Shown: positions 1 through 64,000 of the stretch, piece after piece
How the letters are laid out: each line of letters opens with the position of its first letter
How positions within the stretch are numbered: the first letter of the stretch is position 1
NCBI GenBank assembly: GCA_014904845.1
Contig: MU119424.1
Location: 1-64,000 of the forward strand
Source: Acephala macrosclerotiorum
Lineage: Eukaryota; Ascomycota; Leotiomycetes; Helotiales; Mollisiaceae
Reading direction: 5' to 3'
DNA length: 64,000 bases
Translations under genes and position numbers: made by a program
Notes under the pieces: generated by a model
The model's database searches: none
The model's input: only the letters and a program-made list of their open reading frames with translations
What the model was told of the DNA's origin: nothing

Positions 1-3000
1 TTTATCGAGAAAAATAAATTTTAATGCAAATAATTTATTAATTTTAATTTTTAAACTAAAAATTAATTTAATAATTTAAAAATATGAATTTTCGAATTAT
101 TATTTTTAAGTAAAATTCGTTTTAAAAATTAGTTTTTATTTATATTGTTTTCTTGTAAAAAAAATTTTATTTTAATTTTTATTCGAAATTTTTTCGTTTA
201 TTTATTTTAATAAAATATATTCTTTAAATAAATATTTTTTTAGTCGATTTTTTTCGATTAAAATTTTTTATTTTAATTTTTTTCGTATTATTTTTTAAAA
301 TTCGAAATTTATTTTAATTTTATTATTTTAATTTAAAAATAATTATAAACGATTTATAAATTATAATTTTTAAAAAAATTAAAATTAAAATATAAAATAA
401 TAAAATAATTTCGTTTTTTAACGTTATAATTTCTTTTTTTTTTATATTAAAACTTTCTTTTTTATATTTTAATTTCTATTAAAAATAAAACTAATTACTG
501 TAAATAATTATTACGAGTTTTTTTTTTTTTTTTTTTTTTTCGTTTTAATACTAATTATTTCGAGTAATTTAATACGTAATTTTTATAAATTAATATTTTT
601 TTACAATTTCGTAATCTTTTAATTAAATTATTTAATTTTAAATAATATAATTAAAATAAAAAGTTTTTATTAATTAATTTTCAATTTTCAATTTTTAATA
701 ATTTAAATTTTGTTTTAATAATAATAAAAAATAAAATATATAAATCGCATATAAATAATTCATTTTTTAACGTCGTTTTATTAATATAAAAAAATAATAA
801 AATATAAAATAAAAAAATCTAATCGTAAATTAATTCGTTTTAATTAATAAATTAAATTTATTTGAAATAATTCGTAATTCGTAAATTAATTAATTAGTTT
901 ATAATAAGCGAAAACTCTTTATATATTAAAAAACACGTAATTAATACTACTCTCGAAATTAATTATTTACAAAGATTTTTGAAAAAAAAAAAATATATAG
1001 TTTTATTATAGTAATAAAACTTTTAAATTAAACTTTCAAAAAATACTATATAATTAAAATATAATATTTATTTAAATTACTATATAAACGAATTTAAATA
1101 AAATTAAAATTTTATATTTTTAAATTAATAAAATTGTAAAAAATACTAAAAACGTAAAATTGAAAAATAGAAAAATAAAATAATAAAAAATATAAAAAAA
1201 ATAAAAAAAATTTATTTTATATTTTAAAATTTATTTAAATATTTAATTTTTAAAAAATTATTAAAATCTTTAATATATTTTTAATTTTATATATACGATT
1301 TCGATTTTATTAATTATAATAATTTTAATATAATTTAAAATTAATAAAATTTTTAATTTTAAAAAATAATTCTTTTTTATATTTTTTATTAATAAATTTT
1401 ATAATATTAATATAAAAATAAAATTTAAAAATAATTTTTAAAACATTTTTAATAAAAATAATTTAAATTTAAAATTTAATATAATTTTTTTAATTTAAAC
1501 GAGTTTTTTTTTAATTATTTATAAAAAGTATTTTATTAAAAATTTATATATTAATTTTTAAATTTATAAAATTTATATTAAAATTAAAAAACGAAATTAA
1601 ATAATTAATAACGATATAATTTTAAAAATAAAATATATAATAAATATTAAACGATTTAATAAATTTTTTATTTCTTATAAAATTATTAAATATTTTTTGA
1701 AAATTATATTTAAAAATTTAAAAATTGAAAATTATTTTTATATTAAAATTTTAAAAAAAATTATTATTAAAAATTATTAAATAATTTTTCGTATTATTTA
1801 AAGTTTTTTTTAAAAATATAATTATTTTTTATACAAATTAATTTATAAATTAAAATTTAATAAAAATATTAAAAAATTTTTATATAATTAAATTTTTAAA
1901 AATTAAAAAAAAAAAATTTATAAATAAAATAATTATTTAATTCAAAAAATATAAAAATAAATATAAAATTTAAAAAAAATTAAATAAAAATTTTTATAAA
2001 TATATAATTTAATATAAATAAAAAAACAAATAAAAATAAATTGAAAAATATAAAATTTTTAAAAGAAAATATAAAAAAAAATATAAAAAATATTTAAATA
2101 AAAAAAAATATAAAAATATTATAAAAAAATAAAAATATATAAAATAAAAAAATATCGTAAAAAAATTAATTAATATAAATATTAATAATTTATTTTTAAA
2201 AATAAATTCTTTTTTAAAAATAAATTTTTTTTTATTTAAAATTATTATATAAAAAAATTATATTTTTATTTATTTTTTAAAATATTAATAAAAAAAAAAT
2301 TTTTTTTAAAATTATAAAATTTTTTAATTAAATAATTTATTTAATTTTAACGTTATTAAATTTTTTTAATTTTAAATAAAAAAAAACTATTAAAATAAAA
2401 AATTTAAATATAAATTAAAATTTTTTTATATTATATTAAACAAATAATTAAACTAAAAAAAAAAAAAAATATAATAAAAAAAAATATAAAAAGTAAAAAA
2501 AAATAATAATACGTTTTTAAATCAAATAATATATTTTTATTTTACTTTATTACAAAGTACGTATTTACTATATTTACAAAGAATAAATCTCTAAAAACTC
2601 GCGATATTATTTTATAAAAACTTATAACGTTTTTATAAAGAATAAATCTTTGTAATTTTATTATTTTATATTAAAATTTTCGTATTAAAATATTATTTAT
2701 ATTTGCGTCTCGTAATTAATTAGTTTTTAACGTATTGTATTTTACTAGTTTTATAATAAAATTCGATAATCAAAAAAAATGTATTAAATAAAAATTTATT
2801 ATAAATCGCTAATATATTACTCGTTTTTTATTTATTGCGTACAATTTTTTTATCGGATCTCGTTAATTATTTTAATTTTTATTTCTCGTAAATAGTTTTT
2901 TTTATTACTCGTATTTAATTTTTTTTTTTACGAGTTATATTTATTATTATTTAAATATATTTATTTAATATTATAATATTAATATTCAAAATTAATTTAT

Positions 3001-6000
3001 TTTTTATTTTTTTTTTATTTTTTTCTACTTTTATTATAATATTATAAAATACTATATTTATATTTAAATTAAAAATTGTATCGAATTTTAAAATTAATAA
3101 TAAATTAAAGTTTTTACTTTTTTTATTAATTCTATTAAACGATTTTATTTCTCGATTTCGAAAAAGCGAATATTTAAATTTTATATAAACTTTACACTAT
3201 ACGTCTCTATAAAATCGTCGAGATTTTTACGTATAATTAATTGCCAATATACGATATTTCGTAAAAAGTCTAATTTTTATTAAATAATCGATAATATATT
3301 TAATAAAAATAAACTTGTATTATTTTAAATTATATAACTTTTTATATTTTTAAATTCGATTTTATTTAAAAACGACGATATTTAATTAAAAATTGCTTTT
3401 AAATCTATTAATAGTAATATATAGCGAGAGATTTTAAAGTATTGTAATATAAGCGTTTATATAAAAAAAAGTGTAAATAATATAAAATTTTCGAAAAATA
3501 ATAAAAATTTTATTAATTCGATCGAAAATAAATAGTTTTAAAATATAGTTTTTTATTATACAATTTTAAATTTATATTGATCGCGTTTTTCAAAAAAATC
3601 GATTTAATCGATATAATATAAATTTTTTTTATTTAGTTCACTATACGATATTAATAATATTAATATAATATAATTTTTTAAATATAATAAGTTTAAAATT
3701 ACTTTATTTACTTTAATTATTTATTTACAATATAAATCGTAAAAATTTATTATCGTCAAATTATTATTTTCGTATTTATACTCGAAATTATTTTTTATAT
3801 TTTATAAATATATTATTTCGATCGAAAAAATCGAAAAATAAATTTATTATTATTTATTAATTTAAATACTTTTTACGACGATTTTATAATATATAATACG
3901 ATTTATTTAAATTTTATATTTATATTAAATAATCGTATTACTTATTTGATTTTTAAATAATAGTATTTAAAATTAAAATAACGTTAAAAAAAAACTTAAA
4001 AATATAATAATAAAAAAATATAACGAGAAATAGTAATAAAAGTATTATTATAAATATAAATTATTAAAATTTCGAAATAAAAAAATAAAAAAATATAATA
4101 AAACGACCGAGAAATTAATAACGAAATTTAAAAAATATATAATTTTATTTTTTTTTACGTTTTTTATTTAAAATTATATACTAATAATTTCTTTATATTA
4201 TACTTCGAATATAAACGCTTTTATTTCTATTTAAATTTTTTAAAAATTTAATATTTTAATTAAAATTTATTTTTTAAAATTAAATAATACGATATTAAAA
4301 CTTCGAAAATTATTCAATTTTTTAAAATTTATTTCGATCGCAATTTCGTTTTATTAATAAAACTTTTAATACAATTTAATTTACGTGATTAAAACGTAAA
4401 TTATTATATATAGTCTATAAATCTAATTATCGATTTTAAAAAGTTTTATAAATTTAACGCTCGAAAATATAAAACGTAATACTTATTATAATAATCTATA
4501 AATATTATATTATATTCGTTTATTTTAAAATTTAAATTTTTATTTTATACGTTATTTATAATAGTTTTACTATTTTTAAATTTTTATTTTTTTATTTCTA
4601 TTTCATATTTTTAAATAAATATATTTATTATAAAATAATTTAATTAAATTTTTTATTTAAAATATACGTAATTTCGATTAAATAATTTTTACGAATTCGA
4701 ACGAATTGATTTTAAATTAATAAATAATACAATATATTTAAAATATTAAATAAAATAACGTTTTAATAATACTATATATTTAATAATATATTATAATATA
4801 TATTATTATAAAAAACTTTAAAATAATCGTTATTTCAAATGTAATAATAATAATATATAAACATTTAAATATTTAATTTATTAGTATAAAAATCGAATAA
4901 TATATTTTAAAAAAAAATCGAAAATCGAAATTATTATTATCGAAAAAATTTTAAATTAAAATTCTATAAACGATTTTTTTACGAATATTTAACGTTTTAT
5001 CGTCGATTTTTTACAATTAAAATTTAAAAAACGACGATAAAAAAAATAAATTACTATTATTAATACCGTTATCGATCCGTTTATATTAGTTTCTATAAAA
5101 ACTATAATTATTAAACGTACTATCGAAATTTAACGAATTTAATAACGTATACGTTATCACCGTATTAATCGATACAACGAAATTAAAAATAATAATTTTT
5201 TATTAATTTCAATATTTATAAATTACGACTCTATTAAAATACTTTTTTAAATATTTAATATTTTTACATCGAAATAATTTTTATAATAAAAACAAAATCG
5301 TCGATATATAATTTTATTATATTTATTGAAATAATAAATAATTATTAAAACTTTTTATAATAAATTAAATATTATCGAAATATAAATATATATTCGTTAT
5401 AAAAAAAAGTAATTTAATATACTTTTAAAATTAAAATCGAATAAAATTTATTACTAGTATTATTTTTTTAATAATAAAAAAAAAATATATCGAAAATATT
5501 TAATATTAAAAATAATATAATTTTTAACGAAATTTCTCGAGAATTATAATATTTAATTAATATAAAAAAATAATTTTATAATTTTAAACGTTTTTAAATT
5601 TTCGTATATTAATAGCGAGATTACTAATATAAATATATCGAGTATATTATAATTTTCTTTTAAAATAATATTATATTTTATAAAACGCTTTTTTTTTTTT
5701 TTAATTAAATATTAACGTCGTTTTATTTAAACTTATCGAAATAAATACGAAATTAAAAAAATATCGTTAATAATTTAAAAAAGAATTTCGCATTCGTCGA
5801 AATATAATTTAAATAGTTTTAAAAACTTTAAAACGTATTTATTCGAATTATCGAAATATTATTATTTTTTAAAAATATTTATTATAATTTTTTATCGATA
5901 AAAATATTTTTAATTCGTTTTTTACGTTTTTTATTTTAAAAAAAAAACCAATTCTTACACTAATATCGATTAATAGAGAATTAGAATTTAATAATAATTA

Positions 6001-9000
6001 AAATAAAAAAACGCTATTTATTAAAAATTTATTTCTTAGAAATAATAAATAAATAAATAAATTTTAAAAACGAAAAATTAAAATCGACGAAAATTATAAT
6101 AATATAAAATTACTTTTTTCAATTTTTTTTTTTTTTTTTAATAATATACTTATTTAAATTAAACGAAATATAATTTTTATTATTATTGAAAAATATCGAA
6201 TTAATTAAATTAATAATTATCGTATTTTTTATATTTAAATATTTTTTCTTCGTTTAATTTTTTTAAACGAATTTTATCGCGATTATAAGTTTTTCGCGTT
6301 TTATTTTTTTAAATTTTTTTTTATTGATATTATAAACTAATATAATAATCGATTTAAATTTATTAAATTTATTAATTAAATTAAACATTTTTTAAAATTA
6401 GAAAATAATCGTTTTATTAAATATTTATATTTTCGATATATAGTTTATAATATAATTTAACGATAAAAAATAATAAAATATTAATAATTTTATACGAAAA
6501 TTTATTAAAATATTTCGATTATTATTTTATCGCAATTGTAAAAAACTATATAAAACGATAATAACGATTTTTTAAAAAGTATTACTCGCGTCGATATTTT
6601 AATTATTAAAATTCGACCGTTTTAAAAAAAGAAAACTCGCTATTTAAAAGTCTAAATTCGATATTATAAAATTTAATCGACGGTTTTTTTTATTTGAAAT
6701 TATATTAATTATTAATAAAAAAACTTTTATTGTTATATATTTAATTATATCGATTAAAAAATCGTTATTAATAAAAAAAATCAATAATATATTACTTAAA
6801 AAAACGTATAAAATAATTATTATATTATTATTATTTGATTATAATTTCGTTTTACGATTTTTTTCGATATAATTTTTAAATTATTAATAAAAGTTTAAAA
6901 TTTTTAATATCGATACAAATAATAAACTCGAAAAATAAATTATATTTATTATATTATTTAATTCGATAAAAATTAGACTTTAAAAATAAGTATTTAAATT
7001 GAGACTTAAAAAAAAAAGTTTATTAAATTTTAAATCAATAAAATATTTATTTAATATTTCGATTCGAATAGTTCGATTAATAAATATAATTTTTATTTTT
7101 TTCTATTTATTTAAATCGCAAATTCTTTAAATTAGTTCGCTATTTTTTTAAGTCGAATACAATTATATAATCGTTATAAAATTAATAAATATTTACGAAA
7201 AAATAAAATTATAAAATTATACAAATATCGATTTTAATTTATTAACGAAAACAAAATAAAATAAAATCAAATTACTATAAATAAAAATACTAATAATAAA
7301 AACTATATATTTATCTTAAAATAAAACTATTATCGTTTTAATAATTTCTTCGATTAATTAATTTTTAAATAAATAGCAAATATAAATATTTAATTTATAT
7401 ATACGTATAAAAACTTTATAGTATATATATTTAAATATACGTTTAAAAAAAAGGAAATTAACGTTTGATAAATAAATCGCAAATAAAATAAATTTTATTA
7501 TATTATTTTTTTATTTTTTTATATATATTATAATTAATTTTTATCGTTTAAATTTTTTTTTCGAATTTTTAATCGTTAATTTATAATATTTTTTATTATT
7601 AAATTATTAATAAGTTTTGTCGGCGAGCGCGATTAATTTATTTAAAAATACTATTATATACTTTTAAAATTACTATAAATAAAAATTTTTCGCGAGTATA
7701 TTATATTTAATTATTTATTAAAAAATTAATATTATACTCGTTAATATTTCGATAAAACTTTCGAAAAAGTAAAAATTGCGTTTAATATTTATATTAAATA
7801 TAAACGTCGATTAATTAACTTTAAAAATAAAAACTATTTACGAAATATTATTTTAATCGAATAATTTTAAACGTATAATTATAATACGTTTTAATCGCGT
7901 TATTAAATATTTATCGATTTTATTTATAATAAATCGCGAATTATTAATTATTTTTTAAAATATAAATCGAAGTCGAAAAATTAATTTTATTTTGATTATT
8001 ATCGTATTAAAATAATATTTAATTATTTTTTTATAAACGTCGAAAATTTTATAAAAATCGAAAATATTTAAATAAAATTTTAATTTAAAATTTATAAATT
8101 ATATAAAATTTATTATAATTATATCGACGATAATTATTATAATAAATTCGAAATTAATAATAATAATATTCAATTATTAAATTAAAATTATAATTATTTT
8201 ATTATACTCGAAATAAATAATTCTTTTAATAATAAAAAGTTTTAATATATTAATATATTAATCGTAATAATAAAAATATTTAAATCGAAAATTCGAACGA
8301 TTTAAATAATAAAAAAATAAATCGAAAATAAAATTAAAATATTTATATTAATAAATACGATATTAATTTCGAGTTTTAAAAAAATATTAAAAAAAATATT
8401 AAATACTATATAAAATTCGAATTGCTAGTATTAAACGACGTAAAAATTTTAAATAAAAATTAATATTATTTTTACGATTTAATAATTAAATATATTATTA
8501 AAACGTACGATTTATATTATTATAATTTAATTCGATTTTTTTAAATTAATTTCGATAATATAATTAAAATCGAAAAAACGTATATATTTTTATAAATATA
8601 TATTCGTATTACGAAAATTATTACGTAATTTAAAAAATTAAATTCGATTTTTCGAGTTATTTTAATTAAAATTATTATTTATAATTTTAAAAATTAAACT
8701 TTTTATTCGCTATTTAATATCTCGATTTACTCGTTTAATAATATTAATTTATATAAACTATTAAATTCTAATAAACTTATAAAACTACAAAATTAATTCG
8801 TTTATAAAAAGTATTTTATTTAAATACTAAAAATTATCGATTATCGATTTCGTTAAATTTTTTTAAAGTATTATAATTTTTTTTTCAATAATATTAATAT
8901 TTTTATATACGGAGATTTTTAATAGTTTCTATTTATTAAAAAATTAATTATATATAATAAACTATTTACAATTCTATAAAATAACTCAAAATTTATTTAT

Positions 9001-10760
9001 AATCGTACTACGTACGATTTTTTAAATCAAATTATTCGTTTTACGTAAATAATACATTAAATCAAAAAAAACACGAAATTTTTATAATTTAAAAAAACGT
9101 TAATCGAATTACGAAAAAATATATATTTTTTAAAAAGTTTTCAATTTTTAAAATAATATATTAAATTTAAATTTTTAAACGATATATAAAACACTTTTTA
9201 AAATGTTTTATAATTTTTCGATACGAACGAAAAAATAAAACGTAAAAATTATAATTAATTTCGAGATTTTAATAATTTAATACTAAAAAATTTTTATATT
9301 AACGATTTTTTTATTATTATTTTTATTAGTCGCGAATATATAATAAATTTATTATTAATATCGATATAAAAATTATAATAATATAAAACTTTTAAATTAA
9401 ACGTAAAATTATTAATAATTCGATAAAAATAAAATAAATATTAAAATAAAATATATCGTATATTATTCTAATTAAAATTAATAATTATAATAATTCGAAT
9501 TTTAAAAAAAATACTAAAAAAACTAATTTAAAAATCGATTATTAATTTTCGTTTTTTTTTATTATTCGCGAATTTTTTTTCGTTTAAAAATAAATTATTT
9601 CTCGTATTAATTTTTTTATCGTTTTAGTTTATATTATTATAATATATAAATTTTAAAATTTAATATTAAATAAAATTGTTTTTAATTTTTAAAAAATTTA
9701 ATACAACGTTAAACTTATTATATATAGTTTTTTCTCGTATATAAAATATACGTTTTATTATATTTTTTTAAAATTAAAATTTTTTTTAATTTAAATAATA
9801 TAAAAAATAATTTTTTAATATTATTTATTATAAAATAAATTAATTTTAAAAAATTCGATAATTATTTTAAAAATTTGAAATCGTATTTAAATTAAATAAA
9901 ATTTATTTTATTTATAATTTTAACGTTCGTTCGTTTTTTAAATAAATATTTTATAATTATATTAAAAACGATTATAATATTTTTAATAATATTACTTTTA
10001 ATAATATTAGTATTTTAAATTTTAAAAATATTTATATACGTATATTATTTTTTTAATATAATAATATATTTAAATTTAAAAAATAAAAAATTATATAAAT
10101 TATATAATAATTTTATTTTTAATTTTATTTTAATAAAAATATTAAAAATTTAAATAAAAGTAAAACGATTTTATAAAGTTTATAAAGTAAAAAAAAAAAA
10201 AAAATTAAAAAAAAATATAATTTTTTTTTAAATTTTTTATTTTTTTTATTTATTTTTTATACTTTTTATTATTTTTTTTTAAAAGTTTTTACTTTTTTTT
10301 TTCGATATAATAAATAATCTCGTTTTACGAAAAATAGTTTATTATTTAAATTTTTATTTTTTAAATGAATTATTATTTTTTATAAATAATTTTTTATTTT
10401 TTTTAAATAATTATTTATTTTTTTATTTTATATTAATTTTATATAAAAAAATTTTTTTTTAAAGATTAAAATAATAAAAAATTTAAAAAATAAAAAAAAA
10501 ATATATTGTATTTTAATTAATATTTATTTTTAATTTTTAAAATAGTAATATATTTAAATTCGAAAATAGCGAATTATATAATTATATAATAAATCTACTT
10601 TTAATTTCTTTTTTTTTTTCTTTTTTTCTTTTTTTAAACTTTTTTTTATTTTATATTTTTATTTAAAATATAATATATTTTAATTTTATTTTTTTAATAA
10701 TCGTAATTTTATTTTCTTTTAAAATAATTATTTTTTTTTCTGTTTTTAATATAAAAATTT
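1..10760. repeat. RIP-mutated AT-rich block, no surviving genes
   Basis: Almost pure A/T sequence with long A and T runs, no open frame worth reporting, and no recognisable coding sequence on either strand. C and G are scarce, and most remaining C sits in CpG (tcg, acg), with CpA strongly depleted. This is what RIP leaves when it converts CpA to TpA in both strands of duplicated DNA, so the block is most likely a stack of dead transposons. Some stretches are slightly less extreme (about 2550-2900, 7615-7640, 8880-9070), but I could not find paired LTRs or inverted termini. A centromere-proximal or subtelomeric AT isochore would look the same. Confidence 0.85.
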
Positions 10761-11172
10761 ATCGTTAGAATTACTTTTTTAGTTAAGGTAATAGTGTTTT
10801 AACCCTCGAATTAAGGGGGGTTAAGTCGCTGTTTTTAGGGGTTAGAACACCAAAATTAAGCGAGCTAGACCACGTGCACGTCGGCCGTTCTTTGCCTAGA
10901 CCTCCGACCGCCAGAAAGGTTATATTCTAAAATAGCATTTCTTGTCACCTTTTAGAGACCTACCCACTAGGTAGCTATATATAAAGGGCCTCGTTCCCAT
11001 TGCCATAGCCGTCTCCTAGATAACTCCGTTGGCTTCCTTAACTCTATCGTTTTTATTACTTGAATTACACAAGGTGTTCTAGGGAGCATTATTCTGATGG
11101 TTATGACCACTCGCCTAATGTCTACATTAAGCGAGGGAAGTGACACAGGCGAAAACCTAGGTCCATATTCCT

Positions 11173-11466
11173 TGTGCCAAGTATCTGTTTGCACTAATCA
11201 CTTCTTGGTACCACTAGGTTTATGGTACTAATAACATTTTAGTACTAATAAATTTCTTGCACCAAGATTTCGATAGCACTACCAGTCTCTTGGTACTAAT
11301 AGTTTCTTTGTGCTAGTAATTTAATAGTACCAACAGTTCCTGGTACCAGTGGTTTCATAGCACCAACTGTGCGTTCGTACTAACAGTATTTTGGTGCCAA
11401 TCCAATTTTTGTGCTAATCATTTCCTCGTCCTAGTGGTTTTCTGGTACTAGCCTATTTGTGCTGGG
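11173..11466. repeat. Degenerate 17-bp minisatellite, about 17 units
   Basis: From 11173 the sequence is a head-to-tail series of units that nearly all measure 17 bases. Each opens with a 9-base core resembling GTACTAATA (variants GCACCAAGA, GTGCTAGTA, GTACCAACA, GTACTAACA, GTGCTAATC) followed by eight T-rich bases such as gtttcttt. One unit is 16 bases and the last full one is 14. A period of 17 is not a multiple of three and stops occur in all frames, so this is not a peptide repeat. The array sits at the boundary where AT-rich sequence gives way to normal composition. No function can be assigned. Confidence 0.85.
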
Positions 11467-12931
11467 GCACACTTCGGGCCAACCCAATTGTGCTACCCCC
11501 CTTTTCATCGCCCTTGCCTCAATTTAGTCCTTCCTTGCGCCAACTCCCCCTTCCGACTTCTGTGACATGGGTGCTAGCAAATCAGCACATCGTTTATTTC
11601 ACTAAGGCAGTAGGTTTAAATTTTTACGTTTGTTTAGCTATCAAGGATTGCCTTGTCCTTTATATTCTGCGTCGGCTCCTATATAGACTCATCTTCGCCG
11701 TGACCGTCGCATAAATAAAGTAGCACGCTCTACCATCTTCTGCTTCTCTCCCCGTATGCTACCAACAGAGCTATTATCATCATCTGAGATTTGATAAGAG
11801 GCAGCGTCCTCAAAAATTGGGCATCACTCCTCGTCTTGGCTCCTGTGGCAGGCCCATTAGCATTTGCCCTGTCATCAAGCTCGCACTCCCTATCGCGGCG
11901 CCTTCTTAATACTACAAACCTCTCGCTAAAAAGATGCCGCTGTACCTAAATTTCCTCGTCCGGATAGAACTCGGAGATCGCAGCGGAAAGGAAGGAAAAC
12001 CTGCACCCGAGAAACCACTACATGTAGAAATTAACAATGATCCCTAAAATAGCGAGAACAACTCCCCTCTCTTATTAAAAACGGGTTCAGCATAAGAGTT
12101 CTGACTAGTCTAAAGCCCTAGAAGGGTCTTCTCGTGGTTAATACATCGCGAGGTTCCTTGAAGTAGCGATAAACTCGACTATGGGTATATAAAGCATCAC
12201 AACGCCCACTTCTCCCAAGCCAGCTTCTTCTTCCTCTTTTATCGTGTCCTCAATCTCATGAACATCATCCGTACACTTGCCAACTTCAATTAATCAAAGG
12301 TAAGTAGAACTTCTACGACACTATCGTTCGTCGCGCATACGCTGGGCATTACAATAGCAACATTTAAGCTCATACATGGCGGGATCCACTGGAAATTGGC
12401 CATTCTTCCCTGCAGCCTAGCTCGATTACTGTTACCGTCCCGATCGGTCATTTTCCGAAGTTCTTGCGAAGTTCTCGCAAGGCAACTCCTGTCTTCTCGC
12501 GCGTTGGCGACTCGACTCCCAATGCGAGATACCCTTCCTTATGTCCGAGCACTAGGCGAACGAAAACGGCGAGCTATCTTAGGTCTCAAAAGACTTCAAG
12601 GTTCCTGATATGCAAAGCGTGAGCTGGCACAAAATACAGATCGATGGACTGTAGTCTTCGACCTCAGGGGATCGACCGTTACGTATAGAGGAGATGTACA
12701 TGTGTGCAAGCAACTTAATTGGTGGGTTGATATAGTTACCGGCGCAAAGTTCATAGCCGAATAATTTGCCGTTCTGTTCTCTAAGGCGACGAAAATGTTT
12801 GCTAGTATTTTTGGCTTCACGAAAGGGACACCTGGTATGTTCGCCTCGGAAACTAGAGCTAGCTTCTTTATTCTAACTAGACGGGTTAATAAACAGAAGA
12901 AAAAGCTAAAGGCAAAGTTCTTTAAGAAGAG

Positions 12932-13063
12932 GCGGATCTTGAGGCCGAGGAACTGGAACTCCAACTCCGGGCTAAGAAGGTAAAGGAAGCGGGAAACAAA
13001 GAAGAGGTCCGCAAGAAGCGAGAGGTGGAAGAAGAACGGCGCTGTCAGAATGGTGGCCAGTAA
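12932..13063 (+). pseudogene. C-terminal coiled-coil remnant, probably of a DNA-transposon transposase
   Basis: An open stretch of 43 codons ending in TAA encodes a highly charged Glu/Lys/Arg-rich helix (ADLEAEELELQLRAKKVKEA, then further charged residues, then a short CQNGGQ-like end). Such charged coiled-coil tails close many fungal pogo/Fot1-type DDE transposases and some retroelement proteins. No upstream catalytic domain can be read in the same frame; the preceding 300 bases show only short shifted pieces. The family assignment is inference from composition and location in transposon-rich DNA. Confidence 0.35.
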
Positions 13064-13089
13064 GCACTAGTTGGCCGAGCTAGACACTG

Positions 13090-13295
13090 CCTGAGGATGA
13101 ATATATGTTGCTAGTCCAGCTTCCTGCTTGCGGCGAGACTGTGTATCCACGGAGAACAGCTCTCTTTGCTGAGAGTTACTTCGTGTTTGTGACAATATAC
13201 TCTACCTAGGGCGCTGTTGCTTGAGGTTGAGCATCTGCTACTAGGTCCAGCTCCCTGCCTGTATTAAAGGCGGTGAGACTGAGTATCCGCAAAGA
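13090..13295. repeat. Imperfect tandem duplication, two copies about 120 bp apart
   Basis: A block around 13090-13165 (gaggatgaatatatg, then ttgctagtccagcttcctgc, ggcgagactgtgtatcc) recurs around 13210-13295 (gaggttgagcatc, ctaggtccagctccctgc, ggtgagactgagtatccgc). The copies differ by many substitutions and small indels. No coding function is evident. It may be part of an old transposon end. Confidence 0.6.
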
Positions 13296-14704
13296 CCAGG
13301 TCTTACCTGGCTAAAGTGTCCGGAGTTTCTTTTGAGATATTGGTTCGAAACTGCTTGCTCCTTCACATCCCGAAAATGCTTTGATTCGTACCCGTGTCTC
13401 TTTTCAACCAGTTTCTTCTTCAACATCTTATATCCCCTTTCAGTCAAATACAGAAACAGTCCTAGAGTCTACGGCATCACACACAAAGACTCGAGCCCGC
13501 CCTCCGCGACCTTTTCAAGCGTGCTACAACAATGATCACAGAACGTCAACGTTGTCAAATCAAATTTGGATAAAAGCATCACGGGCTTGAGTTTAAAAAG
13601 CTTCACATTAAAGTTCATAGCCCCTATAATATTTTCTGGTCCCAGGCCGAGGGATTGATTCTTAGCTCGAGTGTTGAGCGGGTAGTCGCATCCACGCCAG
13701 ATGCGGAGTTTGAAAAGGGTTCGGTAAGGACCTTGCTCGCTAAACTTTCAGCATGAACCTACCAAATCTTCAGGCTCTCGGTAGCTAAACTCCCATAGAC
13801 TCAAGACTAACTTTTTCTTTCGCTGGTTTCGTTTTAGTCTCCGGGCGTGAGCAGCTGCTGCTTTAGCCTGAGCCGAGGGGTGAGCATGCCTGAGCAGTGC
13901 CTGAGCCATCTTAAGCGATGGCCTAACGAGGTAAGCATCCTGAGTATGCATTACGGAGCTAGGTCGAGACCCAAGGGAGCTGATATTGGCTCCCTCAAAG
14001 CCCGGTTATGCCTTTAAGTTATCTGCTTTCATTTCCTGTCCTTCTTCTCTAATTATCGTAGTTAGAGCGCGAACAGGCACGAGCAACACGGCCTAGTCCC
14101 GCCCGGTTGTTCTCGAGTACCTTCTAACATTTAGGTCAGGAGGAAAGCAGAATAGAGGCGGGGTCACTAAAGAGATGAGCTGCGGATTGGTAATTTGGTT
14201 CTTCAGAAACAATACTAGTGTAGGGGGGCGGGGGGGATCACTTTCTACAAAGGACTCCTCCGAACATAACACCATTATTCTCCGTTTCTTTGAGCCGCTA
14301 ACGAATTCGTTCTCATTATCCCATTGCTCAAATACTATTTGCTCTAGTTATGGCGTATAGTCATCAGTAGCTCAAGATTTTATAACATCTCTATACATGT
14401 TTATACAGAGTTCTACCACGGCCAGCGTTTTGATAGTATCTACCTTGCTTGAATTAACCTTGTACTGCTGGTAAACAACTTCATATTTAGAGCAGCGCAA
14501 CATAATTCAATGGGGGTTTACTTTTTTTGGAAGTTGCTATCTAGCTGAGATTGATGTCAATATATCCTTGAAATAGATATTGCTTATATACATATATAGA
14601 GCTACAAGCCCCCCCTCGTTAACTAAGATCAACAAAACCCCTAAAAAAAAAAAGGGTTCAACAGTATGCTATTGACAATCACCCCCACTGACATGGGTTT
14701 TCTT

Positions 14705-16879
14705 CTAGATAAGCGTTATAATTTCAGGCTTGCACCCATCAAACCAGTTCTTTTGAAGTTCCCATCTCCGGTTCCATTCCTCTTCACTCTCATGTTCCAT
14801 TTTCTCGCATCTATACCTGGCGAATTGAAACAGTCCCAATCGTGAGAATTTCTGTTTCTCCAAAGCGCGTAGTACTAGGCCTTTAGCTCCGTACGCGTCA
14901 TACTTTTCAGATCGGTCAGAAAGCGGAAGTGAAATGACAGATAAAAGATAAATGGGTGTAGGATCGCTGTTATCCATAGACACCTCCTCCAAACAGTCTT
15001 TCTCAAAAGAAGCATGAAGCGGACCTCCTACACCCTCGAGGTGGCATATTTTCAGCTTCTGGTCGTACACTAAATATGCAGGCCTCAGTAAACCCTTGAC
15101 CCAAAGGCGGCCGCAGATTACACCTCCGAATGGTGCCTCTTTATGTGCCAATTTGATGTTCCAGTGAAGAAGTTCAAGGTGTGACTCATGATGAACAAAC
15201 TCATTGGAGCTCAAATTGTCAAGGCTGACACTACCATTAACGGACGTCCACGACCAAGACGGGCCTTGAAAGGACTGGGGTCTCCGACGAGGTGTTAATA
15301 CTCTCCAGAGAATTGCCCAAGGGAAAGTAAATTCCCATAGTCCGCAAATGTAATTATCCGAAAAAGCTGAAGCAAATTTCTCTGCAATTCCCGATATTGC
15401 AAGACTTCTGTCCTCGGTATTCGACAATTTGCGTGAGGTGTACACGCCGATCAAGTTCTCCCAGGTCTCAATGAGACTCTTCTGAGCCGCAGAAATACTA
15501 GCACCCGAGCTTTCGGCTTTATAATCTAGCGCAAAAAGTTCTTGCTGAAGCCCCACAGCACTACGTCCGTCGTTGCTAACTTCTTGCCAGCCATCGGAGT
15601 ACATCCCTTCTAGCGAGTGATCTTTCGATTGGTGACAGAACCAACTAGTCTGGAAATTTCCAAACTCTAAAATCCTACTAGCTAGAAGGCGTTCTTGCAA
15701 CGGCCATGCCCGGTCGTCTAAAGGCTCTCTCGTGCCTTCCGGCAAAGGCCCCAATCTTGGTCGTTGATACAGGGTCATAATACCATGGTCGCCGCTTTCT
15801 AGATCCTTGAAAGGAAGCCCACATGATGGCTTTAAATGATGAAGTAACTCACGGGGCTTCAGAAAACCCTCTCTCACACTTCTTGCTCTGGAGGCGACGA
15901 GCACAAAAGACGCTTTCTCGTAGATCCGAGGCATCTGGGAAATTTCCTGAGCCATCTCATCAGGGTCGTCTTGCATGATACACAAAGCATCGACCCATAA
16001 GAAGCCAAACCCCAGCTCATTGGTTGTGACGATGGCATCTTGTAATGTGAATGGTAGGTCGGACATATGGATTTTGTCTGTCCAGCGATCAAGGGTTTTG
16101 GTGGTCGTCTTGATTGGCTGGTCACCTCCCCAACAATAGCTCAAAGCTACGTATGCTTCTTTTCGAAGACCACACGTTTCTTGAAGACCCAGGTGCCAAG
16201 TCTCTCCGTCCCGAGTTACGCTGATAAGCCTTTTGGGCAAATAAGATTGTTTCAGCTGAACACAATCTTTGTGATGTTCTTGACACTCTCTGAGCCATTT
16301 TCGATACAATTTAAAGCTTCTTTCAGATCCTGGTGTACGGTTTATCGGGCCGGAGATTCTCAGTCGCCGAGTAGTATCTTCTGGGCCTTTTTGAGGAGAT
16401 GTCAGTATATACTGCTCTAAAATATAATAAAAAGTAGCCAATACTTAGACAAAGAGAGTAGCTATAGAATATAGGATGGAGAGAAAGGAGTATATTTGAG
16501 TGAAATCTAACTTACACGCAGATAAAGATATATGCAAGCGGCTTCCTATTTGTCTCTCCATGTTCCTAGTTTCCGGACTCCACCACATAAAGGTTATTTC
16601 AGACAATCCATCCTTCACAATCGCGGCCAAGACAATATTCCGATAGAACTCTACTTTATATGGCGGGCTTTTAGCAACCAAGTACTGACATAACGTGCAC
16701 TCCTCATTCGCCGCCTCTATTATATCCTTGTATGTAGCTTCAAACACGACATTATACGACTGAATTCCAAATTCATCCATATGCCCGTCGTTAAAGACCG
16801 CTACCAGTCTTTGACAGTGCTTGCAAGTATGATATGACGGTGCGGAGCCTGCATATATCAATCTGTCTGATTTCTCCAT
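14705..16879 (-). CDS. HET-domain protein (heterokaryon incompatibility type), 700 aa
   Basis: Two exons on the minus strand: 16879..16516 and 16443..14705, with intron 16515..16444 opening GTAAGT and closing CTAAG. The acceptor choice keeps frame, because the nearby TTTTAG acceptor would create a stop. HET domain from about residue 219: YVALSYCWGG, then GFGFLWVDALCIMQDDPDE, then the third signature RAWPLQERLL. The N-terminal part carries two Cys pairs (CKHC near residue 20 and CTLCQ near residue 60), as is common in this family. HET proteins trigger programmed cell death when incompatible nuclei meet; the N-terminal HET module is related to TIR folds. The C-terminal half has no recognised domain and probably carries specificity. 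Length and motif order fit stand-alone HET proteins. The gene lies alone in an island between two RIP blocks. The partner or allele specificity cannot be inferred. Confidence 0.88.
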
Positions 16880-18420
16880 AGTGCCAAAGACAGTGAGGGC
16901 CTAGGATCTAATTTATAATCGCTTCTTCATATAGTTGAAGAGGAGACGAGAAAGGATAGGTTTGAGGGTGTGTGGGAAGGTTACGCGTCTAGAATTAATA
17001 GTTAGGGGGTAGAGGGAGTAGAGTGCTTTTGCACGTCTTGATTTGGTCAATTAGGCAGCAGCCGTTTCAACGCACAGACGATTAAGGCGAGACTTCTTGG
17101 CAAACGCCACACAGGCGCCGTCCTTATTTTATGGCGGGACGCTTCTGCCCCCCGTCTCTGCCCCCCCGTCTTTGCCTCTCACCTCTGTTCCTCACCTCCG
17201 TCCCAGCCCCAGATACTATATTTGAAATCACATCATTGATTAGCTAGCAGTTGCAGTCAATACACGTATTTCCGGGGGGTGGGGGGTAGTAGCATAGCGG
17301 GAATCGAATCTGGACCCAGCTCCTGCATGGGTAACGCTGATGCATCCATTCCACTGGCGCGTGAGAGCGCTAGCGTTGATAAAGGAGCAAATTCGGCCCC
17401 GTCGCGCTGGCGCAATCAATGCATTGTCGCATGACAGATACTGGCGTCAGAAAGGGGTAAATTTTGGCTCCATCACGCTAGCGCAGCCATTGCGCTGTCG
17501 CTTGATGGATGCTAGCGCTGGGAATGAAGCAATATTTGAGTAAAGGTAATCTTCATATTGGTTAAAGCTGCGGCTAAGCTTTCCAGCTTCTGCTGCTGTG
17601 TTACCCTAATATGCAAGCCTCATTTCGGAGCCTCGATAACAGCTTCCAATCCAACCACCTGCGTCCGCTCCCAAAATCTTGATTGGTAGTTTCTCTGCCA
17701 GTAAGAAATTTGGGGCGAGCCCTCCAAAATTTTGAGGCGATGCTCGTCGGTGAGCCCCTGTGGAGAAGGAACAACCCAACTACGCGAGGCTTCCCAAATC
17801 GTCGTCCGTGCATCCTTTTCACGTTTCTCTTTAGAACACCGACCTCCACATCTTTTCGAGCTTCATTTTCAAGTATATCGTGTGTCGCAGCTAGGGTCTG
17901 GCTATCCTGATTGATACATTCAGCTCCAAGGCCCAAGGTCCTTGATAGAGGTAATCATTTCTAGCACGTGGTGCGATCAGTGCCGCGCTGCGGCCCAGCT
18001 AGAAGTAAGAGAGAGTACGGAGCACCATAACAGCTAAAGTCACTCGCACAATTATGACACCTGCCAATGTTACTACCGTCTCCGAGTGGTTCTAAACAGA
18101 TTCCATAGTCCTCTACTGCATTAACATCTCTCGTCATTCTGTGTTTTCCTGCGATGGAAGCCGAAGGGAAGAATGAGCGTGCTGGATGTGATCGCTCTCG
18201 ATTGGGTTGGTACCAAACGGCCGAGGGAAGGGGTGTTAGAAAAGGATTAAAGAGGAAGACAGTCGAGTTAAGTAGCAGGGCTACTTTTATAAACTTTTAA
18301 AGCAGCGGCTGGGCCGCGCACGCACCTTGCCCGATGCGGCAGGCGCTAAACCCGGGATAGTAAACACTATACCTGAGATTACTATTATTACATTTTCTCG
18401 TAAAGTTTTATGTATAGCGT
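16880..18420. other. Intergenic region upstream of the HET gene, with a small tandem repeat
   Basis: Nothing convincingly coding was found. Bases 16880-17240 would hold the HET promoter; there is a C-rich run near 17150-17215. An imperfect ~72-bp repeat lies at 17340-17530. Between 17600 and 17940 both strands are open for about 60-110 codons, but no family is recognisable. At 18420 the sequence switches abruptly to the AT-rich RIP composition. Confidence 0.5.
17340..17530. repeat. Imperfect tandem repeat, period about 72 bp, two to three units
   Basis: The stretch aaaggagcaaattcggcccc, followed by gtcgcgctggcgcaatc, recurs about 72 bases later as aaaggggtaaattttggctc followed by catcacgctagcgcagcc. 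A partial third unit precedes them (actggcgcgtgagagcgctagcgttg). GCGCTAGCG-type short palindromes recur within it. Period 72 is divisible by three and one frame is open for 67 codons, but the frame starts and ends within the repeat and resembles no family. Confidence 0.55.
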
Positions 18421-20404
18421 TTTTTAAAATATTCTTCGAAATTATAAATATTTTATCGAATAAAATCGAAAAATAAAATGCGATTTTAAAATTTAAATAT
18501 AAAATAAAATTCGAATAAAAAGTAAATTCGAATATAAAGCGATTAATGTAAATAAGACTTTGAATAAATATAAATTAATATATATAATTAAAATATAAAA
18601 TTTGTAAAAACTATAAAAATTAAAAAAAAAAAAAATTTAAATTTAAATTTTTATTTAAAAATCGAAATTTAAAGTTTTTACGATTATAAAAAAAGTTTTT
18701 AAATCGTAAATTTTAATAAAAAAAGTAATAATATTAAGTACTAATAATAATAAAAAAAATAGAGAAAAATAAATCGAAATTTTAAAAAATGAAATACTAA
18801 TATTAGCGCGATTATATAATTCGTATAACGACAATTAATTCGATTTAATTAATAAATAAAATAACTCGAGAAATTAATTAAACGAAATAAAAACCAATTT
18901 AATTCGATCAATGGATAAAATATTTCGAAAAATCGATTAAACGAAAAAAAGAAATATAATAAAAATTAAATAAAAATATATGAAAATAAAAAACAAAAAA
19001 TCGATATAATAAAATAAGTATTAAATTTATCGAAAAAAAGTTTAAACGAAAATTAAAATTATATTTACGATATATATTAAATACTTTAAAACGAATTTAA
19101 AAATAATTTATATATTAATAGAAATTGAAATAATAAAAACTAAAAACTATTTTTATTAATATAAAACTCGTTATTATTGAAATAAATTAAATAGTTTATA
19201 ATATTTAAATTAATAGTTTTTTAAGAAACTTTTTATAAATAAACGTTATTAATTTTTTCTAAGAAAAAAACGAATTTTAATAATAAAATTAAAATCTCGA
19301 AAAAAATAAAAATAAATTTTTTTTTAAAAAATTAAAAAATTACAACGAATTCGATAATAAAACTATAAAAATTTATTAATATTTTATTTTTAATTCGATA
19401 CGATATAATCGATAACGTTTAAAATTATTATAAATACTTTTTAAAACTTTTTATTTTTATTTTAAAATAATTATAATTATTATTAAATCGAGAATAATAA
19501 TAATAAATATATAAAAAAATAATAATATATTTTTTATTTTTTATATTTTTTATTTAATTATTAAATTTTATCGAATCGATAATAATACGTAATCGAAAAT
19601 AAATTTAATTATAAAAATTTAATATAAAAATAAATAACGTATACGTTAATATAAAAAAAACTTAAAATAATTTATTTTAAACTAAAAATTAAATTTTAAA
19701 TTTAAATTTAATTTAAGTTTAAATTTAATTTAATTTTAATTTTAAACGAGATTTATTTACGATTTAAATATTATATTAAAAAATAAAAATAAAAATATTA
19801 TAAATATATAATAAATATAATAAAAAAAATTATTAAATTTATTTAATTATTTTTTTTTTATATTTATAAAAAGTATTTAATAATAATTACTTTTTTTTTA
19901 AATGTTTATAATATTATTTTATTTCGTATTTAAAATAAATACATTAAATAAATTTCAATTACAATATTATATTATTAATAAAAGTTTTAATTATCGAACG
20001 AATAAAAAAAAACGTTAATAAAAATATTCGATAAAAAAAAATTAAATAATAATAATAATATTTATTTATAAAATATAAAAATAATAATAATAATAATATA
20101 TTTATTAAATATCGATATTGTAATATATATTTATTAAATATAATTTTTACGTTTATTAAATATTTAAAATATTATTAAAAAATTTTATAATTTTATATAT
20201 TTAAAAAAAAAAAAAATTATTAATTAATTTTTCGAATCGAATATTACGTTTTTATAAACTTTTTTAAATTTAAAATTAAAAGAATTTTTTTTTGTAATTT
20301 TTTTTTTTTTTTTTAAATAAATTGAATTTTAATATATATTAATAAAAAAATAAAAAAAAAATAAAAAAATAAATATAATATATTTATTAAAATAAAATCG
20401 AAAT
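18421..20404. repeat. RIP-mutated AT-rich block, left of the LTR element
   Basis: Composition matches the first block: A/T runs, C almost only in CpG, no open frame of meaning. No terminal repeats could be paired within it. It ends directly at the 5-bp duplication that flanks the LTR element at 20405-20409, so the LTR element inserted into sequence that is itself mutated repeat DNA. Confidence 0.8.
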
Positions 20405-20409
20405 ATATT

Positions 20410-20637
20410 TATCGATATTACAAAAATACTATTATTCGAGCTCGATAATAAAACGCACGATAAGATCTTTGATTTTTAGTATACGTTGTTTATTTTAATA
20501 ATTAATTAGATTATCTCGAGTAAAAACTCGAGATTAAAGACTATATACTAGAAATAAGAATAAAACAATACTAATTAAATACGGTCTCAGATCGCACGTA
20601 AATATTACGTGAATATTTCGTAATATTTATTTCGATA
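20410..20637. repeat. Left LTR (228 bp)
   Basis: Aligns over its whole length with 22773-23000. Most differences are C/T or G/A transitions, as RIP produces. It contains the inverted repeat CTCGAG-taaaaa-CTCGAG-like motif near 20515-20532. It begins right after the ATATT duplication. No convincing primer-binding site was recognised immediately downstream of 20637. Confidence 0.85.
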
Positions 20638-22772
20638 CTAGTAATTCTTTTTTTATGAGAAAAAACGCAGATCGTACGAATAAAATTATTCTCTTTTTTT
20701 ACTATGTTTTACTAGTATATAAAACTCGCTAATTCTAAACAAATAAAATTATAAAAAAGTAGAAAGCACGTAATCGAACTCCGGAAATAGCGCTAACAAA
20801 CTAGCGTTATTTTTCGAAGCTCGTCGAAGTTTATAATTATCGAGTTTAAAAGAATTCTTTTATTCTCGATTTAAAATTTCAAGTATTTAAAACACTAAAA
20901 ACAACAAATATTCTTCGAACAAAAACATCCCTATTTTAAGCCTTATTTTAGACAGCGGCTTATACAAACGAACGAAAAATGAATCGAAAGCTAAATAATA
21001 GTACTTACTCTTATTAATCAAGCAAAGCAAGCATAGTACTCACTAGCGATTCATTGCCTAACAAGTCAAATAGTCGCAGTACTAAACACAAACGCCCTTC
21101 CATCTATCCTCTCATCTATCCCCTTATCCATCCCTTGGCACTGCTTTCTTTTATCGGTGTCGTGCCTAACCGATACCTTCTCGCTACCAGCACTTCTTAC
21201 CGTTGTAATGGAAACTGCTAGTGTCTCGAAGGTCTTCTCGATTTCCTCGGCCGAGCGGGGAAAATCGAGAACTCAAGATTATACTCTGTCTATTACTATG
21301 TTTTTCGCAGTTTTTACTCTTGTTGCTTTACAATGAGAGTATCGTAGTGCCGATTGCCTGTTGTAGCGAGTAAGTATTTTAATTCTGTATTTTACTTAAT
21401 TATTGTTTATACTAGTTCAAAGGCCGTTTTAAAAATTGTTTTAAATGGTTCTCATTTTACTATTAAAAGTTTTTATTCGAAAATTTATCGTTCGAAAATT
21501 GGTCGAAATAGTTGTTCGATTATTAGATTAAAAGTTATTAATACTATAATTCGTGGATTAATTTTAATTGAAATAAAGTACTCTAATAAAAACTTTATTT
21601 ATTAAGTCTCTTATTATACTTCTATAAAAAAAATCTACTTATTTTAATTTGAGCATTTATTTCTTTAATAGTCTATTTATAGTACTTTTTATTTTTAATA
21701 AACTTTTCGAGTTTTTTAATAATTGGTTATTTTTTTTTTAGTATTTATATTTTTCGTTTATATAAAAGATTTTTTAAGTCTCGAATAAAATCTTTTTTTA
21801 TAAAAAGTAATATTTCTTTGGTTTATTCTTTAAAAAAAATTTTAAAGTACTTTTATAATTTGTAGTTCGAATATTCGAAGTTCTTATAATTTATAATATT
21901 ATATATAATAAATTTATTAGTAGTTTTTTTATTTAAATTTGCTTTAAAATTAATTGTATTTCTTTATTTACTAAAATCGTATTCGTATTTATATATAAAT
22001 ATTTTAATAAAAGTAAATTAGTAATATAAAAATAAATATTAAAACAAATAATAAAATAAATAAAAAAATAGATATTAGAATAAATAATTAATTCAAAAGC
22101 GAATAAGCGATTTAAATATTCGATAAAGTTTTGCAAATAGTTTCGAGTAAATAGAAACGTTTATAAGTTATTTTAATGATCGATTGAAATAATCGTAAAA
22201 TAGTACTACTATATTATCGATCGATTAACTCGAAATTATAAAGAGTAAATAAGTTTAATTGGAATGAAAAATAAGAATAAATGTCGTAATTTGTAAAAGT
22301 TTTCGATTGATCGTAGAATAGTACTATCGATATACTAAAATCGATTAAATTCGAAATTATAGAGAGTAAGTAAATATAATCGAAATAAAAAAATAAAAAT
22401 AAGTATTGATTCGATGCGATACTTAAAATCAAATAATAAGTATAATAATTTAATTAGTTGTTTAATCGAGTTTTTCGTGAAATAATATTATTTTATGTGA
22501 TAAACGTAAATTTGAATTGATTATTTAAAAGTACGAATTTTTCTATAATTAATTTTTTCGAATCTTTAAAAATCGAAAAAACGCTAAAATCTCGTTTTTA
22601 CGAAAAAAATAATAAAATTCTCTCATAGTTCAATAATATTTAAAAGCGTTTTCTCGAAATTTTTTAGTATTTTTTATAGTCGATTTATTAATATTTTTAA
22701 TCTGCTATATTTAGTTTTTTTCAGTAGTATTTAATTAGTTTATATTCAATTGTAAAATTGAATATTAATTAA

Positions 22773-23000
22773 TATCGATATTATAAAAATACTATTATTC
22801 GAGTTCGATAATAAGACGCACAATAAAATCCTTGGTTTTTAATATGCGTTATTTATTTTAATGATTAATTCGATTATCTCGAGTAAAAACTCGAGATCAA
22901 AGACTATATACTAGAAATGAGAGTAAAATAATACTAGCTAAATGCGGTCTCGGACCGCACGTGAATATCACGTGAATATTCCGTGATATTTGTTTCGACA
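22773..23000. repeat. Right LTR (228 bp), better preserved copy
   Basis: Same length as the left copy and less mutated, so it still shows clear hairpins: TGCGGTC-tcg-GACCGCA at 22943-22959 and CACGTG-aatat-CACGTG at 22958-22974, overlapping each other by two bases. It ends TCGACA at 23000, followed by the ATATT duplication. No clear polypurine tract was seen just upstream. Confidence 0.85.
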
Positions 23001-23010
23001 ATATTATAAG

Positions 23011-23600
23011 TATATTAATATATTTTGAAGTAAAAATGAGATTATACTTTCGAATAATTCGAAAGCGATTATAAACGCTATTATTAACAATTGAAAATCG
23101 AAAATAATTATTAAATTCGATTAATATATTTCAAAGTAAAAATAAAAATACATTTTTTAATAATTCGAAAATATTATAAAATAATTGAAATTTAAAAAAA
23201 TAATTAATCGCGATTAGTATATTTCGAAGTAAAAATAAAAACTATTTTTTAATAGTTCGAAAATAAAATAATTAAAATTTAAAAATAAATAATTAATTGT
23301 AATTAATATATTTCAAAATAGAAATAAAAATAATTCGAAAATAATTCGAAAATAAAATAATTAAAATTCGAAAATAAATAATTAATTGTAATTAATATAT
23401 TTCGAAGTAAAAATAAAAATGCATTTTTTAATAGCTCGAAAATAAAATAATTAAAATTTAAAATTAAATAATTAATTACGATTAATATATTTCGAAGTAA
23501 AAATAAAAAAATATTTTTTAATAATTCGAAAATAAAACGCTCGAAATATCGAAAAATAAAAAATAAAAAATTCGAAAATAATTAATTATTAATTTTTTTA
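23011..23600. repeat. AT-rich satellite, six units of about 88-106 bp
   Basis: Units start with ttaatatattTcgaagtaaa or close variants at about 23015, 23121, 23214, 23303, 23392 and 23482, a spacing of 106, 93, 89, 89 and 90 bases. Each unit continues with a run like aataaaaa, then aattcgaaaataaaataatt, then aataattaatt. A more diverged unit appears near 23840. The array begins a few bases after the LTR element. Differences among units are mostly transitions, so RIP has acted on it. Confidence 0.8.
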
Positions 23601-26600
23601 ATCGACGAAAGTATTTTCATTTTATAATTTTTATATATTTATTTTTTATCGATTTAATATCGTAATTTTTAATTGTATTATATATCGAAGTTCTCGTAAT
23701 AGTAAAACAAATAACGAAGTATAAAATTAACGATAACGTGAAATAATATCGACGATAATTAATTATTAGTTTTTAAATTTATAATAAAATCGTTTTATTA
23801 TAATAAAAACGAAAAAAAAAGATTATAAATTAATTAATTTATTTCGTAGTAAAAATAAAAATATATTTATTAATAATATTCGAAAATCAAAAATTATTTT
23901 TATTTTTATTTTGATTTTATAATTAGTAAACGAAAATAATAATCGACGATAATTAATTATTAGTTTTTAAATTAGTAACGAGATTATTTCGTTATAATAA
24001 AAACAAAAAAAAATAAAAAGTTTATATTAATAGTAAAAAAAAGAGAATATAGTTTATATTAAAAATAAAATAAAAAATAAAATAAAAAATTTACAATAAT
24101 TAAACAATTTATAAATAGTTTTTTAGCGTTATTAAAAAGTATTTATTAACGTAAAATAATTACGTAAATATTACGATTAAAAGTCGAAATAAAAATAAAT
24201 AAATAAAGTGAATAATTAATAAATTTATTATTATAAAATAAATAATTAAATAACGAAATAAAAAATTAAATAAAAATATATATATTTAGCGAGTAATTAA
24301 TATAAATTATTATATATTATATCGTTATAATTAAAAAGCAATTTATTTAATATTATATAAAAATATAAAATACTCGAGTAATAGTATTTACTTTTATTTT
24401 ATACGATAAATATTTTAATAATTAAATATATAAAAAACTCGAAATTAAAATATTTAAAAAAATTTAAATATTAAAAATCGTTTTATTAACTTTTTATATT
24501 TATAGTATTAATATTTATAAAATTATATAATTTTTTCAAAGAAACGTTTAATAATATTTAAAAGTTTTCAAGTCTTCGATTAATAGCGTCGAATTAATTT
24601 ACGATTACTTTGTAATTGAATCGTATTAATAATATCGAGTATTGTAAATATAAATGGATTTATTTTTTAATTATTGTAATTTAATTTTTTTTATTGTAAA
24701 AACATTTTATTTTTACGATTTTTATAATTTTTACGATTTTAATTATTTTAAATTAATATATCGCGCATTATTTAAAATAATATAAAGATTAAAAAAGTTT
24801 TTATATTTAATAAATATTATATTTATCGTACGTCGCTATTATCGTCGCAATTTTTATTAAAATATATTAATATTATAAATATATCACTTAGTAAACTTTT
24901 TTAATTAAAACGCGTCGAGATTTAAAATTAAAAAAAATTTAAAACGCGAAATTTTAATAAATTAAATAACGATAAATTAAATAAAATATATTAATTAAAA
25001 AATTCGAACGAATCGATTAAAAGTTTTATTAAAAACTATGAAAAATTTTATAAAAATTAAATTAACGATTCGAATATATTTATTATATTCGAAGTTTTTC
25101 ATATTAAATATATAATAATATTTATATTTATAAAAGTCAAACGATAATAATAAAATTATACGAATAAACTCGATCGCTTTAATAAATAAATAAAAAAAAA
25201 AAAATATATATATATTTTAAGAATTTGAAAAATTTTAATTTAATAATTATAAAAGTAATTAAATTGATTTAATAAAAGTATTATATTTTATAATCGCTTT
25301 AAAATAAATATTTATTAAAGATTTTTTAGTTTTTTATAGAAATACTTTTACGAGATTTACGAAGTAAAATATATATCGAGTAAAAGAAAAAAAAAAGTCG
25401 TTCGCCAATTGGCTCGTTTGCGAGTCGGTAAACAGTTTTTTTCTTTTGAAATAAAAAAAACATTTTATCGTAATAATTAAATTTATTATAATTTTTTTAA
25501 TTTTTTTTAAATAAATTTTATTTACGATTATTTAATTTTTATATTTAATAATTTTTCAAATAAATTTCTATTATTTCTTTTTAAACTTTAATAAATAAAT
25601 TAATAATTTTATTATAATTTTTTATAATTAAAATACTATAAATTAATTTTTTATATTTTTTAATAATAATAATTAATATTAATATTATTTGTTTTTTTAT
25701 TACGCGATTTAATATTTTTTTTTATTAATATAATTATCGATTTTATTTTATTAAAATTTCGTTTTAATACGTATTAATTTATTTCGAAATTTATATTTAT
25801 ATTATTTAATTTTTATTTTATTATTAAAAAAAATCTTTTTTAAATAATTTTAATAAAATTTTTTAAATTTATTATTTTATTAAAACGTTTTTTTAATATT
25901 TAACGATTTTTTTAAATTGCTTTTTTTATATATTTTTTTTATAAATTATTATAATTTTTTTTTTTTTTTTTTTTCGAAATATTTTTTAAAATTTTTTAAA
26001 TTTATTAATTTCGTATCGATTTATAATAATATATAATTTAATTTTATATTTATAATCGAATTTATTTATATTATAATTTTTTTTTATTAATACGTTTATA
26101 TTATTAATAATTAAATAATTATTAAATAATTAATTTATTATTTTTTTATCAATATTTTGTTTTTATTATAAATTCGTAATTTGTATTAATTAAAATCGTC
26201 GATAATTATTTAATCGTATATTTTCAATATTATAATAATTCGTTTTACGATTTTATTATTATTTATTAAACGATATATATTATATATATATAATTCGTTT
26301 AAAAGTTTAATAAATATTATTTTTTTAATTCGTTAATTAAAAAAATATATAATAATATTTTTTTTAATATAAATAAATATTTTAAAACGTTTTTTTTATT
26401 TCGTTATTAATTCGAATATATTATAAATTAAATATATTTTAATTTTTTTTTTTATAATTTATTTAATATAAATACGATCGATTTTTATATTAAAATAATT
26501 ATTATTATTTTTTCGAATTCGATTTATAATAAAATTTTATATTATTATTTTTATATTTATATAAATATTTTTTCGATATTAATATTTTTAAAAAATAATT

Positions 26601-28015
26601 TTTTTTTTTGGAATTTTTTTAATAATTTTTTTAATTTTAATATTTTTTTTTTATATTTAATTATTATAATTTATACGTTAAAATAAATTTAATTTTATAA
26701 TTTTTTTAACGATTTAAAAAAATATATAATTAATTCGTAATCGTATTTTTTATTGTAATAAAATACGTATCGTAATAATTAATCGATATATATTATTTCG
26801 TAATATATACGTTTATATTTTTTATATTTTTTATTTTTATAATATAATTCAAAGTAATATTTTTAATAATTCGAATAAAATTTTAATTTATTTTTTTCGT
26901 TTAATATAATTAATTTTTTTTATTCGTTAAAAAATTTAATATATTTTTTTAATTTTTTTTTTTTTTAAAAAAATAAAAAAATATTATTAAATTTTTTTTT
27001 TTTTATAAAATATTTTAATTATTTTAAATTCGTATTTATAATTTTTTATAATTTTTTTTTTACGTATTATTTATTAGAAAATTTAAAAAAAAAAAAATTT
27101 AAAATTCGATTTTTTTAATTAAAATTTTTTTTATTTTTTTCGTTTTATCGATAAATATTACTTCGAATTTTTTTTTCGAATTTTTATTTTTATTTTTAAA
27201 ATTTTCGTTTATTATATAATTTTTTTATATATAATTATAATAATTATCGATTTTAAAAATAAAACGAATTTTACGATTTATAATATATTAATTTAAAAAC
27301 GTTATTTTTAACGTAAAATATAAAAAAAACTCGTAAATTTTATTTTTTATTTTTTTATTTTTATAAATTAATAATATTTATTTATAATTATTTTTTATAA
27401 TTTTAATAATTTATTTTATTATTTAAATAATAATAATAATATATTTTTTTTATTACTCGTTATTTATAATTATATAATTTTACGTAATAATTAAATTTAT
27501 ATTAATATTTTTTCGATTATTTTAATTAATTTTTTATTTTATTAAATATTATTAAATTATATCGTTTAAATTTTCAATTTTATTAAAATTTTTATAATTT
27601 TTCGAATATTTTTTAAAACGATATTATAAATTTATTATCGTATATTATTAAAATCGATATTTAACGTATTTTTTATAAATATTATATTTTTAATAATTCG
27701 AATTATAAAGTTTTTTATAGTTTTTTTTTTAAATCGTAATATTTTTCGTTTATAATTAAAATAATTCGTATTATATAAATAATATGTAATTTAATAATAA
27801 TTAATATTAGTTTTTAAAACGAACGACCAATTAAATTTTTTTTTTTTTTTTTTATAAAATTTATTATTACTAATAAAAAACGAATTTAATTAATTATAAA
27901 TCGATTTAAAACTTATTTTTAAATAATCGAAGAAATTTCGTCGACGTTTTTATTCCGTACTTACGACGAGTTCTAAAAAAGATTTTTTTAACGTCGTACT
28001 CTATCCTTTAAATTA
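23601..28015. repeat. RIP-mutated AT-rich block, right of the LTR element
   Basis: Strongly A/T with isolated CpG and no genes. A short GC-richer patch at about 25397-25437 (gttcgccaattggctcgttt, then gcgagtcggtaaacag) stands out but folds into no tRNA and encodes nothing. The block fades into normal sequence around 28015, about 325 bases before the stop codon of the gasdermin-like gene. Confidence 0.8.
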
Positions 28016-28121
28016 AAATCTCGTTTATCGGTACACGCGGCTTATATTATTATATCCGACTTTGAATAATGGCTGAAAAAATCAAGACGTCCGCGAGAAG
28101 CTTCTCTCTCAACTCCTCCTA

Positions 28122-28130
28122 TATATAAAA
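28122..28130 (+). promoter_or_regulatory. TATA-box-like element at the RIP-block edge
   Basis: TATATAAAA lies 32 bases upstream of an ATG at 28162 in a favourable context (aacaATG), at the point where sequence becomes normal. The plus-strand frame from 28162 runs 82 codons into the 3' end of the gasdermin-like gene on the other strand and matches no family. It may be the promoter of a gene whose body was lost, or a source of antisense transcript into the gasdermin gene. Confidence 0.35.
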
Positions 28131-28339
28131 AGGGCTCCGCCCCCTCTACATATTATCAACAATGCATGCTCATTTTATACCTTTTGACAGTTTCCTTGGT
28201 ACCAAACTTAGACGACTTCAAAACACTCTTCACTACCCAGTGTCACAATTTATTGGCGACAAGACCTCCAACAATATTCTATGCTTAGCATTGCTACTAT
28301 TTCTTTCGAGACTACACCGATGTACCGACATTTCGGTCT

Positions 28340-29182
28340 TCAAACTGAGAGATCAAAACGCCTCGAATGAACCTCTTCTTCTTCTTGAGGATCCAATTCC
28401 ATTCGTGTAATAACATCCTCTTCTTCATCGCTGCTAGAGTCGCTATCGCCGAAGGTCAGCTTTGACCGATTCATCAGGGGACCCTTCAGCATAGGACCCT
28501 TCACCTCTCTCCAGGAAGTCGTGAGCACGTGATATGCCACTGCAAAAATCTCTTCCTGAACCACACTCATTTGCAGTGTCTGGGTCGTCCCTTTGGATAC
28601 GGATGTGCTCGCATGGGGGTCAACCAGTCCTGCCGCATCGCCCACAATTGCGGAGATTGGAACAGCGAGCTTGAATCCGCCAGTGCGGCGTTGCCTTTGA
28701 CTCTGGGTCCAGATTGTTCCTGTAGTGGTGTAGAATCCTACAACGAAGTATGCTTTGCCAAATGTTGTTTTCCTAAGCAAAGCCCGCACTTCTGATGCAT
28801 AGTCCTCATTGGTCATCAATTTGTCGAAGATTTTCTCTGGGTTCTTCAAGGTATACCGTTTGACCGTCTGGCTCTGCATGGAAAGTCCCTCTTCGGTTCT
28901 CGAAGTCAGATCGATATTGAATAGAGAGGCGAGCCCCGCACGTGCTGCCCCTTCTCCGATGTTCTCGATGAAGTTCGTTCGATTCTCATACGTCAGAGGC
29001 TCTTGGAGAATAGTGGGATGAATATCCGATGTGTTGTGGGTTGGTTCGTCCTCGGAGAGAGGTTCTTCAGGAACGTATTTGTCCAATGGATAGAGCGGAT
29101 CTTTGACCACTCGACCCATCATTTTGCTGACTTCCGTCGATGGGCAAGTCTGCTCGAGAAAGTGGTATCTACCACCGACCAT
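28340..29182 (-). CDS. Fungal gasdermin-like pore-forming protein (HET-Q1/RCD-1 type), 280 aa
   Basis: A single exon on the minus strand. I start it at the ATG at 29182 because the N-terminus then reads as RYHFLEQ, GRVVKDPLYPLDKYVP, a typical opening for fungal gasdermin-like proteins; the longer open frame upstream has no ATG at its start. The middle has the hydrophobic strand pattern FGKAYFVVGFYTTTGTIWT and later EEIFAVAYHVLTTSW, which I read as pore-domain strands. The last ~45 residues are a very acidic Ser/Asp/Glu tail with Arg residues at its base and near its end, like the short C-terminal inhibitory tails removed in HET-Q1 activation. Family function (established): after proteolytic removal of the tail the N-terminal part inserts in the plasma membrane and kills the cell. 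Its neighbour, head to head 593 bases away, is a CHAT-protease gene, the expected activator. Assignment is by eye; a profile search would settle it. Confidence 0.8.
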   Translation of the reverse strand: MVGGRYHFLEQTCPSTEVSKMMGRVVKDPLYPLDKYVPEEPLSEDEPTHNTSDIHPTILQEPLTYENRTNFIENIGEGAARAGLASLFNIDLTSRTEEGLSMQSQTVKRYTLKNPEKIFDKLMTNEDYASEVRALLRKTTFGKAYFVVGFYTTTGTIWTQSQRQRRTGGFKLAVPISAIVGDAAGLVDPHASTSVSKGTTQTLQMSVVQEEIFAVAYHVLTTSWREVKGPMLKGPLMNRSKLTFGDSDSSSDEEEDVITRMELDPQEEEEVHSRRFDLSV

Positions 29183-29775
29183 CCTATGAATGCAGCTAAG
29201 ATTAGCCCGCGGCTTCCTCAATGCGGTCTCCGAGTATATACGTACGTATCGATAGAAGGTCTTTACCTTTTGCTGATTTATCTTTAGCATTGAACAGGAA
29301 CGGAAAGTCAAGAAAATTATTACGGGCTGCGGGTGGTTTAAAAATTAATTTGGCAAGTTATTGTAGTGGAGGCCTGCGAAGCGCATTCTGTGGCTGAGAT
29401 TGATTTGCCTGGAGCTGAAACTCAAATTGGCGTTTGCTACACAACTGCAATCGTGATTGAGGTAAATTGACGCTGAGGCTTGGATTCAATGCCTCGAAAC
29501 AAGACTAAATTTGGCTCCTGTAACACGGGACGGGAACCCTTACCGCTGGGGCTGAAAGCTGAACCTCCAAACGTGATAAGGCTTTCAGGGGGCTGCAGAC
29601 CCCGTATTTGCTTCTTCACGTTAACCTTTTTCCCTATCCAGAATCCTATCGCAACACATTATTTCAGAATCTCATACGCGCAACATTCATTTTCAAGTCT
29701 TAATTCAATGAATCACTACTGAGCAACGTCATTCCTTCTCGATTCGCTGGATAACGATCACTGTCTCAATTCATC
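29183..29775. promoter_or_regulatory. Shared divergent promoter region of the gasdermin and CHAT genes
   Basis: This 593-base stretch separates two start codons that point away from each other. No gene is visible; short frames occur on both strands without family resemblance. Such a head-to-head arrangement allows the executioner and its protease to be co-expressed. No clear TATA box or repeated operator stands out. Confidence 0.55.
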
Positions 29776-32700
29776 ATGGCCGCTTCTCGGCCAGAGCATT
29801 GCATCATTGCTATCCACAACTCAAAGTCACCAGTAAAAGATAGCAATGGCAGTCTTTTATGGTCAGTCAAAGTCGTATTTGAAGGGAAAATACGACGTCG
29901 ACAAGTCCACGATCCTGTAAGGATAATCGGTTCTTCATGCTCTGGCAGTCATCTCACAATTTCTCGCTTGATATGCTCCAATGCTCGCAGAGTTTGATGC
30001 AGAAATAATCTTTCTTTCGTCTTCTGGAACTTTAACAACACATCACTAATTTTGGGTCTCAGTGGAATGCAACTTTGAAAAAGGATTGCCGGTGGTATGT
30101 TGAGGATTTTGCTGCGAAGGAACCGTACGCCACAACTCGGGCGCGAAATACCTCGAATCATCTGAAGACATATGCTTCATGTTTACAACAAGACCTGAAG
30201 CTAGAGAAAATTATCGTAACCTTACCAAGAGGGACAACCGGAAGAAGAGCAATTGTCATTGAAGTGTATGACACTCGCAAGGTCGATAATATATATCAAC
30301 TCCACTGGGAGCTTCTTGAAAACCCCGAACTGTGGGAGAGAAAGAATGTGACAGTCCAGATTCGGAGGTCGGTTCAACCAGTAGAACACTACAGGGAAGG
30401 TCCCATGGACATCAAATTGTGGCAGCCAACTCCAGAAGCTCCACCGTCGTTCAATATCTTGCTCGTGGTCGCACGAGATACAACAGACAATAACGAGCTC
30501 GATCCAACATTTGCCTCAAAAATTCTCTCAGACCTCCAACAAACATCTCACATCCATGATTGTTCCACGAGGATTAACCTAGAAATCGTCAGGCCTGGGA
30601 CGGTAGACGCTCTAGAGGAGCACCTCCAGAGATCCAGACTGATGCGAGGGGACGAGTTTTTCCATCTGATTCACTTCGACCTACATGGTACAATAGATGC
30701 CAAAAAGCGCTCAGCATTCCTCAGATTCAACGAAAGGAAAAGAGATGGAACTGTTTCGGATGAGCTGATCAACGTGGAGCCTGAAAAACTCGGGGAAATT
30801 CTTAGTGATTATGGCATCACTATGGTCGTCCTCAACGCTTGCAAATCAGCGAACACAGACTATGGAGAGGATGGCAATGTTGCTAAGACACTGACCACTT
30901 GGGGAGTGAAAAACATTCTCGCCATGTCGTTCGAAGTCTTGGAGAGTAGTGCAAAGATTTTCCTGGCCTCCTTTTATCAGCACTTGATTTCTGAAGGGCA
31001 GGACTTTTCCGCCTCTGCATCTCTGGCAAGGGATGCGATTCGTCGTGATTCGGCCAGGACTTCCAGATTCAACTTCAGCCTTCCGATTGCGGACTGGTTT
31101 GTGCCTGTTGTTTATTGTTGTAGCTCTCCTATGCACATAACGTCCCAGAAAGGTCGTTGCGGATTAACCTCTGCACCCAGGGATGGCATCGTCCCTCATC
31201 CGGACAAGAATGCTCTCAAGGATGCATGCTTCTTCGGACGTGACTTCGATATTCTTCGATTCGAGAAAAGACTACTTTCTAAACCTCAGACCACCAGCAA
31301 TGATCCGAGCGTCCATAGAAGGAAGGAGGTGCCTGCTGTTTGGCTTTGTGGCCCTCCAGGCGTCGGGAAGTCCACCTTGCTTCAACAGATCTGCTCTCTT
31401 TGGAAAAGCACGTCATTTATAGAGGTCAGCCTCTACATTGATTTTGCGGCCCATCCTATGCGAAATATGGATGATGTGATCACGGAGCTTCTCGTTCAAT
31501 TACCGAGTCCTCCAGTAGGAGTTCAGTATTGCCATATGGAGACAGGAGAAGAGCTCGTTTTGAGACTCATCCGAGATCGCCGAGTCTGCTTCATACTTGA
31601 TGGTTTACATGTGGTAAATTGGGCCGGAAATGAAGGATATCGTCATTCTACCCTTTTATCTGAGATCAATTGCTTCCTCGAGAAGGTTGTCCAGGCACAA
31701 GAAGGTTCCACAAACAAAATGGGTTGTTGTTTCTTCATTTTCTCGGGTCGGTCGAATCATAAGCTCAGAAAATTGGACTACTGCGGAACTGCCACGGTTT
31801 TTGAATTGAGTGGTCTGCAACCTCGATCCTGCGAAGCCCTCTTGCAATCGATAATTCCGGCGGCAAAGCCCAGCCTCCATTACTATGAACTTTTCGCCAG
31901 TCTATTCCAAGGCATACCTGAGGCCCTGCTTCACTTTGGCAACTTAACTCGGATATCCGAATGTGCTGTACAAGAGATGTATGAGAAGCTTTTGTACGGC
32001 GATGTAGAGAACAGTCTAGATTCGAAAGCGAACGTTCGCCGACACCGACTTTTCCAAGAGTTGGAAGAAAGGTTTTTCACTCTTTCCGAGGAAGAATTTT
32101 CGGTGATACTTACGCTTGGCTGGTACTGGCACGAAGGTCCCGTCATAAAATCTCTCCATGACTCGTTACTTATATCGAGAGTCTGTAGCGATGACTTTGA
32201 ACTGGATAACGCTCTAGAACTCGTCTCAAACTGGGGCTACATCCGAATGAGCCGTACTCCAATTGGTCGCGAAAGAGACCCAATCATCAGTTGGATCCAT
32301 CCTCTATTCACAATCTACTGCAGAATGGTTGCCTGCGCCTTGTTTCGGTCCAAACCGGATCCCTCCACCACTAGTTGGCCATTGTTCTGGAAAGAAGTTG
32401 TCTATGACTTTGCTTGGCGTGCGACTTCCTGGATATTTCCCAAGACTAGACTGCGACTAGCTAGTCAATTACTTGCTTCCGCTCTTGGTGTGTGTCAGTA
32501 TAGATACTTCAATTCTCGCTACTACACCTTTGCAACCTGGTTTTTGAGCGACATAGACGCCACTTCCGATCGCGACCTTCCAGTTTTTACCGCCCCTACA
32601 AAAGTCTCAGACAGTTATGCAGTCCAAGCATGGGGCAGACGAGGTCTACCCAACATTTTGTTCGCGAGTAAGATCTGCCTTGGCCAAGGGCCAATTGCAG

Positions 32701-33770
32701 TCCCACTCAGTCGTTGGCCAATCTGCTCTATGTTATTCTATGTGCATGGCTTTCGGAAAGTCTGTTCCATCGCAGAAGTAACCGTCATGGCGAAGTGCTT
32801 CGAAGAATTATTATACAAGATTGAGATGCAGGAAGGAATGGCTCTTGACGGTGCAGAACTCCATTTCGCTCTCGGTCTTGCATGCGCTCTTGCGACTATC
32901 CACGGCAAATACCTTCCTTCGTTAGCCCGCGTACACCTGAAGTTCCTGGACTTTGGGATGAAGATGATCAAAATATCAGAATCTAGATATGGGCCTAAGC
33001 CAGATGTGCAGAAGGGGCTTTTGTTCAACCTCAAAGCAGAAGTTCTAATCAAGGACGGCAAGGAAGGAGAAGCACATGAAGCATGGCAGACCGGAATCAA
33101 ATACGGACGTAGTTCACTGAAGACTAACGTGGACAATTATGATAAGCTGCAACGCCAGGGCCTGATATACGATCCGGAAGAAGTAAGGGACACCCTTGGC
33201 TCGATGAATCAATTCTATGATAATCTTGAGAATTCTTGGGATATACTAGCCCAGCGCCTCCGCGGCGAGATAAATTTGACCACAAAATACCCCGAGGACT
33301 TGAAAAAGCTCGAGAAGCTCCACGGCGATATTTATGCCGACAATCCTGAACACCTGGTTCATAAATTGAGTAAAATCGACAAGAAATATGACGCCCTATA
33401 TCAGGTCTCTACGTCGGGACCAGGAGCAGGAAACAGCTGGTTAGCTATCGCCCACCATCAAGATTTCATGAGGGATGCTATCCGAAGACAAGATTTAGAT
33501 CAAGCTCGCACTCATCGAAACGCGATCGTGGACCTTCTTGAGGATGACCCAATATACGCCGCTATGACGAGACATCGACGCTCGGTGGGTGAAGTTTTTG
33601 GCCCCCTCCCTAAAGCTATGATGAGGAAGATTATGTTGCAGATGGTTCCGAGTGAAGGTGAATACGAGATAGAAATGAGGGAGCTTTTTCTGGAAGTGAT
33701 GGATGCAGATCTGTATGAAGCTCAATATGAGCGGGAGCTAGCAAATTTGGTTGTAGAAGACTTAGATTAG
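29776..33770 (+). CDS. CHAT-protease / P-loop NTPase (NLR-like) protein, 1282 aa, likely gasdermin activator
   Basis: Exons 29776..29916 and 30063..33770; the intron (29917..30062) opens GTAAGG and closes CTCAG after a CTAAT branch site and joins phase 0 to phase 0. N-terminal ~120 residues: strand-rich segment and the WYVEDF signature that often precedes fungal CHAT domains. CHAT protease: HFDLHG with His255 and VVLNACKSA with Cys307 as the catalytic pair of this caspase-like family. P-loop NTPase (NACHT/STAND type): GPPGVGKST at 477-485 and VCFILDG with Asp560. From about 700 the protein is helical with TPR-like stretches (near 930-1040) but without obvious WD40 or ankyrin repeats; it is the likely sensor. 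Known for the family: CHAT proteases cleave gasdermins in bacteria and are found beside gasdermin genes in fungi. The adjacent gasdermin supports that role here. Oddity: directly after the stop, another frame stays open to 33979 with an acidic sequence, so the C-terminus may be frameshifted. Confidence 0.9.
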
Positions 33771-34086
33771 AGGAAGAGTATCTCGGCCAGGTCTCCGATG
33801 GGGAACCGCTTGAAGAGTGTAACGATGACGAAGAGGAAGAGGTTGAGGAAACACTTGTGGCAGGACACCAAGTCGCGAGTACTGTTAGCAAATGTGTGGA
33901 ATTAGCCTCGGACAAGGAGTTCTACATTAACATTGTACTTGGGGCTTCGTTCAAGATGGGCCCTTGCTTCAGGACTTGACTGCCTCCGCCTGAAACCATC
34001 GCAAGCCTAATGACTGTCCATGCCTCGCAGACTATCGTAACTCTATCACTCTGCATCTAGAATATTCATAAATGTCTGAACGAAGT

Positions 34087-34581
34087 TCAAGTCTCTCTCT
34101 CCTTGATGAACTCTCCTAGCTCAGAAGTCGGCTTGGCCTCTTGCATAAGCAGAAATGCACCCTGAACAGATCCAAAACTATGCTTCAAACCCTCAGCAAT
34201 TTCAAGCTCGGTCAGCCTCGGATGGCCATTGTCTTCGGTCATCTTCGCCACATAGCAGTAGGAGATTTGACGTAGGCCATTGCGCCACTCTTCACACTTT
34301 CACAATACATGAACTGATATCTGGATCAATCTTGCAGCCGGTCTCCTCGAGGATTTTTCGAGCGAGTGCGACGGAGTGGTCTTCATCGGGTTCGATGCTG
34401 CCGCCGGGAGCTTGAAGTATTTTCCATTTTCGACGCGAATGATGGCAACTTGGTTGTTGAGTGGATTGAGGAGGATGGCACGCACGGTGAGGCGGTCGGT
34501 GTAGGTTATGGCGGGGTCTTTGGTGCCGATGACCTTCATGGTGGGCCTCGGGCTGGAATTCGAGTTCGGTGGTTGAGACAT
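34087..34581 (-). pseudogene. Nudix hydrolase pseudogene with two compensating frameshifts
   Basis: Start ATG at 34581 (MSQPPNSN) and stop at 34087 lie in the same frame and would give 164 residues, the usual size of small fungal Nudix proteins. The frame reads normally up to NGKYFKLP, then shifts at about 34408: the Nudix box (GSIEPDED, then RKILEETG) is only readable one frame over. Near 34290 it returns to the first frame (EEWRNGLRQISYCYV and on to the end). A one-base loss followed by a one-base gain explains this. In the original frame the shifted stretch meets a stop at 34300. The box also has Lys where Glu is expected in REXXEE. Family role: hydrolysis of nucleoside-diphosphate-linked compounds. 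Assembly errors at both places are possible but less likely. Confidence 0.75.
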
Positions 34582-35152
34582 GATGGGGTCACAGTTGAGT
34601 GTTCCAATTCTGTGAAAGGTGTCGTGGTTCAAACATACCCGCAGAGCTTTTGTTCGTGGTATATCGTTCCGATCTGCAATATCTTGGCAAGGTGGTGCGG
34701 CTGTGAAACGTTGTATCGACTGGGACAAGAACTGCAAGTCAAGGACGTTATATGAAGACCACATTTGAGTGAATGAAAAGACGACAGTTGCCTAATGTTC
34801 AAGATGTGGTCCCTGAGATATTTCTCGAGAAATTGTAGGAGCTACCTGCACGGGCGGAAGGCGTCATTGGCACTATCCTGCAGTGGAACAGAACCTGTGG
34901 TGCAACCACTCATACAAAATAAACAAACAATGTATCGGAAAGAAAGACTTGAACGCTGTAGAGTACACCAAATTTAAGGTTGCACAATGGCAAAAACGTA
35001 CTAAAACTTCGATACCTAGCCACATATCTAGCCTCGCTGGGGAGAAATACCACAGGCCTCGATACCAGCAGAGCTTCGACCAAAACCCGACCGTCATTCC
35101 AATGATATGGCTGTATGACTAAGTAGCGAACGGTTTTTCATTTTTTTCATTT
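34582..35152. other. Intergenic, nothing recognised
   Basis: Short overlapping frames occur on both strands at 34795-35122, but none has a plausible start context, splice structure or family resemblance. It probably holds the Nudix promoter and the 3' region of the fragment that ends at 35153. Confidence 0.5.
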
Positions 35153-35363
35153 TCAGGCACAGCTTGCATCCCCCTTAATAATCTGTCCTTGTGCGACCAA
35201 GTTGCCTCGCAGATCTACAAGGTCGGCCTGTCCATTTGGAGCTGTGCGAAACGAGTTGACAGATATCGATACTGTGGACGGTTGGCCATATTCAACACAA
35301 GTCTCGTTACTTGATGCGGAGATTTGGGAGGAAAGAGGAGTGATTTGCAGGCGAGTTATATCA
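35153..35363 (-). pseudogene. 3' exon fragment of an unidentified, possibly secreted protein
   Basis: After a good acceptor (ttttcag) at about 35364 the minus strand reads openly for about 70 codons, beginning DITRLQITPLSSQISASSNE, with two Cys residues (ETCVEYGQ and the C-terminal DASCA) and alternating hydrophobic/polar residues that suggest beta strands, ending in TGA at 35153. No 5' exon with a signal peptide could be found before the divergent F-box gene begins at 35544, so it may be a truncated remnant. Family not recognised. Confidence 0.35.
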
Positions 35364-35464
35364 TCTGAAAATTTGTGAAAGGTTTGAAGAGGTTTGAAGT
35401 CGCAAATTTCGGGACATCTAGGGGCAAGTCTCAGGCGCTAGATGCTGTAAGCGAGCGCTAATCA

Positions 35465-35481
35465 ACGTCGCCGCGTCCCCC
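35465..35481 (+). promoter_or_regulatory. CGCGTCYCCC promoter box of F-box copy A
   Basis: ACGTCGCCGCGTCCCCC lies about 65-80 bases upstream of the start codon. A closely related box occurs at similar distance upstream of copies B and C, which suggests it survived because it is used. Confidence 0.4.
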
Positions 35482-35543
35482 AAATCTAAACCGCGACTGT
35501 CTATTTATCAAATGGCCTATCGCCGTCAACTCCCTCCACATCG

Positions 35544-37594
35544 ATGTCTTCAACTACGAAAACTGGATCTGCGGTACTTCCATGGGTGTCGGGCCTGCCT
35601 CCCGAGGTCTGGAACCTCGTGGCAGAGTTGGCAAGTTCAATTCTGACCCCTCTGCGGTCAATTGCCTTGCTAATGAATAGCATTGATATAGGTACATAGT
35701 CGCGAGACTTTCCTACAGCTCATTCGAACATGCCGAGCTTTCCATGCGATATTTGTCCCAACTCTTCACCGAAAGCACATCCTCAGGTTAAGTCGAAAGC
35801 CTGCGAGAGATTGGCTTTCTTGGCCTACACCGAGCTTCCTACATCATGTCAGAGACTTTGAGGTTCATCTCGATAGCTTTGAAGATGAGGGAGTTGAGTA
35901 TGAGGGGAATATGAATAACCTCTACGCTATATTTGTCGTAAATGTCCTCGAAATGATGCCGAATCTACAATCCTTGGTGTATGATTACCATGGCTCTCTA
36001 ATTACTGTCTGTTAACCTTTTGGTTAGGTGGATTGATAGCTCATATGAGGATGGATTTACTCCAGCCTTGATTCTTCGAAATACCCAGCTTCAAAACAGA
36101 CTGAAGGACTCAGCATCCCTGAGAAATATGTCTATACAGTTTGGCAGTCAATACATTGCGGATGGCTTCGGTGCAGATAACCTCTGGACCCAGTTCCACG
36201 GCTTTCAGAACTTGACTTCGCTCGAACTATACCACTTCTACGGGGATCAGGATAAACTTGTTAAGGAGATATCTCGAATTTTGGCCTACAACCCGGGGCT
36301 AAAGAAACTGGGCCTTGGGGTAGCTCATGATGCTGACTGTGATGGAAACCCAGAGATGATAATAACCAACGACAGTTACGACTTTCTTGAGAAATTGTGC
36401 AATCGATATGCTTCCCGTCAAGGCACAGTTCCAATGAGTTTGCATACCTTAAGGCTGGGTCACGGCATGTTTCTCAACCACAAGAAAGCTGGCACTACTG
36501 GCAATTGGCTCAAGAAGCTTGTCAAGCTTGACGAGGTCCGCACTCTTCACATCTTCAATAGCATACTACTGGACATGGAGGAGGATGAGCCGACAGAGAC
36601 CGTGATTGATTGGACGGTCTTTGAAGACTGTAAATCGATCCGCCAGCTCTCGGTCTCGAGAATCTCATCTGATGTGATTGCATGGCTCCGGGCTGGTGGG
36701 AAGAGCGTTGAGGAGCTTTTTGTCGCGGATCATTACGGCATGTATGATAGTGAGGGAATGGACAGATTCAAAATATTGGATCTTCCTCAATTATCGATGC
36801 TATACGTTCGGGAAGTCTGGGTTGATAAAAGAACCGAGGACGATGACTGGGATGATACGGAATCAGATGCTTCAGACCCCAAGGAGGAGGAAGAAGCTGA
36901 TATACGAATGGGCCTCGATCCTTCTGAAAAGGAATCCTCGAAGCTAGACCCTAGCGTGATAACTGTTCTTGATCGGCTACCTGATGGCGGAGCGAACCTG
37001 ACACGCCTTGCGCTATGCATCACATTCGAGGACCAATGGGTATAAAAATCCTGCTTATTTCGTAGACTAAGCTAATAGTGATAGACATCATTTGCTAGCC
37101 ACTTGCCGAAGTTGAAGCACTTGGCACATCTAAGGCTCGATAGCAAAAGCATTCATAGTGGTCGCTTTCCACCCGTGCAGGCGTCAATATGGCCTGGAAT
37201 CGACAGAAACGTTGACATTGCCAAGAGATACGTCCAATTGGCAAGATCTTTGTGTTCCTCACTGCAATTTGCGCGAGTGGGAGAGTGGGCGTGGCAAATT
37301 ACCGTCCAATCTGGAGCAGACTTGACCGATGCAGGCTCCGACATCTATGAGTTGATAGAGCTTCGTCGGTTGGACTTCGATGAAATGATGTCGATCGAAC
37401 TCTTCTCGATACACACTTTTACGAACCAATCTGGTTTACTCGGTAAAGAGACCTGGCATGAGGAGATGTCAGAGGAAGAAAGTCATCGGATGGACTTGCA
37501 AATGGAAGAAATCGAAGCAGCGGTGAGGGAGGGGCGGCCTGTAAGAAGATTATTTGGCGAAGGCCCCGATATACCCATCCCAGACTTTCCGTAG
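35544..37594 (+). CDS. F-box/leucine-rich protein, tandem copy A, 627 aa
   Basis: Four exons: 35544..35626, 35700..35978, 36028..37039, 37085..37594; total length closes in frame. The N-terminus has an F-box-like stretch (SGLPPEVWNLVAE, then ETFLQLIRTCRAFHAIF) split by intron 1. Exon 3 carries leucine-rich pieces (FQNLTSLELYHFYG, KSIRQLSVSRI) and ends in an acidic linker before VLDRLPDGG. Family knowledge: the F-box binds Skp1 in an SCF ubiquitin ligase and the leucine-rich part selects the target. Its exon phases and sequence match copies B and C downstream, so the three arose by duplication. Odd: intron 1 uses a weak donor (GTTGGC), because the GT present in B and C at the expected place has become TT; splicing there may be poor. 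Overall frames are intact, so I call it a gene. Confidence 0.75.
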
Positions 37595-37807
37595 AATTCA
37601 ATAAGTAATGTCGTTGGAAGAATCCAAGTTTTTAAATCTCTGTGACTTTGCGGATGATTTTTGAAGTTTCAGACGTAAACATGGATACCTTCACGTTCAG
37701 CGTTCCGCGTTGCCGAATCTTAGCGCCTTCCACCCCTGGATCCCAGGCCCTGCGCGGTGACCTCAGCGCCTTCCCCCAGTGATGTCTCACTACTTGTATT
37801 GTCGATC

Positions 37808-37827
37808 ACGCGTTGAGCGCGTCTCCC
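37808..37827 (+). promoter_or_regulatory. ACGCGTTGAGCGCGTCTCCC promoter box of F-box copy B
   Basis: This 20-base element begins 98 bases before the start codon and matches the one before copy C at 18 of 20 positions. The ACGCGT core equals the MluI cell-cycle box recognised by MBF-type APSES factors in fungi; whether that factor acts here is inference. Confidence 0.5.
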
Positions 37828-37905
37828 CCTCTCAATTGTCCGTCTTCCAAATAAATAATTCAACGACTATCGATCACCACCACGACGTCGCCCTATATAC
37901 TCGAG

Positions 37906-40045
37906 ATGTCGGAATTTGCGAATACGGAGGGCTCTGGGGTGGATTGGCTCTCTGGTCTGCCGCCTGAGATATGGACGCTGGTTGCTGAAGAGGTACGAGC
38001 TAATTGGAAAGAACCCCTCAGGGTAGCAAGTCGAATGTACGAATAGCTGCTAATGATCGGGCCTAGATACGCTCTCCACAGACGCTAATGGCATGTTCAC
38101 AAGTCTGCCATGGCTTCTACGACCTATTTATTCCTTACTTACATCGTCAGCACTCTTTGCGATTGAGTCGTAAAGCGGGGGAGGACTGGCTTGACTGGCC
38201 TTTGCCTAATGGCTTCGCACACGTCAAAGATTTCACAGTTCTGTGGCAGGATCTCGAAGATGATGGCGTTGAGTACGAAGTGGGCATGAATAATGCTTAT
38301 GCCGAGTTTGTTGCACGCTTATTGAGCATGATGCCCAATCTGCGCTCCTTCAGGTGTGTACAGAGCTACAAAACACAAATTTGCGTACAGTGTCACTGAT
38401 CGTTGTTGGATTCAGGTGGTTCGACTGTTCCTGGGAACCGGAATTCAACGTAGCCCTCATTCTTTCACAAGAGCCACTACACACAGCATTGATGGGCCAC
38501 CCAACACTCACAAGCCTATCAATCCAATTTGCCAGTCAGGGCATTGTCGAAGAAGCTCTCGGGCTCCACTGCTGGATGCTGTTGGTTGGCTTTAAAAACC
38601 TGACCTCGCTCGAGCTCTACCACTTTTATGATCGAGTACCAAATGCTGCCGGGAGTATTGCCGGGCTACTAAGCAATAATCAAGGCATCCGAAAGCTAGG
38701 TCTTGCTATGGGTTGCGAGACGGATGCCGGTGGGATTCCAGAAATTCTTGTGGCACCCCCAGAACGGGACTTCTTGGAGAGACTATGTAAGGAATACAGC
38801 CACATTAGAGGCGTTGCGCCACTACACCTTGATACCTTGAGACTTGGGCACGGCCTTTTCCTGCGCGCTTCGGAGTCTTCAGATACCGGTAACTACCTGC
38901 AAAGGCTTATCAAGACCGAGTCACTGAAGACCATCCATGTCTTTAATGGTCTTTTTGTATCTGAAGATGACGAGGAGCCCGAGGAACTTAAAACGGACTG
39001 GAGCTTATTTGGATCCTGTAGCTCTCTTCGTCAACTCTCAGCTTCAAGGCTTACTGCTGACCTAAGAGTTTGGCTCGGTGATGGTGGCAAAACCGTGCAG
39101 GAGTTCATAGTCACAGACCACTACGGAATGTATGATACCAGGCTGTATCGATTTGATAACTTGAGACTTCCTCAATTATCCATGCTCTTTGTCCTAGAGT
39201 TTACGGTTCAGAAACGAGTTCAGGGGGGCCTCTCCTCTGCGCATGTACTCATCGATCGTGGGCCACAGGGCTCGAGCACGTCTGAGATGGAGTCGAATTC
39301 GGAAGCAGAGTCGGACTTGGCTACGGACTCAGGTGGCGAGGAAGAAACGGACCCAGGTATACAGCCGATACCCACAGCAGAATCACAAGCAGGAGTAGAC
39401 TCGGAATCAGAACAAGATTCAGATGAAAACTCGGATTGGGAGAATGATACCGAATCTTCCGTAAGATCTGATATCTTTGCACATGATGAACGGTTTTTCG
39501 CAGCTCATTCACATCAAGATGAGAGTTCCACGGTCACTATTCTGGACCACTTGCATGATGGGGGCTCCAAGCTCACGCGCCTCGCTCTTTCCCTGAACGT
39601 CGATGACTGGGTATGTCGGGTCCAATCCATTATGATTCGTTTCCGCTCGCGCTCACACCTTTAGGATTCGTTCGCTACTCACTTGCCAAATCTCAAACAG
39701 CTTACTCAATTGCGAGTGGATAGCAAGAGCGCGCATGGTGGCCGAAATATAACATCAGCTTCGAAGATGTTCCCTGGCATTGGTAGGCCTATCGAAATTT
39801 CAAAGCGGTATGCTCAGCTAGCAAGATATATGTGTTCTTCATTGCAGTTCATTCGCGTCGAACGCTGGGCTTGGCAAGTCATGATTCCTCCTGGGAGTCT
39901 AGAGGGACTTAGGGATATCTGGAATGTTATTGAGCTTCGTCGCCTAGAATATCAGGAGATGCAAGCCATTGAGCTATTTTCATTGGATAATTTCGTGAAT
40001 CAGTGTGGTTTGCTTGGACCTGAAGATGAGTATGAATACGAGTAG
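37906..40045 (+). CDS. F-box/leucine-rich protein, tandem copy B, 649 aa
   Basis: Exons 37906..37992, 38067..38353, 38416..39610 and 39665..40045, with intron phases 0, 2 and 0 as in its neighbours; all introns are GT-AG and 54-74 bases. F-box: LPPEIWTLVAEE, then TLMACSQVCHGFYDLF. Leucine-rich segments in exon 3: FKNLTSLELYHFYD, LHLDTLRLGHGLFL, CSSLRQLSASRL. A long acidic, Ser/Glu/Asp-rich linker (about residues 410-500) precedes ILDHLHDGG. Exon 4 holds a conserved end (LQFIRVERWAWQV, then IELRRLEYQEMQAIELF). This copy is fully intact and best defines the family. Probable role: substrate receptor of an SCF ubiquitin ligase; target unknown. The three copies share about the same architecture but differ most in the linker and leucine-rich part. 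Confidence 0.85.
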
Positions 40046-40253
40046 GGGGACTTGTCGTAAGAGGAGTATCAGAACAGGAAGCGTTGATGCAGTTCATGAG
40101 GACGAAAGAAAATCTAGGGGAATTGTTGCATATGGTCCGGATTTCCCTTTCTGGTAGCTGCTGTAGGATTTTATACCCTGTATCATTGAACGTCTCTACT
40201 AAATGCATTTCTCAGACCTTATTTTGGCATCGCAGTTTCCATCCTCCAGCGCA

Positions 40254-40700
40254 TCAATCACACAACTTGTTCCTCCGCAACAGCCGTATCTCTTCATCCC
40301 CAGTCGCGAACGCAATATGCCCCACCTCAGAATCTCCCTTCACATCCCCAATCCTCACAACCACCTTCTCAATTGTCCTCGCTCTCTCCAAACGAGTCAA
40401 TCTCGAAGCTGGATTCACACCACAATACTCATTATGTCTAGTATTCGAGGATACGTATCCTAGGATATCAGGAGCTAGTGTCAAGCTCTTCAGCGCGATC
40501 GTCGCCACCGCGGCGATCAGAAGTAAGATTGAAATAAGGACGAGGAGCGCTGTAAACGCCTTGTTGCACACGTAGTGTGGCTGCACATCATGCTTTGCCT
40601 CAGCTGTAGTCACTTCCGGAGATGGGCTAGATCTTTTCCCCGATACTTCTGATCGATATCCAGTAGACCGATCTAGGGGCGTGTAAGCTGAGGACGACAT
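40254..40700 (-). CDS. Small single-pass membrane protein of a conserved ascomycete family, 148 aa
   Basis: Starts at the ATG at 40700 (MSSSAYTPLDRSTG), which places a Ser/Pro-rich cytosolic segment before one strongly hydrophobic helix (FTALLVLISILLLIAAVATI). The part after the helix reads TLAPDILGYVSSNTRHNEY and then a charged domain with RIGDVKGDSEVGHIAFA, motifs I recognise from uncharacterised short membrane proteins in related fungi that often sit near incompatibility-type genes. No catalytic motif is present. A longer frame with an earlier Met exists but adds nothing family-like. It is inserted, antisense, between F-box copies B and C. Function unknown. Confidence 0.65.
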   Translation of the reverse strand: MSSSAYTPLDRSTGYRSEVSGKRSSPSPEVTTAEAKHDVQPHYVCNKAFTALLVLISILLLIAAVATIALKSLTLAPDILGYVSSNTRHNEYCGVNPASRLTRLERARTIEKVVVRIGDVKGDSEVGHIAFATGDEEIRLLRRNKLCD

Positions 40701-41780
40701 CGTTGGGTTCTCGCTCTGCAATAGCCGCCTCGAAATATTGAACATTGTCGCGGTGCATGTATCGAAATGGAACTTCTCCGCACGTCGAGAGCAGGAGGCC
40801 GTCAGCCATTCTTGACTTCAACACACGCCCTTGCCGTCTTTGGGGCTGGACTCCACAGAGTTGCAGTTCCATTGATAGGATCGAGTCTCCCTACACTTGG
40901 GCCTGTGTTTGTCTAGTTCTCTGTCATTTGAGTCATCACAATGTGGAGCTTCTGCCGATCAAGCTTCATCCTCGATTGATCTTCTGCTCTGCCTACGCCA
41001 CAGAGGTTCCTGATTCCTGGAAAATCAATTTATTGAATTTAACCTATGGAGCCAGGAAGGATATTCATCCTATCGAGAATCGATGTGGAGATAGATAGGT
41101 TCCTAGCTGTTCAGAAGGGTGGGTTCGCTCTGAAGAGGACAACCCGGACTCCAGGTACGGGTAGATTCCTCTTGCTGGAATGGCTGCGATGTCTCCAGCC
41201 CTTTCTTTCAGTGCCGAGAGCGGCTAACTTCAGCCTCAATAACGGACTCTTATTCAGAGTCCAAACATGGCTTTACTGTGCAGTAAGATTGGCTTATCTG
41301 GGCGACAACATATAGTGAAGTGCATGAGGAAGGCGCATGATATCATTGATGCTTGAATGCAGAAGGCGCTCGAGACCTCTTTGCTGAAAGGAGCAATCTT
41401 TTGAGAGAATGAAGAACGATGGTCTTCGTATACGTCTGAGGAGCTGGTAGATTTTGCTTGAAACGTAGCGAATATGCTTAATGCTGAACCTCCAGACGAC
41501 GAAATGCATGGAATGATCATGATTCCTGATGCCCTTCCGCACACAGTGGACTACACTGCAAAACGGAAATTCTTGAGCGTTTGAGAAATACTGAGACCAA
41601 GAATACTTATGGGCAGCCGCATTCTTCCTTTCTTCACTAACTCTACCATGTCTGGAGCGTGGGAGATGCCAAATTCTTTGTGAATTTGTTCGGCTTTTTT
41701 CAGGCTGCCGCCCTAATCTCAGGCGGTGTCTTTAGCGCCCTCTTTCAGGCACGTGCTAGCGTATTGAGCGCTGTTAATTT
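40701..41780. other. Intergenic, nothing recognised
   Basis: Over a kilobase without a credible gene. Short open frames exist on both strands (for example 41046-41544) but lack homologous motifs or splice context. It contains the upstream region of the membrane-protein gene and of F-box copy C. Confidence 0.5.
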
Positions 41781-41800
41781 ACGCGTTAGGCGCGTCTCCC
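41781..41800 (+). promoter_or_regulatory. ACGCGTTAGGCGCGTCTCCC promoter box of F-box copy C
   Basis: Differs at two positions from the box upstream of copy B and begins 64 bases before the start codon of copy C. Confidence 0.5.
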
Positions 41801-41844
41801 GAACTTTGCAACAACACCACGCTATCCACAGCAACGACTTCATA

Positions 41845-43952
41845 ATGCCTCCAGCACAGGTCTCTGAACTTCCCCAAATCTCTGCGACAGAATCCAGAGA
41901 TACCACCAATGGCGAAGACGTCATGATGCTTCCAGCACAAGATTGCGACGACGACCCTCCCCAAGCTCCCATCACAAACTCCAAGGATAGCACCGACGGT
42001 GACGACCTCACATTGCCCGAAGCGCAAACCTCTCAGAGCTCTGCTGTGGCGCAGCTTGCTGGTCTTCCTGCAGAGATATGGACTCTAGTCGCTAAACAGG
42101 TATGGATCTCCATTTCCAGGCAGTTGCTCAACTCGCGGCTGATGCGCTCCTCCAGATCCATGGTCCTCGAACGTTTCTACAGCTCATAAAAGTTAGCCGT
42201 ATCTTCCACGATATTTTCCTACCTTTCCTATATCCGCAAAATTCTTTGCGACTGAGCCGAGAAGACGATGGGCTGCCGAAGTGGGTTATGGAACCTTTAC
42301 CCAATAGCCTGGAGTATGCCAAACACCTCAAGATCACCTTAGAGGGTGTAGATGATTCGAGCATTCCACACGCAAATAACACACACGACTCTTATGCCGC
42401 ACTGGTGATGGATATAATCAAGCGAATGCCAAACATGCGCTCTTTCCAGTAAGAACTCCTCCCTTATCCAGTGCGTTTTGTTCCTGCTGAAATTTTGACC
42501 TAGGTGGGTTAATAATGCATCGCAAGACCCTTTCATTACGCCCTTGATACTGCGTAACGAGGACCTTCTGACCACACTAAAAGGTCTTCCGTTGCTGAGG
42601 AAAATTTCAATTTTCTTCCTATCAGAACCTCAGGTCGGCTCTGGCTCTGGCATGTGCTGGACAGACCTAAGTGGCTTTCGAAATTTGACGTCCCTGGAGC
42701 TCTATAACTTTCGTGGGGATGAAAAGAGACTCGTTCGGGACATCTCTGGCCTTCTTCACGACAATCCAGGTTTGCGCAAATTAGGGCTTGGTATGGCCTG
42801 CGGTGAAGACCCTAGAGCGTGGCTCCAACATATCATTATTGCCCCTGAGAAGCAGAATTTGCTTGAAGAGCTTTGCATGGAGTATTCCACTACTACTAGA
42901 GGCACTGCACCACCGTTGAGCCTAGAAACCTTGAGACTCGGCCATGGTTTATCTGTACTTTCCCCCACTTCCCCCGAGTCGGTTGGATACCTGTCGAGAT
43001 TAGTCAGGACCGACCAGTTAGCGATCTTACACTTATGCAATGGTTACACTGTTCAAGACCCCGATGACACAGATCTCGAAGCGATTGCAGTTGACTGGAG
43101 CGTCTTGGGGCCATGTAGCTCGCTCCGCCAGCTTTCAGTCACTCTACTGAGTCGAGAGTGCAAAGATTGGCTCAATAGCAGCTGCATAGCTATGGAAGAA
43201 TTACTTGTCACAGAGACTTGTGGTGGAAGGCACGATCCAGACTTATGGGTATTTGACTCCTTGAGACTGCCCAAGTTGTCAATGATTGTTGTGGGGGAGC
43301 ATGGGACTCAGAATGGTGAAGACCATAGAGATTCGGATTCGGATTCAGACTCGTCAGAATCAGGCTCGTACGCTGCAGCCTCGGATTCACAATCGGAGTT
43401 TGGTGAAGAGTTGGGTGGAGGGTCTGGTGGAGGGTCCGATCCTGAGAAACGAGGAGCAACCGAATCGGAATCCGAGTCAGAGTCTGAATCTGACTCAAGC
43501 CCAGATGCCTCCTCGAAAGCTAATATTCTTGATCGGCTGCATGATGGCGGCAGGCAACTCACTCGACTGTCCTTGTGCTTGGACGCTGCAGGATGGGTGA
43601 GTCTTCTCCGCATGTATCCCATCGCTCTATAGAGGATTGATTTGTCGTTTAGCCTTCGTTTGCCGGTCACCTCCCGAAACTCAAGCACCTAACGCAACTA
43701 CGATTAAGCAGGAAAGTCGCTCACCGAGGGCAAACCCTCACAGCACCCACAGCGCTATGGCCGAACGTGACTGATCGTTTCGAAATCGCCCGACGGTACG
43801 CGCAGACGGCTAAATCGCTGTGCCCTTCGTTGCAATACATTCGCGTGGAGAACTGGGCCTGGCAAATCACTGGTTCTGAAGGTATCAGGCACCTGGTGCC
43901 GATATATATGATCTCATCAAGCTTCGTGGGCTACGGTATGAGGAGGTGCTAG
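41845..43952 (+). CDS. F-box/leucine-rich protein, tandem copy C, 646 aa as encoded, C-terminus frameshifted
   Basis: Exons 41845..42099, 42156..42448, 42504..43596 and 43653..43952, same phases as copies A and B. The N-terminus is extended by about 55 residues made of roughly 2.5 repeats of a unit containing PAQ, then a Ser/Asp/Thr stretch (ATESRDTTNGEDV; ITNSKDSTDGDDL). F-box: LPAEIWTLVAKQ, then TFLQLIKVSRIFHDIF. Leucine-rich part: FRNLTSLELYNFRG, SLRQLSVTLL. Linker: Asp/Ser and Glu/Ser repeats plus a Gly-rich run before ILDRLHDGG. Near 43890 the frame slips: the conserved DIYDLIKLRGLRYEEV segment is in another frame and continues to a stop at 44045-44047, so the encoded protein ends early with an unrelated tail. 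It may be losing function or have a shortened C-terminus. Confidence 0.75.
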
Positions 43953-44047
43953 GCATCGAGTTGTTTGGCATACGCTGTTTCGTAGGCACGTCAGGTTTGC
44001 ATAAAACGGAAGAGGAATTCTGGGTGAAGCATTGGCCGATAGATTAG

Positions 44048-45043
44048 AGAGAGTCGTTTCCGAGGTCATTCAGGAAGTACGGAAAGAGGGAGGCATGACA
44101 GATCTACTCTGTGAGCATGCTGGAGTAGCTTCCTCATAATTTATGTGCGTCAATACCGGACTGTATGTCTGACGTATCTCGCCAAGGTTCCACTTTTGCA
44201 CTTAAGCTGTAATTTTGAAACGCACGTCAATGTGTGGAACGTCATGATTTGCAGCTCGAGGGGAAGCCAATTCTATGCATCCTATCATCAATTCTTCTAG
44301 GCTTTTGTTTGTTTTCTAGTGTCTGTCGGCATTCATGCATATTTGATCAAACCGGATCTCTATCCCGACGCGCTCGTGCTTTCGAGTTCGAGGTCGAGAT
44401 TGTATTTTGTTGTAAGATCTTATAGTACTAGTAAATGTATTCCGTGACTTGAGCTTGGTCAGGGTCAAAGCTCCCGCATTGCTGCTTGAATTTTCACAAT
44501 CAATGCCAGTGTTCTTCGGATTCAGGTTAAAACTTGCAAAAATTTGCATCTAAAATTTTCAAAAACTGAAAGCTGCACGCTAATAATGTCCTTCGTTGTC
44601 AAGGAACTTCCACCAAATCACATTCCCCTAAACCGTTCCCTCGCTCTCCGACGAAGAAAAAAGTTGCCGAAATTGGCACGTGCGCAACCACCAAAATGCA
44701 TTCATAAGCTACTTATCTACACAGCTCAGGAGGAGGTGTAAAATAGCGCGCGCGCGATTTCCTGGTCCTTTTGGGAGGCATTGTTAGTAGAGAAGTGGAA
44801 AAAGTGGAAATGGTGGAGGAATTATTGACATGTAAACACGCTTATTTTTGGTGGTTGCCGTGGTACCAATTTTGGCAACTTTTTTCTTCGTCGGAGAGCC
44901 TCGTTCATTCTTGGGCTCGCTTATCCGGCTCGTTCCGCCCCGGCCCACCGTTGTTCGGCACTTCTGCATGATTGCAAAAATTTTGGTTTATAGATTTAAA
45001 CAAGTAGAACTTCAACCAATCAAAATCAAAAGATGGTGATACA
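44048..45043. other. Intergenic, nothing recognised
   Basis: No credible gene on either strand. A short CG-alternating run (gcgcgcgcg) lies near 44749. The 3' part precedes the tRNA gene. Confidence 0.5.
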
Positions 45044-45117
45044 TCTTCTGTGGCGCAATTGGCTAGCGCGTTCGACTGTTAATCGAGAGGTTGGAGGTTC
45101 GAGCCCTCCCAGAAGAG
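45044..45117 (+). tRNA. tRNA-Asn (anticodon GTT)
   Basis: Seventy-four bases fold as a complete cloverleaf: acceptor stem TCTTCTG/CAGAAGA (perfect), D stem GCGC/GCGC, anticodon stem TTCGA/TCGAG around loop CTGTTAA with GTT at 45078-45080, T stem GGAGG/CCTCC with loop TTCGAGC, discriminator G. No intron. A run of T follows within about ten bases (tcttctttt), suitable as a polymerase III terminator. Confidence 0.95.
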
Positions 45118-45644
45118 TCTTCTTTTGCGTTTTGAATGTGACTAATATTTCGGATGCTGCTTTCATGGCGTTATAAAGGAGGCGGTTCCACCTGTTGATT
45201 GTTTGCTTCGTTCCCTTTTTAATCTATGGTCGTTAGGTAGGTTTTCGTTGGTTCCTCGGCTGTTATATTTTGTTGGTCAGAGCAGCCTAGTCCTTCAAGT
45301 AAGATGAGGTCGAGTTTGGTCCTTCTTTCTGAAGTGGGTTCTTCTGTTCGTGAATGAAATGGAATCACTCGCTGAGCTTTGAAGTACCTTCCATTCGTGA
45401 TATATTTCACATCACGTGCTATGCGATTTCCAAGTTTCAGGTGCGGGGTCCCAAAGCATGATGGGTGTATTGCTCAGGCTGATAAGTGGTCAGCTTCGGG
45501 CTGCATCCACGTCATTGTGAGCATCAGATTCATCAACTCTCATAGCCTTCGTTATCATGTTCTGTTCATATCTTTCACAAAAACATTCCATGTCGCCGTA
45601 GCGGCATTTTCAACAGAGCGTTGCATTTGGCTCAAGCGGGAAAG
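45118..45644. other. Intergenic, nothing recognised
   Basis: Between the tRNA and the next gene. No family-like frame. It carries the promoter of the membrane-protein gene that follows. Confidence 0.5.
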
Positions 45645-46226
45645 ATGGGCATCCCCTACAGCAAACAAATCCACCTAGCATTCAACCAATCCCGCATCGC
45701 CTTCGACCAAGTCACCCCCCTCGTAGCCCACGGCTTCAAAGTCCTCCAAACAACACGAAACAGTACGTGAAATTCTGCCCTTCGATTGAGGAGATATTCA
45801 GAGCCGAGCTCCTCGCGAGTAATACGAACTCGGCTCCTCAGCTCCTCGAATCCCAAATCATACTTTAGACCTTGTCTTGATCTATCTATAGTCACCTACC
45901 TCCTCGCTGCAATCCAAGTCCTTACCGCTGTCTTCCTCGGGCTCATTTTACTTACATTGCTGGCGCTTATTATTACTGTTAGTCCGGATTTGGAGTATGA
46001 GAGGAGGCAATTGGTTACACCGGTGGTGAGAGGGTTGGCGGGGTTGGTGTTGAGGTATGGAGCGTGGGTGAAAGTCGGTGTTTGGATTGTGGGTTTGGGA
46101 GGGGCGGTTGGGGCAGGAGCGGGGTGGTGGGTGACGAGGGATCTTGAAGGGGAGAACGAGGCGGAGAAGGAGGTGGAGGAGGTTGAGGGGTGGACTAAGG
46201 CTGTAGAGGAGGCTGCATCTTCCTGA
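45645..46226 (+). CDS. Conserved hypothetical membrane protein, 150 aa
   Basis: Exons 45645..45762 and 45892..46226; the 129-base intron opens GTACGT and joins phase 1 correctly. The N-terminus (MGIPYSKQIHLAFNQSRIAF, then DQVTPLVAHGFKVLQTT) is amphipathic and precedes two hydrophobic segments, one in exon 2 (IQVLTAVFLGLILLTLLALI) and a Gly/Val/Ala-rich one (WIVGLGGAVGAGAGWWV), with a conserved LVTPVVRGLA segment between. The C-terminus is acidic (EAEKEVEEVEG). I recognise the layout from uncharacterised ascomycete proteins of this size; no enzymatic motif is seen. Function unknown; a membrane-associated accessory role is inference. Confidence 0.75.
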
Positions 46227-46407
46227 TATGATGTATATTTTGGTTGAGATATTATGCGAAAATTGAAAATTGACATCCTTTCACCTTAATAAGTCTCATT
46301 AGCAATGATTTCCAGTCTCGCAAATCAGCTCTTGTCTATTGAAACAGAATCTAAACAATCTAGAATCTAAGCTCTAATAAAATTTCCATCTCAAACGCCA
46401 TCTACCT

Positions 46408-47742
46408 TTATAGTCCCGACAACTCCTCATACACCTCTGCAAAAGATGGTCGATCTCTCACGACTGGGTTAGAACATCTCCAATGTAGTGCATTCAAACC
46501 TTCGATGGAACCTGCATCCTTCTCACTCAGAACATCGTCCGCATCAACTCTTCTCACAACCAACCCCAAAAGATCCTCAATCAGATGGCCGAAGGCAAAG
46601 ACCTCCATCCTCTCAAGCATCTCTGCCTTCTCGTGATCGGTACGATAAATCGTGGCTGCACCGAAGTCCCCCAAAAGTGCATGTCCAGTGTTGTCGATCA
46701 AGATATTATGAGCATACAAATCCCCATGCGCAATACCTCTCTCATGAAGGTGAGTAGCAGCAGCAGCAATCCCAAGCAAAATACTCTTACAATTCTCAAC
46801 CGAGAAAGCCGTCTCCGGATGAAAAGAGTCTCTCGTACAAGTATCCAGCGTTGGCGGTAATCCTAAATTCTTATAATGCGGAGGAATCAATTCCAACACC
46901 AGTCCGCGCTTCTCAGGATGACCATGAATCTTCCCAATTGGATCGATGAGATTGGGATGTTGACCAGCAGTGATGCAAGCATTCATCTCATCAGCAGGCG
47001 AGCCATCACTCGTCACCTCTCCTTTGAAGAGCTTGATTGCGACGTGTTTCTCGTCTGCTTGTCGCTTCCATGTTCCTTTCGAGATGATTCCTGATGCGCC
47101 TTCGCCGAGGAGTTGATGAACGGCGAGTTCGGACCACGTGATGTCGTCGAGGACTGGGTTGTGTTCGAAAGATGAGGCGCAGGGATTTCCGGCGAAGGAC
47201 AGGAATGAGAGTTCTGGGAGCTCGAAAAGCCAGTGTGGGATGCTGGTCAATTGATTCGAGGACAATCTGAGGAGACCCAGTTTGCGGCAGTGAGACATCT
47301 CCGCTGGCAGCGAGGTGAGACGGTTGCCGGCCAACATGCATTTCTGAAGTCGATGACACTGTCCAATGCTCTTTGGTAGCTCTGCAATCTCATTGTTGGT
47401 GAGGATCAGCCATCTCAGCTTTCGAGGAAATGCTCCTTCAGGGATCGTAGTCATGTGATTGCCCTTGAAAGCAATCATCTCGAGTGAGCGACATTGTGCC
47501 AGCTCTTTTGGGAAGACAGTGAATTTACAATCGGAGAAAAAAGCTACTTTGAGCTTGTGAAGGCGGCTGATATCTTTGGGTAGAGATGAGAGAGGGTTGC
47601 CGGACAAGTCGAGGATCTCAAGCGTGTCGAAAAGTTCAAGGATTTCGCGTGGGAATTCTGTGAGGCCAGATGGGATCTTGACACGCTTCGCTCCCTTATA
47701 CTGGCCGGACTTGAGTCCTTCGAGGGTTTGAGGAGCGGACAT
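46408..47742 (-). CDS. Leucine-rich-repeat protein kinase, 444 aa
   Basis: Single exon; start taken at 47742 (MSAPQTLEGLKSGQ), because the 52 residues encoded upstream of it are basic, Cys-containing and unlike the family. Residues 18-215 form eight or so leucine-rich repeats of the short ribonuclease-inhibitor-like kind (LEILDLSGNPLSSLPKDI; LGLLRLSSNQLTSIPHWL). Residues about 225-444 form a kinase: glycine loop LLGEGASGII, VAIKLFKG with the ATP-binding Lys, catalytic loop HGDLYAHNIL (HGD in place of HRD), and GDFGAA. This LRR-kinase arrangement with HGDLYAHN occurs in plants, oomycetes and bacteria as well as some fungi, so horizontal transfer deserves a test. No signal peptide or membrane helix: cytosolic. 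Substrates unknown. Its neighbour in the opposite direction is an F-box gene. Confidence 0.9.
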   Translation of the reverse strand: MSAPQTLEGLKSGQYKGAKRVKIPSGLTEFPREILELFDTLEILDLSGNPLSSLPKDISRLHKLKVAFFSDCKFTVFPKELAQCRSLEMIAFKGNHMTTIPEGAFPRKLRWLILTNNEIAELPKSIGQCHRLQKCMLAGNRLTSLPAEMSHCRKLGLLRLSSNQLTSIPHWLFELPELSFLSFAGNPCASSFEHNPVLDDITWSELAVHQLLGEGASGIISKGTWKRQADEKHVAIKLFKGEVTSDGSPADEMNACITAGQHPNLIDPIGKIHGHPEKRGLVLELIPPHYKNLGLPPTLDTCTRDSFHPETAFSVENCKSILLGIAAAATHLHERGIAHGDLYAHNILIDNTGHALLGDFGAATIYRTDHEKAEMLERMEVFAFGHLIEDLLGLVVRRVDADDVLSEKDAGSIEGLNALHWRCSNPVVRDRPSFAEVYEELSGL

Positions 47743-48560
47743 CTTCAATTGACGTCTGAGAGGCCTGAAAAGGGGGTGTCTGCCCAATGAGTTAGCTTTG
47801 CGTAAAGCACAGAGAGGACACATTGACTTGCTCATGCGATATGTTCTCTTTCTCAACGACTCGGATCTGATCACAGAAAGCTCACACGAGCTCTTCACAA
47901 CACACTCATCGCGACTGAAATTCTCTGCAAAACGGCATAAGACCGAGGAATGTGTTCAATTTCGTCCAAAAATAGAACTCAACGTTTGTAATCTCCTCTT
48001 ATCTCAGCACGTTACCGGGAAAATAGTTAATCCGGCCCGAACAAACATTACGACGTCGACTGTGCTTCACCATCGTTCAACATTGCAGACTTTTGCTCTA
48101 GTTCAATCCCGAGACTCGCTCTAGCGTCGTCTTTTCGTCAGAATCCCGTTCAACGCCAGTTTGATTGTACTTTTCAAGCGGTGACAGCTCCAGCCTACAT
48201 CGTGACGAGCGATCACGACTTTTCTTCAGCAGTCTTCCAGCTAGGACGCCCGAACGCTAGTTCGGCACTGCAGCTGTTGATCCCCCTTGAGTCATCATCT
48301 CTGGCTCATATTTACTTCTTGGTGCATGCTTGTAACGCTACAAAACTCAAAGAGTCGCAAATTTTTTGAAACTTCTTCCACGGCCAAGCTGGTTCTGTCT
48401 CTTGTCCATGCGAAACTCACACTGCGCTCGAACTTCATCACTTTCGCCACTTACCATTACATTTGAAGTCATATATCTCTATTGATAGGTTAGAGATCAT
48501 CACCGACGTGAAAGCTACTCGCAACAAATCTTAATCACGTGCGGCTCAACTATCGTTGCC
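47743..48560. promoter_or_regulatory. Divergent upstream region of the LRR-kinase and F-box genes
   Basis: About 820 bases between two diverging start codons. Open frames here (for example 47798-48124) have no family resemblance. No clear regulatory motif was recognised. Confidence 0.45.
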
Positions 48561-49535
48561 ATGGCTTCTTCACTGACTCTTCCTTTTCTCAATATTCCCG
48601 TGGAGATCAGGTTGAAGATTTACTCTTTCTTACCGCCCAAAGGCCACTTCCTTCCCCATAGATCATGGCGCAACATCTCCTTGACCTGCCGAAAAACTCG
48701 CCAGGAATTCCTCCCTTTCATGATAGAAATCAAATATCACTTCAAGTCTCTACAACGATTTGTGAGTTGGACAGACCCTCTTACGCACGTGTCCTTTATC
48801 TCATCGATCTGGACGTCATTTTGTTCGGTCCCCGTTACCAAGCGTCTGTCAATGAGTCTTGACGGCATGCTCAACTATCCTCTTGAAGAGAAGCTACTCC
48901 TGGAGATGATCTCTTCTGTCCTTTCCAACATCACCAGCTTCGCCCTCATATCGCGAATAACCTCAGTCGATTTTCTCGAGCAATTCCAAAATCTCAGATA
49001 TCTCTACTTCAGCGGTCTGGCAACGTCAGTCCAGCCAGCAAAGACCTTGGCAATGCTTCGCTCAATGAAGTCGTTGGATACCATCGTTTTAAAGGCATAT
49101 CCATACCACGGCTTTGCGATTTCTAAACTTCGTCAAAAACACCTCTGTTTTACTCCTGAAGTCCTTTCTAAAATCAACCCCTTGACGACGTTCAAGATAT
49201 TCGACTACCATCATCTATCCCGCGATTCATCCCTCTACTTCAACATCCCAACAATCTGCGCACTCTGTGTTCATCTCCCAACACTACGAGCCCTTACAGT
49301 CTACGTCCACTACAAAATTACCGAGAGAGAAGTTCTTCAAGAACTCTTGGAATTAATCTCCGAATCTCAGATAAGGGATCTGTATCTGTATCTGGTGGTG
49401 AAGACAGAACTGGCTCCGATTGAATATCAGTGGTTGCTACCAACCGCGTCCATGGATTACAAATCGTTCTGCCGAAGGGATATGTGGGAGAGGTGTTTCT
49501 GGACCAGAAAGGTCTTGAAGGTACGAAGAATATAA
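48561..49535 (+). CDS. F-box protein, 324 aa
   Basis: Single exon from ATG at 48561. The F-box occupies about residues 7-50 (LPFLNIPVEIRLKIYSFLPP, then ISLTCRKTRQEFLPF). The rest is rich in Leu/Ile with loosely repeated strands and helices (LEQFQNLRYLYFSGLA; LSKINPLTTFKIFDYHHL), consistent with a divergent leucine-rich target-binding region, though no perfect repeat can be counted. Family role: adaptor linking a target to the Skp1-Cullin ubiquitin ligase. It is not closely related to the three-copy F-box array upstream, but a decayed relative lies at 61921-62640 in this window, so the family has duplicated locally. Target unknown. Confidence 0.75.
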   Translation: MASSLTLPFLNIPVEIRLKIYSFLPPKGHFLPHRSWRNISLTCRKTRQEFLPFMIEIKYHFKSLQRFVSWTDPLTHVSFISSIWTSFCSVPVTKRLSMSLDGMLNYPLEEKLLLEMISSVLSNITSFALISRITSVDFLEQFQNLRYLYFSGLATSVQPAKTLAMLRSMKSLDTIVLKAYPYHGFAISKLRQKHLCFTPEVLSKINPLTTFKIFDYHHLSRDSSLYFNIPTICALCVHLPTLRALTVYVHYKITEREVLQELLELISESQIRDLYLYLVVKTELAPIEYQWLLPTASMDYKSFCRRDMWERCFWTRKVLKVRRI

Positions 49536-49678
49536 GGGTGACGATGGCAATAGGCGAGGGCCTCTGCAAGTATGCCAGCCAGGCATTACATCAATGAGAG
49601 CGAAGAGTTGTCATTTCAAGAACTTTCTCAATCGAACGATCACTCCTGGAGCGTCATCCATCGTTCGCTACTTCGAGA

Positions 49679-49861
49679 TCAGACCTTTACCAAATTATCA
49701 TGCCCGTTCCCTTCCTCGTTAATGATGGTCGTTTTCGCAACAATCACCTTTCTTGTACTAACTTTCCTCAATTTCTTCACCTCGAATACAGCATTCATCT
49801 CCTCCAATGCCCAACCTTTCGTCTCAGCTAAGAAGAAGTAGACGAAGAATACATAATCCAA
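49679..49861 (-). pseudogene. C-terminal remnant of an MFS sugar transporter
   Basis: The minus strand reads DYVFFVYFFLAETKGWALEE followed by MNAVFEV. The last membrane helix followed by the (P/A)ETKG-x-(S/T/A)LEEM motif is a hallmark of the sugar-porter family of the major facilitator superfamily. Only the last ~60 residues remain; upstream sequence shows a shifted fragment (ILYMPIAIG) and then stops. It overlaps nothing else and sits beside three broken glycoside-hydrolase genes, suggesting it once imported their products. Confidence 0.7.
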
Positions 49862-49884
49862 TAGCTATCGGCATGTAGAGAATA

Positions 49885-50410
49885 TATCATGATTGGAGCA
49901 TTTCTCATGTGCGGCCTGCTAAGCACTTGCCTTTCTGCGTCTGTATCGTGAGGAACAAGACCCAGAAGTGTTTTGCTGATGTGGAATTTCGATTTATCTC
50001 GAGCAAGACAGAGAAGGAGGTCAAGGAAACGATCACTAGGAAGGGAATCGTAGTCAACGAGAATGGGATGACTGGTATCCTTTCAAGTACCATGGACACT
50101 ACATGTGGAGAGCCATACGTCCTCACTGCTCGACTCTTCATCGATGATGTCTGCGTCTCACGAGGCACCGACTGGCCACAACCATTCCAGTATCTCTCCT
50201 TCAAGGATTGCGGTGTAACAGTAGAAACCATTAGCGAACAGATACGAGTAACAGCAAAGAGACCCACCAAAAGATTTGCGTTCGAGGAACGAGACGGTGT
50301 GTCGCTGAGCGGCAATGCGGTTGATATTGTTCCGGGTGACAAGCACATTATAAATGCAAAAGGTCTTCACTCTACATCAAAACCACTTTCATTCCGATAT
50401 CTAGGGCAGG
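49885..50410 (+). pseudogene. C-terminal remnant of a GH2 beta-mannosidase
   Basis: An open frame without an ATG at its beginning encodes a beta-sandwich-like sequence: CRPAKHLPF-type start, NGMTGILSSTMD, LTARLFIDD, then DWPQPFQYLSFKD, ISEQIRVTAKRPTKRFAFEE, VDIVPGDKHIINAKG and RYLGQDE. I recognise this as the last domain of fungal GH2 beta-mannosidases (family B), where DWPQPF(K/R/Q)YL and the closing PGD...V/I.KGL..L..RYLGQ are conserved. The catalytic barrel and N-terminal domains are missing. After 50410 the frame continues to 50706 without resemblance and runs into the 3' end of the GH130 pseudogene. A related GH2 subfamily is possible. Confidence 0.65.
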
Positions 50411-50672
50411 ATGAGTGGAGAGTTTGCAGGAAAGTGTGTGTGTCTGGCGCATGTGCGATGGATAAAGAGCGTTATGGTTTCCGTATCATTCTGTGTTTTA
50501 TGTTCATCCTTCTACCGGCAGTCACGAGTGGGCTTTTTTTGCTGCCTTCATCTCGAAATCCACTCTCTTTAAAAGGTTACGGGATTACTAACATTCAGAT
50601 CTATCTGCGTCTCGAACATATCGTCCACGTTTTTAACTCATCGACTTCCACGCCACTTTTCCACCTCGTCCC

Positions 50673-51811
50673 TTACGACTGCACGGGTGCCGTCGCTACT
50701 CCGTAAAAAGCGTCCCCTTGTCCGAAATACAAAAACCACCGCCCCCGAAACTGCACCAACCCCTCACTAAACACGACATTGTCCACCTGCCCTTCAACCT
50801 CATTCACGCTCGTCGGCTGTAAAATCGGACTTTCCAATCTCGCAATCGGCGGTCCATATGGTTGGTTCACAGGATCAATCAACATCTGTCTCGTACTATA
50901 CTGCGTTGGCACAAATCCACCCAGACCAGTCGCTACCCCATTGTAGAATTTCAACCACATCCCACCCCTTGTTTTCACGGGAGGAGCGGCGGATTCCATC
51001 AATGCTTATTCCCAGACATTCAACTTTGGGGCGAAGACGAGAGAGCCATAAGTGGAGTTCCAGTGTATCAAATCCGTCGAGTTCGCGAAATAGAGGAATG
51101 AGTCCCCGAAATGCATATGGTACGTCCCGTCGGGCTGTCTCGTATTCAAAATCGCTCCCGATTTTGACCAGCCTTGCCTCGGAACCCATGAGCTTAGGGG
51201 ATCTTGCCAGTTACAAACTACATCTGTGACATTTGGTAACATTGGGCCGTATTTCGTCCAACTTACGAGATCGGTGGAGGTAGCGAGGTAGAGACGGGCC
51301 GTGTGCAGGTCATAGCCGGTATAGGTAAGGTAAAAGGTGCCGTTCACGCGGATGACTCGCGGTCTTCGCAACCTCCAACATGTTCGTATGGCTCTGTGGC
51401 TTTGATAACGGCATTGTTGTATCGAGTGAAGTTATACCCGTCCTTTGACCATCCGAGACCAATCGAGGATGTGCGACTGGAGTTCTGCGCTCGGTTCAAT
51501 ATCCAGATGGTGTCGTCAACTACGATAGCGGAGGGGTTGTAGAGGTAGGCTGATTCCCAGTCGTTTGCTGGGTTCAGGGCCATGATTGGATTCCCTTCGT
51601 ACTCCTGGAACCCTAACAGTGGGAAATATGGTGCTGTGTAGTTGGGCTCATTATCGGTTGAATTCTCTGTGATAAGGGGTACGGTATCGGAGCTGTAGAC
51701 TGGGAAGGTGCCGTTCGCTGTGGTGTTGAAAGTGTTGAATTGAGCTTTGATGATGCTGCTACTGCTCAAGAGTAATAAGAAAATTCCCTTGAAACTTTTA
51801 ATCGATGCCAT
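50673..51811 (-). pseudogene. GH130 family mannoside-active enzyme, inactivated by one frameshift and one nonsense codon
   Basis: From ATG at 51811 to TAA at 50673 this would have been about 379 residues. A signal peptide is present (MASIKSFKGIFLLLLSSSSI, then cleavage near AQ). Family motifs: EGNPIMALNPANDWES, LYNPSAIVVDDTIWILNRAQ, IGLGWSKDGYNFTR, the GG-CED motif, FYLTYTGYD, ATSTDLVSWTKYGP. Damage: a one-base loss directly after CED (about 51360) puts the rest in another frame, and a TAA at 51006-51008 interrupts an otherwise continuous frame where CAA would fit, a C-to-T change of the RIP kind. The C-terminus (DNVVFSEGLVQFRGRWFLYF) is complete. Family chemistry: phosphorolysis or hydrolysis of beta-mannosides; secretion favours the hydrolytic beta-1,2-mannosidase type, which is inference. 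Confidence 0.85.
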
Positions 51812-52190
51812 TGTAGCGGACAACAATGCCTGTATGAATTGTTGCTGACCGAAGCCTGAGACTTGATGGTTGATTTCTTGCAGCGATGTTGCAAGACAAG
51901 TACCATCGATTTTAAGGCTCATTATTCTTCACGACGACAAGACCGATATAACGAACAAGGCTCGGATTCTCAGCCTGTGCCTGAACAGCTTTGACACGGC
52001 TGGACAGAAACGACTGATGTCATTGTCGTCCGTTCCCGCCCCGAAGCTTCAAGCAGACGTTAAAACTTTGACCTTTCGCCGAATCTTGAAGCTTGGTATG
52101 CACGCGCTTGGTATGCATGCGGCATGGAAGCTCAGCGTTTCCGACCCTCAAAGATTTGTCTGATTGGCGCCCGCGTCTAGTCTCTCTTAG

Positions 52191-52221
52191 CCCCGCACTG
52201 AAAAGGGGGAAAGAAGCGGGG
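52191..52221. promoter_or_regulatory. Paired CreA/Mig1-like sites between GH130 and GH92 remnants
   Basis: CCCCGC at 52191-52196 and GCGGGG at 52216-52221 form an inverted pair with GGGGG between them; both match the SYGGRG consensus bound by the carbon-catabolite repressor CreA. They lie in the region from which the GH130 (minus) and GH92 (plus) genes were transcribed apart. Such short motifs occur by chance, so support is contextual. Confidence 0.4.
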
Positions 52222-52524
52222 TTTATGCTGACAGTGTCAGACACTGCTGCAAGGCTGTCTCGATCTTCTTAAGCCACATTTGGTCTTCGGAACTCGGAAT
52301 GGAGAGTTTCGAGCTTCTCACTAAGAAAGAAATGCGAGGCTGGGAAAGTAAATAATCGATGCGTTGCGAATGGGACGTTGTACAACAGAGCCTAAGGTGT
52401 GTAGCGTCAAAGCTGCAGATTCGAACTTCGAAGGTAGGTGAGCATCCCGTCAAATACAACCTCGAGATTACTGTATGGAGGCCACAACTCCACTCCCGTC
52501 TCGAGACTATATGCCAATTCCTTC

Positions 52525-52990
52525 ATGGCGCTTCTTTCGTTGATTTTTTTATAGCAGTCAGTCTTGCCAATTCTGCTGCCGCACAGAATAGCGCTTCCAC
52601 TGACTGGTCTCAATATGTGCGGCCATTCTTAGGTACTCAGGGGACTGTTCTAAGAACTTTATTCAATAGCAAAAACTGCTTTCCAGGAGCTGTCCTCCCC
52701 TTTGGTGCTGTGAAGTCCGGCAGCGCAGTCGGTATCAATGGAGGCAACGGCATTGGTACCACGCTCTACAATCCTGGGAACGAACGGAACAGTCCTAAGA
52801 ACAAGCCAAATTGTGAATCAGTACTACAACAACAGTCTCTCCGGGCTCCCAGGAAACTCAGTCTCAGGAGCGATCGACCCTTGGATGATGTAGCAAATGC
52901 TCGGTCTCTATCTCATTGTTACTCAACCTGTTTACTTGATCGGGTCTCCCTGGTTCCCCAATATGAGCATGTACAGTACATCAGCAATGA
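52525..52990 (+). pseudogene. GH92 alpha-mannosidase, reduced to N- and C-terminal fragments
   Basis: The start (ATG 52525) gives MALLSLIF, then the frame shifts in a T-run inside the signal peptide and continues SLANSAAAQ. The N-terminal GH92 signature follows: YVRPFLGTQGTV, then FNSKNCFPGAVLPFGAVKSG. About 30 residues later the sequence jumps, in another frame, to the family's C-terminal part: QYYNNSLSGLPGNSVSGAID, then a TAG, QMLGLYLIVTQPVYLIGSPW and FPNMSM. GLPGN is a GH92 hallmark. Most of the ~750-residue enzyme is therefore deleted. Family role: calcium-dependent exo-alpha-mannosidase acting on N-glycans and mannan. The surviving signal peptide suggests it was secreted. Confidence 0.8.
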
Positions 52991-53605
52991 AACCAAGATG
53001 AGGAGGATATCAGGGCAGAGAAAGGTGATCTCTCCATATGCCTTTTCCGCTGATGGAAAGTAGCCGGACATCTCCCACGACGCCAGAAAATCCAAGGTCA
53101 CGGATGTCTTCCGTGGTGCTGCTCGTGACATTTCCAAGGGGTACAGCAGATTGAATTGTCACGGCAAATGCATCGATAGGTAAGCGTGCTGTAGCGAAAA
53201 CTTTGAGTAGGTTTTGAGTTGACATCTTATGAGTCGCGTTGAAATTTGACCGAGTAAAAAGAGGGACACAATAAAAACAAGCTAACTTGCGAGGAGATAT
53301 CAATGATTTATGCGAGGCTCCTTCTTACTCGCGTATCTCTTTTCTCTTTCTCTTAAGTTTTAGTCTGTTTATATAAAGGGTAAGGTGCTAAGGTGTATTA
53401 ATGGCAGGCTTAGTTTCTAGGAAAGGGGCATTTACCAGTTCCATCTCAATGAATAGTGAAGATAACTGCAGCTCATACATATAACCACTTCATGAACAGT
53501 CAACAAGGAGCCGTGCCGTGAGTGTAACCGAATACGTCTAAGTTTGCAAATTCCATTTCTCATCCAGACAAATACATTTGATCCTTCAACTCATGTGATT
53601 CGCTC
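52991..53605. other. Unassigned stretch, possible further remnant on the minus strand
   Basis: On the minus strand 53010-53222 reads openly (VFATARLPIDAFAVTIQSAV, then PLGN) with the feel of a real protein fragment, but I cannot name the family. The remaining bases to 53605 hold nothing recognisable and are the 3' flank of the dynamin-like gene. Confidence 0.35.
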
Positions 53606-56444
53606 TTACATCATCCTTCGCGCGCCTTTGTCCGCAATCCTCATCGCATCCTCCAGCCTCTTGATCTTATCAATAGTGTCCTTCCGAAGATCAATCACAG
53701 TTTTCTCTTCACCTCCTAGCATCTCAATTCTTTCCTCTGATAGGCTGAGGATATAATCAGTAGAGAGACCCAGAACAGGTCCATGCTTATCTTGGAAAAA
53801 AGGCTCGACTATGCGATGTTGGATGTGAGATATGAAATCCTCGAGTGCTATCTGGTGGATTGTTAGACTCTATTCGTGTGATGGATACAATATGGCGTTA
53901 GGGCGCCGAATGTAATTCGGAATCCGGGGGAAAACTCACTTCGTAGTATGCTTTCAGCAAGTCATGTATCTCATCTTCAGTATTCTGAACACCACGGGGG
54001 TGCATTTGGTCAAACAAGTCGTTGATGTTATTGAGATCCACAATTGTCCACGACCCAAAGACCTGCGGAATAGTCTTGAGATTACTGGGATCCGTGCTCA
54101 CCATAAGCTTCAATAAGAAATTTTCCGGCGGGTTTGTCTTTCTGTATCTTTCCAGCGCGCCCCTGAATCGGGCGTGCTGTGCTTCGGTGACCTTTTCGAG
54201 GAACAGTTTGTTGCTAGTCTGCAACGGGAAAGTGGTGATTTCGTGACAGAAGGTCCGCAGTCTCTCGGTTGCTTGTTTCTCTGCATGATCCTTGAAGCTA
54301 GAAATGACATCTTGCAGGTCGCTCTTCGTGAGGGCAGGTGCATTGAGGTGCTCGCACACTTCGGCCAGGATTTTCATGGCAACGCCCTCGCTCATCTTCA
54401 CTATCGATTTGAGATGATCTTGACCGAGCTTCTGCCATTTACTTGTCTGTTTTCGAAATAGAGGTTTCAAAACTGCTGGGTTGGACATGCCTGGCAATTC
54501 TTGTCCTCGGTTTGTACGGATCTGATTTCGGATTTCTTCATACAAGCCTTCTTTTTTGTCAGGGGCTGGCGCCACCTTAAAAATAGTTAGCAAAATGAAT
54601 TCCGAGAGCATGCTGCAGATTTCGTGAGTAGGGAGAACCTACAAGGGATATGCTTGAAGATTCTGACGTTGCATCAAAATCGTTGGTTCCATCAACAATC
54701 TCTAGAAACTCGAAGAAATTTCCATTCCGTCTCATTTCCTCTGCAAAGCTTTCTGCTGCGTGGCAGGCCATTCCCCGAAGCTTCATATCGTCAGATGCCA
54801 GCTCTTCGGGAGACTTCAATGCACAATGAGCTAAATCTTGATATCTCCCAACTAAAGATAGGAGATACTCTCGTTGTTGAGCAGGGTCCGTTCGACCATT
54901 ACCTAGTCGTGCTAGGAGGTCTTTCTCTGTAGCCAGTGACTTCGCAATAGTCTTGCGCACTTTTGGGAAAGCTTCTCGAATACGAGTACAGAGTATATTG
55001 GCCAGGAAAACTTTGAGCTTAGCTGTACCACGTTGTTGTTCTGGAATGTCCACCCAAGGCGGTTTGCTAAGGGTTGTCTTCTCCGCTTGTTCACGGTCAA
55101 GGCGAGAAGCAGGATCCGGTCCGCGATTTTGGACCACAAACCAGCCATTTTGAAGAGTAATGCCCTTGTTTTCTCTTACAGTATGGACAATCTTCAAAAC
55201 TTTTAGTATATTTCGCATATTCAAACGAGAGAACTCACCCCTCTGGCCTCGAGATGATCTATTTTGTCAATCTTGGTGAACACTCCGACCACGCGAGAAT
55301 TTTCGATGCGCTCCGATTTAATCAAGTTCAAGATTGTTTGATTTGATAAATCGCCGGTAGCAGGTGCGACGCAACTGGAACCAAGTATGATTAGCCATGA
55401 GAAGGGACAAACGTCAAAGAGAGCCTCTCACATAATGATATTATCAGATTTCTTCATGTACGACGTAACCATTTTTGTAACACCAGCCATTTCTTGTGCT
55501 GTTACCCCATCTATTGGTGCGTTGAATAAGCCAGGTACGTCGAGTATGCCAAAATGTGAACGACTTGGGCCAGACAGCTCAATCTTCAAAACGTGGCTGG
55601 AGAAATTCTTCTTGTTCGGTCCAAGCCCTTGGAGAATTCCCATATGACGGCTTGCCTATCATTAAGTCAGCGTCTGCCATTTTAGTTATTGAGAGCTTTA
55701 CGACGTACCTGCTTCACAGTTTCTTCAAAAACTTTCGAAGTCATGGATGAAAGGGCGCGGTTGAAGTTTCCAATCAGTTCTTTATTCTCCTGATAACCAA
55801 ATGGGTCGATGTCACCAGACTCAATGGAAACATGAATCATCGGAGATGTGCCAGGCTCTGTCCTCCGAGATATGATGCGTGTAGCAAATCGAGTACACAA
55901 GCCGCCGCCGACGGTGAATGGGATGTCAGTCAAGCTTTGAAGTAAGGATGACTTTCCCGCTGACTGCTGTCCTACAATTACAAGCTACGCCCTTGTCAGT
56001 TCTTTGGAGGTTAAATAGAGAACCGCAGTGGCTTACTTGAGGCAAATCAAGGTCCTGACCGGCACCGCATATTCTCAACTCGTCAATGGCGTCAAAAAGG
56101 GCCTTGCTTTGTTCGCTGCCGAACGGATCTTCACTTAATAGCTGAATATCCTCGGTTAACGAGTCTTTTGATGCGTTGCTAGATGAACTTGATGATTTTG
56201 GTTGTTGTTCCTGGTCAGTGCTCTGAGTTCGGCTTTCCGCTGAAGTAGAACCAACTTGCTTCGTGCTAATGGAATTTGCTTCTGTTGAAGGTCGTTCCAT
56301 GATTGGGACTCGGATAGAACTGCTTACTGAAGCACCTTGCTCCGTGCTCCTGTAAGTTGGTGGTCTTAAATCTTGATCGGATCGTAGTGAATGAGTTGGA
56401 CTATCCGGTGTGCTCATTGCTGGATCTTCTTTTGTGCTCTCCAT
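53606..56444 (-). CDS. Dynamin-like GTPase (fungal Mx/dynamin-related type), 824 aa
   Basis: Seven exons on the minus strand: 56444..56037, 55984..55709, 55655..55432, 55374..55239, 55191..54643, 54575..53940, 53851..53606; all introns are GT-AG, 47-88 bases, and phases agree. The first ~125 residues are a disordered Ser/Thr/Gln-rich segment. GTPase: P-loop GQQSAGKSS at 141-149, switch Thr167 in GGGLCTR, DVPG at 267-270, TKID at 336-339. Exons 5-6 are the helical stalk; exon 7 is the GTPase-effector segment (residues 744-824: IALEDFISHIQHRIVEPFF and EERIEMLGGEE). No PH or proline-rich domain, so it belongs to the short dynamin-related class resembling Vps1/Dnm1 and the Mx-like proteins expanded in filamentous fungi. 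The class remodels membranes; the particular target is unknown. It lies among cell-death type genes, but no direct link is shown. Confidence 0.9.
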
Positions 56445-57188
56445 GGCGACAAGCTGGTGCGGACGATCAAAGTCTAAGATGTTAATGAGAAGACCGGTTA
56501 TAATGCGTAGCAATAACCATAAGGTTCTATCCCGCCATTTATGATGCTCTTCTGCAATGGACTGAGGTGCTGTCAGCAAGGTGTTTCAAAGCCACGGGCG
56601 ACGACCCGGCGACCTGGAGACGAGCCACCCGTGTTGGCTCTAGGGCTGTGGATCAAATCATCATTGCAGCAGCACCTACTTCAAATTTCTGACGTGCGGA
56701 TGGTTTTCGGTACCTTGTCAATTGTGTTACAGTGCTGCACAATGCTCATCGAGAACTGTTGGGCCGAGCATCAAACATTACAAGCATGCCATGCTTATCT
56801 TTCCCCTCTTTGTATCAACTTTCAAGGATCAAAGCCCGCCCTGAATATGTTCCTTGGATGTTTCCCTGAAGCACCATGCAAGCCAACAATCTTTCTCAGT
56901 TTGCATTGGTAAACGGTAGTTTCTTCCAACATCTCGCGCTAGGTAGTCCTGCCGATTGCGAAACGTGCTTTGCCCTTAACCTGCAGATTCATCACCTACA
57001 GGCCATCGTGAAGGAAAGAAGTCCGAGGGAGCTGAGATGTTGGTGTTTGAAAATGAGTTTGGACCGGCCCTCTTCGGCGGAATGAGACCCCGCGGGTGGC
57101 TGACCGTGCTGAGTCCTTGAACTTCTCCCCATCTAGCGGTGGTTTTGTTAAATTTTAACGATGCTTTAGCGACGTGATCACCATATCT
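56445..57188. other. Intergenic, promoter side of the dynamin-like gene
   Basis: Frames at 56541-57085 on the plus strand have no family resemblance. The stretch contains no repeat. It ends at the TA duplication of the MITE. Confidence 0.5.
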
Positions 57189-57190
57189 TA

Positions 57191-57669
57191 CAGCGGTGCA
57201 ATTAATTAGTGCGAAACTCGAAAATTGGCGAGAATACTAAAAAGGTATAAGAATCGCAAAACTTAAGAATTACCGCTCTTTTTATACTATTTTAATGCAA
57301 AATAAAAATTATTAACTTTATAAAAAATATATTTTTATTTATTACATTTACTTTTTAAAAATACTAAAAATATAATTAGTAAATAAAGTGTAATATATTT
57401 ATTAAACGATTTTAAAGTTTTTTTTTATATAAAATTTTTAATAAAACTAAAAATTAAATTTCGCTATTTTTACTTTTTACAATTTCGCAATTGTAAAATA
57501 TAGTTTAAATAGAAATTTAACGATTAAATAAAGTTTTTTTTAAAGGGATAAACAATAAAAAGTATTATTAGTGATGTAGGAAGTGGGGATAATAGTACAG
57601 TTTAAGTGTTTACCTTTTTTAGTGTTCTCGCCAAATTTTCAAGTTTCGCACTAGTTAATTGCACTGCTG
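57191..57669. mobile_element. MITE, 479 bp, with ~55-bp inverted ends and TA target duplication
   Basis: The left end CAGCGGTGCAATTAATTAGT, continuing gcgaaactcgaaaatt-ggcgagaatactaaaaa, is matched in reverse complement at the right end (CAGCAGTGCAATTAACTAGT, continuing gcgaaacttgaaaatttggcgagaacactaaaaa). Differences are mainly transitions and one indel. TA flanks both ends (57189-57190 and 57670-57671), the target duplication of Tc1/mariner-pogo (Fot1-like) elements. The interior is AT-rich, non-coding and shows RIP-like decay. A non-autonomous derivative of a Tc1/mariner-type transposon is the best reading. Confidence 0.9.
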
Positions 57670-58284
57670 TAGTTGCCTAAGGCGCTTCCATTCTGCAAGC
57701 GAATCCCGAGACTCCAAGGATGATCATTTCAGTCTGGAGACACAATGTTGTGTCCCCCTGCGTTCTCCTATCCTCACACTACTCCTAATAATCGCAGATT
57801 GAAAATCTGGATGAGTCGGCTTAGGGGGATTGTGGGAGAAGATTCGGAGGAGGGGAGGGTATGTATTTAGTTATATGGTTTATAAGCCGGAGAGGGCGAT
57901 GGGGCTTGTGGGGAAGTGAGTTCTGGTGAAATTGTGCGAGAACAGTTGTAGATAGGTATGATATTATCGTTGAGAACTTAACTCGACACGAGCGCGAGGA
58001 CGCCAGATTCTGCAGACTATGGTGTTCGTATCTGGGCTTTCATTATAAGAATGGCGACTAACCATTAAAATCATTGTGCAGATGAAAAATATAATGGGAA
58101 AGTAATATAGACTATCGGTGATCTTCACCACCGAACAGGAAGACCTCCTCCTGGGATTGGCGTCCATTTCGGCTGCCGTAAAAGTGCTGCGGAAGGTTCT
58201 CCCGTCATCGGTGGTACAGGACATGAGCAGTATCGATGCCAAGAATAGAGAGCATAGATAGTTCGAGTCATCCCCCGGCAGCAA

Positions 58285-58690
58285 TCCAGATCGCGAATTT
58301 CCAAGACGTGTCGTATCGAGCTGGTCAAAGATTAATAGACGCGTACTTCACCCATATCAACCCTTTCGTCCCAATGATTTAGGAATAGTCATTTCGAACA
58401 ACTTACCTCATAAAGGAGAGGAAAGATTCGCCATTGCTAGCACTCCTTAGCATAGTCTTTGCGATAAGCAGTGTTGCCTCGTTGACCTTGGACTCAGATC
58501 AAGACATCTTCTACTATCAACAAGCCCGACAGCACCTCATATTGGAAAGCCTCGGGAGCGGTCACATGGAGACTCTGCAGGCCCTTACGATCATGGGAGG
58601 CATGTATCCCCGTTATCGCAATCGGCCAAATCTAGCTTCGGCACTGCTTGGAGCAGCAAATCCAGGCTTGGTTTTAATATCGGATCGCGT
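58285..58690 (+). pseudogene. Fungal-specific transcription factor domain remnant
   Basis: A frame reads FQDVSYRAGQRLIDAYFTHI, then NPFVPMI, then hits TAG at 58380-58382. Another frame resumes about 60 bases on with LLALLSIVFAISSVASLTLD, YYQQARQHLILESLGSGHME, TLQALTIMGGMYPRYRNRPN and LASALLGAANPG. These are the conserved pieces of the regulatory middle domain (Fungal_trans) of Zn2Cys6 regulators: entry helix with HPFxPxx, the Ala/Leu helix, and the SLQALxLLxxYxxxxNRPNxA helix. The sequence is cut at about 58690 by AT-rich DNA. The zinc cluster itself is not recognisable upstream. Confidence 0.6.
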
Positions 58691-58890
58691 CGAATCGCGA
58701 TTATTTAAAAGTTTTTTTTTTTACTTTTGCAAAAATTATAAAAAAAATATATATATAAAAATACTTAAATAATTATAATTTTATACGAATTTTATAATTG
58801 AAAATATATATAATATATAATATTAAAAATTAAAATATAATTATATGTTATATATATTTTTTATAAATAAATATTATTTTAATAAAGATT
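58691..58890. repeat. Short AT-rich, RIP-like insertion
   Basis: About 200 bases of nearly pure A/T interrupt the transcription factor remnant. No matching terminal repeats or target duplication could be identified. Downstream, 58890-59054 carries the upstream region of the second HET gene. Confidence 0.5.
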
Positions 58891-59054
58891 AAGCGTTTAC
58901 CCGGTCAAAAGAAGTAATAAGCTATTATTCTCAATCCACGTTTCAGTCAATACTAACTCCTTTGTAAACTGCAGGTCGAAGCAACGTTGCGCTTCTACAG
59001 CAGCCTTGGTTGAACAACCCAGTTTCAAAGAGGCCGTAACACAAGATTTCAACA

Positions 59055-61093
59055 ATGTTCTGTGCCGCCTGCAGGGAATTCTACAATAATTTTGATCTCG
59101 ATGTCGCCAAAGGCGACGGAGGCATGCCGCACCACCCGAACTATGCAGCCCTCGTTATCTCGGCCAAGAGTGGATGCGAAATATGCATCGAGATCCGCCG
59201 TCAAAAGGAGACTAAAGCGGCACCCGGTACACATGATGACAGATATCTAGCATATGGCAACCAGATCCGATGTGTGTTTGAAGAGCATGAACCAGGATTA
59301 TATTGGATTCAGGCAGACTTAGAGATACCATATATTGCATATATGGACGTTTGTGCCGCAGCTGGTGAGTGCTCATAATATGCCCTCAAATATCAGAAAA
59401 ATATCTATAGAAAAACGATCTGAACATGCCCACAGAAGACCCTTTAGCCAGCCTCATTTGGAGCAGGCCGACGCACGAAGACGCACGGTCTTCTGGAATC
59501 CAGACGCAGATAAAAAAATGGCTGGAGCGGTGCCTCAAGAAGCACAGATCATGCCAAGACGAAGTAAATCTCTTACCTACCAGAGTGATCGATGTTGGCG
59601 ATGCAGATCAGGAACCATTTCTCTTGGTCTCAGATGACCGCCTTGGGAAATGGGTGACCTTGAGCTACTGCTGGGGACAATCAGAACCATTCAAAACAGA
59701 ACGCGCAAATCTTGATGAACGACAAAAACAAATTCGGAGGTCTGAATTGCCGCCGCTCTTCAAGGATGCCATCGACTTCACTCGGAGCCTTGGATATCAA
59801 TATCTCTGGGTGGATTCCTTATGTATCGTGCAAGACTCTTATGATGATTGGGTGAATGAGTCAGCGAATATGGGAAATATCTTCAGGAATTCATCCCTTA
59901 CTCTGGCTGCTGAAGCATCAGAGAACACCGGTATTGGGCTATACGAGGGTACCTCAAAATTTCGGCATCGATTAATCGAAGTCTCCTATCGGAGCAAAGA
60001 AAACAATTCGAAAGGCACCCTGTTCCTCGGCCGAAATAGCTTTGGTGGCCCCCCCTTCCGTGGACCATTGAGCTCTCGAGCGTGGACCTTACAGGAGACT
60101 ACTTTGGCCCGTCGAGTTGTTCGGTTCGCGAAAGGGCAAATATGGTGGCGTTGTCACGAACACGAATGCAATGAACGAGACCCAGATGCATTTTGCTCTC
60201 AAAGAATTCCCAATAATACAATGTGGCAAGTTGGCCAGACTACCTTCCTCCTTACTAAGGAACACTCGTATTTTAATACACCCCGGCTTCGAAGCCAGCT
60301 TCGGGCTTTCTGGTATTTCCTCGTTATGGACTTTACTTCCCGAAGAATCACCTATGCGACAGACGTATTTCCTGCGATTTCAGGTCTGGCTAAAGAAATT
60401 CAACGACACTTTCAACAAACATACATAGCAGGGTTATGGCTCAATGACATACATAGTGACATATTGTGGCGCAGCCCAAAGAAGGGGGCTATCATGCGCA
60501 ATGTCTATGTTGCACCGTCTTGGAGTTGGGCCAATATCGATTTTTCTGCTTCATGGAAGCGCAACAGCCTTCCCGACTACCCCATGTTTGACTTTGGTCT
60601 GCTTGATCGCAAGTCCTGCACACCCATAGCAGAAGTTCTTGAAGTGACTATCATGAATATTAAGAATGACCCTTTTGGGCAAGTTGAGAGTGGACGTTTC
60701 CGAATTCGTGGTCCATGTCAAGAAGTTTGCTCATGTCACATTCCCGAGGATTTCTTTGATTGCCAGCCAATATCTGATCCAGATAATGATCATGATCATG
60801 AAAGAGCAGAACTTTGTAAGGCCATGTGTGGACCGTACGAACGCAATGTCGAAGCCCTTCATAAGCGGCCTTGTTGCAAGGTACCCGCTATCTGCCATAC
60901 TGCTCTCCTCTTTCTTCATATCACATCCTTGGCACGAGGGCCACCGGACAAAGCTAGGGTGGAAGCACAGGGCCTGATTCTCAGGCGTAGATATCACCAG
61001 GAAAACGAGTTCCAGAGAGTCGGCAGAGGGGTATTTTTAGAGACTATAAAGACCTCAGAGATATGGCCGTTTCGTACATTGAATATTGTCTAG
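59055..61093 (+). CDS. HET-domain protein (heterokaryon incompatibility type), 655 aa
   Basis: Two exons, 59055..59364 and 59436..61093; the 71-base intron opens GTGAGT and closes CACAG, and the junction codon is GAA. The N-terminal region has Cys pairs (MFCAAC; SGCEIC) like the HET gene at 14705-16879. HET motifs: WVTLSYCWG from residue 176, YLWVDSLCIVQDSYDDW from 226, and RAWTLQET from 318. The C-terminal half contains a Cys/His-rich patch (SCHIPEDFFDC; RPCCKVPAICH) that could bind metal and may set specificity. The two HET genes share architecture and intron position but are clearly diverged, so they are family members rather than recent duplicates. Role by family: allorecognition-triggered cell death. 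Promoter sequence is squeezed between it and an AT-rich remnant. Confidence 0.9.
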
Positions 61094-61920
61094 TTCTGGA
61101 ATTTCTCGTTTTCTAAGTTATAGGAATATCTTGAAGAGATGGCCACGATGCAAATTAATGCCCATCTGGCTTGATGAGAGGGGAACCTAGGCTCGGCGAT
61201 TACTGGCACGCCAGGCACCATGTTTATCTAAGCTCCAGTGCAAAGATGAGAGATTTTGTTCGGACGTCAAGGCCCTAATAGCGCGTATGCAAAAACTAGG
61301 TTGGGTTTTCTTTTCGCGAGGGAGATGCATACTGTCGATAGGGCTTAAAATTGGCTAAAGTGCTTCATCAGTTCGTTAGGGTATGAGATGAAGTTTGTAG
61401 TTGTAATGAACTTTCATGGGATTGGCGGCAATGAAATAAGGTGCTTGCAAATGAGTTCCCCGCCTTCAACTCGCTCAGGTTGTGTATCGGGTAAAGTTTA
61501 TGGTAGGACTACTACTAATCCGTGATTAGCAGAGCACTATTTTATAACACTTGCAATCAAAGACTTGAACAATTCAGCCAATGCCCAATCGCAATGATTG
61601 TGTGGTGATGGACGAGCTAGAGTGCCATGGCCGCCCGCGGCCGCCTACAAGACAAACATTCACCGCATTGCATATCTTGCTGTGACTGCGTTGTGAGACC
61701 TAAATCCCACCCCCAAAGGGGAAAACTACGTTTAGATTTGTAGTACTACAACTGCAAGGATATCGGTTTGAAAGACTATACTTCGGACTGATTGCGTCTA
61801 AAGTATAATACCGAAATATTCTTCAAGGGCTTGCGTTAACTTCAAGCGACCAAGAACTCTACTTAGCGACAATCCCGCTCGGATCGAGGTCTTGTCATTT
61901 CAAACTGGACGGCGCTCTTC
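61094..61920. other. Intergenic, nothing recognised
   Basis: No open frame with family resemblance; it contains two short palindromic GC strings (gccgcccgcggccgcc near 61630). Probably the 3' flank of the HET gene and lost 5' part of the F-box pseudogene that follows. Confidence 0.45.
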
Positions 61921-62640
61921 TCAGTTCGCCATGTAAAGCGTCTTACTATCAACTTCAAAGCCGATAGTGGCCACCACGCTGCTGAGCAGATTATTCTACT
62001 TCAAATGGTCTCTAAGTTACTTTCCAACGTCTCTCATCTCATTGTTAGGTCGCCCTCACTACTGCAGCTTCAATCTCTCCAGAATATCCAGAAGCTCAGA
62101 ACTCTATATTTCGATGGCTTTCCATGGAAATTTCAAAAGGATTTGTGTCCATTCTTTGCTCTTTAAAGTTTTTGCACAATGTTATGTTGATAGTTCAAGC
62201 TCTGGCCATCGTTCGGAGTATCTCCAATCCTACCTATCCTTCAAACCCGACGTACTTGCTCAACTCAATCCTCTGACAACCTTTATGATCTTTGGCTACG
62301 AGGAGTTAAAAGATAGAGAACACTCGCTGTACTTCGCTGTCCCAATGATTAAATCCCTGTGCGCACGTACACTGTCTCTTCAATATCTCTCGATACTACT
62401 CCCTTATAAAGTCACCCAGGAGGAACTTCTACTTGAGCTACTTAGCTTCATCTCCACTTCGCAGCTCACGAGCCTCTTTCCGTCGCTCATGCTACCTCCA
62501 GGTCCGGAATATCCCGATTTCATCCTTTTTCCCAAAAGGGACAGCCAACAAGGCAGGAGTTGAATCCTACAAGCAAGAGAACACATGGAAACGTCATCGT
62601 AAAAATGGCGTGGGCAAGCCTTCCGGATTCGTTCACCGAC
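61921..62640 (+). pseudogene. Decayed F-box protein, relative of the gene at 48561-49535
   Basis: One frame (61921-62166) reads SVRHVKRLTINFKAD, LLQMVSKLLSNVSHLIV and LQNIQKLRTLYFDGFP, then ends in TAA. A second frame (about 62231-62560) carries SFKPDVLAQLNPLTTFMIFG, then EHSLYFAVPMIKSLCA and LPYKVTQEELLLELLSFIST. Both align in order with the intact F-box protein at 48561-49535 (VTKRLSMSLDG; LSNITSFAL; FQNLRYLYFSGL; FTPEVLSKINPLTTFKIF; YKITEREVLQELLELI). The 5' part with the F-box is missing and at least one frameshift separates the halves. It is an ancient local duplicate. Confidence 0.7.
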
Positions 62641-64000
62641 AAGCTTGAGGATGTGCATCAGAATCACCGTTCGTTGCCTCAAGAACCGGCTCAATAGTAA
62701 TGCAATTCTGGTGAGGAGCTTGTAAGTTCATGAGTGCCTTGTGCCCTCCATGACGCTGAGTATCAAACTCAGAGACAAAGAGCTGAAATTTCACAGTCAA
62801 GATGGTTCGACTCGCGCCAGTTCTGAGTTTAGTTTTACTTAAAGCGAAATTAGTAGTATCGACCAGACTCTAATCACGATGCTCGGGACTAAATATTCTA
62901 GGTAACCTCAGACGACAATTCTTCAAATTCGCTTCCAACGTGGTTAGTCAGCGTCGCCGCTCTGCTCAGGCACCAATCACCCTGAATTCAGCATGCTCAG
63001 TCACGTTCCTGCTCTCTTTCGTAGTGACAAATCATATTTTGCTTCATCCTTCGCTTCTGCTTTGGAAAAATTGTCAACTACACGACCAATCTTCGGGGAG
63101 ACTAAGTCGGTTTCCAAGGAGCCCAAGCCGGATCTCCCTGTGAAATAGATCTATCTCTCGAGGAATATTCTTCTTACAACGTAACGTAGCCGTCGCCTTC
63201 TCCTAAAGAGAATGTACTGCTACAAATTTTGTATTTCAATCGTCTTCCGGCCCTTCGACCTTTTCACCGCCAGACCACGGTTGTGGATTAGGATGGAAAA
63301 AGGGAGGTGACTATCACGTAGGAGGCTTATTCCTTAGGCTCAGGCGCTAGAGCTCGAGATAAAGTAGACAGATATAATTAAGATTTATATATTATCAATT
63401 GGAGTAATTTGGATTTTAGTGTAAAAATTCTGCTTACTCTAAATTCTACTAGGTTGAATTCGTGTACTTCAAACCAAAGCAGTCCAATTATATTGTTACA
63501 GCTTGGACTACTTTAACTTAAAGCATATATAGAGTATATACGCAATATTTTAGTATATTAAGGTATTTTATCTTCTCAACAAAAACCATCTTCGTTCTTG
63601 AAGTTCTTTGATCCACTTGAGTCAGGACTTTTGTGCCATTCCCTCGTAGCATTCGTCTGCACAAGAAACGTGGATTTCTCCAACCATTTCAAGCAGACGC
63701 GGATAGCCACTTTTGTTCATCTCACGACAGTTTCCAGTCACTTGCGTTTATAAATGACGCCCATTATAAATGGAAGGAACTCATCGCGGATTTGACGGCA
63801 AGTCCGAGACAACGCCAAAATCCTGCTTCTTAAAAATATGGGCTATGCAAGAGCGAATAGACTCTCGGACGGGTTTCTATTCGCATTTCGAGAAGCCTTG
63901 AGTTCTGTGTTGAACCTATGGCGAAGCTTGATAACTCGCGGAGAGCTGGTGTGATTGAGGGGTTTGAAGAGGTTGGTTGATGTCTTAGAGGCTCATAGAC
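62641..64000. other. Unassigned right end of the window
   Basis: Several short frames on the plus strand (62940-63143, 63633-63833) lack recognisable motifs. Composition is near normal with AT-rich patches around 63370-63590. A gene starting beyond the window may use part of this as upstream sequence. Nothing else can be supported. Confidence 0.4.

Follow-up and report, generated by a model that had tools for sequence, protein, structure and literature searches.

Background

'Contracted pyroptotic-like pathways' is the published name for fungal gene clusters that combine a gasdermin with a CHAT-bearing NLR (PMC10197012; compare PMC12881547), and genes for NLRs with an N-terminal CHAT domain are reported to adjoin gasdermin genes (PMC9815663). 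The primary paper on these clusters is Clave et al. 2022, cited here via the parts of PMC10197012, PMC12881547 and PMC9815663 that refer to it. According to the relevant sections of PMC12881547, a TPR-bearing CHAT protease of Podospora activates a gasdermin, HET-Q1 sheds approximately 5 kDa from its C-terminus, and RCD-1 requires two allelic variants and no cleavage. The same sections bear on the first-pass annotation of the DNA studied here, which cited HET-Q1 as activated by a neighbouring HET-Q2 subtilase: control of HET-Q1 by HET-Q2 is described there, while 'neighbouring' is inexact since het-Q1 and het-Q2 are idiomorphs at a single locus (PMC12881547).

Here we describe a gasdermin-like gene (gene A) and a CHAT protease gene (gene B) from Acephala macrosclerotiorum. 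It is a new and well-preserved member of a class of self-destruct gene pairs known from earlier work on fungi. Keyword literature searches, made outside the primary paper of Clave et al. 2022, returned no published account of this particular locus. The earlier description of an 'inflammasome-plus-caspase in a single polypeptide' fits a class that is already known, and the novelty claimed with it was too strong.

Structure of the locus

The window (the whole 64,000-nucleotide stretch that was analysed) lies on contig C223 in our searches of the genome, which comprises 69.7 Mb in 778 contigs. Genes A and B lie head-to-head with 593 bases between the two ATGs (Table 1); the numbers given at first pass for a 280-aa gene and its divergent partner are reproduced. 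The gap is presumably a shared promoter.

Table 1. Features of the gasdermin/CHAT locus (positions in the window)
Feature	Position	Strand	Basis or remark
Gene A, gasdermin-like, 280 aa, predicted single exon	28340..29182	-	ORF, 34-protein database family, fold match
Gene A residues 246-280, acidic C-terminal tail, proposed inhibitory segment	28343..28447	-	Net charge -11
Gene A residues 219-245, linker preceding the tail	28448..28528	-	Net positive in 37/39 aligned proteins
Intergenic region, divergent, 593 bp	29183..29775	.	Coordinates of both genes; presumed promoter role
Gene B exon 1, predicted, 47 codons including ATG	29776..29916	+	By eye fits homologue N-termini
Gene B intron, predicted, 146 bp, GTAAGG...TCTCAG	29917..30062	+	Consensus ends; prediction only
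Gene B exon 2	30063..33770	+	ORF and splice model; full protein 1,282 aa
CHAT caspase-like protease domain, gene B	30426..31142	+	
Presumed catalytic His255 codon, gene B	30684..30686	+	His in 50/50 aligned
Presumed catalytic Cys307 codon, gene B	30840..30842	+	Cys in 50/50 aligned
NLR-type nucleotide-binding and winged-helix switch (NACHT/NB-ARC-like)	31215..32567	+	
Walker A GPPGVGKST	31350..31376	+	Sequence; Walker A Lys in 50/50 aligned
Winged-helix His793, IHPLF motif	32298..32300	+	His in 50/50 aligned
Helical C-terminal region, proposed sensor	32568..33767	+	AF2 secondary structure, pLDDT; last 58 residues pLDDT < 50

The start of gene A is supported by alignment: 22 of the 32 database homologues begin at or adjacent to the equivalent Met, and the remaining ten comprise seven that start downstream at M(M)xRVV, two fragments and one called 11 residues longer. 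A start further upstream, at a TTG that would lengthen the protein to as much as 323 aa, was rejected in favour of the ATG at 29182 on account of these 22 starts. For gene B, the open reading frame (30075-33770) runs for 1,231 codons without a stop, and the splice model places the P-loop of the encoded protein at residue 477. We preferred the 146-bp intron because of its consensus donor and its fit, by eye, to the N-termini of the homologues P0022, P0023 and P0031; alternative splice choices likewise leave the frame open. Read-through beyond the stop was rejected in view of the end motif E(D/E)LD, common to all six close relatives (P0016-P0021). The next ten homologues (P0022-P0031) are longer (1,575-1,776 aa), from which it follows that the clade of gene B has a shorter C-terminus. 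That the locus is a matter of chance or artefact was rejected in view of the 1,231-codon frame, the homologue families and the conserved pairing described below.

The surroundings include two extremely AT-rich tracts, at 1-11000 (GC 4-14% per kb) and 18001-28000 (GC 8-27% per kb), which are probably mutated repeats; the latter stops shortly before the 3' end of gene A. An open reading frame at 46411-47898 (-) encodes leucine-rich repeats and a protein-kinase domain. Further away, a HET-domain gene lies on either side of the pair (14708-16441 on the minus strand and 59426-61093 on the plus strand, Pfam 3.5e-26 and 2.4e-28, respectively).

A predicted gasdermin fold with an acidic tail

Judging from its predicted model (mean pLDDT 58.7, a moderate confidence), gene A carries the gasdermin N-terminal pore-forming fold. 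Structure prediction was the check by which the first-pass annotation proposed to refute its own gasdermin claim, and the fold matched: by entry title, Foldseek rows 1-19 and VIA rows 1-24 are gasdermins (at low TM-scores), with Neurospora RCD-1 as the top match in both. At the sequence level neither gene A nor its family has a credible match in Pfam; Pertussis_S1 (E 0.079 and 0.075) and VirArc_Nuclease (E 0.21) fell under the cut-off and were set aside. Among PDB sequences, profile A1 gave no credible match, the RCD-1 chain being absent at E <= 10, and two gene A paralogues used as queries found nothing. The family counts 34 database proteins, with relatives in several genera. In the first database search, the one relative of gene A that carried a species name was a 169-aa protein from Mollisiaceae sp. 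DMI_Dod_QoI, with 85% identity over 60% of gene A. Gene A suggests that there are fungal gasdermin subfamilies which are missed by the sequence libraries searched.

The protein has a net charge of 0 up to residue 245 and of -11 beyond, and residues 224-255 have a pLDDT < 50. Our alignment takes in 39 proteins, namely the window protein, six others from this genome and every database member but the fragments P0006 and P0009 (32 of 34), which A2 leaves out as well. The segment after residue 245 is net negative in all 39 (median -16, range -24 to -4), which are not 39 independent cases as the boundary was set after viewing the sequences and the proteins were collected by similarity to gene A. The portion up to residue 245 has a median net charge of +4, and that of the linker is +6. 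Phe276 in the tail is invariant in the 16 A1 rows and not in the 33 A2 rows. As a control we counted the proteins whose final 40 residues carry a net charge of -8 or below: among the matches listed this holds for 27 of 34 gasdermin-family proteins against 6 of 120 CHAT homologues, and in the genome for 15 of 95 long frames (a set that contains gasdermins and duplicate loci). Being short, charged and predicted with low confidence, the tail is a natural candidate for the inhibitory segment of gene A.

A CHAT protease fused to an NLR-type switch

In the protein encoded by gene B, a CHAT protease is followed in the same chain by an NTPase/winged-helix switch of the NLR type and then by a C-terminus that is helical. 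Pfam matches to CHAT (1.2e-12), NPHP3_N (7.2e-8) and NACHT (5.2e-7) all exceed the cut-off, and His255, Cys307 and the P-loop are found where they had been read at first pass. Of the CHAT homologues listed (the best 120 of 188 found), 49 were aligned with gene B; besides the invariant residues of Table 1, the Walker B Asp is present in 48 of the 50 sequences. The IHPLF motif stands where NLRs have their MHD motif.

Foldseek ranks 1-8 for the switch are NLRs and CED-4, and 341 residues (model 350-800) align with the plant resistosome 6j6i_C, though rows for ORC/Cdc6 are equal in Z. The C-terminus is mostly helical in the AF2 model, and Pfam gave no repeat match (TPR, WD40, ANK, LRR) there. Together with the invariant motif residues, these results bear out the NLR-type switch and helical C-terminus proposed earlier.

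Pairing within the genome and between species

When the whole genome was searched with gene A and also with three paralogues (the counts are lower bounds), at least five places gave gasdermin-like matches at E <= 1e-3 (C223, C245, C214, C249 and C20); C143 and C3 gave weaker ones, at E 0.064 and 0.96, respectively. Four of the five adjoin CHAT genes and the fifth (C20) adjoins a probable CHAT remnant, for which reason we do not attribute the pairing to chance. This supports the pairing proposed at first pass. The C20 locus (L037, C20:144500-153500) holds a truncated gasdermin-like frame at 3934-4440 (+) and a 160-aa neighbour at 4683-5162 (-). The latter has TPR matches under the Pfam cut-off and no Pfam CHAT match, and its end resembles by eye that of a CHAT domain; the locus is a probable decayed gasdermin/CHAT pair.

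The genome holds 15 CHAT matches, plus a sixteenth on C207 that was recognised via its similarity to gene B. We searched stretches around these loci with a profile: two or three of approximately 10 kb each around C84, C33, C159, C47, C184, C249, C113, C52 and C357, one of that size at C245, both C214 loci, C207 and C48, and the window. This added gasdermin-like places on C207 (2.6e-21), C84 (3.1e-6) and a second one on C214 (6.1e-17), and confirmed C249 (1.1e-8). The values are from the first round of this search, which we preferred because after iteration the scores of the six seed loci include the loci themselves; in the first round, too, C245 and C214 belong to the profile. Overall, a gasdermin-like neighbour is clear at 7 of the 16 CHAT loci, six times head-to-head and once (C249) tail-to-tail, and at 8 of the 16 none was seen in the stretches searched. 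A candidate on C33 is tentative (17.7 bits after iteration) and was not counted.

The partner receptors come in two layouts. On C245 the CHAT domain is C-terminal and TPR matches exceed the cut-off; it is likewise C-terminal on C84 and at the first locus of C214, both without a TPR match, and apparently on C249. The N-terminal layout is that of gene B, of C207 and of the second locus on C214; in these last two the CHAT frames look interrupted, and introns are possible.

Contig C214 thus carries two divergent pairs, one of each layout, approximately 12 kb apart (L014, C214:63800-73700, and L036, C214:78000-87999). In L036 a 1,264-aa frame at 2575-6369 (+), with a stretch that by eye is P-loop GTPase-like, lies tail-to-tail with the second C214 gasdermin (17-base overlap) and is a possible third component of that pair.

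Between species, 5 of the 34 database gasdermins apparently lie on the same contig as one of the 120 CHAT homologues listed of 188, judging from equal sizes of the longest contig; 15 of the 34 have a contig that measures 10 kb or more. The contigs measure 12.8, 13.5 and 15.9 kb, 152 kb (Lojkania enalia) and 2.3 Mb (Patellaria atrata); in the latter two cases the species names of gasdermin and CHAT protein match, although the Patellaria case is weak. Gasdermin and CHAT distances across six pairs including the window correlate with r = 0.99 (1/720 permutations), and with r = 0.94 (1/120 permutations) when the close relative is left out. The correlation fits joint inheritance and is no proof of contact.

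Discussion

We consider the locus to be a two-gene, pyroptosis-like cell-death unit, in which a tail-inhibited gasdermin is cut by a CHAT-NLR upon a trigger (probability about 0.8). What the analysis shows is both predicted folds, the conserved catalytic and nucleotide-binding residues, the conserved pairing and the conserved acidic tail; from trigger to cell death, the sequence of events is one that we infer. Gene A would be kept inactive by its short tail. The helical C-terminus of gene B might sense a trigger, such as a microbe, a virus or, once hyphae have fused, a non-self cue, upon which the NTPase switch would oligomerise and draw the CHAT domains together. These could then cleave gene A in the disordered linker, at the junction of core and tail, and the released core would form membrane pores, leading to cell death.

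Inhibition by the tail may be electrostatic. More speculatively, and we regard this extension as rather doubtful, the disordered acidic tail of CHAT-paired gasdermins (median -16) would neutralise the basic linker and the membrane-binding face, and CHAT receptors of both layouts would cut at the basic/acidic boundary. We know of no such principle of autoinhibition described for animal or bacterial gasdermins. If true, the genome would hold interchangeable sensors plugged into a single electrostatic safety catch.

It might be argued that gene A is activated without cleavage, on meeting a different allelic variant, with the CHAT receptor having another substrate or merely regulating. RCD-1 is after all its closest fold match and is itself cleavage-independent (PMC12881547, in the sections cited). 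However, an acidic tail in all 39 aligned proteins is what one expects of a removable inhibitor, the protease His and Cys are invariant, and approximately 80% of the gasdermin genes in fungi reportedly cluster with protease genes (PMC10197012, in the part cited), so that we judge this alternative unlikely. Far less probable still is that genes A and B are chance neighbours, or share a promoter only, and are functionally unlinked. Linkage by itself does not demonstrate interaction and the pair distances may follow species history, but the pairing recurs at the gasdermin-like places of this genome and spans two receptor layouts as well as head-to-head and tail-to-tail arrangements.

A reading compatible with the cell-death unit is that the pair is an active heterokaryon-incompatibility locus, with an allelic non-self trigger rather than an antimicrobial sensor. 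The two flanking HET-domain genes would suit it; nonetheless, HET genes are abundant in such fungal genomes generally, and relatives in several genera would equally suit a general defence role. In the sections cited, HET-Q1 and RCD-1 govern incompatibility (PMC12881547), and a CHAT gene is one of the two hetB idiomorphs of Aspergillus fumigatus (PMC11138114). We hold this role for possible, on the lower side of even.

Both reading frames of this compact CHAT-NLR/gasdermin pair are open, and the genome holds several paralogous pairs besides. Under the cell-death reading the locus would suit studies of where a CHAT protease chooses to cut and of the way in which the short tails of microbial gasdermins keep the pore closed, and could help in asking what fungal NLRs sense, a question posed in PMC12881547 (in the part cited).

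Comparison with known systems

The locus is most similar to the fungal gasdermin/CHAT-NLR clusters: in both, as far as the cited parts of those reports go, the gasdermin gene adjoins a multidomain receptor with an N-terminal CHAT effector, receptor and caspase being one chain. It differs from the published clusters in that gene A is without a sequence match in Pfam or PDB. With HET-Q1/HET-Q2 of Podospora anserina it shares a short C-terminal gasdermin tail and control by a protease, described there and proposed here; HET-Q2, however, is in that description a subtilisin-like serine protease and an idiomorph of het-Q1, whereas here the protease is of the CHAT type and the genes are adjacent. RCD-1 of Neurospora crassa is the best structural match of gene A, at a sequence similarity undetectable by profile A1; RCD-1, however, is described as working through two allelic variants and without cleavage. 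Compared to bacterial gasdermins with caspase-like proteases, the protease is here fused to an NLR switch and the fungal protein ends in an acidic tail of low prediction confidence. Finally, where SAVED-CHAT (8tl0) has a SAVED sensor, gene B combines its CHAT domain with a NACHT/NB-ARC-like switch and a helical C-terminus.
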